Shown: positions 1 to 64,000 of the stretch, piece after piece | Numbering within the stretch: position 1 is the stretch's first letter | How the letters are laid out: every line of letters starts with the position of its first letter | Origin: an uncultured Ignavibacteriota bacterium | GTDB taxonomy: Bacteria; Bacteroidota; Ignavibacteria; UBA10030; UBA8401 | DNA: 64,000 nucleotides | Direction: 5' to 3' | Assembly (NCBI GenBank): GCA_903884005.1 | Contig: CAISDA010000083.1 | Location: 1 to 64,000, forward strand | Position numbers and translations under genes: made by a program | The notes under the pieces: model-generated | Told to the model about the DNA's origin: nothing | What the model saw: the letters and a program-made list of their open reading frames with translations, nothing else | Databases searched by the model: none

Positions 1-85
1 CCGATACGGCGGACGAGGGCGCGCAGGATTCGAACGTCCAGAGCATGCATGCGCAGCAAAGGGCGAGGAGAATTCTTGTACTCAT
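1..85 (-). CDS. N-terminal fragment of a putative lipoprotein, cut by the window edge
   Basis: Reading the minus strand from the ATG at 85-83 gives an open frame of 28 codons to the window edge. It begins MSTRILLALCCACMLW and continues with a Cys preceded by FES, which has the layout of a short lipoprotein signal peptide (one basic residue, hydrophobic core, lipobox-like ESC, then a Ser/Ala-rich stretch). The frame has no stop. AT-rich DNA upstream (about 115-170) could hold the promoter, including a TATATT-like box. Function cannot be judged because only the export signal is visible. The plus-strand reading frames across the same bases carry no recognisable protein. Confidence 0.5.
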   Translation of the reverse strand, partial: MSTRILLALCCACMLWTFESCAPSSAVS

Positions 86-230
86 ATATGCTGTGTTCTG
101 TGGATGGAGATACACCTTATCTAATATAAATAACTAATAGTTCAATCAAATTCAACTCTTCTTATACGTAACTCACAAAAACTACAGTGCTGCGAATCAA
201 CAACCATTCATGTATGCTTCCCCGCCGGTT

Positions 231-1283
231 TCACCATCTGCCCGGGATGGGGACGCTGCACGAAGGACAGCATCCCTGCACGAGCGAATTCGACATGACG
301 CGAAATCCGCTGCGCTGGATAACCGTTGTGCCGCATGCATGGCACCTCGTGTTCTCGTTGTCGCCCGCTTCGCCATGCACATTGCCCGCGTACACATAAT
401 GAAGGCCCGCCTTGCGGCCGATTTCTGCGGCGTGCAGCAGCGTGCCCACCGGGGTCGCGCCGGGGTCCGTCATGGTGTAGTCCGGATGGAAGGCGGTGAC
501 ATGCCATGGAATATCGGGAGAGACCGAAACGAGGAACCGCGCAATGTCGGCCAATTCCTCGTCCGAGTCGTTGAACCCGGGCACGACGAGCGTGACCACT
601 TCGATCCACAGGCCGCGCCGGTGAACGCTTGCTATCGTATCCAGAACAACCTGCAGACGTCCGCCCAGCTGTGCGTAATTTTGTTGACGGAAGGATTTGA
701 GGTCGACCTTATAGCAATCGAGACACGTCTGCAGGTAGTCCAGCACTTCGGGTGTTGCATTGCCGTTGGACACGTACGACGTCATGAGTCCTTGACGCTG
801 TGCACGGATGAAAATTTCACGTGCCCATTCGCTGGTGATCAGCGGTTCATTGTACGTGCTGGTGATGATCGCAGCGTGTGCGTCCAGCGCCATTCGCACA
901 AGCGTGTCGGCTGTGACCGCCGATGGCCGTGCGAGAGCCTCCGGGTCGCGCAGTGCCTGAGAGGAAATCCAATTTTGACAGTAGCCGCAGTGGTAGTCGC
1001 AGCCGAGCATACCGAAACTGAGCGCCTTCGCGCCGGGCAGCACATGATAGAAGGGTTTTTTTTCAACCGGATCGAGCTGCACGCCACACACATAGCCGAA
1101 GGGCACGAGCAGCGTCCCTTCCCTGTTCGTGCGCACCTTGCAGATGCCGTCGTGGCCCGGAGCGATCTTGCACCGGTGTCCGCACGCAACGCACTGCACC
1201 CACTTGTTCGGCATGTCACGCACGAGCGTCCCGTCCCGCGTCAGAGCTAGAAGAGACTCGCGAAAAGAAATGTGTACGGGCAT
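231..1283 (-). CDS. amrS: AmmeMemoRadiSam system radical SAM enzyme
   Basis: A 350-residue radical SAM protein. The [4Fe-4S]/SAM motif CDYHCGYC uses Cys95, Cys99 and Cys102. An N-terminal Cys set (CVACGHRC, then C48) and a C-terminal pair of Cys motifs (CHACG and CCPSC) frame the barrel, the arrangement typical of the AmrS family (pyruvate-formate-lyase-activating-enzyme-like). Length and motif spacing match the family. In many genomes the gene travels with a MEMO-like and an AMMECR1-like protein; neither is visible here. It stands alone on the minus strand, about 100 bp downstream of nadE, and may belong to the purB-nadE transcript. The family's substrate is not established, so only the fold assignment is firm. 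Confidence 0.88.
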   Translation of the reverse strand: MPVHISFRESLLALTRDGTLVRDMPNKWVQCVACGHRCKIAPGHDGICKVRTNREGTLLVPFGYVCGVQLDPVEKKPFYHVLPGAKALSFGMLGCDYHCGYCQNWISSQALRDPEALARPSAVTADTLVRMALDAHAAIITSTYNEPLITSEWAREIFIRAQRQGLMTSYVSNGNATPEVLDYLQTCLDCYKVDLKSFRQQNYAQLGGRLQVVLDTIASVHRRGLWIEVVTLVVPGFNDSDEELADIARFLVSVSPDIPWHVTAFHPDYTMTDPGATPVGTLLHAAEIGRKAGLHYVYAGNVHGEAGDNENTRCHACGTTVIQRSGFRVMSNSLVQGCCPSCSVPIPGRW

Positions 1284-1389
1284 GATCAGGCCCTCCTTCT
1301 GTGTTTCCGAAGGCGATGCGATGCTCTTGCAGCGCCCCGGTGAGCCGCACGACTACACACATCGCACATCGTCCGAGGCCGAGACGGCA

Positions 1390-2235
1390 TCAGACGCCCC
1401 AGTCTCGTACGTAGCGAAAATCGACATTGATCGTGCGGTGAGAAATTTTTGCAATGAGAGGAGGACGGCGTTTGAATTGATTGACGCGTATTTTTTTTTG
1501 TATGGCTCCGATGAACTCCGCGTCAAATCCCATGGAGCGTAATTCATCCACCGACCGTCTGTCGTCGACCAGTTGATAGAGCAATTGGTCCGCATCGACA
1601 TAGGAAAATCCCAGGTCCGCTTCGTCGGTCTGTCCCTGGAACAGATCCGCAGTCGGTTTCTTCGAAATAATTTTTTCAGGAATACCCAGAGCCGCAGCGA
1701 GCTGCCACACCTGCGTTTTATAGAGGTCGCCCAGCGGATTGAGCGCGCACGCCATATCGCCGAAGAGCGTGCCGTACCCGAGCAGCGCCTCGGTTTTATT
1801 GGACGTGCCGATAACGAGCGCGCCATCGCGCTGGGAGAGATCATACAGCACGATCATTCTCTCCCTCGCCATGATGTTGCCCTTGCGAAGCGTGTCCGAA
1901 ATTGCCAGGTCGGCAAACAACGGCTCGACCATCGGCGTGATATCGACTGTCAACGTCCTGATGCCCAGGGCGTGTGCCACCACATCGGCGTCGGCTGCGC
2001 TGTCGGGACTGCTCGTGCGGTATGGCATCTTCACTGCGAGCACGTTCTCCTTGCCGTATGCCTGTGCCGAAAGATACGCTGCAACGGCCGAATCGATGCC
2101 TCCCGAGAGCCCGATCACTGCCCGCGAAAATCCCGCCACGCGCGCCTCGTCGCGCAAAAAATCAACGAGGATCTTGATGACGTAGTCCGTATTCAACAAC
2201 AGCGGATTTTCTTCCGTGTGATCGAGCTGTTCCAT
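1390..2235 (-). CDS. nadE: NH3-dependent NAD+ synthetase
   Basis: A 281-residue NAD synthetase that converts deamido-NAD+ to NAD+ using ATP and ammonia in the cytoplasm. The ATP-pyrophosphatase P-loop GLSGGIDSAVAAY lies near residue 43, and the family blocks GTSNKTE and KPTADLFQGQTDE follow. There is no glutaminase (nitrilase) domain, so ammonia is the expected nitrogen donor. The frame stays open far upstream into purB, but the chosen ATG (2235) begins MEQLDHTEENPLLLN, gives the family length, and lies 2 bp after the purB stop. The tight spacing indicates co-transcription with purB. Confidence is high for function and start. Confidence 0.92.
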   Translation of the reverse strand: MEQLDHTEENPLLLNTDYVIKILVDFLRDEARVAGFSRAVIGLSGGIDSAVAAYLSAQAYGKENVLAVKMPYRTSSPDSAADADVVAHALGIRTLTVDITPMVEPLFADLAISDTLRKGNIMARERMIVLYDLSQRDGALVIGTSNKTEALLGYGTLFGDMACALNPLGDLYKTQVWQLAAALGIPEKIISKKPTADLFQGQTDEADLGFSYVDADQLLYQLVDDRRSVDELRSMGFDAEFIGAIQKKIRVNQFKRRPPLIAKISHRTINVDFRYVRDWGV

Positions 2236-2237
2236 AA

Positions 2238-3530
2238 TTATAATCCGACTCTTTGAAAAATGTAATCGACATGCTGCAGTCCCTTTGCAGGATCGAACGC
2301 TTCTGCGAGTTCCGCCTCGGTCAGGACCGACGATACTGTCGGATCGGCTTTCAGGACGTCCCTGAAGTTCATCTTCGACGTCCACACTTCCATCGCGTTG
2401 CGCTGGACGATCGCGTATGCGTCCTCTCGCTTCATTCCTTTTTTCGTGAGTGCCAGCAGGACCGGCTGAGAGAACACGAGGCCGTGCGTCACGTCGATAT
2501 TGCGCTTCATCGTTTCGGGATAGACGAGAAGTTTGTCCAGCACGCTCGTCATTTTCACGAGCATGTGGTCCAGCAGAATGCAGCTGTCCGGCACGATGAT
2601 ACGTTCGACCGACGAATGCGTGATGTCGCGTTCGTGCCACAGCGCTACATTTTCGAGCGCTGCCTGAGCATTGCCCCGGAGCACGCGCGACAACCCGGCG
2701 ATCTGTTCGCACGTGATCGGGTTGCGTTTATGCGGCATGGCGGAGGAGCCCTTCTGCCCTGCGCTAAAATATTCTTCCGCCTCGAGCACTTCGGTCTTTT
2801 GAAGGTGGCGTATCTCGGTGGCAAATTTTTCGAGCGAGGCGCCGATAAGCGCGATGGTCGTCAGAAATTCTGCGTGACGGTCGCGCTGCAGCACCTGCGT
2901 TGAGACGGGCGCCGGCGCAAGGCCGAGCCTGGCACAGACATATTCTTCCACTTTGGGGCTCAGATGTTCGAATGTGCCGACCGCTCCGGAGATCTGTCCT
3001 GCGGAAATCGTTTCGCGCGCCTGTTCCATGCGGCGGATGCTGCGGCGGACCTCGTCGTACCACAGCGCGAGCTTCAATCCGAACGTCGTGGGCTCCGCAT
3101 GAATGCCGTGCGAGCGGCCGATCATGACCGTCATCTTGAATTCTTTGGCTCGGCGTGCAAGCACGTCCTTGAGCCCTTCGAGATCGCGGAGAAGAATGTC
3201 CGCCGAGTGCTGCATCTGCACGGCGAGCGCCGTATCCAGAACGTCGGAGGAGGTCATGCCGAGATGGATGAATCGCGCCTCGGGGCCGACATGCTCGCCC
3301 ACATTCGTCAGGAAGGCGATCACGTCGTGTTTGACCTCGCGTTCGATCTCATCGATGCGGGCGACATCGAACCGTGCTTTCTCCCGAATCACCGCGACGG
3401 CTTCCTTCGGAATGATTCCCAGTTCCGCCTGCGCCTCGCATGCCAGAAGCTCGATCTCCAGCCAGATGGAAAATCTATGTTGGTCGCTCCAGAGCGCACC
3501 CATTTCGGGACGGGTATATCGGTCAATCAT
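2238..3530 (-). CDS. purB: Adenylosuccinate lyase
   Basis: A 430-residue member of the fumarase/aspartase superfamily. It cleaves adenylosuccinate to AMP plus fumarate and SAICAR to AICAR in purine synthesis. The superfamily signature GSSAMPHKRNP is intact, as are TSSDVLDTA and the catalytic-His block GRSHGIHAEPT. Length equals that of bacterial PurB of the short type. It is the first gene of a probable purB-nadE unit and lies head-to-tail 24 bp from the protease gene 5' of it on the same strand. Nothing is unusual in its sequence. Confidence 0.95.
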   Translation of the reverse strand: MIDRYTRPEMGALWSDQHRFSIWLEIELLACEAQAELGIIPKEAVAVIREKARFDVARIDEIEREVKHDVIAFLTNVGEHVGPEARFIHLGMTSSDVLDTALAVQMQHSADILLRDLEGLKDVLARRAKEFKMTVMIGRSHGIHAEPTTFGLKLALWYDEVRRSIRRMEQARETISAGQISGAVGTFEHLSPKVEEYVCARLGLAPAPVSTQVLQRDRHAEFLTTIALIGASLEKFATEIRHLQKTEVLEAEEYFSAGQKGSSAMPHKRNPITCEQIAGLSRVLRGNAQAALENVALWHERDITHSSVERIIVPDSCILLDHMLVKMTSVLDKLLVYPETMKRNIDVTHGLVFSQPVLLALTKKGMKREDAYAIVQRNAMEVWTSKMNFRDVLKADPTVSSVLTEAELAEAFDPAKGLQHVDYIFQRVGL

Positions 3531-3554
3531 GTCGGCGGCCTTTTAGTGTGTGTA

Positions 3555-4652
3555 TTATTGTTTCTTTTCGAGAGCGACGGTGATGTCGAGAATTTTTTTA
3601 TCGCGGTAGATTTTCAACGTGAGGAGATCGCCCGCGCGCAGTTCACGTATCACGGCGACGATGCGGTTCTCGTCGACGATGCGGTCGCCGTTTGCTTCGA
3701 GCACGATGTCGCCGACTTTTAATCCGGATTTTTCCGCCGGGCTTTTTTCCTTGATATCGCTGATGATGACACCCTCGGTTTTCGTGAGTCCGAAGTATTT
3801 CGCTATCCGCGCATCCACCGGCTGCACTTCCATGCCCGTCCAGAAATTGCGTTCGACTTTCCCTTTTTCGCGTAATTCAGCGAACACCGTTTTCACACGG
3901 TTGATGGGCAGCGCGAATCCGTAGCCGATATACGCCTGGCTCACGCCCGCAGTATAGATGAGCGTATTGATGCCGATGACTTCGCCGTCGCTGTTCACGA
4001 GCGGCCCGCCGCTGTTGCCTGCATTGATCACGGCGTCCGTCTGGATCAACCCGCGGTACGAGCGGTTATTGTCCACGTTCAGATTCATGCCTTTGGCACT
4101 GACCACGCCGACGGTCACGATTGGTTTGTCGATGTTGTCGAAGAGCCCGAACGGATTGCCGAAGGCGATCGCCCACTCGCCGATCATGACGTCGTCCGAA
4201 TTGCCGAGCTTCACGCAGGGCAGTCCGGTCCCCTTGATCTTCAGGAGCGCCACGTCGGTGACCTGGTCCGTCCCGATGAGTACCGCGGGATACTTGTCGC
4301 CGCTGGTCATTGTGACCGTGATCTCCTTCGCATTGCCTGCGACGTGGTCGTTCGTCAGGATGTAGCCGTCGGTCGAGATCAGGAATCCCGACCCGAGGCT
4401 CTTCACTTCCTGTTGATAATTTCTATTGCCGAAGAATTGACGGAAGAACGGATCGTTCCCGAAGAGATTCGAGAGCGGGTCCTGGTACTCGCGTATCTCC
4501 GTCACGTTGATGCCGACGACAGCCCGGCTGACCATGTCCACGGTGCGTGTGATGGCATTCTGACGAGACTGTGTGACGTCCTCAGATGCCGAGAGGTCTG
4601 CATGTGTCAGCAGCAACACGCAGGCGATGAGGTACAGTTTGGGTATGTGCAT
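3555..4652 (-). CDS. Periplasmic HtrA/DegP-type trypsin-like serine protease with one PDZ domain
   Basis: A 365-residue secreted protease of the S1C (HtrA) family. A signal peptide (MHIPKLYLIACVLLLTHADL) is followed by the protease domain with the triad His in NDHVAGN, Asp in VTDVALLKI and Ser in GNSGGPLV. A single C-terminal PDZ domain (from about residue 280, GVIISDIKEKSPAEKSG) ends the protein. One PDZ rather than two makes it DegS/short-DegP-like. The frame is open 28 codons further upstream, but the start at 4652 places a proper signal peptide at the N-terminus. Expected role: quality control of misfolded envelope proteins. An exact orthologue name (DegP, DegQ or DegS) cannot be assigned. 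Confidence 0.9.
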   Translation of the reverse strand: MHIPKLYLIACVLLLTHADLSASEDVTQSRQNAITRTVDMVSRAVVGINVTEIREYQDPLSNLFGNDPFFRQFFGNRNYQQEVKSLGSGFLISTDGYILTNDHVAGNAKEITVTMTSGDKYPAVLIGTDQVTDVALLKIKGTGLPCVKLGNSDDVMIGEWAIAFGNPFGLFDNIDKPIVTVGVVSAKGMNLNVDNNRSYRGLIQTDAVINAGNSGGPLVNSDGEVIGINTLIYTAGVSQAYIGYGFALPINRVKTVFAELREKGKVERNFWTGMEVQPVDARIAKYFGLTKTEGVIISDIKEKSPAEKSGLKVGDIVLEANGDRIVDENRIVAVIRELRAGDLLTLKIYRDKKILDITVALEKKQ

Positions 4653-4757
4653 GAGGCGCGCGTAAGGTTGTTGGTAGTTATTAACATAGCAAAAAATGCA
4701 AAGTGTGTCAAGCGGACACCGATGACGAGGCGCCACGACGACAGACGCTGCACTTCA

Positions 4758-4783
4758 CAGAGACGCCACAAATGGCGTCTCTG
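4758..4783. repeat. Perfect 11-bp inverted repeat between divergent genes
   Basis: CAGAGACGCCA and TGGCGTCTCTG flank a 4-base CAAA loop, a perfect hairpin in the roughly 240-bp gap between the divergently transcribed protease gene and the Cys/Met-metabolism gene. It lacks a following T-run on either strand, so it is not a convincing terminator, and both genes read away from it. It could be an operator, a transcript 5' hairpin or a remnant of a mobile palindrome. Confidence 0.5.
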
Positions 4784-4892
4784 CAAATAATTTTCCGGTA
4801 TGCCGCGGCCATAACCGGTGTTGCATCTGTAAAGGAAATAAAGTATTTTTCCCAAAAGAAGCGAAAGGCTCTTCCTCATACGACCATATACA

Positions 4893-6035
4893 ATGAAATT
4901 TTCGACCAAAGCGATCCACGCAGGCCAGGAACCGGACATTGCAACAGGCGCAGTGATGCCGCCGGTGTATTTGACCTCGACATTCGTGCACGACGAACTC
5001 GGCAAGGACAAGGGGTACACGTATTCGCGTGTCTCGAATCCGACACGCACCGCGCTGGAAAAAAACATTGCCGCGCTCGAAAGCGCGTCGGAAGGCATGG
5101 CGTTTGCCTCTGGAATGGCGGCGATCGACGCGCTCTTCCGTATCCTTGAACCGGGCTCCCACGTGATCATGTCCAAGGATGTGTACGGCGGAACGTATCG
5201 TCTCGCCGTCCGTGTGTTCGCGCCGTTCGGGACCGAATTCGATTTCGTGGACACCTCCGATTGGGAGGCGATCAAGCGCGCACGGAGGCCGAACACGAAA
5301 ATGATCTTCATCGAGACGCCCGCCAATCCGATGATGACGCTCACCGACCTTTCGGCCGTCGCACACTATGCGAAAAAAGAAAAGATACTGACGGTCGCAG
5401 ACAACACCTTTGCCACGCCTTATCTCCAACGGCCGATCGAATTCGGGATCGACATCGTGCTGCACAGCGTCACGAAGTACCTCAACGGCCACAGCGATAT
5501 GATCGGGGGCTTCATCGCCACGAACAACGGCGAAGTGGCTCACCGTATCCGCTTCATACAAAAGGCGGCCGGCGCAGTGATGAGTCCGTTCGATGCCTGG
5601 ATGTGCCTGCGGGGGACAAAAACGCTGTCCGTGCGCATGGACCGTCATTGCGCGAACGCCGAGGCGATCGCCGCATGGCTGGTGGAACAACCCGGCATTC
5701 GCGCCGTGTTTTATCCCGGATTGAAAACGCATCCCCAGCATCAACTGGCGAAAAAACAAATGAGCGGCTTCGGCGGCATGATCACATTCGACACCGGCAG
5801 CCTTGCCAGCGCAAAAAAAATACTGCGCCGCATGCAGCTCTGCGCGCTTGCCGAAAGCCTGGGCGGCGTTGAAACCCTCATCGCTCATCCGGCGACGATG
5901 TCGCATGTCGGCCTTCCGAAAGCCGAGCGGATCGCCAACGGCATCACGGACGGATTGCTGCGGCTCTCGGTGGGGATCGAAGATGTGGAAGACATACGGA
6001 ACGACCTGCACTTCGCGCTTACCGGAATCCGATAA
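4893..6035 (+). CDS. Cystathionine gamma-synthase / gamma-lyase family PLP enzyme
   Basis: A 380-residue fold-type I PLP enzyme of the Cys/Met metabolism family. The cofactor lysine lies in HSVTKYLNGHSD; the N-terminal STKAIHAGQEPD and the YSRVSNPTR block (phosphate-binding Tyr/Arg from the neighbouring subunit) are typical. The family covers cystathionine gamma-synthase, gamma-lyase, methionine gamma-lyase and O-acetylhomoserine sulfhydrylase, and sequence reading cannot choose between them. Closest in feel is the cystathionine gamma-synthase/lyase group because of length and the GGVETLIAHPATMSH region. It is monocistronic by layout, with about 200 bp of AT-rich DNA downstream before the next gene. 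Confidence 0.85.
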   Translation: MKFSTKAIHAGQEPDIATGAVMPPVYLTSTFVHDELGKDKGYTYSRVSNPTRTALEKNIAALESASEGMAFASGMAAIDALFRILEPGSHVIMSKDVYGGTYRLAVRVFAPFGTEFDFVDTSDWEAIKRARRPNTKMIFIETPANPMMTLTDLSAVAHYAKKEKILTVADNTFATPYLQRPIEFGIDIVLHSVTKYLNGHSDMIGGFIATNNGEVAHRIRFIQKAAGAVMSPFDAWMCLRGTKTLSVRMDRHCANAEAIAAWLVEQPGIRAVFYPGLKTHPQHQLAKKQMSGFGGMITFDTGSLASAKKILRRMQLCALAESLGGVETLIAHPATMSHVGLPKAERIANGITDGLLRLSVGIEDVEDIRNDLHFALTGIR

Positions 6036-6236
6036 TGCTGCGGTCCCTCGCGCGAACGCGACGGAATAAAGTTACAGGACGCACAATTTATTGAACGTTT
6101 TCTCGAAATTATTTTGCAATTGATATGAATATTTTTTAATATTGCTTCGTGAAAATAAGTTTCTTTATCGGTGAGTGCCATCACAACTTCATAGAGTTAA
6201 TCCTCAGACTATTCACTTAGCGACGGAGGCCCGACT

Positions 6237-7010
6237 ATGACGATACATTATTACATGCTCTGCTATCGGTTCGAGGCGCTTGTTGCATCACAGCTGCCTC
6301 CCGAAGATTTTGGCGCCTATTTGGCGGTGGGGACAAAAAAAAATACGCACGGTAACATGCTCTTTTTCGAAGTTGATCCCGCGCTCCGCAGCACCTACTT
6401 CCGGCTCGAGGATGTTCCCAACACATGCGTTCCCCATCAGGACGGTTCTCCCAAACGCAGCAAATACATCAGCACATATCGGGTCCTCGAGCATCTCGAT
6501 GCGGACGTACTGGGAAAACTCTATTTGACCACGGCCGACGGCCGTGTGCTTGGGTTGGATGCGTCCACCTATATCGAAACGCACAACGGATCGGGTCCCA
6601 ATTTATTTCAGGAGCTCTGCCCTGTTTCTACCATGGTCGTCTCAACCCTTACGCCCTTGGCGTTCAACGCATACATGACCGATCCGAAAAATCAGGTTGG
6701 CGTGCCGCGTCTCATTTTCGCGGACCTTCTAGTGGAACGTACCGCCTCGGGACATCTTGCGGGGAGTCTGCCGTATGACCATCCGGACCACATTATGGAG
6801 TGCATCAGAGGATTGGAGGCCGATCCTCTCAAGCCGACGAAGAATGTAACGCGCGCGCCCCACCTGCACGGGTTCTTCCGGACGATTCGCCGGGGCTTTT
6901 TTCTCGGCGATCAGGGAGGGATCAAATTTTATAAGTTTCCATCGAAGGAAGAACTTGATGTGAAATACCACCAATGGTGGCATTCGGCTACGGAAAGTTT
7001 AGTCATGTAA
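6237..7010 (+). CDS. Conserved-looking hypothetical protein, 257 aa
   Basis: Not recognised. The protein is soluble with no signal peptide or membrane segment. It begins MTIHYYMLCYRFEALVASQL and has a well-placed Shine-Dalgarno (GGAGG about 10 bases before the ATG), and codon use resembles neighbouring genes, so it is a real gene. Features: a segment mentioning KKNTHGNMLFFEVDP, an HLDADVLGKLYL stretch, and a His-rich patch (PYDHPDHI, APHLHGFFR, HQWWH) towards the C-terminus. It stands alone between the PLP enzyme and hppA, with about 200 bp of AT-rich sequence upstream that may carry its own promoter. No function is proposed. Confidence 0.75.
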   Translation: MTIHYYMLCYRFEALVASQLPPEDFGAYLAVGTKKNTHGNMLFFEVDPALRSTYFRLEDVPNTCVPHQDGSPKRSKYISTYRVLEHLDADVLGKLYLTTADGRVLGLDASTYIETHNGSGPNLFQELCPVSTMVVSTLTPLAFNAYMTDPKNQVGVPRLIFADLLVERTASGHLAGSLPYDHPDHIMECIRGLEADPLKPTKNVTRAPHLHGFFRTIRRGFFLGDQGGIKFYKFPSKEELDVKYHQWWHSATESLVM

Positions 7011-7149
7011 TACCTATCACCATCTCAACCAAGCAGGTTCGATGCTGTGGGGGGGTGTCACGATACACGTTCCACCTGACAACCCCTCGCTGGTGTACTC
7101 CGGTATGGTTGAATTCATTCTCCCCATCTATATTTTTTAAGAGGTGTAA

Positions 7150-9711
<2,562 letters not shown>

Positions 9712-9736
9712 CGTCATTGCTTCAGCCCTTGCTACC

Positions 9737-9771
9737 AAAGGACCCGGCATGCTCAGTGTGCCGGGTCCTTT
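9737..9771 (+). terminator. Rho-independent terminator of hppA
   Basis: A 13-bp perfect stem (AAAGGACCCGGCA / TGCCGGGTCCTTT) with a 9-base loop, 25 bases after the hppA stop, followed by ATTGTTT. It ends the hppA transcript and insulates the rhamnose genes downstream. Confidence 0.85.
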
Positions 9772-9933
9772 ATTGTTTACAGAAGTGCCTGCCATGGAGC
9801 GAACCTATTTCCACCCTGCAGAGGGATGCAGGCTGCCGTTCCATAATTTTACCTGTAAAACTATGTTTTACCAACTATTTATTGCTTTTCGAAAATTCTT
9901 CTCTTATATTTTTCACACTAACCTACTGGCGCC

Positions 9934-11424
9934 ATGACACGACAAGCACAACAGGCTCATCTGGCATTCGATATCGGTGCAACCAGCGGACGCGCGCTCC
10001 TCGGCTCGATTGACGATCAGCGTGTGATCCTCCGGGAAGTCTATCGATTCCCCAATGCAATGGAGACCGTCGACGGCAGCCTGTGCTGGAATTCCGATCG
10101 GCTCTTCGCAGAGATCAAGACCGGGATCTCGGCCGCCGTTGCATCGTGCGGCGGAACGCCTATCAACAGCATCGGCGTGGACACGTGGGGAGTCGATATC
10201 GGACTCCTCGGCGCGGACGGCGCGCTCCTGGCGCAGCCCCTGGCCTATCGCGACCGGTCGACCGACGGAATGATGGATGAAGTCTTCACGCTGTTTCCCC
10301 GCTCCGACATTTATTCGCGGACCGGAATACAGTTTCTCCAGTTCAACACGCTCTTCCAGTTGTATGCGCTCAAAAAATATCACCCTGCCCTTCTCGATCA
10401 GGCGCATGCGCTCGTGTTCATGCCGGACCTCATCAATCACATGCTCTCCGGCCAGATCGCCAATGAGTACACCATCGCGTCCACATCGCAATTTTTGAAC
10501 GCCTCGAACCGCGACTGGGATTGGACGCTCATCGATGCCCTGGACTTTCCGTCGCAGTTGTTCGGGGAAATTGTTCATCCCGGTGCTTCGATCGGACAAA
10601 TTCGCGGCGCAATCGCCGCAGAGACAGGCGCCAACGCATCGATACGCATCCTGACGGTTGCATCGCACGACACGGCTTCGGCCGTTGCCGCGGTCCCTTC
10701 CCTCTCGCAAAATTTCGCATACATCAGTTCCGGCACATGGTCGCTGATGGGCATTGAAGCACACCAGCCCATCATCACCGCCGATACACTGCGATGGAAT
10801 TTCACGAACGAGGGCGGGGTTGAAAACACATTCCGCGTGTTAAAGAATATCGCGGGCATGTGGCTGCTTGAAGAATGCCGCCGCACGTGGTCAGACTCGG
10901 TACCGGCATCCTACGACGAGCTCCTCGCTGCAGCGATGACAGAAGCGCCCTTTGCGCGCCTCATCGACCCGGACGCCCCCGAATTCATGCACCCGGATTC
11001 CATGCCGAAGGCGATTCACGACATGCTCCTGCGCACGGGACAGCCGGCAGCGCACACGTACGGGGCGATTGTCCGATGCATCTTCGAAAGCCTTGCGCTG
11101 AAGTACCGTGCGGTGCTTGAAGAGCTTCTGTGCATTACTCCTCACCCGATCGACATCATACACGTCATCGGCGGAGGTTCGCGCAACGCGCTCTTGTGCC
11201 AATGGACGGCAAATGCATGCGGCCTGCCGGTAGTGGCCGGACCTGCCGAAGCGACCGCCATCGGCAACATCATGATGCAGGCAAAGGCAGCAGGCGCCTT
11301 CGATACGCTCGGCACGATACGGCGGACGATCTTAAATTCAATTTCCCCCGTCACCTATACTCCGCAGGACAGCAGCCGTTGGAACGATGCATTCGGACGC
11401 TATCAGGCTCTCATACACAATTAA
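9934..11424 (+). CDS. rhaB: Rhamnulokinase (FGGY family)
   Basis: A 496-residue FGGY-type sugar kinase. It phosphorylates L-rhamnulose to L-rhamnulose-1-phosphate with ATP. The N-terminal phosphate loop FDIGATSGRALLG, the DTWGVDIGLL block with its catalytic Asp, and the C-terminal ATP site HVIGGGSRNALLCQ are all present, in the spacing of RhaB rather than xylulokinase. It is followed by rhaA 10 bp downstream, so the two form an operon. Its product feeds the aldolases of the microcompartment operon that converges from the other strand. The upstream 160 bp is AT-rich with a CTTTTCGAAAA palindrome near 9885 that could be a regulator site. Confidence 0.9.
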   Translation: MTRQAQQAHLAFDIGATSGRALLGSIDDQRVILREVYRFPNAMETVDGSLCWNSDRLFAEIKTGISAAVASCGGTPINSIGVDTWGVDIGLLGADGALLAQPLAYRDRSTDGMMDEVFTLFPRSDIYSRTGIQFLQFNTLFQLYALKKYHPALLDQAHALVFMPDLINHMLSGQIANEYTIASTSQFLNASNRDWDWTLIDALDFPSQLFGEIVHPGASIGQIRGAIAAETGANASIRILTVASHDTASAVAAVPSLSQNFAYISSGTWSLMGIEAHQPIITADTLRWNFTNEGGVENTFRVLKNIAGMWLLEECRRTWSDSVPASYDELLAAAMTEAPFARLIDPDAPEFMHPDSMPKAIHDMLLRTGQPAAHTYGAIVRCIFESLALKYRAVLEELLCITPHPIDIIHVIGGGSRNALLCQWTANACGLPVVAGPAEATAIGNIMMQAKAAGAFDTLGTIRRTILNSISPVTYTPQDSSRWNDAFGRYQALIHN

Positions 11425-11434
11425 CCGGACTACC

Positions 11435-12706
11435 ATGACACAGATACCCGACGCACACGCTCACTCCTACGCCCTCGCGCGCGAACGCTACGCCGATATC
11501 GGCGTGGACACAGAATCCGCACTCGCAACGCTTTCGTCCGTCTCACTCTCGCTGAACTGCTGGCAGGGCGATGATGTCACAGGCTTCGAAACGATTGACA
11601 GCACCACCGGCGGCGGCATACAAGCCACGGGCAATTTTCCCGGCAAGGCCCGCACACCCGAGGAACTTCGCAGCGATATCACCATGGCGCTCTCGCTCAT
11701 TCCGGGAACGCACAGAGTGAACCTTCACGCGATGTACGGGGAATTTAACGGCGCGCGCGTCGACCGGGACGAGATCTCTGTCGACCATTTCCGCACGTGG
11801 ATCCAGTGGGCCACGGAGAAGCATCTCTATCTGGATTTTAACGCAACGTGTTTCGCCCATCCCATGGCGGACTCGGGCTTCACCTTGAGCAGCAAGGACG
11901 CATCAGTGCGTGCATTCTGGATCCGCCACGTGCAGCGCGTGCGGGAGATCAGCGCCGAGATGGGCCGGCAACTGGGCTCGCCGTGCGTTCACAACCTATG
12001 GATCCCCGACGGATCGAAGGACCAGTGCGTCGACAAATTCGGATACCGTGCACTGCTCAAACAGTCGCTCGATGACATATTTTCCACACCGATGGATAGA
12101 GCCTTCATGAAGGACGCAGTGGAAAGCAAACTCTTCGGCATCGGCAGCGAATCGTTTGTTGTCGGGTCGTACGATTTTTACCTCCCGTATGTGCTCACGA
12201 GGCATCTCATGCCCTGCCTGGACATGGGACACTATCATCCGACGGAATCCGTGGCCGACAAGGTATCGTCGCTCCTGCACTTCGCCGATGAATTGCTCTT
12301 CCATGTCAGCCGGGGAGTCCGATGGGACTCGGACCACGTTGTCATACTCAACGACGATCTGTGCGCATTGACGGACGAGATCGTGCGCGCGCAGGCCCTG
12401 AAGCGCGTGCATTTTGCGCTCGACTTTTTCGATGCGAGCATCAACAGGATAGGCGCGTGGGTGATCGGAACGCGGGCCACGCAGAAGAGCCTCCTGCGCT
12501 CACTGCTGGAGCCGCGGGTTCAGCTGCTGGGGTATGAACAAGCGGATAATAATTTTGCGCGGCTGGCGCTGCTGGAGGAAAACAAGCTCCTCCCCCTGGG
12601 CGCCGTGTGGGACGAATACTGCGAACGGATGGGTGTTCCTCCGGGATCGGCATGGATCCAGTCTGCCCTGAACTACGAACGAACGGTCACATCCAAACGT
12701 TCGTGA
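11435..12706 (+). CDS. rhaA: L-rhamnose isomerase
   Basis: A 423-residue Mn2+-dependent isomerase that converts L-rhamnose to L-rhamnulose. Family landmarks are the N-terminal LNCWQGDDVTGFE, the metal-binding stretch LDMGHYHPTESVADK and the following SWG-like SRGVRWDSDHVV segment. An open frame continues 16 codons upstream into rhaB, but ATG 11435 (MTQIPDAHAHSY) gives the usual length of about 420 residues. It ends 6 bp from the convergent aldolase gene at 12713. Together with rhaB it supplies rhamnulose-1-phosphate to the BMC pathway; no fucose isomerase is present, so rhamnose is the primary substrate. Confidence 0.93.
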   Translation: MTQIPDAHAHSYALARERYADIGVDTESALATLSSVSLSLNCWQGDDVTGFETIDSTTGGGIQATGNFPGKARTPEELRSDITMALSLIPGTHRVNLHAMYGEFNGARVDRDEISVDHFRTWIQWATEKHLYLDFNATCFAHPMADSGFTLSSKDASVRAFWIRHVQRVREISAEMGRQLGSPCVHNLWIPDGSKDQCVDKFGYRALLKQSLDDIFSTPMDRAFMKDAVESKLFGIGSESFVVGSYDFYLPYVLTRHLMPCLDMGHYHPTESVADKVSSLLHFADELLFHVSRGVRWDSDHVVILNDDLCALTDEIVRAQALKRVHFALDFFDASINRIGAWVIGTRATQKSLLRSLLEPRVQLLGYEQADNNFARLALLEENKLLPLGAVWDEYCERMGVPPGSAWIQSALNYERTVTSKRS

Positions 12707-12712
12707 TGCGGC

Positions 12713-14005
12713 CTACAGGTTGAATGCCTTTTCCAATTCGTCGATCTCCGCCGCGCCGATGGGCACGACGGAACCAATGGCTTTTGAATCGATGATCGAT
12801 CGCGCGGTGAACTCCGCAACTTCCAACCGATCGAAACTCTGCAGCAGAGAATTGCCGGTCACGATGATGCAGTTGTTCCTGCATATGACAACCGGCATCG
12901 TGTCCGACACCATGTCCGCAATTGCGGGATAGTCGTCGCCCCCCTTGCCGAATTCCATGCCGAAGGGAAATTTTTGTATCTCCCGGAGCACCAGATAACT
13001 TTCGGGAATCGTGCGCGTGTCGAATGCGGCGTCGCAGACACCGAACGCCAAAATGTTCGGAGGCTGTGCGATCACGATCGAGTTGATCGCACTGTTCTTC
13101 GCGTAGATCTCCTTGTGCAGCGTGACGCTGCTGCTGGGATGCTTTCCCGCTTCCTGCTTTCCGTTCTTGATCACAACGAGATCTTCTTCCGTCAGATATT
13201 TCCTGTCCATGCCGATCGGCGTGATGAGAAAACAGTCGGCGTCAATTCTCGCTGAAAATGTCCCCTCCATGCTCGTCACCAGTTTTTGCGCGTAGCTTCT
13301 GCGCACGAGCGTGATCATTTTTTTTCTGATCTCGTTTTCCTTCGACGAATGCCCTTGAGGTTCGAACTCATCGAGGGTGACCGTCTGGCGCGACAATTCA
13401 AGCTCGTCCTCGCTCAACACACGCACGGTGCCGATGCTGTTTGCTTTGAGCGTCACACGGGCGCAGAGGTCCAGTGTCTCGAGCCTCTGAAACGCCTGCA
13501 GCAGGCCGGCGCCTACGGTGACAATGCCGTGGTTTTCCAGGAGCACCGTATCGTGGCCCGCCGAAAATTTTTCGGCGATCACCTCGCCGAGTTTTTCGCT
13601 GCCGGGAAGGGCGTAGTTCGCATACCCGACCCGCCCGCAGAGTTCTCTCGCCTTCGGAATGATCCTCGTGTCCGGAATTCTTCTCGTGATCGCGAAGGAC
13701 ACAAGCGCGGGCGGGTGCGCGTGGACGATGGCTTTGATATCGTTCCTCGATCGGTAGATTGCCAGATGGAACGGGTATTCCGATGACGGTTCATGGATGC
13801 CGTTGACTCTTCCGTCGGGCAGCACACAGACGATGTCCTCCACCGTCAATGCCCCTTTGTCCACCCCCTTCGGCGTGATCCAGATCGATCCGTCCTCGTC
13901 CAGGATCGAAAGATTTCCTCCGGAGGTGGTGGTCATTCCATTTTCGTAGATCCTGTGGATGATCTCAATAATTTCATCCTTCGGATGCATATACTTAAAG
14001 TTCAT
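12713..14005 (-). CDS. Tandem class II aldolase-fold protein with a degenerate second domain
   Basis: A 430-residue protein made of two class II aldolase/adducin domains. The first (about 1-215) keeps the catalytic Glu context PSSEYPFH, the zinc pair in IVHAHPPA and the third zinc His in LENHGIV. The second (about 225-430) aligns by eye to the same blocks but reads PSSSVTLH, IVIAQPPN and CRNNCII, so the Glu and all three zinc His are lost. One active and one structural half is the natural reading. It is the last gene of the minus-strand BMC run, 57 bp after the LutBA fusion. Likely substrate is rhamnulose-1-phosphate or a related sugar phosphate (inferred). No encapsulation helix is seen. ATG 14005 is preferred over 14053 because of a GAGAG site upstream. 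Confidence 0.85.
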   Translation of the reverse strand: MNFKYMHPKDEIIEIIHRIYENGMTTTSGGNLSILDEDGSIWITPKGVDKGALTVEDIVCVLPDGRVNGIHEPSSEYPFHLAIYRSRNDIKAIVHAHPPALVSFAITRRIPDTRIIPKARELCGRVGYANYALPGSEKLGEVIAEKFSAGHDTVLLENHGIVTVGAGLLQAFQRLETLDLCARVTLKANSIGTVRVLSEDELELSRQTVTLDEFEPQGHSSKENEIRKKMITLVRRSYAQKLVTSMEGTFSARIDADCFLITPIGMDRKYLTEEDLVVIKNGKQEAGKHPSSSVTLHKEIYAKNSAINSIVIAQPPNILAFGVCDAAFDTRTIPESYLVLREIQKFPFGMEFGKGGDDYPAIADMVSDTMPVVICRNNCIIVTGNSLLQSFDRLEVAEFTARSIIDSKAIGSVVPIGAAEIDELEKAFNL

Positions 14006-14062
14006 TGTGCTCTCTCGTTGTTTGGCTGACCCGGCACCGAAATTGATCCGCATGCCGTGCGC

Positions 14063-16294
14063 TCATTCACCGGAGCGGATGAGCGTATCGAGCAATTCAA
14101 CCGGCGAAAATATTTTTCTGCCGGCATATTCCGCCCCTATCTGTTCCCTGCACGAGGTCCCGCTCGCAACGATGACGAGCTGCGTTCCCGGAACTTCGGC
14201 CGCGCGGATCTGCCGAACGAGATCGTCGCCGACATTCTTGCTCAGTTCATAATACGCTTTTTTATAGCCGAAGCTCCCCGCCATGCCGCAGCATTCCGCT
14301 TTCGACTGTATCACGGTAAAGCCCAACTGCGTGAAGAGATCGACGGCTGCGGACCCTGCGCCCACCGTTTTCATCTGACAATGACCGTGATAAAAGATCC
14401 GTGTCGCGTTCCTGTCCATGCCGCGCAGCGCCGTGCGGGGATCCCGATGGTGCTGTGACAGGAAGGCATTGAGATATTCGATCGGATCGTACGTGTGCGC
14501 CCGCAATTTTTTGAACAGCGTGTCGTTACATAAAAGCGCCTTATAATCGCTCCGAAAAAGCGCCAGCACGCTCGGTTCAGCCACGATGATATCCGAGCCT
14601 TCATCAATGAACGTCTCAAGATACGCCGCGGTCTTCACTGCTCTGGCCGCCGCCGATTCGACGAGTCCCTGCGATTGTGCGTCCCTTCCTTCGGCCATGG
14701 TTGCGCTGACCGTCGTGGCGATCCCCAGTTTTTCAAAGACACGGACCACCGCCATGCCCACCTGAGGATTGTTGTAATTGGTGTATGCGTCGGCAAAAAG
14801 AACGGCACGGGGCTGCGACATTGAAGCGTCGGCCTGGACACGAGACTTCTTCGAATGCTCGCGGTATTGACGCACCAATGTGCTCCGGCCGAATTCCGGG
14901 ACCGGCCGTCGCTTGTCGAAGCCGATCAGCAGTTCCATCACCGACCTGACGGCCGGGAGAGCGGCGATCAGGTTGGCAACACGGGGAGCCAGCGAAGCAA
15001 CGGCACCGACGATCGAAAAATTTCCGAAGAACATTTTTTGCAGAGACGGTCCCCCGGACAATGTGATGAGCCGTTGTTTGATGGCGGTATTGAGCCTCGG
15101 AATGTCAATGCGGACCGGACAATTGGGAACGCACCTCGAGCATCCGGTGCATAATTCAGCAAACCGTCCCTTCTCAAGCGATCCGCTGGTTCCGATGGTC
15201 CACGCTGCGCCGATGCCGCCGGTGTAACACTCGCCGCCGAATGCATGCCCGCCCACCGCCTGAAAATTGGCGCACACATTCATGCACGCGCTGCAGCGGA
15301 TGCAGTAGAGAGCCTCTTTCAATTCCGTATCGGCGCGCATTGTCATGCGTCCGTTGTCCAGAAGAACAAGGTGGAACTCCCTGCGCGTGTCGCTTCGCCC
15401 GTTCAGATTGAGCACGGGGACCAACAGCGGCGGTTCCAGAATATTCGTATACGATGTCAGCGGCTGTCCCGTTCCGCTTGCCGCCAGGAGTTCGATGAAG
15501 GTTCCCAGATCTTTTTTCGACGGGATGATTTTTTCGATGCCGGCGATGGCAATATGAACGGCGGGCAGCTGCGTCGTGAGCCGGATGTTCCCCTCGCTTT
15601 CAACGAGCAGGAGGCAGCCTTCGTCGGCAGCAATGAGATTCGCGCCGCTGATGCCAACATCGGCCGACAGAAATTTTTGCCGCAGTATCAGACGCGCAAA
15701 TTCCGTCAGATCTTCGCCGGTGTCCAGCGGCAGGCTCGTATCGAAATGTTCCTTAAAGAGCGCCGTGATGCGCTGCCGGCTTCGGTGTATGGCAGGCGCC
15801 ACGATGTGCGACGGCTGTTCGTTCGAGATCTGGAGTATGAATTCTGCAAGGTCGGTTTCGGCCACTTCGATGCCAGCGGCTTCAAGCGCATGGTTGAGTT
15901 CGATCTCCTCAGACGTGATCGACTTGGCTTTCACAACAAGCTTTGCCTCGTGCATCCGGCAAACATTCGTGATGTAGTTGTTCGCATCGTCTTTGGTCGC
16001 AGCAATAAAGACCTTTCCTCCCCGAGCCTCGACCGCCTTCGTCAGCGTCGCGATGAGTTCGGGCAGGCGTTCAATGGAGTCTTCCTTAATGGCGCGCGCG
16101 CGGCTTTTTAATTCCTCGTAATCGGGTATGGCGGACAGGGCCGTGTATCTGTTGGCGTTGAACGTCTGCGTATTGAGACGCAGCGCTTCATTTTCCACGG
16201 CCAGCGCCATCGCGATCGCCTTCGTGAGATTTTCCTTCGCCGATTTATTGGCAACGTCGCGGGGATGAATGTGGACTTCGTCAGATCCGGTCAT
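14063..16294 (-). CDS. LutB-LutA-like fusion: LUD domain, 2[4Fe-4S] ferredoxin and CCG-domain lactate oxidation protein
   Basis: A 743-residue fusion. Residues 1 to about 310 form a LUD domain as in LutB (with ADVGISGANLIAADEG). A ferredoxin segment follows with CIRCSACMNVC and CTGCSRCVPNCP. The last 250 residues are a CCG-type domain as in LutA/GlpC: the second motif is clear (YHGHC and ECCGMAGSFGY), while the first CCG position is degenerate. Lut proteins oxidise L-lactate to pyruvate, passing electrons to the quinone pool. The gene overlaps lutC by 14 bp, so the two are translationally coupled. In this operon it would use lactate formed from lactaldehyde by the BMC route, returning carbon to pyruvate. 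The fusion replaces the separate lutA and lutB genes. Confidence 0.85.
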   Translation of the reverse strand: MTGSDEVHIHPRDVANKSAKENLTKAIAMALAVENEALRLNTQTFNANRYTALSAIPDYEELKSRARAIKEDSIERLPELIATLTKAVEARGGKVFIAATKDDANNYITNVCRMHEAKLVVKAKSITSEEIELNHALEAAGIEVAETDLAEFILQISNEQPSHIVAPAIHRSRQRITALFKEHFDTSLPLDTGEDLTEFARLILRQKFLSADVGISGANLIAADEGCLLLVESEGNIRLTTQLPAVHIAIAGIEKIIPSKKDLGTFIELLAASGTGQPLTSYTNILEPPLLVPVLNLNGRSDTRREFHLVLLDNGRMTMRADTELKEALYCIRCSACMNVCANFQAVGGHAFGGECYTGGIGAAWTIGTSGSLEKGRFAELCTGCSRCVPNCPVRIDIPRLNTAIKQRLITLSGGPSLQKMFFGNFSIVGAVASLAPRVANLIAALPAVRSVMELLIGFDKRRPVPEFGRSTLVRQYREHSKKSRVQADASMSQPRAVLFADAYTNYNNPQVGMAVVRVFEKLGIATTVSATMAEGRDAQSQGLVESAAARAVKTAAYLETFIDEGSDIIVAEPSVLALFRSDYKALLCNDTLFKKLRAHTYDPIEYLNAFLSQHHRDPRTALRGMDRNATRIFYHGHCQMKTVGAGSAAVDLFTQLGFTVIQSKAECCGMAGSFGYKKAYYELSKNVGDDLVRQIRAAEVPGTQLVIVASGTSCREQIGAEYAGRKIFSPVELLDTLIRSGE

Positions 16295-16841
16295 GAGAGT
16301 GCTCCACTACAATAATGTGTACGGCGGCGGGGCCGTGTACGCCGCGCACAAGCGGCCCCATATCCGCCGTTGCGCTGGGCCCGGTGATGAATGTAAAGCT
16401 CCGATGGAGGCCCGTTCCGGAATGTATCTCCGTCGAAAAGACATCGCTCGGCCGCGCGACGATCGCCGCACTGTCCACAAGCACGATGTGCTTGCGCGTC
16501 AGCATGCTCATCGGACTCGTGTAATTCGCCGACATGGCTACGCATACGGAGCCCGTTGAGGCGATCGCACAGAACGCATCGGTGATGCCCGTCGGCACGC
16601 GTGAGAATTGTTCCCTGGTCGGGCGTATGATCACTTTGGGGTTTTTCAGAAATACGCGGAGCAATGCGGGGTCAAGATCGTCGGGTTCCGACAGCAGGAC
16701 GTGCTCGTCGCCGGCGGTGGCCCGTTCGAGAGCCGCATTGAGAGCCTCGGCGTCTGCAGTAACAACTTCGACCGTTGCCACGGCCTTGACGGCAGAGGCG
16801 GTGAATTGTTTGAGTAATTCGGTGTGTGATGGCGCGGACAT
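16281..16841 (-). CDS. lutC: LUD-domain lactate utilisation protein C
   Basis: A 186-residue LUD-domain protein, the third component of the LutABC-type lactate oxidation system. The C-terminal block TGSVCVAMSANYTSP, then VLVDSAAIV, then FITGPSATADM and RGVHGP are the usual LutC landmarks. An open frame extends 35 codons upstream into a repeat element, but ATG 16841 (MSAPSHTELLKQF) matches the family N-terminus. The 3' end overlaps the LutBA fusion gene by 14 bp. A 220-bp gap containing an intergenic repeat separates it from the acetate-kinase-like gene upstream, so a separate promoter for the lut genes is possible. Confidence 0.85.
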   Translation of the reverse strand: MSAPSHTELLKQFTASAVKAVATVEVVTADAEALNAALERATAGDEHVLLSEPDDLDPALLRVFLKNPKVIIRPTREQFSRVPTGITDAFCAIASTGSVCVAMSANYTSPMSMLTRKHIVLVDSAAIVARPSDVFSTEIHSGTGLHRSFTFITGPSATADMGPLVRGVHGPAAVHIIVVEHSHDRI

Positions 16842-16874
16842 GAGAGGTCTTTCGCTGATTGTGTGCACGCTATT

Positions 16875-16990
16875 ATGAGCGCAGTCTGTTCGCCAACGGC
16901 AAACGATTTTCTCGAAGTACCTCGCTGCCGTTGCATCGGTGCGCATGTGGGGCGAACGGTATCTCGCCCGCTCGAGCGAAGCGGTGCACG
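16875..16990. repeat. Intergenic palindromic repeat, copy 1 (about 115 bp)
   Basis: Starts GCGCAGTCTGTTCGCC, runs through GCTGCCGTTGCAT, and ends with a hairpin-forming GGCGAACGGTATCTCGCCC followed by GCTCGAGCGAAGCGGTGCA. The same order of blocks recurs at 59532-59640, with most bases identical. It lies in the gap between lutC and the acetate-kinase-like gene and encodes no protein. See the repeat-family finding. Confidence 0.75.
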
Positions 16991-17062
16991 TTTTTGTGAG
17001 TTACCAGGGCGTCAGGCGGTGACGATGGACAGCACATGATGCCGCTCAACAATGATACTAAC

Positions 17063-18235
17063 TTAATTCGCGCTTTCCAACAGGCGCTGCACTTCGCCGG
17101 CGACGATGGATTCTTCGTCCGTCGGAATGATCGCCGCCAGTATTCGTGAGCTCTCGTGTGTAATCAATCCCTGTGCGGGGTTGGCAGTGTTTCGTTCCTC
17201 GTCCAAAACGATCCCGAGGTTTTCCATATTCTGCAATATCTCTTTGCGCAGCTTCGGCGAGTACTGTCCGGCTCCGGCAGTGAAGACAATGCATTCGGCT
17301 CCGTTGAGTATGGCATGATATTCCCCGATATATCGTTTCACACCGTATGCGAATGTCGTGAATGCAAGGCCGGCCCTTCGGTCTCCTTTGGCCATGCTCT
17401 CTTCGATGTCCCTGAAATCCCCGCTGGTCCCCGAAATGCCGTACAGTCCGCTCTTCGACATTAACATGGTTCTGGCCTCGGCGATGGAGAGATGCTCCTT
17501 TTCCATCAGGAATAACAGCGCGAACGAATCCAGGTCACCGACCCTTTTCGCATTCAACAATCCGCTTTGCGGACTCATGCCCATCGAGGTATCGATGGAG
17601 TTGCCGTCCCGGATCGCGCAGACAGACGAACTGCCTCCGAGGTGGCAGGAGATCACCCTACGCACCCCAAAGAGTTCCTGCGCCTTCATGCCGATATAGC
17701 GGTGCGAGGCGCCGTGGAATCCGTATTTGCGGATCCCGTGCTTCTCGACATATTCGTAGGGAATGCCGTATAAATATGCCTCGGGGGGAATGTCCGCATG
17801 GAACGCAGTTTCGAACAATCCCACCAGCGGTGTGCTGCTCAGAAGTTTCTTAAACACGGAGATGGCGACGAGATAGACGTCGGTATGGACGGGCGCCAGA
17901 GATCGGTACTCCTCCATTGCTGCGAGAACATCGTCCGTGAGTTCAACGCAGCCGGTGACTCCTTTGGCATGAACGGTCTTGAAGCCGACCGCGGCAATAT
18001 CCGTGATCGCGTAGCGTTGCTGAAGCGTTTCGAGCGTGAGCGTGACGGCCGCGCTGTAATCGGGGATCTCGCACCGTATGGATTTCTTTTCCCCTCCCAG
18101 AAACCGCCACGACACATCACCCTCTTTCTCTCCGATCCGTTCGACGGCAGCCTGGAACAGTACGGTCCTGTCGGCCATGTCATAGAGTTTGCACTTGTAT
18201 GAAGTACTGCCGGGATTTGCAATGAGTATGTTCAT
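17063..18235 (-). CDS. Divergent acetate/propionate kinase family enzyme (probable lactyl-phosphate kinase)
   Basis: A 390-residue ASKHA-fold acid kinase. The N-terminal NPGSTSYKCKLY, the YGFHGASHRY His block, DTSMGMSP and the C-terminal ITHESSR all mark the AckA family. Several residues that bind acetyl-phosphate or nucleotide in AckA differ: the HRVVHGG segment reads FKTVHAKG (Arg to Lys), FDTAFH reads FETAFH (Asp to Glu), HLGNG reads HLGGS and GGIGEN reads AGAGQY. The family reaction is acyl-P + ADP to acid + ATP. Here the expected substrate is lactyl-phosphate from PduL (inferred from the operon). Start 18235 (MNILIANPGS) fits the family better than the upstream ATG at 18268. Confidence 0.85.
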   Translation of the reverse strand: MNILIANPGSTSYKCKLYDMADRTVLFQAAVERIGEKEGDVSWRFLGGEKKSIRCEIPDYSAAVTLTLETLQQRYAITDIAAVGFKTVHAKGVTGCVELTDDVLAAMEEYRSLAPVHTDVYLVAISVFKKLLSSTPLVGLFETAFHADIPPEAYLYGIPYEYVEKHGIRKYGFHGASHRYIGMKAQELFGVRRVISCHLGGSSSVCAIRDGNSIDTSMGMSPQSGLLNAKRVGDLDSFALLFLMEKEHLSIAEARTMLMSKSGLYGISGTSGDFRDIEESMAKGDRRAGLAFTTFAYGVKRYIGEYHAILNGAECIVFTAGAGQYSPKLRKEILQNMENLGIVLDEERNTANPAQGLITHESSRILAAIIPTDEESIVAGEVQRLLESAN

Positions 18236-18254
18236 CTGTCGTTCCGGAATAGTA

Positions 18255-18311
18255 AGGCGAAATGGCAACTCGCACCGCTTCGAGGTGCGGGCGAAATACC
18301 CTCTCGCCCGA
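18255..18311. repeat. Intergenic palindromic repeat, diverged inverted copy
   Basis: Contains GGCGAAATGG, then CTCGCACCGCTTCGA, then GGGCGAAATACCCTCTCGCCC. The TCGCACCGCTTCG block is the reverse complement of the CGAAGCGGTGCGA tail found at 59628-59640. It fills most of the 92-bp gap between the aldolase and acid-kinase genes. Confidence 0.5.
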
Positions 18312-18327
18312 CGCTATGATATGCGCA

Positions 18328-19128
18328 TTATTTTTTCGCGAGCTTGGCAATCACGCGTTCCGTGATGTCGCGTATGGTCTTTTCCGATACGGCGCCCGAT
18401 GCGGGCATGGCCGAAGGAGCAGCACCGGCCGGCGAGTCGCTGCTCGGCATCGGCGTTGCATCGCATGTGGCAATTCTGCCGGGAATATTGAATTGACTGC
18501 GGAGTTCCATCAGCCTGTCTCGTTCATACGCCGGCAGCACGTTCATGTTGCCGAGTTGTATGGCTTTCCAGACGATACTTGCAGTGTGTTCGAGCGTCTC
18601 CATTTTGTGGTAGGCGTTCAACAGATCGCTTCCCAGCGTCAGCGCGCCGTGGTTTTCAAGCAGCAGCGCGTCCGAATTTTTAATGTGCTCGCGTATGGCA
18701 TCCGGTATCTCCATCGTCGACGGGAGCCCGTATTTTGCCGTGGGTACGGCGCCGATCACAATGATCGCCTCGGGCAGCACGCATTTGTTGAGCGGTATGC
18801 CCGCCACGGCAAAACTCGTCGCATACGGCGGATGCGCGTGAACCACGGCGTTCACATCGGGACGCTCCTTGTACACTTCGAAGTGCATCTTTGCTTCGCT
18901 CGACGGGCGGTATTTCGGATTGCCAGAGATCACCTTCCCGTTGATGTCCACCTTGATGATCATATCGGTGTCCATGAAGCCCTTGCTCATGCCGGTGGGC
19001 GTTGTGAGAATCTCCCTGTCGTTCAGTTTCACGGTGATGTTTCCGTCATTAGAGGCGACGTAGCCCCGGAGCCAGATGCGCTTTCCGATTTCGACGATCA
19101 GTTTTTTTAATTCCCATTCGCTTGTCAT
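18328..19128 (-). CDS. Class II aldolase with C-terminal encapsulation helix (rhamnulose/fuculose-1-phosphate aldolase)
   Basis: A 266-residue zinc aldolase that should cleave rhamnulose-1-phosphate (or fuculose-1-phosphate) to DHAP and L-lactaldehyde. The catalytic Glu context PSSEAKMH, zinc pair VVHAHPPY and third ligand LENHGAL are intact. The aldolase domain ends near residue 220. A Pro/Ser/Ala-rich linker (about 222-246) then leads to an amphipathic terminal helix, VSEKTIRDITERVIAKLAKK. That linker-plus-helix is the hallmark of a BMC encapsulation peptide, so the enzyme is probably packed inside the shell. It sits between the BMC-T gene (19 bp upstream) and the acid kinase gene. Confidence 0.9.
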   Translation of the reverse strand: MTSEWELKKLIVEIGKRIWLRGYVASNDGNITVKLNDREILTTPTGMSKGFMDTDMIIKVDINGKVISGNPKYRPSSEAKMHFEVYKERPDVNAVVHAHPPYATSFAVAGIPLNKCVLPEAIIVIGAVPTAKYGLPSTMEIPDAIREHIKNSDALLLENHGALTLGSDLLNAYHKMETLEHTASIVWKAIQLGNMNVLPAYERDRLMELRSQFNIPGRIATCDATPMPSSDSPAGAAPSAMPASGAVSEKTIRDITERVIAKLAKK

Positions 19129-19147
19129 TGGTGTTCCTTTCGTGATA

Positions 19148-19717
19148 TTATAATAATTCCAGTAAAACGTCCGGATGCGGATTTTTGAGTATGACGAAAC
19201 CGGCCAGCATGCCGTCCTGCTTGATCGATTCTATCGCTTTATGTGAAGCGGCCTCCAGCGCACCGACACTGCCGGTGAAGACGGCAAATCCTTTCCCGCC
19301 CACAGCCATTGCGATATGGATGCGCAGGATCTCCACATCCGCCTCTTTCGCAGCCACATCCGCCGCTTTAATGGCCGACACGACTGAAAATGTCTCGATG
19401 ATCAACGCGGCGTCGATCTTCTTCGCGTTGTAGATCTGGAGGGGCGTCGTGCCGGCAATTGCCGGGAACACGCGGGGATCGACATTGGGGATCGTTGTGC
19501 AATTGACAAGGGCAAACCCGCCGACGTCCTGTGCAATGCCCATGGCGCATTCGACATCGGCAACGCCGCCGCGCACCATGATAAAATATTTTCCGGAACA
19601 GATCGTCCGCGCGATCAGCTTCTCCACATTCGCCGATTTCAGGATTTCGTCCTGCACGTGAAATCCTTTATAGATACTCGCCAACTCTATGATCCCAATT
19701 GCATTCCGGTTGTCCAT
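19148..19717 (-). CDS. BMC-T shell protein, PduT-like, with cluster-binding Cys
   Basis: A 189-residue tandem-BMC-domain shell protein that forms pseudo-hexameric trimers. Domain 1 (about 5-85) starts AIGIIELASIYKG; domain 2 (about 92-180) contains AALIIETFSVVSAIKAAD. The segment TICSGK around Cys40 lines up with the TICPGK segment of PduT, whose Cys holds a [4Fe-4S] cluster on the three-fold axis. Length also matches PduT (about 184) rather than PduB or EutL. The gene upstream is PduS-like, the established partner type of PduT, so the pair may carry electrons through the shell (inferred). Confidence 0.9.
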   Translation of the reverse strand: MDNRNAIGIIELASIYKGFHVQDEILKSANVEKLIARTICSGKYFIMVRGGVADVECAMGIAQDVGGFALVNCTTIPNVDPRVFPAIAGTTPLQIYNAKKIDAALIIETFSVVSAIKAADVAAKEADVEILRIHIAMAVGGKGFAVFTGSVGALEAASHKAIESIKQDGMLAGFVILKNPHPDVLLELL

Positions 19718-19796
19718 CTCTCCTTCTTTCTACCGTTATTCACATTCTACGATCAAGTGTAATTCAGTGTGCGCCAAAGTCATTGTCCTGAGGTTA

Positions 19797-21092
19797 TCAT
19801 CGCTCGATGACAATTTCCTTCATACTCACCGTCGTGACGGTGCCGTCGATCGACGCATGCATCACCGAGGAGGTGCTCCCTCCGGCGCGCGCGATGAGAT
19901 CGTATTTTTTCACCGCATCGCCCGGCGACACAATTGCGATCGCCGGCGCGCCGATGTGCTCTGCGAGCGGCACCCGCACCGATGCCGGACGGATATTCAA
20001 CTCTTTCAGCGGACCGTCGGCATCGTACCTGGCAACATCCAGCCGCTGCATGAGCTTCGATGTCGGCACTTTCCTATAATCGATCATAGGATGCACGCTC
20101 TGCTGCACGCCGTTCCATTGAAGGTGCTGCTCGCGGAACATCCGTTTTTCCATGACCGTGGCGCCCCGCGGGTCCAGCCCCTCGGGACAGGCATACATTG
20201 TGCACAGATTGCATTCGCAGCACGAAAAATTTCCCGGAAAGAGCATCGGCATGTCTTCGCGAGTGAACATGCGGTTGCGCATGGCGGTTTCGGGCCGCAC
20301 GGGCTGTCCAAGCAGGTACCGCGGACAGAGTTCCGTGCAGAAGGAACATTGGTCGCATCCCGCCTTCGCGATCCTATCCGTGTCGTGGTCCGTTGCGAAC
20401 CGCCTGTACATCGTGATACAGTGGTGATCATCGGGCAGCACGATCAGTGCGCCGGTCCGCTTCGACACGACCGTATGAAGATCTGTCACCAGCGCGCCCA
20501 TCATCAGGCCGCCGGCGCGGACCGCGAACTGCGGCACGGTGATAGTAAAATGAGACAGCACTTCCTCGTACGTTGTTCCCACCGGCACCATGATCGTTGC
20601 AGGTTCTTTCACGGCGCCTGCAACAGCGATACATTTTTCGACCACGGGTTTCCCCGCGCCGATATTATAGAGTGTCTCGACATTCTGCACAAGGCATCCC
20701 ACCGAAATCGGCAGCGCACCGGGCTGCACGATACGTCCTGTGGTCATATAGATAAGCGTGACTTCGTCGCCCGCGGGATACACATCCTCGATCGGCATCA
20801 CCGTGACCGATTGTGGAACTTTCGAACGCAGCAGTGCGATTTCCTCATGGTGCTTATCTTTAATACCGATGATGCCGTGAGACGCCCCCGTGATGTCCAT
20901 GACAGTCCGGAACCCATCGAGCACCGTATCGGCCCGATGCAGCAGCAATTGCATATCCTTATGAAGCAGGGGTTCGCACTCGGCCGCATTCATAATGATC
21001 GTATCGGGATTCGATTTCAGCTTCACATGAGCCGGAAACCCTGCGCCTCCCGAACCGATCACTCCCAGTGCTTCGATATCATTAATTGTCAT
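19797..21092 (-). CDS. PduS-like / RnfC-like flavo-iron-sulfur electron-transfer protein
   Basis: A 431-residue protein with a glycine-rich N-terminal nucleotide/flavin loop (GVIGSGGAGFPAHVK), an RnfC/NuoF-like core with an AECEPLLHKD block, an SLBB segment, two [4Fe-4S] motifs (CDQCSFCTELCP and CCECNLCTMYACP), and a C-terminal barrel-sandwich part ending EIVIER. This is the domain order of PduS, known as a cobalamin reductase in propanediol BMCs. No B12 enzyme is encoded here, so a role in reoxidising NADH generated by the encapsulated aldehyde dehydrogenase is more plausible (inferred). It sits 79 bp upstream of the PduT-like gene in the operon. Confidence 0.9.
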   Translation of the reverse strand: MTINDIEALGVIGSGGAGFPAHVKLKSNPDTIIMNAAECEPLLHKDMQLLLHRADTVLDGFRTVMDITGASHGIIGIKDKHHEEIALLRSKVPQSVTVMPIEDVYPAGDEVTLIYMTTGRIVQPGALPISVGCLVQNVETLYNIGAGKPVVEKCIAVAGAVKEPATIMVPVGTTYEEVLSHFTITVPQFAVRAGGLMMGALVTDLHTVVSKRTGALIVLPDDHHCITMYRRFATDHDTDRIAKAGCDQCSFCTELCPRYLLGQPVRPETAMRNRMFTREDMPMLFPGNFSCCECNLCTMYACPEGLDPRGATVMEKRMFREQHLQWNGVQQSVHPMIDYRKVPTSKLMQRLDVARYDADGPLKELNIRPASVRVPLAEHIGAPAIAIVSPGDAVKKYDLIARAGGSTSSVMHASIDGTVTTVSMKEIVIER

Positions 21093-21107
21093 AGCGCTCC
21101 CGCGTTC

Positions 21108-21386
21108 TCATTGTGTGTCCCGGTAATCGATGGTGTCCACGATCGCCATGATGAGCGTGCGGATCGGAGCTTTGTCCAGATTGAACACCGACTGGGCCGT
21201 GCCCGGCGCGCCTCCACAGACAACAATATCGCCCACACTCGCACCGACGTAATCCATCGCCGCCGATTCCTCGCCGGCAGGGACGCCGTCGGGATAAATC
21301 GACTGGACAAGGAACACCGATTTCGCGTCGTAGGCGCGATGCTTCTGTGTAGCGGTAACTTTTTTAATGACTCGTGCTAAATACAT
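21108..21386 (-). CDS. BMC-P vertex protein (EutN/CcmL family), copy 1
   Basis: A 92-residue single-domain pentamer-forming protein that caps the vertices of the polyhedral shell. Family blocks MYLARVIKKVTATQKH, then GASVGDIVVCGGAPG, then IMAIVDTIDY follow the EutN/CcmL pattern. It is the most divergent of the four BMC-P proteins here, with a long central segment (SVFLVQSIYPDGVPAG). It starts 15 bp upstream of the PduS-like gene. Confidence 0.9.
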   Translation of the reverse strand: MYLARVIKKVTATQKHRAYDAKSVFLVQSIYPDGVPAGEESAAMDYVGASVGDIVVCGGAPGTAQSVFNLDKAPIRTLIMAIVDTIDYRDTQ

Positions 21387-21448
21387 AAGGATGAAGAGTT
21401 ATTACCGTTATACATCACGTTCGTTCCAGCACATGTGCCGATCCCATC

Positions 21449-21733
21449 TTATGGCCGTGGAATCACGTGTGTGATCTGCACATCGTCGATGAGCGCCATG
21501 ATCACCGCATCGACCGGAGCATTCTTCGTCTCTTCCGTCATCCGTGCAGACGAACCGTACGAGATGAGCACAAAGCTTCCTTCGCCTGCTCCGACGGCGT
21601 CGACGGCCACATGGTACGACTGAAGGAGAGTGCCCTCATGGTCCGCTTCCCTGCACAAGAGAAGTTTTTTTCCGTTGAGGTTCACATCCTTCACAGTCGA
21701 TACGACCGTTCCGATCACTTTTCCAAAGATCAT
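21449..21733 (-). CDS. BMC-P vertex protein, copy 2
   Basis: A 94-residue EutN/CcmL protein. It has the full consensus: GKVIGTVVSTVKD at the start, LLLCREADHEG, AVDAVGAGEGSFVLISYGSSAR in the middle and AVIMALIDDVQ near the end. It lies 11 bp after the first BMC-H gene, and is one of four pentamer proteins in the locus. Confidence 0.92.
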   Translation of the reverse strand: MIFGKVIGTVVSTVKDVNLNGKKLLLCREADHEGTLLQSYHVAVDAVGAGEGSFVLISYGSSARMTEETKNAPVDAVIMALIDDVQITHVIPRP

Positions 21734-21744
21734 GAGAATTCGCT

Positions 21745-22020
21745 TTATCGGTTGAATGATGCGTCGAGTTCCTCGACAGGACGTGGAATCACCACTTGTG
21801 ACACGACCTCGCCGACACGCGTGGCGGCCTCCACTGCTGCTTCGATCGCCGATCGCACGGCGGCGACATCGCCTTCAACGGCGAACGACACGTAGCCGCT
21901 GCCGATCTGCCGCCATTCAACGAGCTCGACGCTTGCCGATTTGAGTGCGGCATCGGCCCCCTGCACAAGAGCGGAGAAGCCTTTCGTCTCGAGTATACCA
22001 ATTGCATTTCTATTTGCCAT
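21745..22020 (-). CDS. BMC-H hexameric shell protein, copy 1
   Basis: A 91-residue single BMC domain. It opens NAIGILETKGFSALVQGADAALKSA, and the pore loop reads QIGSG, close to PduA (KIGSG). Of three in-frame ATGs, 22020 is chosen: an AAGGA site lies about 9 bases upstream, and the protein then begins MANRNAIG as in the family. A 132-bp leader with a GC hairpin separates it from the preceding BMC-H gene, the longest gap inside the shell gene block. Likely a major facet protein. Confidence 0.92.
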   Translation of the reverse strand: MANRNAIGILETKGFSALVQGADAALKSASVELVEWRQIGSGYVSFAVEGDVAAVRSAIEAAVEAATRVGEVVSQVVIPRPVEELDASFNR

Positions 22021-22050
22021 TGTAGTCATTCCTTTTTTTTCACGTTTGAG

Positions 22051-22068
22051 CGCAGCCACTGTGCTGCG
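22051..22068 (-). other. GC-rich hairpin upstream of BMC-H copy 1
   Basis: CGCAGC and GCTGCG flank a 6-base loop in the 132-bp gap between two BMC-H genes. No T-run follows on the minus strand, so it is not a terminator. It may be a processing or stabilising stem for the downstream shell mRNA (inferred). Confidence 0.35.
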
Positions 22069-22152
22069 GCGCATTGTTGATGGTCCGTGCAGCTCACGTT
22101 TATTTTCCCTCAAGCGCACGCTTCGCGACGGGAGCACACACCTCCCGGCGCA

Positions 22153-22443
22153 TTACTGTGGTGATGTCATCGCCCCGATGGGGAATTTGGCAATAAGCTT
22201 ATCGGACGGACGCGCAATGACGAGCTGCGCCTCAACGCTGCCCACTCGCTTTGCCGCCTGCACGCCCGCTTCAACGGCAGCATTCACCGCCGCAACATCG
22301 CCGCGAATAATGATCGCGATCCTGCCCCCGCCTATTTTGATCCATCGTCCCAATGTGACATTCGCCGATTTGACAGCCGCGTCGGCAGCCTGCATGGCCG
22401 GAGTGAATCCGGTCGTCTCTATGATTCCTAATGCGTCGACCAT
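22153..22443 (-). CDS. BMC-H hexameric shell protein, copy 2
   Basis: A 96-residue BMC domain (DALGIIETTGFTPAMQAADAAVKSA). The pore loop is KIGGG followed by Arg, which differs from copies 1 and 3, so this hexamer's pore chemistry should differ. A short C-terminal tail ends GAMTSPQ. It starts 2 bp from the stop of copy 3, pointing to coupled translation. Confidence 0.92.
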   Translation of the reverse strand: MVDALGIIETTGFTPAMQAADAAVKSANVTLGRWIKIGGGRIAIIIRGDVAAVNAAVEAGVQAAKRVGSVEAQLVIARPSDKLIAKFPIGAMTSPQ

Positions 22444-22445
22444 TG

Positions 22446-22733
22446 TTATTTCGCCTCTCTTTCTATGCCGATCAGTTGAAAAACTTCCTCGTGCGCCGCG
22501 GGAATGATGTTCACACTCACAAGTTCGCCCACTTTCCCTGCGGCCTCCGCACCGGCCTCGACAGACGAGCGCACCGCCCCGACTTCACCCCGTACCAGGA
22601 CCGTGACGTAAGCGCCGCCGATCTCGACGCGCTTCACGAATTCGACATTCGCCGTTTTCAGCATCGCGTCCAGGGCGTTGATCGCCCCGGTATTTCCGCG
22701 CGTTTCTACAAATCCTAATGCAACTCCAGGCAT
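22446..22733 (-). CDS. BMC-H hexameric shell protein, copy 3
   Basis: A 95-residue BMC domain (ALGFVETRGNTGAINALDAMLKTA). The pore loop is EIGGA, acidic next to the pore. ATG 22733 is chosen because GGAGGT lies 7 bases upstream and the protein then begins MPGVALGF; the longer frame to 22787 overlaps the upstream BMC-P stop. A 12-residue C-terminal tail (FQLIGIEREAK) extends beyond the domain. Confidence 0.92.
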   Translation of the reverse strand: MPGVALGFVETRGNTGAINALDAMLKTANVEFVKRVEIGGAYVTVLVRGEVGAVRSSVEAGAEAAGKVGELVSVNIIPAAHEEVFQLIGIEREAK

Positions 22734-22783
22734 TGATGACCTCCGTTTAGTTAGTTTGAGTTGACCAGCTTTTATTTTCTGTT

Positions 22784-23047
22784 TCATGATAGTTCATCCA
22801 CTAATGCTACGATGCTCGCATTGACCGGTGCGTATCCCGACTCGAATGCCTGGACGGCATCGGTGCTCGTCACGTACATGATAAGGTCGCCCGAGCCCCC
22901 GATGTGTTGAGGATCGGCGGCCACAAGCACATTGCCGATCGGTGCGCCATCGCCCGCAACAGGCTGCACGATCGCCAGCCGGCAGGCGGCAAGTTCTTTC
23001 ACTTTTTTGGAAGACCAGACGGTCCCGATGATAACACCCAGTTTCAT
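22784..23047 (-). CDS. BMC-P vertex protein, copy 3
   Basis: An 87-residue EutN/CcmL protein: GVIIGTVWSSKKVKEL, AIVQPVAGDGAPIG, then GSGDLIMYVTSTDA and ASIVALVDEL. It lies 43 bp downstream of the aldehyde dehydrogenase gene and upstream of the three BMC-H genes, within the shell block. Confidence 0.92.
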   Translation of the reverse strand: MKLGVIIGTVWSSKKVKELAACRLAIVQPVAGDGAPIGNVLVAADPQHIGGSGDLIMYVTSTDAVQAFESGYAPVNASIVALVDELS

Positions 23048-23090
23048 AGTTGCTTTCCATTGTACCGGTGCACTGAGAGCACCTGTTCGC

Positions 23091-24518
23091 TTACGAGAAC
23101 CGAAGAGCGCCGTGCGTCATGATCCTGCGTTTGCGGACAAAATTCAGGGGCGTGCAGATGCCTTCGCCCGTCGGCGTGGCGATCGTGTGTGAAAAATACC
23201 CTTCCCCCAGGTCCCCTCCGTCGCCGCGGAGCGTGCCCCCGTTGATGGCATGCACATCGCAGTCGAGCACGCGCGTAAAGCGCGTGACGCGCGTAATGTC
23301 CTGCGAGAAGATGCTGGCGGTATGCTTGAAGCCGTGCTCCGCTTTAAGGGATGCCTGAATGCCGTCCTCGAAATCGCGCACCTTGATGACCGGGATGCAG
23401 CATGTCATCTGTTCGGCGACGACCCAGGGATCGGTCCGTTCAGTCTGGCCGAAGAGCAGCGGAACCGATGCGGGCACATCGATGCCGATCGCTTTTGCCA
23501 GCACCTGAGCACTGCGGCCGACATAGTCGCGCCCGATGAGCCAATGCTTGCCCGAGAGCTGCAGCGCCACACCGCCCAGCTGCTTCATTTGTGCCGGTGT
23601 GAGTTTGACGTTTCCCGCTTTTGCCATTTCATCCATGAAGCGGTCGAAGACGGATTCAACAACGAAGATTTCCTTTTCCGCGATGCACAGGATGTTGTTG
23701 TCGTAACTCGCGCTTTGCGTGATCTCGCGCGCCGCCAATGCCAGGTCCGCAGTCTCGTCCACCAGCACCGGAGGATTTCCCGGGCCTGCCGCGATGACCT
23801 TCTTGGGAAATGTCATGGCAAGGTCCACCATGAACGGCCCGCCCGTCACGGACAGAAGCTCGATGTGCTTGTGCCCGAATAATATTTTTGCGGTGTCAAT
23901 GGTCGGCTCCGCCACGCACGTGACAAGATTCGGGGGCGCACTCGCCTCGATCATGTACTTGTTTGCCAGTTGTATCACGCGCGCGTTCACCTTTTTTGCC
24001 GAGGGATGAGGATTAAATGCGATCGTGTTCCCGCCGGCGAGTTGAATGATGATATTGTTGATCATCGTCGGTCCCGGATGCGTGCTCGGCGTGATGTTGC
24101 CGATCACGCCGAACGGCGCGTATTCATCGATCGCGAGGCCGTTTTTGCCGGACCAGGCCTTCGGCTGTAAATATTCCACGCCGGGACTGTGCGTGGCGGC
24201 ATTCACGAATTTTGCGATCTTATGATCGACCCTCCCCATTCCGGTCTCTTCCACGGTCATGCGGGCGAGTTCTTCCTTATGATCGAGCGCCATCTGGCGC
24301 ACGGCATCGGTGATTTTTTTCCGGCACTGTTTGCTGCGTTCCTTATACAAGAGGAATGCAGTGTGTGCGGCTTCCACGGCGTCATTCATATCGTCGAAGA
24401 CGCCCAAGTCGCCTTTGGATGTGCCGCGCGCCAATGTGTCCGTACCGGCTGTCTGTGCGAGCACGTTCTGCACGATACTCTGCACCAGTTCTTTGAGTTC
24501 AACCTCGTTTATTTCCAC
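23091..24518 (-). CDS. PduP-like CoA-acylating aldehyde dehydrogenase with N-terminal encapsulation helix
   Basis: A 475-residue CoA-dependent aldehyde dehydrogenase of the PduP/EutE type. It should oxidise L-lactaldehyde to lactyl-CoA with NAD+ (substrate inferred from the operon). The first 20 residues (EINEVELKELVQSIVQNVLA) form an amphipathic helix followed by a Gly/Thr linker, the classical N-terminal encapsulation peptide. The catalytic Cys is Cys278 in SYDNNILCIAEK; the nucleotide region ITPSTHPGP is also present. NADH made inside the shell must be reoxidised, and the PduS/PduT pair or an unseen dehydrogenase could do this. Confidence 0.92.
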   Translation of the reverse strand: MEINEVELKELVQSIVQNVLAQTAGTDTLARGTSKGDLGVFDDMNDAVEAAHTAFLLYKERSKQCRKKITDAVRQMALDHKEELARMTVEETGMGRVDHKIAKFVNAATHSPGVEYLQPKAWSGKNGLAIDEYAPFGVIGNITPSTHPGPTMINNIIIQLAGGNTIAFNPHPSAKKVNARVIQLANKYMIEASAPPNLVTCVAEPTIDTAKILFGHKHIELLSVTGGPFMVDLAMTFPKKVIAAGPGNPPVLVDETADLALAAREITQSASYDNNILCIAEKEIFVVESVFDRFMDEMAKAGNVKLTPAQMKQLGGVALQLSGKHWLIGRDYVGRSAQVLAKAIGIDVPASVPLLFGQTERTDPWVVAEQMTCCIPVIKVRDFEDGIQASLKAEHGFKHTASIFSQDITRVTRFTRVLDCDVHAINGGTLRGDGGDLGEGYFSHTIATPTGEGICTPLNFVRKRRIMTHGALRFS

Positions 24519-24611
24519 AGGTTATCTCGGCTGTTAAATGTAATTGCTGCCACCCCTTCGGGGGCGGGAAAATATTTACTTGGTATCGATCGCTCGTGCG
24601 TTCCGGCAGAT

Positions 24612-24632
24612 GGGCGGGATACCACCCCGCCC
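24612..24632. repeat. Palindrome resembling the intergenic repeat family
   Basis: GGGCGGGATACCACCCCGCCC lies in the 139-bp gap between the small unknown gene and the aldehyde dehydrogenase gene. Its layout parallels GGGCGAGATACCATCTCGCCC at 50311-50331, with paired changes in the stem. It is only a possible diverged family member. Confidence 0.4.
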
Positions 24633-24657
24633 TCTCGGAAGAGCGCACCGACCATGC

Positions 24658-24966
24658 TCAGAGTGCGCTCGAGACGATCAGCGATCTTTTTTTGATGATG
24701 TCGTTTGCGCCCGGCGTGAAGATCGTGCCCTTCGGCACGACAATTTCCTGGACCGCATCATCGAGCTGCTGCAGCCGGAACTCGGTGAGCACCGGTGTCT
24801 TAAATTCCTTCAAGTCTATGACCACTCGATTGCTGATGCGGCCGTTGAAAGGCTTCGGCTTCGTTGCGTCATTCACTGCTGCGTCTCCGTCTAATCCCCG
24901 CCGGCGGAGTTCGGCAAGCACTTCGCGGACGATGATCTCGATCAACTGTTCACGTGATATGGTCAC
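24658..24966 (-). CDS. Small BMC-operon protein of unknown function, 102 aa
   Basis: The frame begins with a GTG at 24966 that overlaps the stop of the preceding BMC-P gene by 4 bp (GTGA), so it is translationally coupled. The protein starts MTISREQLIEIIVREVLAEL, an amphipathic helix like an encapsulation peptide, then a charged linker (RRRGLDGDAAVND), then a compact C-terminal region with IVVPKGTIFTPGANDIIKK. That last motif loosely recalls the N-terminal segment of EutQ-type proteins (a hydrophobic pair, then a TP-x-A motif). No enzyme family is recognised. Position between vertex protein and aldehyde dehydrogenase suggests a cargo, scaffold or assembly role (inferred). Confidence 0.75.
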   Translation of the reverse strand: MTISREQLIEIIVREVLAELRRRGLDGDAAVNDATKPKPFNGRISNRVVIDLKEFKTPVLTEFRLQQLDDAVQEIVVPKGTIFTPGANDIIKKRSLIVSSAL

Positions 24967-25274
24967 TCGCGGCCGCCCATGATTGTTCGTTTGCTGTAGA
25001 GTTCGCTTTTGCCGGCTGAGACCGTATCCACAATTCCGATGATGGTGTGATCGACGCACGCGTGTTTCGTCGCCGCCGTGCCTCTGGCGGAAGAGGACGA
25101 AACGCACAGGACCACATCGCCGGGACCCGCACTCACCGTATCGGCGCATGCGGCTGTTACCTTCGTCTCCTGGAGATCCGCATTCAGGAATCGCACGACG
25201 AGAATTTTAAGCGCATCCATGTTGGGTTCTTTCCTCGATGCGACGACAGTACCGATCACCGTTCCTAGTTTCAT
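24963..25274 (-). CDS. BMC-P vertex protein, copy 4
   Basis: A 103-residue EutN/CcmL protein: MKLGTVIGTVVASRKEP, ILVVRFLNADLQET, DTVSAGPGDVVLCVSSSSAR and HTIIGIVDTV. A basic C-terminal tail (LYSKRTIMGGRE) extends past the domain. It sits 9 bp from the PduL gene, and its stop overlaps the start of the small unknown gene. Confidence 0.92.
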   Translation of the reverse strand: MKLGTVIGTVVASRKEPNMDALKILVVRFLNADLQETKVTAACADTVSAGPGDVVLCVSSSSARGTAATKHACVDHTIIGIVDTVSAGKSELYSKRTIMGGRE

Positions 25275-25283
25275 AACGCCACG

Positions 25284-26006
25284 TTACATCCTTTCCAGAA
25301 ATTCCACGTCGATGTCGTTCCTGATGTTCGCCGCATTCGCGTCATCGGTGTCCAAATGGATCTGCAGTTTCCATGAATCGTTCGTGCGTATGAGCACATG
25401 CTCGAATATCGTCCCCTTCTCTCCTCCCACACGCACGCGGCAGTAGTCGCCGTTCTTCACGCCGAAGCGCTCGGCGTCCTTCGTGGTCATGTGTATGTGG
25501 CGGTTGGCGACGATCGCACAGCGGTCCAGATAGAGCGAACTCTTCGGCCCGACGAGTGTGAGCGGCGCAGCCTTGCCGAGCGAACCCGAATTGGCTACGG
25601 GCGGGTCAATGCCGAGAAAGATCGCATCGGTGAGTGAGACTTCCACCTGATCGTATGTTCTCAACGGTCCCAGGATTCTCACGTTGGGTATGCTCCGCAG
25701 TTTCGGGCCGACGATCGTGAGCACATGCTGCGAGGCGAACTCTCCCGGCTGAAACAACGGCCGCATCACTTCAAATGCGGTGTCTTCGCCGAAAAGTCTG
25801 TGAAATGTCGCCGGGGTGAGATGAATATGGCGATTCGAGACTCCCACCGGGATCGCAGCGTACAACGGATACGCGACCGGCTGCCTGCGGGAAGTGCCCG
25901 CATCACGAAGCATGGCAGTGATCTCTTCGGTGATGAGGTCAACCAATGCATCATGCGTCAACGAATGGTGCTGCCGTGTACAGCCGCAAAGCTCGGGTGT
26001 GCTCAA
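25284..26006 (-). CDS. pduL: PduL-type phosphotransacylase
   Basis: A 240-residue PduL-family phosphate acyltransferase that exchanges CoA for phosphate on acyl-CoA, recycling CoA inside the BMC. Both duplicated metal-binding motifs are present: VSNRHIHLT (His60, His62) and VANRHIHMT near residue 165. Before the catalytic part, residues 18-36 (HDALVDLITEEITAMLRDA) form an amphipathic helix with a Ser/Arg linker, consistent with an encapsulation peptide. Substrate here is probably lactyl-CoA from the PduP-like enzyme (inferred). It is the first structural gene after the DeoR regulator, 59 bp downstream. Confidence 0.92.
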   Translation of the reverse strand: MSTPELCGCTRQHHSLTHDALVDLITEEITAMLRDAGTSRRQPVAYPLYAAIPVGVSNRHIHLTPATFHRLFGEDTAFEVMRPLFQPGEFASQHVLTIVGPKLRSIPNVRILGPLRTYDQVEVSLTDAIFLGIDPPVANSGSLGKAAPLTLVGPKSSLYLDRCAIVANRHIHMTTKDAERFGVKNGDYCRVRVGGEKGTIFEHVLIRTNDSWKLQIHLDTDDANAANIRNDIDVEFLERM

Positions 26007-26065
26007 CGATCGATCTCCTGTGATGAGATAATTTCGGTATAGATGTACTTGGGTGTTGCTTCAAT

Positions 26066-26887
26066 TCACTGTTTCTCTTCGGCGGCATCGGTATCGGCCC
26101 CCTGAAGCTCATCGGCCGCGACGATCACCTCAATGCCGCTGCGCCGGAGTTTCTCGATCTCTGAATCGGGAGCACTCGAGTCGGTGATGACCTTCGAAAT
26201 TTTGTCGGGCTCTGCATAGACCGAGAGTCCGGTCTGCTTAAATTTGCTGCCGTCGACGAGCACAATGACTTCTTCCACCCTGCTGACGATAAATTTCTTC
26301 AATTCAATTTCAACCAAATGCGTATCGGTCAACCCGATCGACGAGGAAATGCCCCATGCGCCCAGGAATGCTTTTTTGATGAGAAGATCATTGAGGAACT
26401 CGCTCGTCGGTAGTCCGGTGATTGAGCCGCTCGTGTGGCGCAGATACCCGCCGGGCAGCAGCACATTGATGTTCTGACAGCCCATCAGTTCGATCGCAGT
26501 CCAGATGCCGGTGGGAATGACGGTGAGGTCCGTAAGGTCGGCCCGATCACGAAGCGCGTGCGCAAGCGCCAGCACCGTGCTGCTTGAATCGAGCAATATG
26601 GCATCGTGCGGGCTGATGAGTCCGGCTGCGGTGCGTCCGATCAGTTCCTTCTGCGGACCGTTCAGGCTCTTGCGCCATTGGAATGTGTATTCCTGACGCA
26701 CACGTTCTTCAGTCAGCCGTGCGCCTCCATGTGTCCGATCGACCTTTCCCAATTCGACAAGGCGGTTCAAATCGGCGCGTATGGTGACTTCGGAGACATT
26801 CAAGACATCGCTCAGTTCGCTCACACTGACCGTTTCTTTTCCAGACAATAAACCGAGAATTTTTTGATGCCGTGTTTTCACGAACAA
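26066..26887 (-). CDS. DeoR-family transcriptional regulator of the BMC operon
   Basis: A 273-residue DeoR/GlpR-type regulator. The N-terminal winged helix-turn-helix (residues 5-60: RHQKILGLLSGKETVSVSEL then VSEVTIRADLNRL) is followed by the DeoR effector domain with LLDSSSTVLALAHAL and the KKAFLGAWGISSSIGLTD block. Proteins of this family sense phosphorylated sugars, here plausibly rhamnulose-1-phosphate. It is encoded immediately before pduL on the same strand, so it probably autoregulates from the repeat-rich promoter region just upstream (26918-27000). An acidic Glu/Asp/Ala tail ends the protein. Confidence 0.9.
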   Translation of the reverse strand: MFVKTRHQKILGLLSGKETVSVSELSDVLNVSEVTIRADLNRLVELGKVDRTHGGARLTEERVRQEYTFQWRKSLNGPQKELIGRTAAGLISPHDAILLDSSSTVLALAHALRDRADLTDLTVIPTGIWTAIELMGCQNINVLLPGGYLRHTSGSITGLPTSEFLNDLLIKKAFLGAWGISSSIGLTDTHLVEIELKKFIVSRVEEVIVLVDGSKFKQTGLSVYAEPDKISKVITDSSAPDSEIEKLRRSGIEVIVAADELQGADTDAAEEKQ

Positions 26888-26917
26888 TCAGGTTTTTGAA
26901 TGTGAATGATCCCCTAC

Positions 26918-27000
26918 TTTCGATTTAATGTAGCATTATCTTCATTTACAGGCAAGCGTTATTTCATTTATTTTCATTTTTCTTTCGTTTCGCTTTCATT
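26918..27000 (-). promoter_or_regulatory. Cluster of TTTCRTT direct repeats, candidate DeoR operator region
   Basis: Four copies of TTTC(A/G)TT start at 26962, 26972, 26983 and 26994, that is every 10-11 bp, one helical turn apart on one face of the DNA. Two looser copies (TTTCGATTT at 26918 and TTCATTT at 26941) lie closer to the regulator gene. DeoR-family repressors usually bind direct repeats of this composition. The array lies 30-110 bp before the regulator start, in AT-rich DNA that must also hold the promoter of the whole BMC operon. Confidence 0.6.
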
Positions 27001-27023
27001 ATATATTTTTTCCCGATATCGAT

Positions 27024-27057
27024 AAAAAAAAGCCCCGATGGACATTCCATCGGGGCT
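27024..27057 (-). terminator. Rho-independent terminator after the TonB receptor gene
   Basis: Perfect 11-bp stem AGCCCCGATGG / CCATCGGGGCT with a 5-base loop, followed on the minus strand by a run of seven T. It ends transcription of the TonB-dependent receptor before the BMC promoter region. Confidence 0.9.
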
Positions 27058-27115
27058 GCAAAAAGAGCGCCATCTGACCGGGCGACAAAGCCTCGCGCCC
27101 GGCACTGCGATCGGA

Positions 27116-30100
27116 TTAAATTCCGACTGCGACGTTCAACATAAAGCTGCGTGTCGCGCCGGGAAGAACACCCGAGCGATTTGCGAAGATGAGATAGTTA
27201 TTATCCAGCAAGTTGATGACCTGACCCGTCACGCGAATGCGCATCGGGGCAAATGTCATATTGAATCCCACCTGCAGGTCGAGTGTTGTGGCACTCGGGA
27301 GTTTGTTGGACAGTGTCAGGTTCGTCAATTTGGCGATCGGACCGCTCGTATCGAGAGTTCCGTCCACTGCAACGTATGTGCCGCCGTCGAGTGCATAATA
27401 ATCGAAGAACGAGTTGCCGGTGATGCTGGCAAACCACGAATCGGTTTCATACGACAAACCGTACGCCAGTGTTGTGAACGGCGTGCTTGCATTCACTTTG
27501 CCTTCGAGCTGGTCGAAGAAGAGCGTATCGACCATGCCGTTGGAATTCAATGCAGCCGCATCAAATGCGCGGCGTGTGCCGTTCGGGTTATACTTCACTT
27601 CGTCAAGCACCTTCGTCCATTTGTTGTCCATCGCGGAGAAGCTTCCATTTACCGTGAAGCCGCTGAGGCCGAGGAGGTTGTCGAGTTTGTATGACGCTTC
27701 CACTTCGATACCCTGATTCTTGCTTTCGCCGATCAGTTCATAGCGAACGCCGTTGCGATCGTATCCCGGTTCGCCGGCTTTGGAAACATCGGTGATCGAG
27801 GCGGTCTTGTTTTCCCATGACATGATGTAGCCGTTCACGCGGACATTGATGTCTGCCGTCTTATACCCGACACCGACTTCATACTGATTGCTCTTCTCAT
27901 CGTTCGCGTTCGGGTTCGGGTTGCCCGAATTATACCACACACCGAGATCGACGAGACGCTCGGCATGAGCGACGTTGCCGAACACGTTGATCTCTGGCGA
28001 CAGGTTGTAGTTCGCGCCGATCTTCGGCTGGAAGAATCCGCGTGACCGCGTCTGGTCGACCAGGTTGAATTTATACCATGCGTTCGGTGTCGTTGCCGCT
28101 GTGTTGGCATAGCTGGCCATATAGAACATACCGTCCGCCGCATTCATGCCTTCGCGTCCTGAAGCCGGTTTTGACGTCGAGTCGCCGACAGCGCTTTCAC
28201 TCGGCATGTTTTCAGTCAAATGATATTTATAGGTGACGTACTGGAGCGACCCAAGGATCGTGAGGTCCTTCATGATCTCATAATTGGCCTGAAGGAAGAA
28301 CGTGCCCTGGTCCGTCTGACCGACATAGTTGCGGTATTGCGAATTGTACGTGCCGCCGTCATCGGACAGCGTATAGCCCATGAACGGGTTCATGTAATTG
28401 ACATCGATGCGATCGGTGCCGCCGAAATCCATATCGCCCTGATAGGACCGGCGCGCGAACGTCTTGCCGGAAACGATCTTTCCATTCACACGATAGCCGT
28501 AACTCTGGGCAGTGACAAACGGTTTGCCGAAGAGGTTTGTGAAATGTCCGGGATGATCTGCATACCAGCTGCGGTATTCGCCGCCGAGGACGAGTTTCAA
28601 ATTATCCATGACCTTCGTGTCCCACGAGCCCACGAAGCCGTACTGGCGATGCAGACTGTATGAGATCTTCTGGTTGGCGCCGGCGAGAAATTTTGCCGCG
28701 ATGTAGTTCTGCGCATCCGGACCGATCGAGCCGCTGGGTCCAAGAAGATTCTGGGTCGCGCTCAAGCCGCGGAAATAGAGCGACGTATCGGCCGCGAAAA
28801 TGCCGACGAGTTTTTTACTCGCATCAAGAATATTGGAGCCTGTCAGGAAACTGGTGCCGTTGAGAGAGGAACCGCCGCCGCGTCCAACCGTATAAAAGAA
28901 CGTTCCGCGCACCGTGTTATCCGCGTTGATGTCGTTGGTCAAGTGGACCTCGAACTGCGGTTTTTGATAAAAGTTGTTGGACAGGCTCAGATATTTTGAG
29001 TCAGTCATGAGGCGCTTGCCGCTGGCAAGGTTCAATGAATCCTGAAGTGATTTCGTGCCGAGCATCTTCGTCAGGACATCCTTCGGAAGGAAGTATGCCG
29101 GATTCGCACTCCATCCATAATTTTTGAAATACGAAATGGGAGCGTTATAGGAATAACTGTGCTCCTGCGGTCCGCCATGGAGAATGAATTTCATCGTGGT
29201 ATGTTCGCTGGGATACGTCGCCACGGCCGCGTAGTAGTTCGCGCCCTGGTAGTATGCGCCTTCGCGGTTGCCGCGTCCCGTCTTATAGTCGTAGGTCAAT
29301 GAGCCGGCCATTAAATTGTTGAACAGCAGTCCCGATTGAATTGAACCGCCGAAGACGCCGAGTTGAGGCGCACCGATGCTGGCATGGGCTTCCGCTCCGA
29401 ACCGGGGACTGATTTCCTGCGTGACAACGTTGAACGAACCGCCGAACGAGCCTGCGCCGTAGAGCGAGGATCCCGCACCGCGCTGGACCTGGATCGACCC
29501 TGCAGCAGAGCTCACCGCGCCCCAGTTGCTCCAATACACAGCATTCGACTCCGGATCGTTCGTCGGAATGCCGTTGATCATGACCTGCACGTGGCCCTGA
29601 TCGAATCCGCGCACGTACATCTTCGATTCACCGTTGCCCACACCATCCGTTGAATACGAGAACACACCCGGAAGCCCCTTCACGAGCAGCGGAGCATCCT
29701 GTGAATGCATGCTCTTGCCGAGGTCTTTCCCCCCGACATTTGAAAATGCAACAGGCGTTTCGCGCTCTTTTGCACGGTTCACTTCTACGATCACTTCGTT
29801 CACCTGGACCGTGGCTGCCTTCATCGCGAAGTTCACCGTCATTGTTCCGCCCTGCGCCGAGACCGCACGATCGATCGTGACGTACCCGATGAGCGATGCC
29901 TTGATGCGATATGCGCCGTCTGCAACATTCGGGATCGTAAAATTGCCGTCCGCGTCCGATGCCGCGCCCATTTTCGTTCCGCTTAAAACAATATTCACCG
30001 ACGGAAGCGGATTTTTCGAGTCCGCATCCGTGATACGACCTTTGATCGTCGTTTCAGCAAATGATAACAGTGTCGTACACATGAGAACCGCAAGGATGGT

Positions 30101-30118
30101 GGGTATCCTTAGCTTCAT
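27116..30118 (-). CDS. TonB-dependent outer-membrane receptor with carboxypeptidase-regulatory-like N-terminal domain
   Basis: A 1000-residue outer-membrane receptor. After the signal peptide (MKLRIPTILAVLMCTTLLSFA), residues 22-105 form a CarboxypepD_reg-like domain (TIKGRITDADSKNPLPSVNI). A plug domain follows (about 130-240: SMHSQDAPLLVKGLPGVFSY, VQVMINGIPTNDPES, VQRGAGSSLYGAGSFGG) and then a 22-strand-type barrel ending in an aromatic-rich C-terminus (SFMLNVAVGI). It is not followed by a SusD-like gene, so it is not a Sus pair. The substrate is unknown; closeness to the rhamnose locus suggests but does not show sugar uptake. ATG 30118 has TTGGAGGTAAT just upstream. Confidence 0.9.
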   Translation of the reverse strand: MKLRIPTILAVLMCTTLLSFAETTIKGRITDADSKNPLPSVNIVLSGTKMGAASDADGNFTIPNVADGAYRIKASLIGYVTIDRAVSAQGGTMTVNFAMKAATVQVNEVIVEVNRAKERETPVAFSNVGGKDLGKSMHSQDAPLLVKGLPGVFSYSTDGVGNGESKMYVRGFDQGHVQVMINGIPTNDPESNAVYWSNWGAVSSAAGSIQVQRGAGSSLYGAGSFGGSFNVVTQEISPRFGAEAHASIGAPQLGVFGGSIQSGLLFNNLMAGSLTYDYKTGRGNREGAYYQGANYYAAVATYPSEHTTMKFILHGGPQEHSYSYNAPISYFKNYGWSANPAYFLPKDVLTKMLGTKSLQDSLNLASGKRLMTDSKYLSLSNNFYQKPQFEVHLTNDINADNTVRGTFFYTVGRGGGSSLNGTSFLTGSNILDASKKLVGIFAADTSLYFRGLSATQNLLGPSGSIGPDAQNYIAAKFLAGANQKISYSLHRQYGFVGSWDTKVMDNLKLVLGGEYRSWYADHPGHFTNLFGKPFVTAQSYGYRVNGKIVSGKTFARRSYQGDMDFGGTDRIDVNYMNPFMGYTLSDDGGTYNSQYRNYVGQTDQGTFFLQANYEIMKDLTILGSLQYVTYKYHLTENMPSESAVGDSTSKPASGREGMNAADGMFYMASYANTAATTPNAWYKFNLVDQTRSRGFFQPKIGANYNLSPEINVFGNVAHAERLVDLGVWYNSGNPNPNANDEKSNQYEVGVGYKTADINVRVNGYIMSWENKTASITDVSKAGEPGYDRNGVRYELIGESKNQGIEVEASYKLDNLLGLSGFTVNGSFSAMDNKWTKVLDEVKYNPNGTRRAFDAAALNSNGMVDTLFFDQLEGKVNASTPFTTLAYGLSYETDSWFASITGNSFFDYYALDGGTYVAVDGTLDTSGPIAKLTNLTLSNKLPSATTLDLQVGFNMTFAPMRIRVTGQVINLLDNNYLIFANRSGVLPGATRSFMLNVAVGI

Positions 30119-30213
30119 ATTACCTCCAATAAGTGATTGTAGATGGTGTGATTGTGGAACCGGTGTTTGTGTTAATAATCGATTGCATGAATATTCTCGG
30201 ATGAGAAACAAGA

Positions 30214-30260
30214 TAAAAAAAAAGTGACCCTCATCCGGTCGGTGATGGGCCACTTTTTAA
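30214..30260 (-). terminator. Terminator of the M20 dipeptidase gene
   Basis: On the minus strand, AAAGTGGCCCATCACC pairs imperfectly with GGATGAGGGTCACTTT and is followed by a T-run of eight or more, immediately after the dipeptidase stop. The stem has mismatches but the position and T-run fit. Confidence 0.7.
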
Positions 30261-30266
30261 AGACAC

Positions 30267-31667
30267 TTATTTTTTTGTTTTTTTCTTCGACCTGTTCTTC
30301 CAAAGCGCGGGCAGTTCATCCAGGAAGTGCGCCGATGTTCTGATGCCCCCGTAAAAATTTTCGAGGTTCAGGAATTCGTTGGGCGAGTGGGCGTTCTCAT
30401 CCGGCAGCCCGAAGCCGAGCAGCACCGTATCGATGCCGAGCAGTTTCTTGAACTGCACGACGATGGGAATCGAGCCGCCCTCGCGCTGATAGACGGGCTT
30501 CTTGCCGAATCCCTTTTCGAGGGCGATGACCGCCGCCCGCACGCCCGGACTTCCAATGGGCGTGATGGCCGGCTCGCCTCCGTGGAGAAAGCGCACCTTC
30601 ACGTCAACGGTTTTTGGAGCGATCGATTTTAAATGCTTCTCGAGCAGCTTGGAGATCTTTGTGGAACTCTGGTTCGGCACAATGCGGCACGAGACCTTCG
30701 CGAATGCCTTCGACGGCAGCACTGTCTTCGTGCCTTCGTCGATGTATCCGCCCCAGATGCCGTTGCATTCGAGCGTGGGCCGCACCCATAACCGTTCGAG
30801 CGTCGAATATCCTTTTTCGCCATACAGCTCTTTCACGCCGAGTTCTTTGGCGTATGTTTTATCGCTGTGCTTGAGTTTCTTGAATTCGTCGCGCTCCAGC
30901 TTCGAGAGCGGCAGCACATCCGCATAAAAATCCTTGATCGTGACTTTACCGTTCTTGTCGTGCAGCGAAGCGATCATTTCGCACAGCGCCTGGATCGGAT
31001 TGTGCACCGAGCCGCCGAACGAACCCGAGTGAAGGTCGTGATCCGGTCCCGTGACTTCTATTTCGACATACGAGAGTCCCCGCAGTCCATAACAGATCGA
31101 CGGTACTCCCTTTGCGTACATCGAGGAATCGGAGATCAGCACAAGATCGGCCTTCAACATATCCGTATGGTCTTTCACAAAATTATCGAGATTTTCGCTG
31201 CCGATCTCCTCTTCCCCCTCGAGGATCATCTTGATATTCACCGGCAGCGTGCCGTGGATCTTCAAATACGCCTCGATGCTTTTCAAATGGACGAAGAGCT
31301 GCCCCTTGTCGTCGGATGCTCCGCGGGCATAGAGATTCTCGCCGCGCACAGCGGCTTCGAACGGGGGCGTTTCCCATAGATTGAGCGGATCGACGGGCTG
31401 CACATCATAGTGGCCGTAGATCAGCACCGTGGGCGCATCAGGAGCGTGAAGCCAGTCGCAATAGACGATGGAATGTCCGGGCGTCGGCATGATCTGCACA
31501 TTATTCATCCCGAGAGAGCCGGCGTGCCGGGCGATCCATTGGGCGCACCGGTCCATATCCGGTTTATGCGATGCCTGCGAACTGACGCTGGGAATTGCCA
31601 AAAGTTCGGTAAGTTCTGTGAGATAACGATCCCTGTTCGTGTCGAGGAAGGATAAAAGTTTTTCCAT
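30267..31667 (-). CDS. M20-family metallo-dipeptidase
   Basis: A 466-residue cytosolic-type M20 peptidase (carnosinase-like dipeptidase group). Metal-binding and catalytic residues are visible: the first His/Asp in LIYGHYDVQPV, the bridging Asp in ARGASDDKGQ, the catalytic Glu pair in LEGEEEIGS, and the late His in ENAHSPNEF. A lid domain occupies about 200-320. There is no signal peptide. It probably cleaves dipeptides or acylated amino acids; substrate cannot be read from sequence. A Lys-rich tail (NRSKKKTKK) ends the protein. Confidence 0.9.
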   Translation of the reverse strand: MEKLLSFLDTNRDRYLTELTELLAIPSVSSQASHKPDMDRCAQWIARHAGSLGMNNVQIMPTPGHSIVYCDWLHAPDAPTVLIYGHYDVQPVDPLNLWETPPFEAAVRGENLYARGASDDKGQLFVHLKSIEAYLKIHGTLPVNIKMILEGEEEIGSENLDNFVKDHTDMLKADLVLISDSSMYAKGVPSICYGLRGLSYVEIEVTGPDHDLHSGSFGGSVHNPIQALCEMIASLHDKNGKVTIKDFYADVLPLSKLERDEFKKLKHSDKTYAKELGVKELYGEKGYSTLERLWVRPTLECNGIWGGYIDEGTKTVLPSKAFAKVSCRIVPNQSSTKISKLLEKHLKSIAPKTVDVKVRFLHGGEPAITPIGSPGVRAAVIALEKGFGKKPVYQREGGSIPIVVQFKKLLGIDTVLLGFGLPDENAHSPNEFLNLENFYGGIRTSAHFLDELPALWKNRSKKKTKK

Positions 31668-31926
31668 CGTCAGGATTCCTTTTATTGATTAAGAATGAGC
31701 CGGATTAATATACTCAGCCCCCCCCTCAATTGCAAGAATCTTTGCTGAAAATCACTGAGATAACTATTTGATCACATTCGTACCATTGTCCTCGCCGCTC
31801 CCTCGAACTCAAACGGCACGACGCGGCGTTCGCATCGGTTATCGCAGCACGCTTGCTTTTGGAGAGAATCATTCTTACTATTGCGGAAAGACAATTTTTC
31901 TTCCGTACTCCAGACGCCATTCCGCC

Positions 31927-32820
31927 ATGTATACGTTCAAATCTATTTTGTGCCCGACCGATTTTTCGGACGCTTCGCTCGACGCCCTGCGATTTGCCGC
32001 ATTCGCAGCGCACTCATCGCACGGCAAGCTGACACTCTTATACGTCGATGAATATGAAAAAACAGCCGTCGGTTTTTTTGAAGACGATCAGGAGCGGCGC
32101 AAGGAACACCGCAGGCGTGCTGAGGCATTCGCATACGAGCGGTTCGACATCATCATCAAGTTCCTGCGCCTGAAACCCGAACACACGCGCAAAGTGGTGA
32201 GATTCGGCACAGCCTACATAGAAATCATCAATGAAGCGGAAAAATCGAACTACGACGCCATCGCGCTCTCGACAGGGGGACTCGGCAATTCGTCGCCGCA
32301 CCTGCTGGGCCGCACTGCGGAACGTATCGTACGCCTCTGCCGCACGCCCGTCATCACGCTTCGCCCTCAGGAACCGCCGACACAATTTAAGATCAGCACC
32401 GTCCTTTGTCCCACGGATTTTTCCGAGTACAGCAACTATTCACTCCCCTACGCCATCTCCATCGCGCGCAAGTTCGAGGCAAAGTTGATCATGCTCCATG
32501 TGACAAGCCTCGACGTGCAGCACCCCGAATTGCTGCTCAGCAAATTTCCCGACCCGCATAATTATCACGAATTGGCAGACGAGATCACCATCGAGCGCCT
32601 TGTCGGTAAGGACATCGAACCTGAAAACACGATCGTCCGCGTTGCCGAGGAAGAGCAGGTCGATATGATCGTCATCGGCACGCATGGCGCACGCGGCATG
32701 AGGCGCGTCCAGATCGGCACGGCGACAGAGGAAGTCGTGCGCAGAGTCATGATGCCCGTGCTCACGATCACACATCCGGTACACAAGATACTCTTTCCGC
32801 GGCGCTTCATGGAGGAATGA
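31927..32820 (+). CDS. Tandem universal stress protein (two UspA domains)
   Basis: A 297-residue protein with two Usp domains: residues 1-145 (FKSILCPTDFSDASLDALRF to a STGGLGNSSPHLLGRTAE loop) and 152-290 (STVLCPTDFSEYSNYSLPYA to GTHGARGMRRVQIGTATEE). Both keep the G-x2-G-x9-G(S/T) nucleotide-binding pattern, more clearly in the second. Long coding potential upstream was discounted, because the ATG at 31927 starts the domain directly. It is monocistronic, with 260 bp of non-coding DNA upstream. Role: stress-responsive ATP-binding protein of unknown target. Confidence 0.88.
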   Translation: MYTFKSILCPTDFSDASLDALRFAAFAAHSSHGKLTLLYVDEYEKTAVGFFEDDQERRKEHRRRAEAFAYERFDIIIKFLRLKPEHTRKVVRFGTAYIEIINEAEKSNYDAIALSTGGLGNSSPHLLGRTAERIVRLCRTPVITLRPQEPPTQFKISTVLCPTDFSEYSNYSLPYAISIARKFEAKLIMLHVTSLDVQHPELLLSKFPDPHNYHELADEITIERLVGKDIEPENTIVRVAEEEQVDMIVIGTHGARGMRRVQIGTATEEVVRRVMMPVLTITHPVHKILFPRRFMEE

Positions 32821-32912
32821 GACACACCGTGCTGCACAACACTTCATGCATATCGCGATAACCATATCGACACACACGACTTGTACGCGCCGGCGCGGTC
32901 TGCTCCGATGGG

Positions 32913-34547
32913 CTAATGACAGACTGCCTGGAAGACGCGCATGTAGTTCGCGCCTAATATTTTCCTGACATCGGCAGGCGTGTACCCATACTTCAAGAGC
33001 GCCATCGTGAGGTCGGGATATTTCGTGACATTCTCCAATCCCACAGGCCAGACCTCGATGCCGTCGAAGTCTGACCCGATGGCGATGCAATCCACACCGA
33101 CGAGCGTACGGATATAATCGATATGGCGCACCACCGTATCGATGGTCGCCTTCGATGTCGACGAGAGGAACGGCGGATAGAACACAACGCCAACGACTCC
33201 CCCCCGTGCGGCGATGGCTTTGATCTGCGCATCGGTGAGATTCCGATAATGATGGTTCAGAGCCCAGGCGCCGGAGTGGCTTGCGATGATGGGATTTTTC
33301 GAGATCGCGAGAATATCATCGATCGTTTTCACTCCGGTGTGCGACACGTCGATTATGACACCGAGCGAATCGAGCGTGCGGATCACCTGCTTGCCGAATT
33401 CGCTCAGCCCCTTCGTTGCCGATGCCGCATCCTGCGCCGATGTTGCCCATGGGGTGCTGTTGTTCCAGGTGATGGTGAGATAACGGATGCCGCGGTTGTA
33501 GAGTGAAATGAGTTTTGCGAGATCGTTCTCAATGGAATGTCCCCCCTCGAGTCCCAGCACGGCGGCAATCTTCCCCTTCGCGGCGAGCGCCTGTATCTCT
33601 CCCGTCGTCCGCGCCTGCGCGATGAGCGAAGGATTCGCCGCCATCTGCGCATCGAAGAGATCAATGTCAGCCGTAGTGCGCTTGTAGAAGTTGGATGCGT
33701 CCGCCGGATCGATCCAGATGGAGATCATCTGAGCGTCGAGGCCGCCCTGCTTCATGCCTGGCAGGTCCGTATGGTGGGCCTTGTCGGGCCGGGGCCCTGC
33801 GATCTGGTAGCCTTGCTGCACCCATTCCATCACGTCGTTATGCAGATCGATCATGAATGCACGATTATGCACAGTTTCGAGTATGACATCGGCATGCGTC
33901 TGCCCCGTGAGCGTGATAGACAGTGTGTCGGTTTCGTATCCGAGTTTCGAGGAGATGACGAAATACTCGGGCGATTCTTCGACCGAGGCCATCGCGCGTA
34001 TCGGCGCACCGGCGATGGTGTGCACCGCACCAAGGCCGCGGTGACTCCCGCCGTCCAATTGGATCATTTTTCGGGTGATGCGTGTGTGGTCGAATTCGAT
34101 CGTATAGAACAACACGCCGGCGCTGCCCTTACTTTCCCATTCCGCCTCTGTCAGGCCCGCAGAAGCGGTAATCTCCATCCGGTCCAGTTCCTGGCCAAGC
34201 ACCGTATGCACCGTCAGCACCGCAGTTCCCGCATGCGGCAAAAAAAACCGGATCTTGGTCGAAGGATTGAACGGATTCGGATAATTTTGGGCCAGCGTAC
34301 ATTCGGTGGGAATGGCTGCACCGGACTCTGTGACGCCGGTCGTGAATGCAATTGTCCAGGCACCATTTTTATCCGATATCGCGTTGAAGCGCAGGCTGCC
34401 GTTCGCTTTGTTGACGAGGCTCACCTGGACGGATTCAAGAGCTGTCTGCAGGACCTTCTCCCGTATCGTACCAAGGATAGTTTGCTGCTGAGCGTGAAGC
34501 TGCACCCAACACGTGATTACAGTGACAAGAAGTAATTTTATATTCAT
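32913..34547 (-). CDS. Secreted M19 (renal-dipeptidase-type) peptidase with an internal sorting-domain-like insert
   Basis: A 544-residue exported protein. A signal peptide (MNIKLLLVTVITCWVQLHA) is followed by the start of a CarboxypepD_reg-like domain (about 22-70). A block at about 84-165 (QNYPNPFNPSTKIRFFLP, LTVHTVLGQEL, FYTIEFDHTRITRKMI) has the complete layout of a type IX secretion C-terminal sorting domain, yet is internal. The regulatory-like domain appears to resume (about 190-225), and the M19 catalytic domain (about 232-544) follows with its zinc ligands: DLHNDV, GLEGGHS, VIDVSHTG, IIASHSG and GSDFDG. M19 enzymes hydrolyse dipeptides, often those with a D-residue. ATG 34547 gives the signal peptide at the N-terminus. 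Confidence 0.88.
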   Translation of the reverse strand: MNIKLLLVTVITCWVQLHAQQQTILGTIREKVLQTALESVQVSLVNKANGSLRFNAISDKNGAWTIAFTTGVTESGAAIPTECTLAQNYPNPFNPSTKIRFFLPHAGTAVLTVHTVLGQELDRMEITASAGLTEAEWESKGSAGVLFYTIEFDHTRITRKMIQLDGGSHRGLGAVHTIAGAPIRAMASVEESPEYFVISSKLGYETDTLSITLTGQTHADVILETVHNRAFMIDLHNDVMEWVQQGYQIAGPRPDKAHHTDLPGMKQGGLDAQMISIWIDPADASNFYKRTTADIDLFDAQMAANPSLIAQARTTGEIQALAAKGKIAAVLGLEGGHSIENDLAKLISLYNRGIRYLTITWNNSTPWATSAQDAASATKGLSEFGKQVIRTLDSLGVIIDVSHTGVKTIDDILAISKNPIIASHSGAWALNHHYRNLTDAQIKAIAARGGVVGVVFYPPFLSSTSKATIDTVVRHIDYIRTLVGVDCIAIGSDFDGIEVWPVGLENVTKYPDLTMALLKYGYTPADVRKILGANYMRVFQAVCH

Positions 34548-34725
34548 GAGTATCGTGATGAATAATGGACGAGAGTGACGCCGGTAATTCGGGAAAATAC
34601 AAATATTTCGGTTCAATTGCCTTGCTCTAAAGATTCTGCACGATTCCATTTGGAATAATGCTTTTTTCTTCTTAAAATTCGGAGTCAAATAACTGATTCA
34701 GCTATTTATTTTCAGAGGACGTTCA

Positions 34726-35298
34726 ATGAAGAAATTTTTTGCGTTGATGATCGCAGCGGCAATGATGACGGCAATGGCTGGCGCACAGGAAACAAAACCT
34801 GCGGCGAAGGCTGCGGCAAAGAAAGAAATGACGAAGAAAGCCGATGCGAAAGAATGCTCGGAGTGTCCCGAAGGTGAAATGGGCGAGGCCGATGGGAAAA
34901 CATGTGACGATGGCGCAATGACCAAGGCCGATATGAAACACGGCAAGACAGCCAGCGGCGATATGAAACACGGCAAGACAGCCAACGGCGATATGAAACA
35001 CGGCAAGGCAGCCAACGGCGATATGAAACACGGCAAGGCAGCCAACGGCGATATAAAAGAATGCACAATGGCCGGGGGCGACATGAAGGAATGCAAAGAC
35101 GGCAAAATGGCCAAAGGCGATATGAAGGAATGCAAGGACGGCAAAATGGCCAAAGGCGATATGAAGGAATGCAAGGACGGCAAAATGGCCAAAGGCGATA
35201 TGAAAGATTGCAAGGACTGCCCGATGATGAAATCCGGCGCAAAAAAAACAGGCGGCAAAAAAGCCGGCACCAAAGTAATGGAAGAAAAAAAATCGTAA
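34726..35298 (+). CDS. Secreted low-complexity Lys/Met/Cys repeat protein
   Basis: A 190-residue exported protein. The signal peptide MKKFFALMIAAAMMTAMAGA is followed by a Lys/Ala-rich stretch, a Cys motif (ECSECPEGE), then four 10-residue repeats of GDMKHGKTAN type and three 13-residue repeats of GDMKECKDGKMAK type, ending DCKDCPMMKSG and a Lys-rich tail. His, Met and Cys spaced through basic repeats suggest metal binding (inferred; similar MxKDx-repeat proteins of unknown role exist). A SusD-like or enzymatic fold is absent. It has its own promoter region (about 180 bp upstream, divergent from the M19 gene) and a strong terminator. Confidence 0.8.
   Translation: MKKFFALMIAAAMMTAMAGAQETKPAAKAAAKKEMTKKADAKECSECPEGEMGEADGKTCDDGAMTKADMKHGKTASGDMKHGKTANGDMKHGKAANGDMKHGKAANGDIKECTMAGGDMKECKDGKMAKGDMKECKDGKMAKGDMKECKDGKMAKGDMKDCKDCPMMKSGAKKTGGKKAGTKVMEEKKS
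34930..35235 (+). repeat. In-frame tandem repeats: 30-bp units then 39-bp units
   Basis: Four nearly identical 30-bp units begin at 34930, 34960, 34990 and 35020, a fifth partial one at 35050, then 39-bp units at 35080, 35119 and 35158 and a diverged one at 35197. All lengths are multiples of three. Adjacent units differ by one or two bases, so the array looks recently expanded and prone to copy-number change. Confidence 0.92.
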
Positions 35299-35317
35299 TA
35301 GACTCTTGAACACCAAG

Positions 35318-35354
35318 AGCCGCTGTACCCAGCAGAGGGCAGCGGCTTTTTTTT
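35318..35354 (+). terminator. Rho-independent terminator of the repeat-protein gene
   Basis: AGCCGCTG pairs with CAGCGGCT (loop of 14 bases with further partial pairing), followed by eight T. It lies 20 bases after the stop of the repeat protein. Confidence 0.88.
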
Positions 35355-35478
35355 GTCACGTTAGTTGTCGTAGAGCGGGTCCGGGAAGGAACGTTCGCCG
35401 CTCTTTTCATGTCCTATAGTATATTATGAAATCATACGCAGGTTCGTCTTACTCACCATCTTTCAAGGAGCCACTCCA

Positions 35479-37383
35479 ATGAACGAAGGCCCGATTCAAG
35501 CGCCAGCCGAATTCTACCACCCTTCGACCGATTTTCTCTCCCAGGTCAACATCCCAGACCCCGACGCACTCCGACGCGAAGCAACAGACGATCTGGAAGG
35601 CTATTGGGCCCGCCGGGCGAAGGAGCTCGAATGGTACGCACCATGGACGACCGTTCTCGATTCGTCGAACGCCCCCTTCTTCCAGTGGTTCGTCGGCGGC
35701 AAAACGAACATCGTGCTCAACGCGCTGGACCGCCATGTGAAGACATGGAAGCGGAACAAACTCGCGCTCATCTGGGAGGGCGAGAACGGCGACGTGCGGA
35801 CGTTTTCGTATCACGCGCTCAATCGCGAGGTGTGTAAATTCGCCAACGTCCTGAAGAGCATGGGCATCATGAAGGGCGACCGCGTCACGATCTATATGCC
35901 CCGTATTCCTGAAACCGTTATTGCAATGCTGGCCACCGCCAAGATCGGCGCCGTTCATTCGGTGGTCTACGGCGGATTTTCGGTTGAATCGCTCCACGGA
36001 AGGATCGAAGACAGCGAATCGAAGGTCATCATCACCGCGGACGGCGGATACATGAACGGCAAGACCGTCGAACTCAAGAAGATCGTGGACGAGGCCCTCC
36101 AGCGCACCGCCGCGCCCGAGAATGTCGTTGTCGTACGGCATACGGGCAAGGACGTGAACATGGAAGCGGGCCGCGACTATTGGTACCATGAACTGATGGC
36201 GCTGCCGCTGACGCGCAACAGCCTGAAATGCGAAACGGAAGTGATGGATGCCGAAGATCCCCTGTTCATCCTCTATACCTCCGGCACAACGGGACTGCCC
36301 AAGGCGATTCTGCACACGCACGGCGGATATCAGGTGGGTGTCCATGCGACGCTCACAGACGTCTTCGATTTGAAGGAAGAAGACCGGTGGTGGTGCACGG
36401 CAGACCCCGGATGGATCACGGGACATTCATACATTGTCTACGGGCCGCTCCTGGCGGGCGCGACATCGTTCATGTACGAGGGTGCCCCGACGTTCCCATA
36501 CCCTGACCGCTGGTGGGCGATGATCGAAAAATACGGCATCTCGATCCTCTACACCACGCCGACCGCGATACGCGGACTGATGCGCTTCGGCGAAGCGTGG
36601 CCCAACCGGCACGATCTCTCCAGCCTCCGGCTGTTGGGAAGTGTGGGCGAGCCGATCAATCCCGAAGCATGGAAATGGTTCCATAAAAACATCGGCAAGA
36701 ACAAGTGCCCGATCATGGACACGTGGTGGCAGACCGAAACCGGCATGTTCATGATCGCTCCCCTGCCTGCCATGTCCTTAAAGCCGGGCTCCGGCTCCAA
36801 GCCGTATCCGGGCGTCATCGCCGATGTTGTGGATGAAGAAGGCGTGCCGGTCAAGACAGGCGAAGAGGGATTTCTCGTGCTGAAGACGCCATGGCCCGCC
36901 ATGATGCGGACGATCTACAAGGATCCGGAACGGTACGTGAAATCGTACTGGAGCAAGTACCCGGGCATGTATCTTGCAGGCGATTCCGCCCGGCGCGACA
37001 AGGACGGCTACTATTGGATCATCGGGCGCGTGGACGACGTGATCAAAGTCAGCGGGTATCGTCTGGGAACCGCCGAGCTCGAGTCGGCGTTCATCAGCCA
37101 TCCGTCCGTGGCCGAAGCGGCCGTCATCGGCCTTCCTCACGAGATCAAAGGCATCGCAATACACGCCTACGTCATCCTGAAGAACGGATATACTCCCGGC
37201 GAGGCTCTTGTGGAAGAGCTGAAGCATCACATCGGGCACGAGATGGGTCCGATCGCCAAACCGGAGAAGATCGAATTTGTTCCGTCGCTGCCGAAGACGC
37301 GCAGCGGAAAAATCATGCGGCGTGTGCTGAAGGCGCGTGCTCAGGGAATGCATGAAGGCGACTTGTCCACACTGGAGGATTGA
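35479..37383 (+). CDS. AMP-forming acetyl-CoA synthetase family enzyme
   Basis: A 634-residue acyl-adenylate synthetase that activates acetate (or another short acid) to its CoA thioester. The AMP-binding P-loop ILYTSGTTGLPKAI, the DTWWQTETG adenine block, the hinge motif YYWIIGRVDDVIKVSGYRLG, and the acetylatable Lys in RSGKIMRR are intact. Trp is conserved at the acetate-pocket position within the WWQTETG block. The usual start ribosome site AAGGAG lies 10-14 bases upstream. It is convergent with the LysE-type gene. Acetyl-CoA synthetase is the best call; propionyl-CoA synthetase activity cannot be excluded. Confidence 0.9.
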   Translation: MNEGPIQAPAEFYHPSTDFLSQVNIPDPDALRREATDDLEGYWARRAKELEWYAPWTTVLDSSNAPFFQWFVGGKTNIVLNALDRHVKTWKRNKLALIWEGENGDVRTFSYHALNREVCKFANVLKSMGIMKGDRVTIYMPRIPETVIAMLATAKIGAVHSVVYGGFSVESLHGRIEDSESKVIITADGGYMNGKTVELKKIVDEALQRTAAPENVVVVRHTGKDVNMEAGRDYWYHELMALPLTRNSLKCETEVMDAEDPLFILYTSGTTGLPKAILHTHGGYQVGVHATLTDVFDLKEEDRWWCTADPGWITGHSYIVYGPLLAGATSFMYEGAPTFPYPDRWWAMIEKYGISILYTTPTAIRGLMRFGEAWPNRHDLSSLRLLGSVGEPINPEAWKWFHKNIGKNKCPIMDTWWQTETGMFMIAPLPAMSLKPGSGSKPYPGVIADVVDEEGVPVKTGEEGFLVLKTPWPAMMRTIYKDPERYVKSYWSKYPGMYLAGDSARRDKDGYYWIIGRVDDVIKVSGYRLGTAELESAFISHPSVAEAAVIGLPHEIKGIAIHAYVILKNGYTPGEALVEELKHHIGHEMGPIAKPEKIEFVPSLPKTRSGKIMRRVLKARAQGMHEGDLSTLED

Positions 37384-37417
37384 CGGTCAGCGTGCGGCAG
37401 GTGATGGTCGCAACACC

Positions 37418-37453
37418 CAACGCTCCCTTCGCCTCGCGGCGGACGGAGCGTTG
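37418..37453. terminator. Bidirectional hairpin between convergent genes
   Basis: CAACGCTCC and GGAGCGTTG form a 9-bp stem in the 70-bp gap between the acetyl-CoA synthetase gene and the LysE-type gene. The loop is 18 bases, and T-runs are weak on both sides, so termination is plausible but not certain. Confidence 0.5.
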
Positions 37454-38083
37454 TTATTTCAGGAGAGTGTTCAGCAGGTTCCATCCCATCACCGCGGTGA
37501 TGATGAGGAGGATCGCCCCGAATGCCCGGGTGATGTTCTGTATCTGGCGGGCATCAAAACGCACTTTGTAGCGCTTCACAAGCTCGAGCAGCACAAAGTA
37601 CCATCCGAATGTACCTACGCCGGTTCCCGTTGCGAACATGACGTCGTTATAGACGGTCGGCTGGACCACACGGTAACTGTGTATGATGCCCGCCACGGTG
37701 ATCCAATACGCGATGAATGAGGGGTTGGACAGATATAACACGATGCCGACCAGGAGATAGCGTTTAAGGCCGGGCGTATCTTCCGTTGGCCGCAATTTGG
37801 CTTCGGGAATATTGAAAAACGTCGTCTTCACTGCAAAGATGAGGAAGATGGCGAATGTGGCAATCTGAAAAACGAGGGCGATCTTGGGATTCGAAATGAG
37901 CGTCGACATGCCGAACATCGCGGCCCCGCAATACACGACGTCCATGAATCCCGCGCCGGCGCCGATCATCAATCCCTGTCCCGCCTTATTGGCGAAGCCC
38001 TTCATCATAACGGCAAGATTGATCGGTCCGATGGGAACCGACGTAAAAAATCCAATGACAAATCCGACAATAAGGGCGATCAT
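37454..38083 (-). CDS. LysE/RhtB-family membrane exporter
   Basis: A 209-residue inner-membrane protein with about six hydrophobic segments. The N-terminal GFFTSVPIGPINLAVM is the LysE-family motif, followed by an AGAGFMDVVYC helix and a WITVAGI stretch. Family members export amino acids or related metabolites; the substrate is unknown here. ATG 38083 is preferred over 38122 because it starts the first membrane helix. It lies just downstream of, and could be transcribed with, the dus gene. Confidence 0.82.
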   Translation of the reverse strand: MIALIVGFVIGFFTSVPIGPINLAVMMKGFANKAGQGLMIGAGAGFMDVVYCGAAMFGMSTLISNPKIALVFQIATFAIFLIFAVKTTFFNIPEAKLRPTEDTPGLKRYLLVGIVLYLSNPSFIAYWITVAGIIHSYRVVQPTVYNDVMFATGTGVGTFGWYFVLLELVKRYKVRFDARQIQNITRAFGAILLIITAVMGWNLLNTLLK

Positions 38084-38137
38084 TACGGCATTGTGATTCG
38101 GGCAGTGCGTGCCGACCTGCAAATGAGTAGACGTCGT

Positions 38138-39133
38138 TCAGACGACCGTTGTATCCGCTGCCGGATCCAGCACCCGGGCCTCGGCGAACAACTGTAATTG
38201 CTCGAGCAGCGGATTCATCTCGAGATACTGCATTAAACTGATTCGGAATTTAACAACATTTGGGATGCCGTGCAAATATCCGGTGTAATGTTTTCGCATT
38301 TCGATCACCCCGCGCCGCTCGCCCTTGTATTCAACGGCAAGCTGTAAATGTTCGATGCACAGGCGGATGCGTTCCTGGACCGTCGCTTCGGGCATGAGTT
38401 CGCCGGTCTCGAAATAATGTTTGGTCTGCTTGAAGATCCATGGATTGTCGATCGCCCCGCGGCCGATCATCACCCCGTCGCAGCCCGATTCTTCAATGAC
38501 TCGTTTAATCTGCACGGGTTCCACAAGGCTGCCGTTGACGATCACCGGCATCTGCACGGCCTCCTTGATCAGCGGTATCCACGAATAATCCGGGTCGCCG
38601 CCGTGCCCCTGCGAACGCGTGCGGCAATGGATCGTGAGAGCCTGCACGCCGTTGTGTTCCAGCATCTTGGCAACGTCTACGATCTGGATGGATTTATCGT
38701 CCCATCCCAACCGGGTCTTGACGGTGACGGGCCTCGTGGTGTTCTTCACGACGCCTGCGACGATCTTTTCCATGCGCGGGATGTCCTTCAACAAGCCGGC
38801 GCCGGCGCCGCGCGCAACGACATCCTTTACCCAGCACCCTGCATTGATATCAACGAAGTCGGGATTCATTTCATCGGCCATACGCGCCGCGCCCTCCATC
38901 GCCTCCTGATTGCTGCCGTAGATCTGAATGCCGAGAGGCCGCTCTTCGTCGGTGAAAAACATTTTTTGCGCGGTCTTTTTATTATTGCGCACGAGGCCGT
39001 CGGAGTTGACAAATTCGGTGACAAGGATGTCCGCGCCGAGGCGCTTACAGATGAGACGGAACGGACGATCCGTCACATCTTCCATCGGCGCAAGGATCAG
39101 CGGATGATCGATCGTGTTATGTCCAAGCTTCAT
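38138..39133 (-). CDS. tRNA-dihydrouridine synthase
   Basis: A 331-residue FMN-dependent Dus enzyme that reduces uridine in the tRNA D-loop. The N-terminal LAPMEDVTDRPFR and the flavin-site GRGAIDNPWIF are intact. The catalytic-Cys loop reads INAGCWVKDV; most family members have Cys-Pro after this Asn-x-Gly, so the Trp is unusual. ATG 39133 (MKLGHNTIDHPLILAPM) fits the family; the open frame upstream overlaps the dehydrogenase gene. It belongs to the DusB-like group by size. Confidence 0.88.
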   Translation of the reverse strand: MKLGHNTIDHPLILAPMEDVTDRPFRLICKRLGADILVTEFVNSDGLVRNNKKTAQKMFFTDEERPLGIQIYGSNQEAMEGAARMADEMNPDFVDINAGCWVKDVVARGAGAGLLKDIPRMEKIVAGVVKNTTRPVTVKTRLGWDDKSIQIVDVAKMLEHNGVQALTIHCRTRSQGHGGDPDYSWIPLIKEAVQMPVIVNGSLVEPVQIKRVIEESGCDGVMIGRGAIDNPWIFKQTKHYFETGELMPEATVQERIRLCIEHLQLAVEYKGERRGVIEMRKHYTGYLHGIPNVVKFRISLMQYLEMNPLLEQLQLFAEARVLDPAADTTVV

Positions 39134-39197
39134 ACAAAAATCACCCTTACGTAACTCGTCGTATTGTATCGTGCATGAATGTGGGGAATACTCCTCA

Positions 39198-40217
39198 TCA
39201 GGCACCAGCCTGCATGTGCGCGATGAGCACATCGGCAAACTCGCTCGTCCCCACGGTCGAAGCGGGATTGATGTCCCGTGTCACCTGCGTGCCCTCACGG
39301 AGCGTCTCTTCGATGGCCCGATAGATCTTCGCAGCCGCTGCAGGTTCGCCGATATGCCGGAGCATCATCGCGCCGGCCAGAATGATGGCGCAGGGGTTGG
39401 CAATATTCTTCCCGGCGATATCCGGCGCGCTGCCGTGCACCGCTTCAAAGATCGCAGCCGTCGCCCCGATGTTCGCCCCGGGCGCCAGGCCCAGCCCTCC
39501 CACGAGTCCCGAGCAGAGATCCGAGAGTATGTCGCCGAACAGATTCGTCGTCACGATGACGTCGTACTGATGTGGATTGAGCACAAGCTGCATCGCCATA
39601 TTGTCCACGATCACGTCCTGGCAGATGATCTCGGGAAATTGAGCCGCCACCTCGTGGGCAACGTCCAGGAACAGGCCGCCGGTGTATTTCATGATGTTGG
39701 CCTTATGCACGATGGTCACTTTTTTGCGGCCGTTGAGCCGGGCATATTCGAAGGCCGCACGCACGATGCGCTCCGAGCCGAAGCGCGTCACAATGCCGAT
39801 CGTTTCGGCTGCGCTTTTCTGCGCGTCGATGTAATGCTCGATGCCCGAGTAAAATTCTTCGATGTTTTCGCGGAACATGACAAGGTCGATGTCCGAATAT
39901 CTCGACGGCACATTGGGAAAGGATTTCGCGGGACGCAGATTGATGTAGAGGTCGAATTCTTTCCTCAACGCAACATTCACGCTCCGGAATCCCGATCCCA
40001 ACTGTGTGGTCAGCGGCCCTTTCAGCGCCGTCTTGTTCTTGCGCACCGAAGCGATCGTCGATTCTGGAAGAGGATCCTTATACTGCTCGATGCCGCTTAA
40101 TCCCGCAGGCATCTCTTCCCACGCAATGGAAACACATGTCGCATCGATCACCCGGCGTGCCGCATCGACGATGCTCGGACCGATCCCGTCGCCGGGTATG
40201 ACTGTTATTGTATGCAT
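39198..40217 (-). CDS. Isocitrate/isopropylmalate dehydrogenase family enzyme (likely NAD-dependent isocitrate dehydrogenase)
   Basis: A 339-residue beta-decarboxylating dehydrogenase. The nucleotide segment TVIPGDGIGPSIVDAA, substrate Arg block NLRPAKSFPNVPSR, FRENIEEFYSGIEH and the metal/cofactor blocks TTNLFGDILSDLCSGLVGGLG and EAVHGSAPDIAGKNIANP are in place. The short length and the YSGIEH substrate loop favour an NAD-type isocitrate dehydrogenase over LeuB, but family members (LeuB, homoisocitrate) overlap. No leu genes are nearby. ATG 40217 gives the normal N-terminus. It lies 64 bp upstream of dus on the same strand. Confidence 0.85.
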   Translation of the reverse strand: MHTITVIPGDGIGPSIVDAARRVIDATCVSIAWEEMPAGLSGIEQYKDPLPESTIASVRKNKTALKGPLTTQLGSGFRSVNVALRKEFDLYINLRPAKSFPNVPSRYSDIDLVMFRENIEEFYSGIEHYIDAQKSAAETIGIVTRFGSERIVRAAFEYARLNGRKKVTIVHKANIMKYTGGLFLDVAHEVAAQFPEIICQDVIVDNMAMQLVLNPHQYDVIVTTNLFGDILSDLCSGLVGGLGLAPGANIGATAAIFEAVHGSAPDIAGKNIANPCAIILAGAMMLRHIGEPAAAAKIYRAIEETLREGTQVTRDINPASTVGTSEFADVLIAHMQAGA

Positions 40218-40397
40218 GCGATTGCTCCTTGTAAGTATGCGTATAATATACTCATTCACGGCAGGAGTTCCAAACGACGGCAAGGGTTGCTTTCACGGCA
40301 AATATTAAGTATTTTGGTTAGTTCTGAACCAATATCCTTGTTGCTGGATTCACAGGCCATCACCATCCATCGCTTCTTCTCACGTCAACGGCACAGA

Positions 40398-41222
40398 GTG
40401 AAAAAAATTTTCAGTTTCATCAAGATCGAGCATACGCTTTTTTCGCTCCCCATGATCTACAGCGGCGTGTTTCTGGCGTCGAAAGAGCAGCCGCCCGTGC
40501 TCATGCTCGTGCTTGTGCTCACGGCGGCCATTGGGGCACGCAGCGTGGCTATGACGCTCAACCGCATCATCGATCGGGCAATCGACAAAAGGAACCCCCG
40601 CACCATGAACCGCGAACTGCCAAGCGGCAAATTGTCGCTCACGCAGGGGTACGTGGTGCTCGGGGCGGGGTTTGTGCTGTACCTGGTCTCGGCATACCTC
40701 ATTTCACCTTTTTGTCTCTACCTTTCGCCTATCCCCCTCGTCGTGTTCGTCGTCTATCCCTACCTTAAACGGTTCACGCCGCTGGCGCATTTTGGCGTCG
40801 GCATGGGGCTGGCCATGGGTCCGCTGGGCGGATGGTTCGCTGTAACCGGCTCGCTCGAGCATTTCGACATTGCGATCATACTCCCGTTGTTCAATCTCTT
40901 TTGGGCGACCGGGTTCGATATCATTTATTCGACGATGGACGAACACTTCGACAGGGGGGAAAATCTGTTTTCCTTCCCGTCACGGTTCGGAAAAGAGACG
41001 GCGCTCAAAATATCCGCGGCGCTGCACCTGCTTGCATTCCTGATGCTGCTGCTCCTGCTGCTCCACACGACACGGGCGCTCATTGCGATCCCGTTCCTTG
41101 GACTGAGCGGTCTGCTGCTCTACCTGGAACAGAAAAAATCCGATAATGTCGAACTGGCGTTCTTTAAGATCAATATTGCCGTGGGGTTCACTATTTTCTT
41201 CATGATCATGTTCATCCGCTAA
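40398..41222 (+). CDS. UbiA-family prenyltransferase (futalosine-pathway MqnP candidate)
   Basis: A 274-residue polytopic prenyltransferase, starting with GTG 40398 (protein begins M/VKKIFSFIKIEHTLFSLPM). The first Asp-rich motif reads NRIIDRAIDKRNPRT and the second is DIIYSTMDEHFD. About eight hydrophobic segments follow. In this setting it should attach the polyprenyl chain to the dihydroxynaphthoate made by the mqn genes. It is the first gene of a unit with ubiX (3 bp), ubiD (4-bp overlap) and the mqnE-mqnA fusion. The GTG start is inferred from domain position; the frame is open far upstream. Confidence 0.86.
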   Translation: MKKIFSFIKIEHTLFSLPMIYSGVFLASKEQPPVLMLVLVLTAAIGARSVAMTLNRIIDRAIDKRNPRTMNRELPSGKLSLTQGYVVLGAGFVLYLVSAYLISPFCLYLSPIPLVVFVVYPYLKRFTPLAHFGVGMGLAMGPLGGWFAVTGSLEHFDIAIILPLFNLFWATGFDIIYSTMDEHFDRGENLFSFPSRFGKETALKISAALHLLAFLMLLLLLLHTTRALIAIPFLGLSGLLLYLEQKKSDNVELAFFKINIAVGFTIFFMIMFIR

Positions 41223-41225
41223 CAC

Positions 41226-41774
41226 ATGAAAATTGCAGTCGGTATCACCGGTTCGTCGGGCGCAGTCTATGCGGTGGATTTCCTGAAAAAATCCGGCGCC
41301 GAAAAATATCTTGTCGTCAGCAAATGGGGAAAGGTGCTGCTGAAGGACGAACTGGGCATGGCCGAAACCGATCTTGCGCCGTTCGTCAAACGGCAGTTTG
41401 CAGACACGGACCTGACGGCGCCCATCGCATCGGGCTCGAATCATCTCGACGCCGTCGTCATACTGCCCTGCTCCACATCCACACTGGGCAAGATAGCCTC
41501 CGGCATAGGCGACACGCTCATCACCCGCGCGGCACAAGTGGCATTGAAGGAACGCTTCAAGCTTATTCTGTGCATTCGCGAGACGCCGCTCTCGACGCTC
41601 ACGCTCGAACAGTGCGCCCGGCTCTCGTCATACGGCGCCATCATCATGCCGATCTCACCGCCCCTGTATTTCGTGCCGACAACGGTCGACGAGTATGTGG
41701 GCGCCTTCACCGATAAGGTGCTGGGTGTGATCGGAGAACGGGCGTCGCACGGATGGCGGGAAGAGGAACTATGA
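41226..41774 (+). CDS. ubiX: UbiX-type flavin prenyltransferase
   Basis: A 182-residue enzyme that makes the prenylated FMN cofactor used by UbiD decarboxylases. Family blocks MKIAVGITGSSGAVYAV, VVILPCSTSTLGKIASGIGD, then LCIRETPLSTLTLEQ are intact. It starts 3 bp after ubiA and its stop overlaps the ubiD start by 4 bp (ATGA), so the pair is coupled. In the futalosine route it supports decarboxylation of the prenylated naphthoate. Confidence 0.92.
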   Translation: MKIAVGITGSSGAVYAVDFLKKSGAEKYLVVSKWGKVLLKDELGMAETDLAPFVKRQFADTDLTAPIASGSNHLDAVVILPCSTSTLGKIASGIGDTLITRAAQVALKERFKLILCIRETPLSTLTLEQCARLSSYGAIIMPISPPLYFVPTTVDEYVGAFTDKVLGVIGERASHGWREEEL

Positions 41775-43546
41775 GCTTCACGGATCTCCAACAATTCGTA
41801 TCGTATCTCGACGCGAACGGCGAACTCAAGCGCGTGACGATCGAAGTCGATGCCGAACTTGAGATCACGGAGATCGCGTCGCGCGCGGTCCGCCTTGGCA
41901 TGCCCGCCCTCTTGTTTGAACGCGTGAAGGGATCTCCGTATCCCCTGCTCATCAACATGCTCGCAACGAGCCGCCGTATCGAACTGGCGCTCGGTGTGCA
42001 TCCGGACAAATTAGGCGAGGATCTGATCCGCTTCGTCGAACGCGCGATGCCTCCGTCGCCAAAATTATTGTTCACAGAAACCCCCATGGTCAGACGGATG
42101 TTCAATTCCCGTCCCCGAAACGTCCGCCGCGCCCTGTCTCAGGAGGTCGTTGAAACGCCGAACTTGAACCTTTTGCCGATACTCAAGTCCTGGCCCGATG
42201 ACGGCGGCCGGTTCATTACGCTGCCCCAGGTGTTCACGTACGATCCGGTGAGCGGCAAACGCAACGTCGGCATGTACCGCATGCAGCAATTCGATGAGCG
42301 CACCACCGGCATGCACTGGCAGATACAGAAAGGCGGCGGGTTCCAGTATTTCCAGGCAGAGAAACGGAACATGCCGTTCGAACTTGCCGTCGCCCTCGGC
42401 ACGGACCCGGCAATGCTGCTGGCAACGATCGCGGCGCTGCCCGAAGGCATCGACGAGGCGATGTTCGCCGGATTCATTCGCAACAGGCGAACGGAGTTCA
42501 CCAAAGCGTCATCGATCTCGATCAGCGTACCGGCCAATGCCGAATTCATACTCGAAGGCGTCGTCCAGCCCCGGGAGCGGCGCACAGAAGGCCCATTCGG
42601 CGACCACTTCGGCCATTACTCCGCGGCGTCGGAGTTCCCCGTGTTCCATTGCACAGCCGTCACGCACCGGAAGAATCCGATTTATCCCGCCACCGTGGTC
42701 GGGATCCCTCCGATGGAAGACAAATATTTAGGCGACGCCACACAGCAGATCCTCGGGCCGTTGGCAAAACTCCTACACTCCGAGGTGCAGAGCCTGTGGG
42801 CGTATTACGAGGCGGGGTTCCACAACCTGCTCGTCGTGTCGATCGAGGAACGCTACCAGAAGGAAGCGATGAAGACCGCACTCGGACTGATGGGCACGCA
42901 GCAATTGTCGCTGACGAAGTGCCTCATCACCGTGCCGTCGGATGTGAATCCGCGCGACTTCACACAGGTGATGCGAGCAGTGAAGGAAAATTTCGACCCG
43001 CACTTCGATTTCATGATGCTGCCGAAGGTGCCGTTGGACACGCTCGACTTCACCTCCTTCACGATGAATCTCGGCAGCAAGATGATCATCGATGCGACGC
43101 GGAAGCGGCGAGAGAGACGAACGCAGCAGGACGAGGCAGCGCTCCTTCGCACCATCGACACGCTCGGTGCGCACGACAGGCGTATCCTGGATGTGAATCT
43201 GATCGATGGAACTCTGCTGCTGGTAAAGGTTACCGGAGGCGGAGCGGAATTGCTCTCTTCCATCGTGCGCCGCCCCGAACTCGACGGTATCACGCTCGCC
43301 GCCGCCGTCAGCGCCGATGTGGACATTCGCGATAGAGAAAATTACATATGGGGCGTCTTCACGCGGTTCGATTGTGAACGCGACGTACAATTCACCGACA
43401 CGTCGCTCCACGGCATCTCCCCGATCTACAAGGGAATGATGGGTATCGACGCCACATGGAAACCGGGATATCAGAAGCCGCTCGTTATGGAGGACCGGAT
43501 CGTGAAGCGGGTCGACGAGCGGTGGGACCATTACTTTTTAAAATAG
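41771..43546 (+). CDS. UbiD-family decarboxylase (futalosine pathway MqnL candidate)
   Basis: A 591-residue prFMN-dependent decarboxylase. It starts MSFTDLQQFVSYLDANGEL and includes the central QPRERRTEGPFGDHFGHYS, with its Glu-x5-x-Glu/Arg active-site feel (Arg, Glu, Glu context), and the conserved YPATVVGIPPMEDKYLG. It is longer than the usual 490 residues by roughly 100, mainly in the C-terminal half after residue 440. The genetic context (ubiA-ubiX-ubiD followed by mqn genes) suggests decarboxylation in menaquinone synthesis. ATG 41771 overlaps ubiX by 4 bp. Confidence 0.88.
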   Translation: MSFTDLQQFVSYLDANGELKRVTIEVDAELEITEIASRAVRLGMPALLFERVKGSPYPLLINMLATSRRIELALGVHPDKLGEDLIRFVERAMPPSPKLLFTETPMVRRMFNSRPRNVRRALSQEVVETPNLNLLPILKSWPDDGGRFITLPQVFTYDPVSGKRNVGMYRMQQFDERTTGMHWQIQKGGGFQYFQAEKRNMPFELAVALGTDPAMLLATIAALPEGIDEAMFAGFIRNRRTEFTKASSISISVPANAEFILEGVVQPRERRTEGPFGDHFGHYSAASEFPVFHCTAVTHRKNPIYPATVVGIPPMEDKYLGDATQQILGPLAKLLHSEVQSLWAYYEAGFHNLLVVSIEERYQKEAMKTALGLMGTQQLSLTKCLITVPSDVNPRDFTQVMRAVKENFDPHFDFMMLPKVPLDTLDFTSFTMNLGSKMIIDATRKRRERRTQQDEAALLRTIDTLGAHDRRILDVNLIDGTLLLVKVTGGGAELLSSIVRRPELDGITLAAAVSADVDIRDRENYIWGVFTRFDCERDVQFTDTSLHGISPIYKGMMGIDATWKPGYQKPLVMEDRIVKRVDERWDHYFLK

Positions 43547-43624
43547 TAATTCGCAACTCAGCGTAAATAGTCCCAGGATGACAATGATTTTGGTGCACAC
43601 TGAATAATTACAAAAATAAAAACT

Positions 43625-45487
43625 ATGAAAAAAGATATTGTGTTTCGCGATCAGGTGCTCGCACCGATCTGGGATAAAATTCAGCGCGGCACGCGCCTCT
43701 CGCTCGAAGACGGCGTGGCGATGTTCCGTTCGAACGATCTGATCTCGATCGGAAAAATGGCGCACGCCGTGCAGCAGGAAAAAAGCGGTGATGCGGTGTA
43801 CTATGTGCTCAATCAAAAGATCGAACCGACGAACATCTGCGTGCTCGAGTGCAAGTTCTGCGACTTCGCCGTAAAACCCGGCTCACCCGAGGGTTACGAA
43901 ATGACGATCAAGCAGATCCTCGATAAGCTCACGCCGAATATTCACGAAGTCCACATCACCGGCGGCCTGCATCCCGAGTGGGACTGGAAATATTATCTCG
44001 ACATGGTGCGCGACATCAAGAGCCATTTCCCTCAGACCGACGTGAAGGCGTTCACCGCGGTGGAAATAGATTTCTTCCACAAAAAGTTCAAACTGTCGGT
44101 CGAAGAGATCCTCCTGCAACTGAAAGACGCGGGCCTCCGCACGATGCCCGGAGGAGGAGCGGAAGTCTTCTCCGCGCGCATACGCAAGGAACTCTTCCAT
44201 CAGAAGATCGGCGAAGAGGTATGGCTCGACATCCATAAAAAGGCGCACCTGTTGGGCATCCCGACGAACGCCACGCTCCTCTACGGCCACATCGAAACGT
44301 ACGAAGAACGAGTCGTCCACATGATGAAATTGCGCGAGCTCCAGGATGAGACCAACGGCTTCCTCACATTCATCCCCCTCGCCTTCCAGCCGGGCGACAC
44401 AGGGATCAAAGCGAAAAACAATTTCACTTCGGCAATCGAGGACCTGAAAACGATCGCGATCTCGCGCTTGATGCTCGACAATTTCCCTCACATCAAAGCA
44501 TATTGGGTGATGCTGACCGAAGAGGTGGCATCGATCGCTCTCCACTTCGGCGCCGATGACATGGACGGCACTGTGGGCGGCGAGAAAATCGCGCACGACG
44601 CCGGGGCCGTGAGTCCGATGGCAATGGCGAAGGAACAGATCATCAAGATCATCACCGACGCGGGAAAGATCCCCGTGGAACGCGACGTGTTCTATAATGC
44701 CCTCCACGTCTCCGGCGAGGGCATCATCGGAAAGATTCCGTATCTGAACTCCGTCCCCTTTTACACCGATTTTGAGAAGAAGCAGTTCACCCTGCTTCCC
44801 ATCGCCCCGCGCCGCATGGGAGAACTCGCGCGGAAGGATATTCTGGACGCGGGATTGTTCTCGCTCATGGATTATTTCGCACAGGAATCTGACCTGGACG
44901 TGCTCCCGTACTGCATCGCGACACGCGATCAGGTGAAGAGCGTCATGCTTTTTTCGAAAGAGGGATGGCGCGACCTGGATGGCAAACGCATCGGCATCAC
45001 AGACGACACCGCCACGTCCATCAGACTGCTGCAGGTGCTGCTTGAAAAAAAATACGGAGTGAGGGCGCACCTTGAACGAATGCAGACGGGCATCAACGAC
45101 TGCAGCAGGTTCGATGCGGTGCTCTTCATCGGCGATGAGGCGTTGAAAAGAAACAAATTCGGCCTCGACGGCTTCGAGCTCGTCTTCGACCTGGCCCGCG
45201 AATGGTACGATTGGCAGAAACTGCCCTTCGTCTTTGCAGTATGGGCGGTCCGGAGCGCCTGCTCCGATGCGCTGAAATCAGCATTGCTGGACAGCATCAG
45301 CCGCTCCCTGGCGCGAAATGAGAACCGTCTCGATTCGATCGGAACGATACACGGTGCGCGCATACAGCTGACGCCGGCAGAGACAACAGAATACCTGCAG
45401 GGCTTCAACTACAGGCTCGGCGACCGTGAACGAGCGGCGATGAAACTATTTAAAATACTTGTTGCCGAAGTGATAGTCGCTTCGTAA
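43625..45487 (+). CDS. Fusion of MqnE aminofutalosine synthase and MqnA chorismate dehydratase
   Basis: A 620-residue two-enzyme protein. Residues 1-365 form MqnE: the radical-SAM Cys are C72, C76 and C79 in CVLECKFCDF, with ITGGLHPEWDW and MPGGGAEVF downstream. Residues 368-620 form MqnA: GKIPYLNSVPFYTDF, IAPRRMGELARKDILDAGLFSLMDYF, then KRIGITDDTATSIRLLQVLL and AVWAVR. MqnA removes water from chorismate to give 3-enolpyruvyl-benzoate, and MqnE joins that product to SAM-derived adenosine to give aminofutalosine, so consecutive enzymes are joined. No internal ATG with a ribosome site splits the frame. It follows ubiD by 78 bp. Confidence 0.93.
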   Translation: MKKDIVFRDQVLAPIWDKIQRGTRLSLEDGVAMFRSNDLISIGKMAHAVQQEKSGDAVYYVLNQKIEPTNICVLECKFCDFAVKPGSPEGYEMTIKQILDKLTPNIHEVHITGGLHPEWDWKYYLDMVRDIKSHFPQTDVKAFTAVEIDFFHKKFKLSVEEILLQLKDAGLRTMPGGGAEVFSARIRKELFHQKIGEEVWLDIHKKAHLLGIPTNATLLYGHIETYEERVVHMMKLRELQDETNGFLTFIPLAFQPGDTGIKAKNNFTSAIEDLKTIAISRLMLDNFPHIKAYWVMLTEEVASIALHFGADDMDGTVGGEKIAHDAGAVSPMAMAKEQIIKIITDAGKIPVERDVFYNALHVSGEGIIGKIPYLNSVPFYTDFEKKQFTLLPIAPRRMGELARKDILDAGLFSLMDYFAQESDLDVLPYCIATRDQVKSVMLFSKEGWRDLDGKRIGITDDTATSIRLLQVLLEKKYGVRAHLERMQTGINDCSRFDAVLFIGDEALKRNKFGLDGFELVFDLAREWYDWQKLPFVFAVWAVRSACSDALKSALLDSISRSLARNENRLDSIGTIHGARIQLTPAETTEYLQGFNYRLGDRERAAMKLFKILVAEVIVAS

Positions 45488-45498
45488 ATTTTACGATC

Positions 45499-46530
45499 AT
45501 GAATACACCTCTGGTACTGACGCTGCAGGAACTTCTCAGGACAGGCGATACATTGATCCCGCTGGGCGGTTCCGAATTTTCAGGATACAATGCCAAACGG
45601 CAGAGCGGCTTTCTGTTGTGGCGTAAGAATTGCCTGGATGCGATCGGCCTGCTCAAGGAAAAAGGAGCCGCCTTATATTCCCGCATTGCCAACGATGAAA
45701 ATGGAATGTATTTCTATCAATCGTCGGCGCAGAATATCAGCACCATTGTGTCTGCAGCGCTCGAAATCGCCATGACGCTGCCCGGCCCCGTCGTTCAAAC
45801 GGCACAGAACGCACCTGAGCCCCATTCCGATGGCAGTGTGGACTCCGCACCGAACAACACGACACGTGGCCAGACGCCTCCGCCCCGCGAGCAAGAGCCA
45901 ACCGGTGCCGATGCTCTCCGGGATGCATCTGAACCGCCTGAACAGTCAGTAACGCCTGAACGGTTCGTAACGCATGAACAGCCAGCAACGCCTGAACAGT
46001 CAATAACGCCTGAACGGTTCGTAACGCCTGAACGGTCCGTTACGGTTGAACCGGCAGTCGCGGATACGAACGGCGACACTGCCGCCGCTGCGCCGCGTGG
46101 TGGCGACGACTCGGGGATCGACGATGAACGACCGGCCACGGTCACCCCCGTTGTCATTTTTTCTTCGTCGGCACATCCGGCGTTGGAACAGCTGACAAAA
46201 TTTTTTACCGAACACTCGATCGCCTGCGCGCTCTACACGCATACGGAAGGCGCATGGAATTCGCTCGCGTCGCTTCACGAGAGCCGCCCTCTTCCCCGGT
46301 ATGCCGTGTTCCTGTTGTCCGAAGAGCACCGGTCTGGGGAACTGATCGCGCTCGGGTATCTCGCGGGGAAATATCCCTGGCTGACACTCTGCTGCATCCA
46401 TCGCCACACACTCTCACTGCCTGCGCTGCTGTCGGGCATTTCACACAAAGAATTCGTTCACACGCTCGATGAAATAACATTCGGCGTGGTGAAAGAATTG
46501 AAGACCGCGGGCTACTCCGTTTCACTTTAA
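45499..46530 (+). CDS. TIR-like-domain protein with Pro/Thr/Glu repeat linker, inside the menaquinone operon
   Basis: A 343-residue protein in three parts. Residues 1-90 form a compact helical domain (LTLQELLRTGDTLIPLGGSE, FLLWRKNCLDAIGLLKEKG). Residues 95-212 form a disordered linker with about six 6-residue repeats of PE(Q/R)xVT type. Residues 214-343 (TPVVIFSSSAHPALEQLTKF, RYAVFLLSEEHRSGELIALG, LTLCCIHRHTLSLPALLSG) have the strand-helix rhythm of the TIR-like predicted nucleotide-binding family. Such domains act in NAD+-cleaving or signalling proteins of phage defence (family knowledge; role here inferred). It lies 11 bp after the mqnE-mqnA fusion and 15 bp before mqnC, so it is co-transcribed. 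No catalytic Glu can be assigned with confidence. Confidence 0.7.
   Translation: MNTPLVLTLQELLRTGDTLIPLGGSEFSGYNAKRQSGFLLWRKNCLDAIGLLKEKGAALYSRIANDENGMYFYQSSAQNISTIVSAALEIAMTLPGPVVQTAQNAPEPHSDGSVDSAPNNTTRGQTPPPREQEPTGADALRDASEPPEQSVTPERFVTHEQPATPEQSITPERFVTPERSVTVEPAVADTNGDTAAAAPRGGDDSGIDDERPATVTPVVIFSSSAHPALEQLTKFFTEHSIACALYTHTEGAWNSLASLHESRPLPRYAVFLLSEEHRSGELIALGYLAGKYPWLTLCCIHRHTLSLPALLSGISHKEFVHTLDEITFGVVKELKTAGYSVSL
45937..46044 (+). repeat. Six tandem 18-bp repeats encoding PE(Q/R)xVT
   Basis: Units of form CCTGAACRGTYYGTAACG begin at 45937, 45955, 45973, 45991, 46009 and 46027; a seventh degraded unit follows. Each adds six residues to the linker of the TIR-like protein. Pairs of units (1 and 4, 2 and 5) are nearly identical, so the array probably grew by duplication of a 54-bp block. 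Confidence 0.92.
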
Positions 46531-46545
46531 CGAATAACGACACCT

Positions 46546-47640
46546 ATGGACATGACAGACATTTTTGCGAAGATCCGGAACAATCAGCGTATCACACCCG
46601 ACGAAGGCCTGTATCTGTATCGCAACGCCGAGCTGCTGGATCTCGCCGATCTCGCCAACGAGATCCGATTTAAGAAGAATCCGGACCCGTGCGTCACATT
46701 CCTCATCGATTCCAATCCGAACTACACGAATGTATGCTCCATCGATTGCATCTTCTGCGCTTTCTTTCGCCATCCCGGCGACGCCGGCGCATACACGCAT
46801 ACGGTTGATGAGATGATAGAAAATTTCAAGGCGTCGGCCGCCAAGGGAGTGACGACAATATTGCTTCAGGGCGGCGTGAATCCGGAACTTCCATTCGAAT
46901 ATTATCTGGAGATGGTGGAACGCACGCGGAAGGAAGTGCCGGAGATCTACCCGCATTTCTTTTCAACATCCGAAATACTGGGGATGGCGGCGGTCTCACG
47001 GTTGAGTGTGCCCGATGTGCTGAAAAAATTATGGGATGCAGGGTTGAGGAGCATTCCCGGAGGCGGGGCGGAGATCCTGGCCGAAGGCGTCCGCAGAAAG
47101 ATCAGCAGCAAAAAAGGCGGCCCCGAAGAATGGCTCAGCGTGATGCGCGAAGCGCAGAAGCTCGGCTACAAGACCACCGCAACGATGATGTACGGACATC
47201 TTGAAACCGATGAGGATATCGTGACGCATCTTGAGAGCGTTCGCGCGTTACAGGATGAATACAATGGCTTTACAGCGTTCATTCCATGGAGTTTCAAGCC
47301 CGGCAATACGCCGCTCGAGAAGATCATCCCCCATTACGCCACACCCATGCGCTACCTGCAGATGCTCGCGTTCTCGCGGATCTACCTGGACAACATTCAG
47401 CACATTCAGGCGTCGTGGTTCTCTGAAGGCAAGAAGACGGGACAGGTTGCGCTGCATTTCGGCGCCGATGATTTCGGAGGAACGCTGCTTGAAGAGAACG
47501 TGCATGCGGCGGCGAATTTTGTGAACAAAACGAACAACGAGGAGTGCATTCAGTTGATACACGAATCGGGCTTCGACGCAGCGCAGCGAGACACCCTTTA
47601 CGGCATTAAGAAGATCATCCCCCGCACCATAGCCGCCTAA
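46546..47640 (+). CDS. mqnC: Cyclic dehypoxanthinylfutalosine synthase
   Basis: A 364-residue radical SAM enzyme that cyclises dehypoxanthine futalosine. The cluster Cys are C64, C68 and C71 in NVCSIDCIFCAFFRHPGD; the family blocks LLQGGVNPELPFEYY, IPGGGAEILAEGVR, MMYGHLETDEDI and HFGADDFGGTLLEENVH are all present. It resembles the MqnE half of the neighbouring fusion, as expected for paralogues. It ends the plus-strand menaquinone unit and faces a convergent membrane-protein gene. Confidence 0.95.
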   Translation: MDMTDIFAKIRNNQRITPDEGLYLYRNAELLDLADLANEIRFKKNPDPCVTFLIDSNPNYTNVCSIDCIFCAFFRHPGDAGAYTHTVDEMIENFKASAAKGVTTILLQGGVNPELPFEYYLEMVERTRKEVPEIYPHFFSTSEILGMAAVSRLSVPDVLKKLWDAGLRSIPGGGAEILAEGVRRKISSKKGGPEEWLSVMREAQKLGYKTTATMMYGHLETDEDIVTHLESVRALQDEYNGFTAFIPWSFKPGNTPLEKIIPHYATPMRYLQMLAFSRIYLDNIQHIQASWFSEGKKTGQVALHFGADDFGGTLLEENVHAAANFVNKTNNEECIQLIHESGFDAAQRDTLYGIKKIIPRTIAA

Positions 47641-47648
47641 ATAAGTCG

Positions 47649-47703
47649 GCCACGCATGGAACGTCCCGTTGAACGTGTGTTCAGGAACGCTCCATGTGCG
47701 GCA
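47649..47703. terminator. Imperfect hairpin between convergent genes
   Basis: GCCACGCATGGAACGT pairs imperfectly with ACGCTCCATGTGCGGC, with a nested GAAC GTGT GTTC stem. It lies in the 67-bp gap between mqnC and the convergent ABC membrane-domain gene. No T-run follows, so the call is tentative. Confidence 0.35.
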
Positions 47704-47707
47704 CTCG

Positions 47708-48574
47708 TTATATCCCCTCGGTCTTCAACCGCGTTGAAATATCCTTCAGCGACGTCCAGCTCTCCAGCAGTTCAGGGAGGTACTCGGATGAGGTCACAAA
47801 CGTCCAGAGATACGCCACGATCGAATAAATATTGCCCGTGGTAAAGTCATCCAGGTCGATGGCGATGTACATGACGATCAAAAAGATCCCCAGAAGGAAA
47901 ATCCGCATCATCAAAAAATTGAACGCTCCCCAATTTGCAATTTTTTGTTGGGGGACGGACATTGAGTGGTAGTACTCGCGCACCCTATCGGGATCCTTCA
48001 TCGCGAAGACCTCGTAGGCTTCTTCACGGGTATCGTGCACGCTGCGCTGGAGGAGGATGACCTTGTGATTGTAGAACTTCGTAATGACGAATAGCGGCAC
48101 CACGATGCAGAAACAGGTCAGCGCGATGCGCCAGTCGAAAAAGACGAGCGCGATGACAGCGCCGACGATGGCGATGGATTGCTCTATGATCTCGGGAACA
48201 CGGTACTGGAAAAAGGTGATATACTCCCGGCTTAACTCCGCGCGGGCGGCGGTTTTTGAGATCGAGAGCCGGCTCTTTTTCCCCATCGTGGCCACGTCTG
48301 CAGCGATCTCCGTGAACATATTCAGAAATATCTTCTGGTCCACCGATCGCCGCAACGCCCCCACCAGCGAGTTGGTCATGAACACTACGACCCACAGCAC
48401 CAGCGGGAATGTCACGATGATACGACCTTCACCCGTGGCGGTGTCGATGAGGGCATCGATCACGCGCCCGAAGAGCGACGGCTCCAGGATCCAAGCGATA
48501 TTTTCAACCACGACGAGCGAGATCGCTATCGTGATGCCGGTCTTGAACCGCTTTGTCAGGTCGAAAAGTCGCAT
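47708..48574 (-). CDS. ABC-transporter-type six-helix membrane domain without an ATPase
   Basis: A 288-residue membrane protein with six predicted helices. It begins FDLTKRFKTGITIAISLVVVENIAWILEPSLFGRVIDALID and contains the DWRIALTCFCIVVPLFV helix, the pattern of an ABC exporter transmembrane domain. Walker motifs are absent and no ATPase gene is next to it. This fits the family of stand-alone ABC_membrane_3-like proteins. It lies 32 bp downstream of mqnD, so it is probably in the ubiE-mqnD transcript. Function is unknown. ATG 48574 is chosen to begin at MRLFDL. Confidence 0.75.
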   Translation of the reverse strand: MRLFDLTKRFKTGITIAISLVVVENIAWILEPSLFGRVIDALIDTATGEGRIIVTFPLVLWVVVFMTNSLVGALRRSVDQKIFLNMFTEIAADVATMGKKSRLSISKTAARAELSREYITFFQYRVPEIIEQSIAIVGAVIALVFFDWRIALTCFCIVVPLFVITKFYNHKVILLQRSVHDTREEAYEVFAMKDPDRVREYYHSMSVPQQKIANWGAFNFLMMRIFLLGIFLIVMYIAIDLDDFTTGNIYSIVAYLWTFVTSSEYLPELLESWTSLKDISTRLKTEGI

Positions 48575-48606
48575 TGAATTTCCATGAAGTGCATCCGTGA
48601 CGTGAA

Positions 48607-49443
48607 TCAATACAGCACGATCTCGGGGATGGCGGGAATAAAACCTCTATCATATCCGAGTTTGAAGAGCAACTCGAGCGCCTTCTTGCCGTTGGCACCC
48701 ATATCGATCGTCAATTCGCTCACATACATCTTCACAAATTTTGAACCGAGGTCATAGTCGATACCCCTTCCCCATTTCATCGCATAGGGAACAGCCTCGT
48801 CCTGATGCGTGTAACCGTAACGAATGCTCTCTTTCAAACCTAGGGAGAGTTTGCGCGCCATGTCTTCGCCCAGGTCTTTTCTCACAACATCAAGACCGAG
48901 GGGCAGCGGAAGTCCGTTTGTTTCTTTTTGCCAGAATTCGCCGAAGTCGATGATCTTCGTAAAGCCCTCGGCCGCATAGGTCAGCTGGCCTTCATGAATG
49001 ATCACGCCGGCATCGAACTCGCCCGATGCTACACGCGGCATGATCTCATCGAACGGTATGTCAATGTTTTCAATGCCTTGTCCGTAGATCTTAAACAACA
49101 ATGAAGCGGTGGTCATCTTCCCCGGCGTGGCAACTCTTTTTCCCTTGAGCTCTTCGAGCGTGGTATATTTTTTCGAGCACAGAACGGGACCGTACCCCTC
49201 TCCCATGCTTGCGCCGGTGACCATGATCCAGTATTTATCGGCGACGTAGGGAAATGCGTGAGCGGAGATGGCGGTGACTTCCAGTTCGCCATTCATGGCC
49301 CGCATGTTGAGCGATTGAATGTCCTCCAGCATATGCTCGATCTTGATGCCGTCAAGTTTCACTTTTTCACTCGCCAGTCCATAGAACATGAACGCATCGT
49401 CCGGGTCGGGGCTGTGGCCTACTTTTACAATTCTCTCACTCAT
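48607..49443 (-). CDS. mqnD: 1,4-dihydroxy-6-naphthoate synthase
   Basis: A 278-residue periplasmic-binding-fold enzyme that turns cyclic dehypoxanthine futalosine into 1,4-dihydroxy-6-naphthoate. Family blocks VGHSPDPDDAFMFYGL, EVTAISAHAFPYV, YGPVLCSKK, then DAGVIIHEGQLTYA and LPLPLGLDVVRKDLG are intact. It sits between ubiE/menG (51 bp) and the ABC membrane protein gene, all on the minus strand. Confidence 0.94.
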   Translation of the reverse strand: MSERIVKVGHSPDPDDAFMFYGLASEKVKLDGIKIEHMLEDIQSLNMRAMNGELEVTAISAHAFPYVADKYWIMVTGASMGEGYGPVLCSKKYTTLEELKGKRVATPGKMTTASLLFKIYGQGIENIDIPFDEIMPRVASGEFDAGVIIHEGQLTYAAEGFTKIIDFGEFWQKETNGLPLPLGLDVVRKDLGEDMARKLSLGLKESIRYGYTHQDEAVPYAMKWGRGIDYDLGSKFVKMYVSELTIDMGANGKKALELLFKLGYDRGFIPAIPEIVLY

Positions 49444-49494
49444 CGATGAAGTATCCTTTGATTATGTATGGTATGAACCGTGCGCGTGGTGGTG

Positions 49495-50184
49495 TTATTT
49501 AACGCCGGTATAAATGGTGGCAACGCCGAATGTCATCGATTGCCGTGTGACAGAGGTGAATCCGCTGGACCTAAGCACATCCAGAAATTTTTCGCCGTCG
49601 GGGAACTGCATCACCGTATCGGGCAGATAGTGATACGCTTCACTGTGTTTGGAGACGATACTGCCGATGAAGGGCAGCACGAATCGGAAATAAAAAAAAT
49701 ACAATTGTTTGAACGGAAAGAGCGTCGGCTTGGAAAATTCGAGGACCACGATCCTGCCCTTCGGACGCAGCACACGGCGCATTTCAGAGAGTCCCTGCGC
49801 AAGGTTTTCAAAGTTACGGGCGCCGAAGCCCACGATCGCTGCGTCGAACCGGCCATCCTCGAACTGCAGATGCTCGGCCTCTCCGTTTTCAAGCGTGATG
49901 GTGCCGGACAATTTCTTTTGCACGATCTTCTTCCGGCCGACTTCCAGCATCGCGTTGGAAATGTCGACACCGACAACGCTTTCGGGTTTCAGGCGGAGCG
50001 ATGCGATCGCGAGATCGGCCGTACCGGTGGCCACATCCAATATTGTTTTTGGCTGCAGGTCCGACAGCGTATCGATGGCGGCACGGCGCCACACGAGGTC
50101 TATTCCTCCGCTCAACAAATGATTCAGCAGGTCATACCGATAAGCGATTGCATCGAACAGCGACCGGACGTATTCTTTTTCCAT
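49495..50184 (-). CDS. menG: Demethylmenaquinone methyltransferase
   Basis: A 229-residue SAM methyltransferase of the UbiE/MenG family. The AdoMet loop LDVATGTADLAI and the family segments FDAIAYRYDLLNHLLSGGID, VGFGARNFENLAQGL, LEFSKPTLFP, and the C-terminal MTFGVATIYTG are all visible. It adds the last methyl group in menaquinone synthesis. It opens the minus-strand ubiE-mqnD unit, opposite the plus-strand mqn genes. Confidence 0.94.
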   Translation of the reverse strand: MEKEYVRSLFDAIAYRYDLLNHLLSGGIDLVWRRAAIDTLSDLQPKTILDVATGTADLAIASLRLKPESVVGVDISNAMLEVGRKKIVQKKLSGTITLENGEAEHLQFEDGRFDAAIVGFGARNFENLAQGLSEMRRVLRPKGRIVVLEFSKPTLFPFKQLYFFYFRFVLPFIGSIVSKHSEAYHYLPDTVMQFPDGEKFLDVLRSSGFTSVTRQSMTFGVATIYTGVK

Positions 50185-50310
50185 GCTCTCTTTCGTGTTT
50201 CAATAAAACTGCACTACCGCTGAAGAACCGACAGCGGTAGTGTGTGTAGAGTCTGCCGGGCGAAATGTCTGTGTGCCGCACTATTGTAGTACGAAAAATT
50301 TTTTCGCCCA

Positions 50311-50331
50311 GGGCGAGATACCATCTCGCCC
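50311..50331. repeat. Intergenic palindrome, inverted copy of the repeat-family core
   Basis: GGGCGAGATACCATCTCGCCC is the exact reverse complement of the GGGCGAGATGGTATCTCGCCC core at 59600-59620. Upstream, GTAGTACGAAAAATTTTTT also mirrors TTTTTTCGTAGTAC of the 59.5-kb copy, so the element here lies in the opposite orientation. It occupies the 231-bp gap between the SDR gene and menG. Confidence 0.7.
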
Positions 50332-50415
50332 TATATTGCCCCGACGACGGTTCAGATGAAGTACTCTTATTGAGAATCGTGTACGGCAGGCGCGCGGACC
50401 GCGCTCACCGATGCA

Positions 50416-51261
50416 TTATTCCAGCGTCAACGCATCTTTCTGGCCGACATATTCCGCCACATTTTCGCCGCCGTCGACACCGATCGTATTGCCCGAGATG
50501 AACGAGGCGTCGTCGTGCGACAAGAGCGAGATCGCCCGCGCCACATCTTCCGGCGTCGTATTTCGCATCGAAGGGTTTTTTGCGCGCGCCACTTCGATCA
50601 TTTTTACCGCGCCCGGAATTTTCCGGAGCGCCGCGGTATCCGTCACGCCCGCCATGATCGCATTCGCGGTGATGCCGTATGGTCCAAGTTCAACGCATAA
50701 TTGGCGCGTGTATGATTCGAGCGCGGCTTTTGCCGCAGAGACGGCGCCATAGTTCGGCAACTGGCCGTGGCCGCCCGAGGAGGTCATCGTATAGATGTGA
50801 GCGCCCGATTTCATGAGCCCCTTGTTGAACACAGCCTGTGTCCAATAGACGAGCGAATTGGCCATCACATCGAGCGTCATTTCCACCTGTGCCTGCGTCA
50901 TTTGCGCCTTTTCATCCTTGCCGACGAGCGGACGAAGCGTGCCGAATGCAAGCGAATGCATCAACACTTTCACATTACAGTCGCTGTTCGAGCCGAATTC
51001 CGCCGTGAGCGCATTGACGACCTCGGCGCGTTTTGCGGGATCCGATGCATTGACATTGAAGAACAGCGCCTTCACGCCGCAAGCTTCAACGTCCCGTTTC
51101 ACCTTGTCCGCATTCGGCGCGGTGGCGGCACGGTCGAAATGCACGCCGCAGACGTTCATGCCATGACGCGCAAGTTCAATGGCGGCGGCTCCGCCGAATC
51201 CGCTCGATGCACCAAGAATTAAAGCCCAGTCTGTTTTTTTGTACGTATAGGTAAGAGCCAC
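50416..51261 (-). CDS. Short-chain dehydrogenase, probable FabL/FabI-like enoyl-ACP reductase
   Basis: A 281-residue SDR oxidoreductase. The nucleotide loop is LILGASSGFGGAAAIELA; the active-site pair is Tyr and Lys in YGAVSAAKAALESYTRQ, and the C-terminus carries FISGNTIGVDGGENV. The size and the YTR-x-L-x-VELGPYGI segment resemble FabL-type enoyl-ACP reductases, but other SDR reductases cannot be excluded. The GTG at 51261 (AGGAATC upstream) is preferred over the ATG at 51315, whose first 18 residues are not SDR-like. It lies about 100 bp downstream of pgeF at the end of the pyr run. Confidence 0.75.
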   Translation of the reverse strand: MALTYTYKKTDWALILGASSGFGGAAAIELARHGMNVCGVHFDRAATAPNADKVKRDVEACGVKALFFNVNASDPAKRAEVVNALTAEFGSNSDCNVKVLMHSLAFGTLRPLVGKDEKAQMTQAQVEMTLDVMANSLVYWTQAVFNKGLMKSGAHIYTMTSSGGHGQLPNYGAVSAAKAALESYTRQLCVELGPYGITANAIMAGVTDTAALRKIPGAVKMIEVARAKNPSMRNTTPEDVARAISLLSHDDASFISGNTIGVDGGENVAEYVGQKDALTLE

Positions 51262-51363
51262 TCGTCGATTCCTCGCTTTCGAATTGTCACTGTGTGTATC
51301 TTTAAATAACTTCAAAAAATACGAACTTTTTTGGTGAAATCAAACATATCGGACAAATTCATT

Positions 51364-52116
51364 CTATTTCCCTGAAGGGTCGCGGTGCCGGCCGATAACG
51401 GCCATCATGCGTCCGGAATCACCCTTATCGCGCCGAAACGAGTGGAACATATCGGCGCTGCTGATGGTGCACTCGGGCGAGACCTCGATCTGGTGCTCGG
51501 GCACGCCGCATTGAACGAGTTGCAGCCGGTTTGCTTCTTTCACATCGAGCAGGTATTTTCCGCCTTCCTGTTCCTCGACGACCGAGGCGGGAAACTGCCG
51601 TGCGACCTCGGAGCCCACCTCGTAGCAGCACTTCCCTGCCGAAGGGCCGATGAACACACGGAGATCGGACGGTTTCGATTCGCACTGCACCAGTAATTTT
51701 GCGATCGTCTTCTTCACGATCTTCGAAGCGGTCCCGCGCCACCCGGCATGGATCGCGGCGATTGTGTTCGTGACAGGATCGAACATCGCGATCGGAACAC
51801 AATCGGCAACGGCGATCCCCAAAAACACATTCGGCATCGTCGTGATGAGCGCGTCGCAATACTCGTACGTTCCCGGATGATCGGCGATCCGGACATTTGC
51901 CGTATGGTGCTGAAGCGGGAACGCCATGTGTTCAGCTTGGATGTTCAGCTCGGCATAAAACCGGCTCCGGTTTTCACGCACATGCTCCGGATCATCGCCC
52001 ACATTCATGCTCAGGTTGAGCCCAAAGCGGTGTGCACTCACTCCCCCGTTCCTGGTGCTCATGCCGAACACCAGCGTCGGGAACTCTTCAAATATGTTAG
52101 CCCGAATAATGTTCAT
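51364..52116 (-). CDS. pgeF: YfiH/PgeF-family purine nucleoside phosphorylase (laccase-domain protein)
   Basis: A 250-residue protein of the laccase-domain family, members of which act as purine nucleoside phosphorylases and in peptidoglycan editing. Zinc-site blocks are present: PLQHHTANV, IAVADCVPIAMFD with its Asp-Cys, AAIHAGWRGTASKIV and IGPSAGKCCYEVG. Its start overlaps the pyrC 3' end by 20 bp. It might contribute to nucleoside salvage next to pyrimidine genes; a futalosine-nucleosidase role is unlikely for this family. Confidence 0.88.
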   Translation of the reverse strand: MNIIRANIFEEFPTLVFGMSTRNGGVSAHRFGLNLSMNVGDDPEHVRENRSRFYAELNIQAEHMAFPLQHHTANVRIADHPGTYEYCDALITTMPNVFLGIAVADCVPIAMFDPVTNTIAAIHAGWRGTASKIVKKTIAKLLVQCESKPSDLRVFIGPSAGKCCYEVGSEVARQFPASVVEEQEGGKYLLDVKEANRLQLVQCGVPEHQIEVSPECTISSADMFHSFRRDKGDSGRMMAVIGRHRDPSGK

Positions 52117-53395
52117 TGATAAAAATTCGGCCGTGATTGAAAATAGCGACCGATTTTCCTTTCAGGCGTGCGCCGTTGAATGGTGAATTTTTTGATTTAG
52201 AATGAAACTCCGCGCAGTCCACGGTCCACTGCGCTGACGGATCGAAGACCGTGAGATTGGCGACCTGCCCTTCGGCAACGACGATCGCTTTCCCGATGAT
52301 TTTTCGCGGATTGGTCGAAAATTTTTCCACTAACTGCGTCAGCGTGAGCACGCCGGTCTCTACGAGTTCCGTCACCGCAAGGCCGATCGCCGTTTCAAGT
52401 CCCACGATGCCGAACGGCGCCTGTATGTAATCGACATCCTTTTCATCGAGCGAGTGCGGAGCATGGTCTGTTGCGATGACGTCGATCGTGCCGTCGCGCA
52501 GCCCTTCTTTAATGGCATCCACATCCGCTTGCGTACGAAGCGGCGGATTCATCTTGGTATTCGTGTCGTATGAACTCACTTCCTTGTCCGTGAGCGTAAA
52601 ATGGTGAGGCGTGACCTCGCAAGTGACGCCGATCTTTTTCCTCTTCGCCTCACGCATGAGCGCGACCGATCCGGCGGTGCTGACATGGGCTGCGTGGTAC
52701 CGGGCGCGCGTGAACTCGGCCAGCATCACGTCCCTGGCGAGCATCACCTCTTCGGCCACATTGGGGATGCCGGGAAGGCCGAGTCGTGTTGCCGTCTCGC
52801 CTTCGTTCATCACGCCCCCTTTGGCGAGCGGGACATCTTCGCAATGCTGTATGATCGGCACATCGTACATCGATGCATATTCCATAGCGCGGCGCATGAT
52901 GCCGGCATCGTGCACCGGCGCCCCGTCGTCACTCAGGCCGACCGCGCCGGCCTGCACAAGTTCGGAGATCGGCGCCATCAATTTGCCATCCCGGCCCTTT
53001 GTCACCGCTCCCACCGGAAACACATCGACGATGCCGTGGTTCGATTTTTTTCCCTGCGACTGGACGAACTGCACGATGGATTCGTCGTCGATCGCCGGAT
53101 TGGTATTGGGCATGCAGCAGACCGCCGTGAAGCCGCCATAGGCAGCGGCGAGCGTGCCTGTTGCAATCGTTTCCTTGTGCTCATAGCCGGGTTCGCGAAG
53201 ATGCACGTGCATGTCCACAAATCCCGGCGCTATGACCTTGCCTTCGCACGCAAGGACTTCGCAGCCCTCCTGTGGTTCGACGCGGCTGCCGATCGTGCGT
53301 ATGATTCCATTCTCGATCAATATATCCACGACACGGTCCGTGCCGTTCGACGGATCGATCAGGCGCCCCTGCTGTAACAAAATTGCATTCGACAT
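52097..53395 (-). CDS. pyrC: Dihydroorotase
   Basis: A 432-residue type I dihydroorotase that closes carbamoyl-aspartate to dihydroorotate. The zinc motif DMHVHLREPGYEHKE, the MPNTNPAIDD block, the HCEDVPLAKGG stretch and the DHAPHSLDEKD active-site segment are intact. It lies between pyrB (53 bp upstream) and pgeF (20-bp overlap) in the pyr unit and would share the PyrR-controlled leader. Confidence 0.94.
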   Translation of the reverse strand: MSNAILLQQGRLIDPSNGTDRVVDILIENGIIRTIGSRVEPQEGCEVLACEGKVIAPGFVDMHVHLREPGYEHKETIATGTLAAAYGGFTAVCCMPNTNPAIDDESIVQFVQSQGKKSNHGIVDVFPVGAVTKGRDGKLMAPISELVQAGAVGLSDDGAPVHDAGIMRRAMEYASMYDVPIIQHCEDVPLAKGGVMNEGETATRLGLPGIPNVAEEVMLARDVMLAEFTRARYHAAHVSTAGSVALMREAKRKKIGVTCEVTPHHFTLTDKEVSSYDTNTKMNPPLRTQADVDAIKEGLRDGTIDVIATDHAPHSLDEKDVDYIQAPFGIVGLETAIGLAVTELVETGVLTLTQLVEKFSTNPRKIIGKAIVVAEGQVANLTVFDPSAQWTVDCAEFHSKSKNSPFNGARLKGKSVAIFNHGRIFINEHYSG

Positions 53396-53448
53396 ACGTA
53401 GCCTCGATGTGTGTGTATATGTTCAATGAGTGTATGAAGCGTCCTGGA

Positions 53449-54369
53449 TTATTCGGACAATCCGAGCAGATACAGGACGGCCATGCGCACCGCAACGCCG
53501 TTGAGGACCTGTTCGAGAATGAGCGAGTGCGGTCCGTCCGCGACATCGGCGGACAGTTCGACATCGCGGTTGATCGGCCCCGGATGCAGCACTGCGATCG
53601 GACGATTCACTTTATTCAGGCGCTCGCTGGTGACGCCGAAAAACCGGTGATATTCCCGAAGTGACGGGAAGAGTCCCGCTGCCGAACGCTCCATCTGTAT
53701 GCGGAGCACATTGACCGCGTCGACCTGCGGCAGGACGTCGTCCAGATGATGGAAGACTTTCACGCCCAGCCGTTCGATCTCGAGGGGCATCAGCGTCGAC
53801 GGCCCGCACACGGACACTTCGGCTCCCATCGTTTGCAGCCCGAAAATGTTGGACCGCGCCACGCGGCTGTTCAGAATGTCGCCGACAATGCACACGCGCA
53901 GCCCCTTGAGGGATCCGAATTTTTCGCGGAGCGTATACATGTCCAGCAGTCCCTGCGTCGGATGCTCGTGGCATCCGTCACCGGCGTTGATCACATTCGC
54001 CTTCACGACCTTCGTCAAAAAATGCGCGGCGCCCGCCGAGGCGTGACGGATGACGACCATGTCGATCTTCATCGCCTCGATGTTGCGCGCGGTGTCCTTC
54101 AGCGTCTCGCCCTTCGTCACGCTCGAGCCCGATGCGGCAAAATTGACCACATCAGCGGACAGACGCCGCTGCGCGAGTTCGAAAGAGATGCGCGTGCGCG
54201 TTGAATTTTCAAAAAAAAGGTTGACGATCGTCTTGCCCTGAAGCGGCGGCACTTTTTTTATGGGACGATTCAGGATCTCCTTGAACGTGACCGCGGTATC
54301 GAGGATCAATTCGATATCGTCGTGCGAGACGCCGTCCAATCCAAGCAGATGTCGGCTGGCTAATTTCAT
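53449..54369 (-). CDS. pyrB: Aspartate carbamoyltransferase catalytic chain
   Basis: A 306-residue catalytic chain that joins carbamoyl-phosphate and aspartate, the committed pyrimidine step. The carbamoyl-phosphate motif FFENSTRTRISFE, the Lys/Ser loop ASGSSVTKGETL and the HPTQGLLDMYTL segment are conserved. No pyrI regulatory chain is adjacent. The start overlaps the pyrR stop by 4 bp, so the two are translationally coupled. Confidence 0.95.
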   Translation of the reverse strand: MKLASRHLLGLDGVSHDDIELILDTAVTFKEILNRPIKKVPPLQGKTIVNLFFENSTRTRISFELAQRRLSADVVNFAASGSSVTKGETLKDTARNIEAMKIDMVVIRHASAGAAHFLTKVVKANVINAGDGCHEHPTQGLLDMYTLREKFGSLKGLRVCIVGDILNSRVARSNIFGLQTMGAEVSVCGPSTLMPLEIERLGVKVFHHLDDVLPQVDAVNVLRIQMERSAAGLFPSLREYHRFFGVTSERLNKVNRPIAVLHPGPINRDVELSADVADGPHSLILEQVLNGVAVRMAVLYLLGLSE

Positions 54370-54923
54370 TGCGCATCTCCTTCCTGCTGGTGCGTGATGA
54401 GCAGCACCGCGTCCTCATGGTCGGTTTCCGCCATGAGCACTCTGATTTCCTGATCGTTCGATGTGGGTATATTTTTGCCGACAAAATCGGCTTTGATGGG
54501 AAGTTCGCGGTGGCCTCTGTCCACGAACACGGCAAGCTGGATCGACGCCGGGCGTCCGAGGTCCATGAGCGCATTGAGGGCCGAGCGGATCGTGCGGCCG
54601 GTAAAGAGGACATCGTCGACGAGAATGATATTCTTCCCGGTGATGTCGTAGAGTATGTCCGTGGTCTTCAGCATGGGCTGGCTCAGGCGTCCGCGCAGAT
54701 CATCCCTATAGAGCGTGATGTCGAGCGTCCCGAACGGCACTGCCACCTGTTCGCCCTCAAGAATGGCCTGCGCGATGCGCCGCGCCAGATAATCGCCGCG
54801 CGTGCGGATGCCCACGATTCCCAGCGTCTCGGCGCCTTTGTTGCGCTCGAGGATCTCGTGAGAGAGCCGGGTGATAGTGCGCTCGAACCCCTTTGCATCG
54901 ATGATGGATTGCGTTGTGTCCAT
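54366..54923 (-). CDS. pyrR: PyrR: pyrimidine operon attenuator and uracil phosphoribosyltransferase
   Basis: A 185-residue bifunctional PyrR. It has the PRPP-binding loop NIILVDDVLFTGRTIRSAL, the IVGIRTRGDYLARRIA segment and the FVDRGHRELPIKADFVGKN C-terminal part. In Firmicutes, PyrR binds pyr mRNA leaders with UMP and causes termination; its gene here is first in the pyr unit and is preceded by a matching leader (54924-55039). ATG 54923 gives the proper PyrR N-terminus; the longer frame upstream runs through the attenuator. Its ribosome-binding AAGGAGG lies inside the terminator stem. Confidence 0.94.
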   Translation of the reverse strand: MDTTQSIIDAKGFERTITRLSHEILERNKGAETLGIVGIRTRGDYLARRIAQAILEGEQVAVPFGTLDITLYRDDLRGRLSQPMLKTTDILYDITGKNIILVDDVLFTGRTIRSALNALMDLGRPASIQLAVFVDRGHRELPIKADFVGKNIPTSNDQEIRVLMAETDHEDAVLLITHQQEGDAQ

Positions 54924-55039
54924 AAATAAAAAAACCTCCTTGGCTGACAGAAAAGGAGGTTGTCGCACACGGTGCGCACTCGTACGCACCGCGGGCCGAA
55001 CATCGTTCCTTTTCTACCTCGCCGGATAGAATTAAAGGA
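54924..55039 (-). promoter_or_regulatory. PyrR-type transcription attenuator leader
   Basis: On the minus strand three alternative structures are visible. (1) A PyrR-binding loop at 55015-55028, UAUCCGGCGAGGUA, matches the consensus ARUCCNGNGAGGYU at 12 of 14 positions; both differences are at the closing pair and still pair. TTCTA/TAGAA and TCCTT/AAGGA arms close it (55007-55039). (2) An antiterminator: AGAAAAGGA (55007-55015) can pair with TCCTTTTCT (54949-54957). (3) A terminator: AACCTCCTT (54953-54961) pairs with AAGGAGGTT (54933-54941), followed by TTTTTATTT and the pyrR ATG. The terminator 3' arm is also the pyrR ribosome site, so the stem could block translation as well. Confidence 0.85.
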
Positions 55040-55122
55040 TCTCTCAATGAACAAGTGTCCGCTCGCACGCCACTGCGCGCGAGCGCGACGATACGCTGCA
55101 ACAGCCGGTCCCGGCTCGAAAC

Positions 55123-56502
55123 TTATTGAGTCGAAATCTGCCGCTGCCAGTTATCGTCGTGCAGCTCGTTGCGGTGCGTCGAATGCAGGAGGATATAATC
55201 GGAAAATCCGGTACGGTCTCCGAAAATGAACTCCACGCCGCCCTGCAGCGAATGGTAAGACCAAATTTCATACGGTTTCGTGTCGATCTCGTTGACGTGG
55301 CGATCGACCTCATCCGGCGGGCCGTACATCACGTACACCCTGCCGCGATCGGTTTTCCAACCGTCCTTCTTGCCTGTGCGGTAATTGATGTTCGCATACT
55401 CGACGCGTTTGAAGTGTTCCTCCTTTACTTCATTCAAGAGAGTGCTCTTGTCCTCGTCGCGCTTGCTCCAAAAATCGAACAATGCCCTCCGCTTCGCATC
55501 TTCGCCCGTGAGCGACTTGTAATGGTCCAGTTCCTGCTTCGAGGCGACATACCGCGATTGATCGAATTCTTTATCCAATTCCTGCTCCGTCATGGTCGCG
55601 TATTCGCTCGACATCACGTCGCTTCCGGTCGCCGACACGAGCGTGTCCGGCGGAAGAGAGGGATTGTACACCCAGAATTTCTTCACGTTGGTATACTTCA
55701 CGTTTTCGATCGAATCCATGATCGTATAGGAGAAGACGTACGCCCCGGTGCGCAGTGCCGCTACCTTCATCATGCCGACTTCCACATTCGAATCGTACGA
55801 GCGCGGCTTCGACTTCAGCGTAAACAGCACTTCCTTCCCCACCGAATTTTTGATGGAGGCGCGCAACTGATAGTGAGGAGCCTTGCTCTTTAAGAGGTTG
55901 TAGGATTCCAGATAGTAGAACAGGACCGGCTGATGGGCGCCGAACAAATTGGACGGGTTCGGTTTCACTTCCATCGTGTTCTTGTAGAACCGGTTCGTGC
56001 TGTCCTTTTCCATCGGCACGATGGACGTGCACAACTCGACATCGCTCAGCGCCAAATGATCACGATCCACAAGTTTCAGATCATACACGAAGGACACGCT
56101 GTCCACCAGCGCCGGGTCGCGGCCGTCTTTGATCACCACATACACGCGGTAGATATCCGGCTTCAGGAAAAATCCGAAGATGTCGTTATACGTCCTCGAC
56201 TGTGCAAGCAGCATCGTATCGTCGATGCTGAACGGAATGCGCAGCGCCTGGTGTGAGACGATCGAATCGGTCGATGACTGCTTGAATGTCACGCTCACGA
56301 TAGCATCGCCGCGGTACCCGTGCTCGACTGCGGCGTATTTCAGCGTCGACACATCGAAACCATAATACACTTCAAGATAGACATTGGCTGAGTCGCCGTG
56401 GAAGCGGGCAACATCCAGGCTCATTCGTAAGGGAGTGTTCGTTCCTGCTGGTGAAACGCACGGAAGCACGGCGAGAAGAAAGAGGTAGAATATTTTTTTC
56501 AT
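55123..56502 (-). CDS. Exported GWxTD-domain protein, long form
   Basis: A 459-residue exported protein with a signal peptide (MKKIFYLFLLAVLPCVSPAG). Residues 20-300 form beta-rich domains without a recognised name. A C-terminal GWxTD domain (about 315-450) contains LDKEFDQSRYVAS, then KKDGWKTDRGRVYVMYGPPDEVDRH and KPYEIWSYHSLQGG. GWxTD domains are known from FCB and related phyla, and their function is not established. A shorter paralogue lies 0.7 kb upstream (57215-57886). It precedes the pyr leader by about 84 bp. Confidence 0.85.
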   Translation of the reverse strand: MKKIFYLFLLAVLPCVSPAGTNTPLRMSLDVARFHGDSANVYLEVYYGFDVSTLKYAAVEHGYRGDAIVSVTFKQSSTDSIVSHQALRIPFSIDDTMLLAQSRTYNDIFGFFLKPDIYRVYVVIKDGRDPALVDSVSFVYDLKLVDRDHLALSDVELCTSIVPMEKDSTNRFYKNTMEVKPNPSNLFGAHQPVLFYYLESYNLLKSKAPHYQLRASIKNSVGKEVLFTLKSKPRSYDSNVEVGMMKVAALRTGAYVFSYTIMDSIENVKYTNVKKFWVYNPSLPPDTLVSATGSDVMSSEYATMTEQELDKEFDQSRYVASKQELDHYKSLTGEDAKRRALFDFWSKRDEDKSTLLNEVKEEHFKRVEYANINYRTGKKDGWKTDRGRVYVMYGPPDEVDRHVNEIDTKPYEIWSYHSLQGGVEFIFGDRTGFSDYILLHSTHRNELHDDNWQRQISTQ

Positions 56503-56575
56503 ATCACAATAGAATAATGGTAAGTATGATGAAGTTAACTAAAGACAACAGCGCCGGTTACCATCGGTCCGATGA

Positions 56576-56989
56576 TCACTCGCCCATCACCTTCACGATG
56601 ACTCGCTTTGCGCGCTGGCCGTCGAATTCCGCGTAAAATATTTGCTGCCATGGACCGAAGTCCAGATTTCCATTGGTGACCGGCACGATCACTTCATGGT
56701 GGATCAACAAGCTTTTGAGATGCGAATCGCCGTTCGACTCGCCGGTTTGATGATGGCGATAGTCGGGATTGAACGGCGCCAGGTGCTCGAGCCATTCGTC
56801 GATATCGTGTATCAAACCCGATTCCGCGTCGTTGACATAGACACCGGCCGTGATATGCATGGCGGAGACGAGGATCATCCCCTCTTTAACGCCGCTCTTC
56901 GCGAGTATTCGTTCAACGTCTGTCGTGATATTCAAATACTCACGAACGTGTTTCGTCGTGAACACGAGATATTCAGTGAAAAATTTCAT
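56576..56989 (-). CDS. YjbQ/UPF0047-family protein
   Basis: A 137-residue protein of the YjbQ family (some members have thiamine-phosphate-synthase-like activity). Family blocks: [57 protein letters not shown] and [16 protein letters not shown]. The His/Glu/Asp cluster typical of the trimer active site is present. ATG 56989 fits the family length (about 138). It is placed between the two GWxTD genes. Confidence 0.9.
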
Positions 56990-57214
56990 TGGGATTCTCT
57001 GCCGTCCGTGCATTCCACTGTTGGCGAACCATCCATTGAGACGTATCAGCGTCCATTTCGGATCACGCACACACGTCGTCGGCCAGGGTTATGTGAAAGC
57101 CTGCGATGGCCATCGACGCTTCGCGTATTAATAAAGCATTTATTGATTCATTATGCAAGACAGAACACACAAAAAAAATCCGCCGAGCAAAAATGTTCGC
57201 CGATTCACTTCGTC

Positions 57215-57886
57215 CTAGCGAAAGAGCGATTGGGTCGAGAGCATATGCACCCACTCCTCGTCGTGTATTTCACTCCGATGGGTCGAATGCATCAACTTGT
57301 AATCGGATATCCCCAGGCGGTCTCCAAAGATGAATTTGACGCCGCCCTGCACCGAAAAATACGACCATATTTCATACGGTTTCATATTGGTATCATTAAA
57401 ATGATGGTCAATGTCATCCGGCGGACCGTAGACCACATACACTCTGCCTCGGTCTGTTTTCCACCCTTCCCGCCTGCCAGAGTGGAAGTTGAGATTCACA
57501 TACCCGATCCGTTTGAAATACTCCGCTTTCATTTCATTCGCCGCAGTGGCTGGGTTCGCATCACGAGAGTTCCAGAAATCGAACAAGGCTTTGCGTTTTG
57601 CGGTGTCACCCTTGAGCGATGCATACACGTCTCTTTCCCGGTCCGATGCAATATACTGTGATTGATCGAACTGTGTGTCCAGTTCCTTTTCTGTCATCGC
57701 GGCGTATTCATCAGGGATTGCGACGCTCACCGCTGCACGCGCGCTGTCGCCCACTGCAACGGCAGCAGAGTCGATGTGTGTCGCCATACCGGTGTTCGAT
57801 CCCGCGATCGCACCACACGGGAGTGCCGCTGCCAGCACGAAGGCCAGCAGGTGTTTCCTGGAACGGGTATATAATGCTGTCGACAT
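57215..57886 (-). CDS. Exported GWxTD-domain protein, short form
   Basis: A 223-residue exported protein: signal peptide (about 1-30, HLLAFVLAAALPCGAIAG), a short Ala/Ser/Val linker, then a single GWxTD domain (about 65-215) with LDTQFDQSQYIAS, RREGWKTDRGRVYVVYGPPDDIDHH and KPYEIWSYFSVQGG. It matches the C-terminal domain of the 459-residue paralogue closely, but lacks its N-terminal beta-rich half. A duplication of the domain within this locus is likely. Confidence 0.86.
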   Translation of the reverse strand: MSTALYTRSRKHLLAFVLAAALPCGAIAGSNTGMATHIDSAAVAVGDSARAAVSVAIPDEYAAMTEKELDTQFDQSQYIASDRERDVYASLKGDTAKRKALFDFWNSRDANPATAANEMKAEYFKRIGYVNLNFHSGRREGWKTDRGRVYVVYGPPDDIDHHFNDTNMKPYEIWSYFSVQGGVKFIFGDRLGISDYKLMHSTHRSEIHDEEWVHMLSTQSLFR

Positions 57887-57953
57887 TGTTGTTCTTCCTT
57901 TTTATACGATGAGTGGTATGGCAATTATGGAACCGCAGTACCGTTACAACCGT

Positions 57954-59459
57954 TCACGCATCCACATCGTCAACCATCAATGTGAGCAGTCCAGCGACGA
58001 TCATTGATGCTCCTCCCAGCAACAAGGCATTGATGGCCTCGTTATGCAGGAACGTTCGCATAAAAAACCCGAGTATGCTTGCCGCCGTGATCTGGGGGAT
58101 GACGATGAAGAAATTGAAGATGCCCATATAGACACCCATCTTCTGCGGCGGGAGGGATCCGGCCAGGATCGCATACGGCATTGCAAGAATCGAGGCCCAC
58201 GCCAGGCCGATGCCGAGTTCCGAGAGAATGAGAAAATTCGGATCTTTGATGAAATAAAAGGATGCGAGTCCGAGTCCGCCGCAAAAGAGGCTGATCATGT
58301 GAACGACCTTGCGGTTCGTTTTCCGGGCAAGCCACACGAGCACGAATGCCATGACCGCGGCAAACCCGTTATAAATGGACATGAGCACGCCCACCCAATC
58401 GGCGCCGGCGTTAAAGGCGGCAGACGTCGTGTCTGTGGCCCCGTAGATATGCTGTGTGACTGCGGATGTCGTGTAGATCCACATGGCAAATAAGGCGAAC
58501 CATGAAAAGAACTGGACGAACGCCAGTTCCCGCATCGTCTTCGGCATATCGTAGAGATCGTGGATGACCGATGCCAACCCATTATCCGTCTTGCCGATCT
58601 TTGTGTAGAAGCCGACGATGAGCTGCAGTATCCCAAAGATGCCTGCGCCGACGCACAACACGTACAATCCGAGATCCAGATGGTTCCATGCGATCAGCCC
58701 GGTGGCCGCTGCGCCCGAGGCCAGCCAGATCGATCCGTTTTTCGTCAGCGTCGAATGATGGTTCAGCGTGGCGGCCACGGCGCCCTTCCGCGCTTGCTGT
58801 ACCGCTTCATCGGCTTTGCCGTACTTTTCCAATTCCTCGGGAGGGTACTCCTTCGAGCGGAACACCGTCCACGACACTGCGGAGATGAACACCACACCGC
58901 CGACATAGAAAGAATACTTGACCGAATCGGGTATCATGTTCGCGGGAGCCACATTCGAAATGTGAAGCCAATTCGTGAGCATATAGGGAAGCGCCGATGC
59001 GATGACGGCGCCGATGCCGATGAAAAAACTCTGCATCGCAAACCCCTGCGTCCTCTGCTCGGACGGAAGCATATCGCCCACGAATGCCCTGAACGGCTCC
59101 ATCGAAATGTTGATCGAGGCGTCCATGATCCAGAGCATGCCGGCCGCTATCCACAATGCCGTCGAGTTCGGCATGAACAACAGCGCCGCAGTCGCCAAGA
59201 GTGCGCCCACAAAAAAATACGGGCGCCTCCGCCCCATCCTGTTCCACGTATGATCGCTCATATGCCCGATGATGGGCTGAACGATCAATCCCGTGACCGG
59301 AGCAGCGATCCAGAGGATCGGTATGTCGTCCACCTTAGCTCCGAGCGTTTCAAAGATCCGGCTGACATTCGCATTTTGCAGCGCGAATCCGAATTGGATG
59401 CCGAGAAAACCGAAACTCATGTTCCAGATCTGCCAGAAGGATAACCGTGGTTTTGTCAT
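57954..59459 (-). CDS. MFS sugar transporter, SLC45/GPH-like
   Basis: A 501-residue inner-membrane MFS protein with about 12 hydrophobic helices. The loop MGRRRPYFFVGAL after helix 2 is the sugar-cation symporter signature seen in SLC45-like and GPH-like sugar carriers. A cytosolic loop around residues 215-240 is charged (SKEYPPEELEKYGKADEAVQ). It lies beside the GH13 gene on the same strand, so uptake of maltose or maltodextrins is plausible (inferred). ATG 59459 is chosen over 59492. Base composition is like the surrounding genes, unlike the second MFS gene. Confidence 0.86.
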   Translation of the reverse strand: MTKPRLSFWQIWNMSFGFLGIQFGFALQNANVSRIFETLGAKVDDIPILWIAAPVTGLIVQPIIGHMSDHTWNRMGRRRPYFFVGALLATAALLFMPNSTALWIAAGMLWIMDASINISMEPFRAFVGDMLPSEQRTQGFAMQSFFIGIGAVIASALPYMLTNWLHISNVAPANMIPDSVKYSFYVGGVVFISAVSWTVFRSKEYPPEELEKYGKADEAVQQARKGAVAATLNHHSTLTKNGSIWLASGAAATGLIAWNHLDLGLYVLCVGAGIFGILQLIVGFYTKIGKTDNGLASVIHDLYDMPKTMRELAFVQFFSWFALFAMWIYTTSAVTQHIYGATDTTSAAFNAGADWVGVLMSIYNGFAAVMAFVLVWLARKTNRKVVHMISLFCGGLGLASFYFIKDPNFLILSELGIGLAWASILAMPYAILAGSLPPQKMGVYMGIFNFFIVIPQITAASILGFFMRTFLHNEAINALLLGGASMIVAGLLTLMVDDVDA

Positions 59460-59480
59460 AGTGTTATGTATGGAGTGTAA

Positions 59481-59640
59481 GGCGAGATTCATCTCGCCCG
59501 CTCGAGCGATGCGGTGCGATTTACTGATGATCGCAGTCTGTTCGCCTGCGGTGCATTTTTTTTCGTAGTACCGCGCTGCCGTTGCATTGGTGCGATGTAG
59601 GGCGAGATGGTATCTCGCCCGCTCGAGCGAAGCGGTGCGA
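59481..59640. repeat. Double intergenic palindromic repeat
   Basis: Two hairpin units, GGCGAGATTCATCTCGCC (59481) and GGGCGAGATGGTATCTCGCCC (59600), each followed by GCTCGAGCGA(A/T)GCGGTGCGA, flank a spacer (59521-59599) with TCGCAGTCTGTTCGCC and GCTGCCGTTGCAT. The spacer plus second unit match the copy at 16875-16990. It fills the gap between the MFS gene and the GH13 gene. Confidence 0.85.
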
Positions 59641-59665
59641 ATTTTTCGATATAGTTACTTAAAAA

Positions 59666-62086
59666 TTATTGTACTTTCAATACGCGCCAGCCAATGGCCG
59701 GCACAGCAACAACGGCGCGTCCGCGCACGACCACGGTCACCGCTCCGCTCACCACATCCACCAATTGCTTCGCCTTTGCCGCACCAGGCAGCGTACAGTC
59801 GACCGTACGGCCATCCAGGCTCTTATTAAGCACCACGAGCAGCCGCTCATTCATATCCGAGCGGAGATAGGCATACACGGCGGTGTCCGCCTGCAGCGTA
59901 AGGAAGTCGCCGTAGCGCAGCGCCGAATGCGTGTTCCGCAGCTTGACGAGTGTTGTCGTCACCGCGAGCATCTGTTGTTCGTACATCGAGAGCTGATTGC
60001 CGAAGCGCATCAACCGCCTGTTGTCCGGATCGTCCGCTCCTGTCATGCCGTATTCGGAGCCGTAGTACACCACCGGCAGTCCGGGGATCGTGAGCATATA
60101 GGCAAAGTATAATTCAGCCTTCTGGTAGCTCGACGGATGATCGACCGTGGGCGGATGATGCCACGCCATCTCGCGCGTGTCCACTCCCTGATTTTTCACC
60201 TTTCCGTCGGCGTAGGCCATATAACGGACTTTATCGTGACTGTCCATAATGTTGCCCATCACATTGTTGACGCCATACGACGAAAATGATTTCTTCATAT
60301 GGTAGTCGACGGACACGAACGATCGTTCAGGTTCAAGAAACACCGGTATCGCAAAATAGGAAAGATTAAAATTGAACTGCGCGCTCAACTGTCCGTTGTT
60401 CACATACGAAGCGATCAGATCGTAGTCGCCGAATGTCTCGCCGATCTGATACACTTTTTTGTGTTTCGGCAGTTCGATCCGTTCCTTCAGCTTGCGTGTG
60501 AGTGTGCGCCAGAATTCGTTGGGCACGTGCTTCACCGCATCGTGACGGAAGCCGTCGGCGCCGGTTTCCGCAAGCCACCATACCGCGTTATCGGAAACCG
60601 CCTCCAGCGCATCCTTCGATTTCGTGTAGTCGAACGACGGCATATACGGCTCAAACCATGTGGTCAGACGGAACTCGTCCCACAGTCGCAAATTTTTTCT
60701 TCCATCAGGCAGGTCCAGCGTTCCGAACCACTCGGGATGCTGTTTGTAAAGCGGATGGTCGATGTGCACATGATGCGCCACAAAGTCCAGCAGCACACGC
60801 ATACCGTGTGCATGAGCCTTGGCTATTACGTCCTTCAGGTCGGCCATGGTGCCGAACTTTTCCTCAACATTTTTCTCGCTGATCGGCCAGTAGCCGTGAT
60901 ATCCGCTGTACCATCGGTGCGGCTCAGGATATTCGCGGAACGCAACATCCGGATTGTCATTGACGGGAGAGATCCACAGCACGTTGACGCCGAGTGAATC
61001 GAAATATCCTTCGGTGATCTTGGACGAGATCCCTTTAAGATCTCCGCCCTGATAATTCGCCTGAACGAAAATCGAATCGTGCACCACGGGAATGTCGTTC
61101 GTCGTGTCGCCATCATTGAACCTGTCGATCATGATCGAATAGATGACGCCGTCCTCCCATGCCCGCAGCCCCGGCTGAGCGCCTGCCGGAATTCCGTTGT
61201 GGAGCATCACCTGTTGCATGTTTGTGCATTTTCCGTTTGCGCTGGCCATCACACGCAGCGTCCTGTCCCCCTTCAACTGAGCGTTGGTGCATCGGACCTC
61301 GATCTCGTTGCCCTTCGTGTGGAGCTGTGCGAGGTCGATACGGCGGTTGTCCAGCAGGGCGATGATGGAGGCTGAGGCCAATGGTGATGCCGGCGAAGAA
61401 TTTTCATACACGAACGTGAACGCCGTCCCCTCATGCGCCGCACGGCGGCGGCCGATATGCAGAAACATCGATGACGTGTCGGGATCCGCGATCCGTACCA
61501 CCGAATTAAAATCGTCGAATCCCGTGGGTGTCTTTTCGGGATTCGCCGGATCCAGCATTTCTTTCCCGTCGACGATGAATTTGTATATGTAGCTTCCCGG
61601 ATCGAGCGGCACCGCTGCCTCGAATATGCCGTGGCCAGCCTTGTCCGTCATCGGATGCCGGGACTTGCTCCAGTTGTTGAAGCTGCCGGACACGAAGACC
61701 GTCTTCGCATTCGTTCCCGGCACGTATTGGAACCGGTAGAGCTGCTGGGTGACGGCGCCGCTCTGGACGATCACTGGAATCGAGCTGGTCACGCCCTGGA
61801 GAGTGAAATCGACGAGCGTCGCCCCAGAATATCCTTTTGCCGGCGTGAAGACCGCAGTGTTCGTCTTCCGGTCGTACGTCACGGCGACCCGGCTGTTCGG
61901 AAGGAACACCGGATTGTACGTCCTGGCATAGAACAGGTCGCTGACAAGCACCGTGTCGGACTCTCCGAGAGACAAACGCACCGGCGCGATCAGGTCGCGC
62001 ATCTCAGTTGCGCGCGCCGCAACTGCAGAGAACGCGAGATACGCTGCGATTGAGAGAATTTTTTTAACTTGAATGCTCATCATCAT
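59666..62086 (-). CDS. Secreted GH13 alpha-amylase-family enzyme with glycogen-binding domain
   Basis: An 806-residue exported glycoside hydrolase. Residues 1-27 form a signal peptide (VKKILSIAAYLAFSAVAARA). A beta-domain follows (about 30-115), then a CBM48/AMPK-type glycogen-binding domain at about 120-205 (TVFVSGSFNNWSKSRHPM, GSYIYKFIVDGKEM). The GH13 barrel spans about 325-720, with the nucleophile Asp in GFRHDAVKHV, the acid Glu in QIGETFG and the third Asp in MDSHDKVRY. A C-terminal beta-sandwich ends the protein. It should cut alpha-1,4-glucans or cyclodextrins; exact specificity cannot be read. Three consecutive ATGs at the start make the precise codon uncertain. Confidence 0.9.
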   Translation of the reverse strand: MMMSIQVKKILSIAAYLAFSAVAARATEMRDLIAPVRLSLGESDTVLVSDLFYARTYNPVFLPNSRVAVTYDRKTNTAVFTPAKGYSGATLVDFTLQGVTSSIPVIVQSGAVTQQLYRFQYVPGTNAKTVFVSGSFNNWSKSRHPMTDKAGHGIFEAAVPLDPGSYIYKFIVDGKEMLDPANPEKTPTGFDDFNSVVRIADPDTSSMFLHIGRRRAAHEGTAFTFVYENSSPASPLASASIIALLDNRRIDLAQLHTKGNEIEVRCTNAQLKGDRTLRVMASANGKCTNMQQVMLHNGIPAGAQPGLRAWEDGVIYSIMIDRFNDGDTTNDIPVVHDSIFVQANYQGGDLKGISSKITEGYFDSLGVNVLWISPVNDNPDVAFREYPEPHRWYSGYHGYWPISEKNVEEKFGTMADLKDVIAKAHAHGMRVLLDFVAHHVHIDHPLYKQHPEWFGTLDLPDGRKNLRLWDEFRLTTWFEPYMPSFDYTKSKDALEAVSDNAVWWLAETGADGFRHDAVKHVPNEFWRTLTRKLKERIELPKHKKVYQIGETFGDYDLIASYVNNGQLSAQFNFNLSYFAIPVFLEPERSFVSVDYHMKKSFSSYGVNNVMGNIMDSHDKVRYMAYADGKVKNQGVDTREMAWHHPPTVDHPSSYQKAELYFAYMLTIPGLPVVYYGSEYGMTGADDPDNRRLMRFGNQLSMYEQQMLAVTTTLVKLRNTHSALRYGDFLTLQADTAVYAYLRSDMNERLLVVLNKSLDGRTVDCTLPGAAKAKQLVDVVSGAVTVVVRGRAVVAVPAIGWRVLKVQ

Positions 62087-62181
62087 ATCCGTGTATTTGT
62101 AATTGCTCAGCATAATCGATAAAATATAAAAAAACAGTAAAACTAAAGTGATAAAATCGCAAATGAATAAATTGCTTTTTT

Positions 62182-63687
62182 TTAATGTCCACCGGATGGA
62201 GCCGTTAGTTTCGTGCCTGACGACTCGGGTTCTTTTACAAACATCCAAAAAATAACAGAAGTAGTGACCAACAAGCCACAGAAAATGTACAACAACTGAT
62301 GATTGCCTGTAGCTTTAATCACATTGGCCACACCGTTGCTCATCATTTGTGGCAACACAACTGCCAGGTTGAAAACGCCCATATACAATCCCATTTTCGC
62401 AGGATTAACACGTTCACTCATGATGGCAAAAACGATAGAGATAACTGCAGACCAACCAATTCCGACAAGAAACATCCCAATGTAAAAATCTATCTCCACC
62501 CGACTGAAAAAGGCAATATAGAAATAACCAATTGCAGAAAAAGTTAATGCAGCAATATAGGTCTTCACCCGTCCGATATGTTTAGCGATAGATTGCAGAA
62601 TAAGAGGAAAAATGGCACCAATCAGGTTCAGGATAAAGAAACCAAGCGAAACCATATTTCCAACAGACGAAGCTGACGTTTGAGGCACGCCAGTCAATTT
62701 TTCGGCAAACCAGTTGGCAGTAATGTTTAATATATTGACATTGGGCAAAATCTGATTTTCGATAAAAAAACCTGAAAGGATAAACATACTCTGAAAAGCA
62801 ACCCACGTAAACGAGTGCGCCAACATTATTTTTTGGAACTCATTACGATTCGATTGTTGCTTTATCCCCTTGATAATTATCATTACACCCACAATTACCG
62901 AATAAGCCAACGCGGCAATCAGAACGGGATTGTGCCATGCGGCCAAAGCATTCGTAAAAAAATGATAGAAAAGACTGAAGAGACCAAAGACAAGAAATCC
63001 ATATAGCGGGAAAATTTCCATTACTATCTGTCCAACACCATACGCTTCCTGATTTTCAGCCTTTTCCTGCTCTACATCCTTTCTTTCCTGAATAAACAGA
63101 ATAGGGAAAACGGCAGTAACAAAAACGATTATCGCGGCAATATAAAGCAACAATTCATTCCCGAAAACCATGGACAAAAAATAGGCAAACACACCGAAGA
63201 AGCCTGAGATGATCTGCATCCATACATAGCCTGATGTCCGAATCTTGCCCTCAGGAGTGAGATCAGCAATAATGGAACGCGCCGGATTAAAAGTTACGTT
63301 CACCGACAAATCGAGGAGCAGCGCAATAGTAGAAGCGACAAGAATAATGTCGGTAATGCCAGTTACACGCGAAATGCCATTCATATTGGGCAACGCCAGA
63401 AAAGCGATGGTGCTAACCATGCCGCCTATCATGATAAACGGACGGCGTCGCCCCCCCATAAACCAGACATTATCACTCAATAAGCCGACGATAACCTGCC
63501 CGAAAATACCGGCGATAGGCCCGGCCAACCACACAAAGGCAACGTCGTGAATGTCTAAATGATATTTATTGGAGAGTATCCAACTCAGAGCGGCAATTTG
63601 AGTAGAAAGTGCAAATCCAACCGCTGTGGCAGGCAATCCGAGCAACGCAAGAAACGCATTACTCATTTTCTTTTGAATGTTCAGCAT
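62182..63687 (-). CDS. MFS sugar transporter, probably acquired (AT-richer)
   Basis: A 501-residue MFS protein with about 12 helices. The loop between helices 2 and 3 reads MGGRRRPFIMIGG, the same sugar-symporter type as the other MFS gene, but overall identity by eye is modest. Codon use favours A/T-ending codons (many AAT, ATT, TTA, GAA), unlike the C/G-ending codons of its neighbours. This points to horizontal transfer from a lower-GC Bacteroidota donor (inferred). It sits 95 bp upstream of the GH13 gene on the same strand, suggesting maltodextrin uptake with the amylase. Confidence 0.86.
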   Translation of the reverse strand: MLNIQKKMSNAFLALLGLPATAVGFALSTQIAALSWILSNKYHLDIHDVAFVWLAGPIAGIFGQVIVGLLSDNVWFMGGRRRPFIMIGGMVSTIAFLALPNMNGISRVTGITDIILVASTIALLLDLSVNVTFNPARSIIADLTPEGKIRTSGYVWMQIISGFFGVFAYFLSMVFGNELLLYIAAIIVFVTAVFPILFIQERKDVEQEKAENQEAYGVGQIVMEIFPLYGFLVFGLFSLFYHFFTNALAAWHNPVLIAALAYSVIVGVMIIIKGIKQQSNRNEFQKIMLAHSFTWVAFQSMFILSGFFIENQILPNVNILNITANWFAEKLTGVPQTSASSVGNMVSLGFFILNLIGAIFPLILQSIAKHIGRVKTYIAALTFSAIGYFYIAFFSRVEIDFYIGMFLVGIGWSAVISIVFAIMSERVNPAKMGLYMGVFNLAVVLPQMMSNGVANVIKATGNHQLLYIFCGLLVTTSVIFWMFVKEPESSGTKLTAPSGGH

Positions 63688-63809
63688 AGTATTTTTAAGA
63701 GTTTAGGACCCCGAACACCAAATCAGGGTTTTAATTAAAAAAAGGTTACAGTGGTATCCACAATGGACATTTTTTGCGATTGATTTCACTGAGCAGTGCA
63801 TACTGCCGA

Positions 63810-64000
63810 TTATTTTTTTCCGAACGTATCCAGCAGCACGACCCGTTCATGCGACCCGTCGAGGGTAACGCGCCGGTTGCTGGTCGAAAATTCTTCGCCC
63901 GGGTTCCACTGACCATGCGCGCCAGAATTCGTGTATTTGTATTCGATCACCGTGCCGACTGGAAATTGAAATTCAACGGACCAAATGCCGTCGTTCGCCG
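63810..64000 (-). CDS. C-terminal fragment of a protein with a starch-binding (CBM20-like) domain
   Basis: The last 62 codons of a gene that begins beyond the window. The readable part includes NDGIWSVEFQFPVGTVIEYK, then YTNSGAHGQWNPGEEFSTSN and RRVTLDGSHERVVLLDTFGKK before a TAA. The W-x-FP-G-x-EYKY, W-pGEE and NR-x-VTL pattern is that of a CBM20-type starch-binding domain at a protein C-terminus. With the neighbouring GH13 and MFS genes it supports an alpha-glucan utilisation cluster. The catalytic part is outside the window. Confidence 0.7.
   Translation of the reverse strand, partial: ANDGIWSVEFQFPVGTVIEYKYTNSGAHGQWNPGEEFSTSNRRVTLDGSHERVVLLDTFGKK

Follow-up and report, generated by a model that had tools for sequence, protein, structure and literature searches.

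The enzymes closest to those discussed here oxidize lactate with a common set of LUD, ferredoxin, and CCG domains, which in LutABC/LldEFG systems is spread over three proteins. In Desulfovibrio vulgaris, LldGH (DVU3032-3033) consists of a small subunit containing LUD only and a large subunit combining LUD, ferredoxin, and CCG domains, and when DVU3032-3033 is deleted, growth is slowed specifically on L-lactate (PMC4481167, in part). The haloarchaeal enzyme LudBC of Haloferax volcanii (HVO_1692/HVO_1693) is likewise encoded by two genes, with a large subunit of about 730 amino acids (LudB, 733 aa); rhamnose is converted to pyruvate and lactate in this organism, and deletion of LudBC impairs growth on rhamnose (PMC8305020, in part). 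A route from rhamnose through lactate to pyruvate has also been proposed for rha regulons that contain RhaEW together with lldEFG/lldD, and RhaEW, a bifunctional aldolase, is described in the same source as yielding L-lactate and DHAP in vitro (PMC3870299, in part).

Aldolase-type BMC loci provide the other point of reference. PVM and PVM-like BMC loci share a class II aldolase, an aldehyde dehydrogenase (AldDH), PduL, a kinase, a DeoR regulator, and BMC-H/P shell genes, and PVM BMCs have been drawn as ending in L-lactate (PMC8857213, in part). In the literature examined, the output of aldolase-type BMCs (lactate, propanediol, or both) and the rebalancing of NAD are inferred rather than settled. 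The question is testable, in that Melioribacter roseus is listed as having a PVM-like BMC (PMC4207490) and grows on rhamnose (PMC3534657).

The window analyzed here, a stretch of 64,000 nucleotides from an uncultured Ignavibacteriota bacterium (contig CAISDA010000083.1, assembly GCA_903884005.1), contains a pair of Lut genes in an aldolase-type BMC operon near rhaA and rhaB. The operon lies on the minus strand. Read in its own direction, it comprises a DeoR-family regulator gene (26066–26887), a relative of which (375 bits) stands beside RhaEW in another locus, L074; a PduL phosphotransacylase gene (25284–26006; Pfam PTAC, 7.3e-66); a third BMC-P gene (24963–25274; 42 bits to BMC-P2), in an order kept in relatives; an acylating aldehyde dehydrogenase gene (23091–24518; NF011927, 551.1 bits against a cut-off of 403), predicted to convert lactaldehyde to lactyl-CoA; two BMC-P and three BMC-H shell genes (21108–22787) and a gene for a PduS/RnfC-like NADH-oxidizing Fe-S flavoprotein (19797–21092), all assigned by profile matches; a PduT-like BMC-T shell gene (19148–19717), in which the cysteine of CSGKY matches the published PduT Fe-S motif (PMC6325248); a class II aldolase gene of the fuculose/rhamnulose-1-P type (18328–19128) with intact HAHPP and ENHG motifs; and an acetate/propionate-family kinase gene (17063–18235; TIGR00016, 338.3 bits against a cut-off of 293.4), predicted to convert lactyl-phosphate, its putative substrate, to lactate with formation of ATP. 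Beyond the kinase come lutC (16281–16841), a large gene referred to below as the fusion (14063–16294), and, downstream of the latter, a two-domain class II aldolase gene (12713–14002, in an ORF open to 14053). The rhaA (11387–12706) and rhaB (9934–11424) genes lie on the plus strand and are convergent with the operon. Both Lut ORFs and their neighbors, as well as their embedding in a BMC operon between an acid-kinase-like gene and a tandem aldolase, are thus as given in the preliminary description, on the evidence of gene order and domains.

The set by which PVM-like BMCs are recognized (class II aldolase, AldDH, PduL, and shell genes) is present, and none of the scanned operon proteins contains an alcohol dehydrogenase domain or the lactate/malate dehydrogenase domain by which a PVM BMC proper is recognized. 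The BMC aldolase ends in a linker and helix resembling an encapsulation peptide (about 18331–18390), a feature lacking in the FucA proteins of FucI/RhaEW loci, and AldDH begins with an encapsulation-like helix. Two peculiarities of the operon may be recorded. In the second domain of the two-domain aldolase, which was seen in none of the related loci apart from the window (28 loci compared), IAQPP and RNNC replace the metal-site motifs HAHPP and ENHG, as in a pseudo-enzyme domain. The third BMC-P gene is masked by a mechanically called 163-aa ORF (24658–25149); in relatives, this place is taken by a BMC-P gene and, after it, an ORF of some 100 aa. A gap of 221 bases separates the kinase gene from lutC, and promoter-like matches occur near 17052–17080 (six in the region in total, 2.5 expected), so lutC and the fusion may form a transcription unit of their own.

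The fusion is an ORF of 743 aa, predicted to encode the LudB/LdhH-like large subunit of an NAD-independent L-lactate dehydrogenase. It overlaps lutC by 14 bases. LutC (LutC/LudC), the LUD-only subunit, has 186 aa from an ATG at 16841; its ORF is open to 16946, and the start at 16841 better fits the 176–201 aa of most relatives. A LUD domain occurs in both the small subunit (Pfam, 5e-18) and the large one (residues 83–288; Pfam, 1.4e-38). In the fusion, it is followed by a two-[4Fe-4S] ferredoxin domain (Fer4_8 dicluster, residues 328–396; Pfam, 8.5e-8), whose clusters are accounted for by eight cysteines (C331, 334, 337, and 341; C382, 385, 388, and 392), and by a CCG domain (residues 647–718) at 20.2 bits, just below the Pfam cut-off of 20.6. 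The top NCBIfam model is that of Desulfovibrio-type LdhH (NF045670), at a score of 456.6 bits that lies below the equivalog threshold of 800. No match was found when the fusion sequence was searched against the PDB. Foldseek searches with its AlphaFold model gave LutB and LutA of 9a6l as best matches (LutA as chain A, target TM 0.75) and also matched HdrB; because the model is middling (mean pLDDT 70, with the ferredoxin region below 50), these fold matches are taken as support only.

In a quick tree that carries a long-branch warning, the Ignavibacteria and haloarchaeal proteins form a LudB branch apart from standalone LutB with a support of 100, and plasmid-borne haloarchaeal relatives share 46% identity with the fusion over 95–98% coverage. 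The fusion and LutC are predicted to be the two subunits of an L-lactate dehydrogenase that works without flavin or NAD and belongs to the LudBC/LldGH kind. The fusion was first described as unusual, which holds only in part, as its architecture has an NCBI model (LdhH) and published precedents in LldGH and LudBC.

The large subunit retains one complete CCG motif set (CCG2; C639, C668, C669, and C715), whereas the motif positions of the preceding one (CCG1, about residues 497–590) lack any cysteine. While this contrast had been noticed before, its description as degradation, in the sense of decay, does not stand. The CCG1 cysteines are missing from all 26 aligned family members (L050 and L051, with broken frames, are outside the alignment and tree), in which the eight ferredoxin and four CCG2 cysteines are invariant, and likewise from three of three haloarchaeal relatives; they are kept in a standalone LutA of a related genome (L094). 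Because the loss is fixed in all relatives, haloarchaea included, it is a family trait. That the cysteine-free CCG1 marks a decaying or non-functional fusion is therefore scarcely credible, all the more so as the haloarchaeal proteins belong to a kind with a genetic phenotype, and this explanation was dropped. As the predicted fold still matches LutA, CCG1 looks like a retained fold that has shed its cluster.

Related loci were collected by one scan of genome contigs and by class- and phylum-wide searches, giving 28 once duplicates, identified by contigs of the same length, had been removed. The lutC gene adjoins the fusion in 27, the remaining locus starting at a contig end, and rhaA or rhaB lies within the stretch in 26, the exceptions being L045, where the contig ends, and L053, a fucose locus. 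A front end with BMC shell genes is found in seven loci (the window, L039, L044, L045, L052, L078, and L088), and three more, in which the kinase or aldolase is cut by a contig end (L046, L050, and L055), were counted as possible BMC loci. RhaEW without shell genes occupies this position in 11 loci, four of which also contain FucI; L053 carries a fucose diketo-type set; and six loci whose contigs end were left unclassed (L040, L043, L048, L051, L054, and L086). Shell genes and RhaEW occur together in none of the 28. The pair is also carried by MAGs named M. roseus (L042 and L045) and by a 3.3-Mb genome (G220). In L053 (8587–18562), from another class of the phylum, the fusion accompanies FucP, an MR_MLE enzyme, two SDRs, and an FAA hydrolase, an arrangement resembling the non-phosphorylating fucose route, which we take to end in pyruvate and L-lactate. 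Three unlike front ends (BMC, RhaEW, and the L053 set) would thus each be expected to yield L-lactate. A separate peculiarity is found in L051 (1719–4739), where rhamnulokinase is fused to a corrinoid-activation-like (AcsV-like) domain in one open frame of 1007 aa.

The preliminary description had named, as evidence that would count against it, fusion homologues lying mostly outside BMC loci with no link to rhamnose. Fusions outside BMC loci are indeed common (11 RhaEW loci against 7–10 BMC loci), but the link to rhamnose is nearly universal. Among 20 standalone LutB loci picked from the best-scoring hits, a control that is not a random sample, shell genes were found in none, rhaB above 100 bits in one (L098), and RhaEW-like genes above 300 bits in five (L097, L098, L106, L108, and L110). 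By this control, LUD genes other than the fusion also have a link to rhamnose, and what sets the fusion apart is its BMC link; lactate oxidation beside rhamnose genes appears to be a wider habit, in agreement with the presence of lldEFG and lldD in rha regulons (PMC3870299, in part).

Gene content, gene order, motifs, and an exchange of front ends around rhaB-lutC-fusion can be read directly from these loci. L039 (BMC) and L074 (RhaEW) come from genomes placed in one genus (G563 and G578, respectively). Their DNA aligns over 4,441 bases at 86% identity, spanning rhaB-lutC-fusion, and is not alignable upstream of rhaB; a search of G578 for PF00936 at E 1e-8 found nothing. The fusions of L039 and L074 are sister rows with high support in the fusion tree, throughout which BMC and RhaEW loci are intermixed, with at least four changes. 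Given this intermixing, in a quick tree with several weak forks, no direction of exchange is claimed. The swap around an unchanged lactate dehydrogenase constitutes independent comparative evidence for free L-lactate as the output: since the same rhaB-lutC-fusion block follows either BMC or RhaEW, the BMC product is most likely L-lactate, which would then be oxidized to pyruvate.

Co-occurrence of the fusion with BMC aldolases, a check suggested in the preliminary description, was borne out when 391 genomes of the class were sampled. Of these, 19 contain the fusion and 14 the BMC aldolase, with 10 genomes shared (Fisher p 4e-12, uncorrected for phylogeny). Full-length RhaEW occurs in one of the 10 fusion genomes with the BMC aldolase and in eight of the nine without it (p 0.001), G456 and G399 being the odd ones in this split. 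Nine of the 14 BMC-aldolase genomes have the pair in the same locus or at its broken end (G000, G576, G220, G419, G554, G563, and G572, along with G383 and G677 across contig ends), two are undecidable (G635 and G089), and in three (G508, G525, and G456) the BMC locus lacks the pair, which is therefore not obligatory for the BMC. The aldolase BMC loci of G508 and G525 (L130 and L131) stop after the kinase, and in G456 the pair is carried by two RhaEW loci elsewhere. G508, G525, and G635 each have RhaEW elsewhere and one single-LUD gene; in G508 and G525, where RhaEW lies on another contig, organelle and soluble enzyme perhaps serve different sugars.

The route that these genes suggest is deduced from sequence in each of its enzymatic steps, as are the BMC product, the location, and the electron acceptor. 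RhaA and RhaB would convert rhamnose to rhamnulose-1-P, which the BMC aldolase would cleave to DHAP and L-lactaldehyde; lactaldehyde would then pass through lactyl-CoA and lactyl-P to L-lactate in the AldDH, PduL, and kinase steps, with a gain of one ATP; and LutC and the fusion would oxidize L-lactate to pyruvate in the cytosol, as the last step of L-rhamnose breakdown. A respiratory acceptor, perhaps quinone or a ferredoxin-like one, would receive the electrons by way of the ferredoxin clusters and the single CCG cluster left. We consider it quite probable that the pair is the exit route of the BMC rhamnose pathway through L-lactate oxidation. This reading, put forward in the preliminary description, is strengthened by comparison: rhaA or rhaB is a nearly constant companion, the front ends are expected to yield lactate, and no LUD domain was found in the window's genome outside lutC and the fusion; the novelty then ascribed to the fusion falls away. 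The L-lactate permease beside two of three inspected haloarchaeal relatives and the deletion phenotypes of LudBC and DVU3032-3033 also count in its favor. A cytosolic location is favored by the absence of an encapsulation peptide from both proteins, whose N- and C-termini do not differ between BMC and RhaEW loci. The idea that the fusion carries a tag for BMC targeting was dropped, as the same N-terminus occurs in BMC-free loci. Untagged BMC cargo does exist (PMC6325248).

Were the pair instead a general module for utilization of external L-lactate, placed in a sugar locus by chance, it would resemble the LutABC systems that serve external lactate elsewhere in bacteria (PMC3924224 and PMC4481167) and some haloarchaeal relatives, whose neighbors include a lactate permease instead of genes for sugar use (an L-lactate permease is adjacent in two of the three inspected). 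The window's genome, however, has no PF02652 (LctP-type) lactate permease, 26 of 28 loci include rhaA or rhaB, and the pair stays with rhaB through the change of front end, so that we find chance placement improbable and suppose that the lactate oxidized by the pair is made inside the cell. Still less credit can be given to a different 2-hydroxy acid as substrate, or to lactyl-CoA or lactyl-phosphate acted on inside the BMC. The substrate of a LUD enzyme is not readable from sequence, and the pair could belong to the untagged cargo; yet the same pair, with the same termini, accompanies RhaEW, which yields free L-lactate without CoA (PMC3870299, in part), making such a substrate very improbable.

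A different division of labor, in which the chief activity of the BMC is dismutation of lactaldehyde, giving 1,2-propanediol and lactate, and the pair oxidizes the lactate half only, would be in keeping with the dismutation proposed for PVM BMCs, in which an alcohol dehydrogenase role is predicted (PMC4207490), and one Fe-ADH-family gene, a weak match (36.4 bits), does lie elsewhere in the genome. We nevertheless judge it unlikely, given the lack of alcohol and lactate/malate dehydrogenase domains among the scanned operon proteins and the alternative that PduS and the PduT-like BMC-T with its CSGKY motif may offer for unloading NADH. This outlet is not general, because genes for both proteins are absent from the stretches of three Melioribacter-type BMC loci (L045, L052, and L088). 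Returning to the exit route proper, one may entertain, more tentatively, a fully oxidative BMC in which lactaldehyde is not dismutated, NADH formed inside is discharged through PduS and a PduT-like Fe-S pore, and lactate exits for oxidation by LudBC; this extension is rather less likely than not. If it is true, both electron streams would enter the same respiratory chain, and all six carbons of rhamnose would end up in DHAP and pyruvate, none being diverted into propanediol.

Set beside known systems, the locus is predicted to combine an aldolase-type BMC with a lactate dehydrogenase of its own, of the LudBC type; the kind of enzyme and the idea of a path from rhamnose through lactate to pyruvate were already known. 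A lactate dehydrogenase in a BMC operon, or a BMC/RhaEW exchange around one, was not found in the literature searched. Compared with PVM loci, the window adds the Lut pair, PduS, and a PduT-like BMC-T, and lacks a detectable lactate/malate dehydrogenase in the operon. The rha regulons with RhaEW differ in having no BMC and belong to Actinomycetales and Rhodobacterales (PMC3870299, in part). LldGH, compared here through its description and the LdhH model, sits in a lactate/PFOR operon, whereas the window's pair sits in a sugar locus. LudBC is archaeal and has no BMC, and its likeness to the pair rests on the haloarchaeal plasmid relatives rather than on the sequence of HVO_1692. In three-gene LutABC systems, LutA and LutB are separate proteins; in the window, they correspond to one 743-aa protein in a genome that has no other LUD gene besides its lutC partner.

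Follow-up and report, generated by a model that had tools for sequence, protein, structure and literature searches.

The described proteins that stand closest to the one studied here come from several microcompartment (BMC) systems. Salmonella PduM carries a targeting signal in residues 1-23, which are sufficient for targeting to the core, and its loss leads to partial separation of core and shell (PMC12108088, PMC9132943); the protein has been reported to have no known homologs outside Pdu compartments (PMC12108088; open-licence literature). Targeting by the N-termini of EutC and PduB has been shown experimentally (PMC4827028, PMC12108088). A PVM-like, lactaldehyde-type compartment has been described for Melioribacter roseus and relatives, and RpiB is among the enzymes known from SPU compartments (PMC4207490).

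Here we describe a small gene, which we call X, in the window (the whole stretch of DNA that was analysed, 64,000 nucleotides). We read its product, with a probability of roughly 60%, as a minimal PduM-type structural adaptor that couples core and shell of a PVM-like (class II aldolase, lactaldehyde-type) BMC.

A PVM-like operon in the window

In order of transcription, the operon starts with genes for a DeoR regulator, a PduL-type phosphotransacylase, a EutN protein, X, a CoA-acylating aldehyde dehydrogenase (ALDH) and a second EutN protein; it continues with three BMC-H, two EutN, an RnfC/PduS-like protein, BMC-T and a class II aldolase, and ends with acetate kinase, two LUD-domain proteins and a double-domain class II aldolase (Table 1). 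Beyond the operon, on the opposite strand, lies an L-rhamnose isomerase gene. With its class II aldolase, ALDH, PduL, acetate kinase, DeoR regulator and BMC-H, BMC-T and BMC-P shell genes, this is a PVM-like, lactaldehyde-type BMC operon as in M. roseus and relatives.

Several other genes were observed in the course of this survey. The last gene of the operon (12713-14053, minus strand) encodes a protein of 446 aa that contains a tandem pair of class II aldolase domains, and adjoins the L-rhamnose isomerase gene (11387-12706, plus strand). The two LUD-domain proteins (14063-16946, minus strand), one of them with 4Fe-4S and CCG domains, resemble the lactate oxidation proteins LutB/LutC; several relatives keep the pair together with the BMC locus, and it could oxidize lactate derived from lactaldehyde. 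Elsewhere in the window (34726-35298, plus strand), 30- and 39-base tandem repeats (GDMKHGKTA and GDMKECKDGKMAK units) make up a repetitive protein of 190 aa, rich in Lys, Met and Cys and without a Pfam match. Another contig of the same genome (G000:C54:10463-11044) has a further BMC-domain gene, a 205-codon open frame with two BMC-domain matches.

Table 1. Gene X, its parts and selected neighbours in the window
Feature	Position	Strand	Evidence
X, putative PduM-like adaptor protein, 102 aa, GTG start	24658..24966	-	ORF; 15 homologs in the same slot
Predicted N-terminal helix of X, encapsulation-peptide-like, residues 5-22	24901..24954	-	AlphaFold2; ALDH N-terminus profile
Linker of X, variable, predicted disordered, residues 25-45	24832..24894	-	pLDDT <50 at 27-44; poor conservation, gaps
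C-terminal 'TPxAxD' mini-domain of X, predicted beta-alpha-beta-alpha-beta, residues 47-101	24664..24828	-	AlphaFold2 pLDDT; hhalign to RpiB N-extensions; TIGR02536/PduM model matches
Motif IVVPKGTIFTPGAND, residues 75-89 of X	24700..24744	-	Sequence; conserved P78, T81, G86, A87
EutN/BMC-P vertex protein, directly upstream of X	24963..25274	-	PF03319, E 1.3e-23
PduL-type phosphotransacylase, N-terminal helix ~25899-25952	25284..26006	-	PF06130, E 7.3e-66; helix: weak PduL-homolog matches to X profile
CoA-acylating aldehyde dehydrogenase, core cargo, N-terminal targeting-type helix ~24453-24506	23091..24518	-	PF00171, NF011927; helix profiles
BMC-H1 shell protein	22446..22787	-	PF00936
Class II aldolase, signature enzyme, C-terminal targeting-type helix ~18331-18387	18328..19128	-	PF00596; homolog C-termini matched by ALDH N-terminus profile

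Gene X and its genomic context

X is an open reading frame of 102 codons, encoding 102 residues. A reading made earlier from the letters alone (the sequence-only reading) had it start at a GTG overlapping the stop of the preceding vertex-protein gene, and this is what we see on the minus strand: the start (GTG ACC ATA TCA) shares 4 nt with the TGA of the EutN gene (GCGAGTGACC).

Searching 391 genomes of the class and GTDB contigs with profiles, we identified 15 additional X genes, of which three lie on contigs from Melioribacter or Ignavibacteriales MAGs, so that X is kept in 16 aldolase-type (PVM-like) BMC loci of the class, which answers the call of the sequence-only reading to look for conservation in other PVM-like loci. 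The 15 homologs are 34-50% identical to X over the aligned part, and they occupy the same genomic slot, which excludes a chance ORF. A EutN gene is immediately upstream of X in 15 out of 15 loci in which the upstream side is present, and BMC-H1 is immediately downstream in 13 loci. The window is an exception on the downstream side because the ALDH gene directly follows X, and this gene and a EutN gene separate X from BMC-H1. A scan of IMG/VR found no relatives of X.

X is present in 12 out of 13 genomes with a matching ALDH (73-100% identical). The remaining genome (G550) has an otherwise collinear PVM-like locus (L113:8646-9263) in which ~40 bases and no X lie between EutN and BMC-H1; it belongs to the same genus as G676, which has the gene. 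X is therefore standard but dispensable in these loci, and we rejected the idea that it is an essential component of all of them. It is also less conserved (34-50%) than its neighbours ALDH (73-81%) and BMC-H1 (75-86%). No X was seen in the loci of a second aldolase BMC type in the same order (G014, G626 and G566).

Predicted architecture of X

AlphaFold2 predicts three parts for X: residues 5-22 form a helix, those from about 27 to 45 are disordered, and the C-terminal part folds into a compact unit (beta-alpha-beta-alpha-beta) with pLDDT values of 83-91. The layout was the same in a second run headed by a different family member (mean pLDDT 74 and 76 for the two runs), and the family alignment mirrors the three parts, with a variable, gapped middle. 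The predicted fold is of moderate confidence, because six sequences were usable and pTM was 0.44-0.47.

Eight residues are invariant in the family (V13, E19, L20, G24, L60, E62, P78 and A87) and seven are nearly so (L8, V16, D51, P58, I75, T81 and G86); the invariant ones look like helix caps and core positions. Neither a Cys nor a His is conserved in the alignment, and this speaks against an enzyme and against a function in metal or Fe-S binding.

Used as a single query sequence, X had no match in Pfam or PDB, a search of PDB with the family profile gave matches at chance level only, and a fold search with the model returned nothing at E below 0.001, so that no solved structure resembles the model. 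Membership in a non-BMC family, which would have spoken against the sequence-only reading, was looked for and rejected because the Pfam matches of single family members are scattered and inconsistent; no known non-BMC family was clearly matched.

The N-terminal helix

The hydrophobic moment of the X N-terminus is not above that of shuffled sequences (best value, p 0.56). The ALDH N-terminus is also below the bar (p 0.62), so this test discriminates poorly, and a targeting-peptide profile was run instead. The profile was built solely from the ALDH N-termini of these loci, without X, and run against 2431 ORFs. Behind the ALDHs themselves, the ranking is headed by C. difficile EutC (E 0.0024) and E. 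coli PduB (0.038); next come many X proteins, the best of them at 0.059, then aldolase C-termini, PduD and a PduL. Single E-values are marginal, but known targeting peptides are strongly over-represented in the ranking. Searching in the opposite direction, with the X profile, leads to the same result. The predicted terminal helix of X thus resembles known cargo helices and is followed by a linker. From the earlier description, an amphipathic helix and linker like those of BMC cargo, we retain the helix, the linker and the likeness to targeting peptides (AlphaFold2, profile matches), but not amphipathicity as a distinctive trait.

The C-terminal mini-domain and its relatives

The C-terminal unit holds a mini-domain of ~45 residues (LTE..L..IxVPxGTxxTPxAxD). 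No Pfam model covers it, and we scanned 14 X proteins with the 18,950 models of NCBIfam. By number of members matched, the top models are TIGR02536 (12 out of 14 X proteins, best E 9.7e-8; the part matched is the C-terminal unit, profile positions 155-205), TIGR04493 PduM (eight out of 14, best E 0.0019), EutT PRK15020 (five out of 14, 0.017) and PRK15428 PduM (five out of 14, 0.031).

Mini-domain profiles built with one family left out at a time recover X (E 1e-8 to 3e-7), TIGR02536 (3e-11), RpiB (1e-10) and EutQ (1e-9/2e-5) at significant values, and EutT mostly so (6e-7/4e-4/0.08), against an ORF background that was partly fetched by similarity (this does not apply to the E. coli, C. difficile and EUT loci). 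A 190-aa ORF in locus L009 (E 0.00095) has only the first part of the domain, without the TPxAxD half, and was set aside as a chance similarity. In a profile-profile comparison of the kind that the sequence-only reading had proposed, X matches the N-terminal extensions of long RpiB proteins (hhalign, probability 97.5%, E 7.8e-12), and an RpiB-derived profile that includes no X retrieves X proteins in their own genomes (E 2.7e-7 to 2e-3; 2.0e-5 for the gene of the window).

These profile comparisons support homology of the mini-domain to the units that stand N-terminally in EutQ, EutT and long RpiB and C-terminally in TIGR02536 proteins; homology to the C-terminus of PduM is less secure. The PduM link is the weakest part of the case: few PduM sequences were compared, and the single E. 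coli PduM, when left out, is not significant (E 0.14), yet aligned at the expected end. What had been called a motif vaguely like EutQ N-termini is thus a shared mini-domain by the profile tests, and a protein described as unknown gains TIGR02536, PduM, EutT-N, EutQ-N and long RpiB as its probable closest relatives. Its assignment to this one BMC class does not extend to the C-terminal module, which is found in EUT and PDU proteins as well as in other BMC proteins. In one EutQ (L118:13809-14504) the order of the parts is the reverse of that in X, with the mini-domain (residues 26-46) before an EP-like helix (64-79).

The mini-domain and BMC presence

Counting all carriers (X and EutQ besides long RpiBs) in 294 genomes of the class, we found 114 genomes with both BMC and mini-domain, seven with BMC only, three with the mini-domain only and 170 with neither. 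Genomes without BMC thus hardly ever carry the mini-domain; any test of significance on these counts is inflated by shared ancestry, but the presence/absence pattern cuts across families. Among 31 near relatives, the mini-domain is found in 21 out of 21 genomes with BMC-domain genes (carried by X in the window genome and by long RpiB-type frames of 218-320 codons elsewhere) and in none of the 10 without BMC genes. An ordinary short RpiB is present in nine of these 10; the tenth, a genome 71% complete, shows none. The window genome itself has a short RpiB only.

The long RpiB is a second paralog with an N-terminal TPxAxD mini-domain (e.g. L032:961-1638, L034:1525-2232, L038:1483-2178 and others). 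It is found almost only in genomes of the class that carry BMC shell genes, and is encoded apart from these genes in the loci that we read, which makes it a candidate for an enzyme of the class's scattered FRAG compartments. A wider reading, which we put forward tentatively, is that the TPxAxD mini-domain may be a general, unnamed BMC module for docking to shell hexamers, found in adaptors (X, TIGR02536 and PduM) as well as in enzymes (EutQ, EutT and long RpiB), with X its smallest natural carrier and long RpiB the missing FRAG enzyme.

Proposed role of X

As a PduM-type adaptor, X would insert its N-terminal helix into the enzyme core alongside the like helices of ALDH, PduL and the aldolase, and its flexible linker would tether the small C-terminal mini-domain for BMC association, which would dock on the shell, most likely on a BMC-H hexamer. 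With the helix in the core and the mini-domain on the shell, X would thereby couple the two during assembly. A shell partner is suggested by EutQ, of which residues 1-100, containing the mini-domain, are needed for pull-down of the BMC-H protein EutM (PMC4827028); this region also holds the EP-like helix, so the EutM contact is not attributable to the mini-domain alone, and the partner in X could instead be core enzymes or another adaptor.

The main rival is that X is a scaffold of the core only, its helix joining the peptide bundle and its mini-domain binding the bodies of ALDH, PduL or aldolase, so that X would nucleate the core without contact to the shell. PduM was found strongly associated with cargo and not with separated shell assemblies (PMC9132943), and mini-domains sit on enzymes (RpiB, EutT and EutQ), both of which would suit such a scaffold; the EutM pull-down, the partial detachment of core from shell upon PduM loss and the fact that, in most loci, the X gene is flanked by the vertex gene and BMC-H1 all argue for shell contact, and we regard a core-only role as unlikely. 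A small regulatory or cofactor-handling subunit, whose mini-domain assists a cofactor enzyme or is a site of metabolite binding, is brought to mind by the module carriers EutT and EutQ (adenosyltransferase and acetate kinase/cupin), but is improbable given that the invariant residues include no catalytic-looking ones, that Cys and His are not conserved, that no B12 enzyme was seen in the operon and that RpiB and PduM bear the mini-domain without such a cofactor. Even less probable is a passenger of little function, carried by the helix of X and ending in a decayed C-terminal domain: it would explain the clean loss in G550 and the low conservation, but not the retention with this ALDH type, the fixed slot and the conserved C-terminal motif. 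The sequence-only reading had offered assembly, scaffold or cofactor handling; assembly or scaffold is supported by the NCBIfam matches, the X and ALDH profiles and the PduM papers (PMC9132943, PMC12108088), and cofactor handling is disfavoured by the lack of conserved Cys/His.

If X is a PduM-type adaptor, a pared-down PduM in an aldolase-type BMC, tied to EutQ, EutT, TIGR02536 and RpiB, would raise what looked peculiar to one system to a general principle of core-shell coupling. X would then be a two-part adaptor of ~100 residues with which core-shell attachment could be studied, and the mini-domain could serve as a sequence marker for BMC-dedicated proteins encoded apart from shell genes.

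Comparison with known BMC proteins

Encapsulation peptides (those of PduD, PduP, PduL, PduB and EutC) share with X a short terminal helix with LVxxIVxxVLxxL-type spacing followed by a flexible linker; the difference is that in X the helix is borne by a non-enzyme body, as in PduM and PduB. Three enzymes share the mini-domain. The EutQ N-terminal region (E. coli EutQ 1-50) has it first, with an EP-like helix following, and EutQ ends in a C-terminal cupin domain, whereas X has no match to PF06249 or to any cupin (present in E. coli EutQ). The EutT N-terminal region has the same mini-domain but continues, unlike X, into a cobalamin adenosyltransferase domain. The long RpiB of the class carries an X-type mini-domain at its N-terminus, fused to a complete sugar-phosphate isomerase, and no separate targeting helix was noted in it.

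The whole plan of X, helix, middle and C-terminal unit in this order, is shared with PduM and with the TIGR02536 'eut_hyp' proteins of clostridial EUT loci: in each of them, both termini align with the X profile, and in the expected order. For TIGR02536 proteins, the N-terminal helix and the C-terminal mini-domain both align, but these proteins are 241 aa long with a large middle domain, and X is far below the family cut-off (21.3 versus 152.6 bits). PduM (TIGR04493/PF15953; Pdu structural protein) shares the N-terminal targeting-type helix (predicted in X by AlphaFold2 at residues 5-22 and matched by the ALDH-peptide profile) and possibly the C-terminal unit, for which profile support is weak but repeated; it belongs to a different BMC class and has a middle region of ~90 residues where X has a linker of ~25. 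Because X lacks this region, falls short of the TIGR04493 cut-off (12.7 versus 50 bits) and has no PF15953 match, it is not filed as a PduM; nor, given its score, is it filed as a TIGR02536 member. Genomic contexts are alike: as X lies in the order PduL-EutN-X in the window, PduM is near PTAC and EutN-type vertex genes (PduL-PduM-PduN in E. coli E24377A), and the order in C. difficile is EutD-TIGR02536-EutN. Since both the plan and the PTAC/EutN neighbourhood are common to these proteins, X is best called a minimal form of the PduM/TIGR02536 kind of structural protein, and best read as a pared-down PduM-type adaptor between core and shell.
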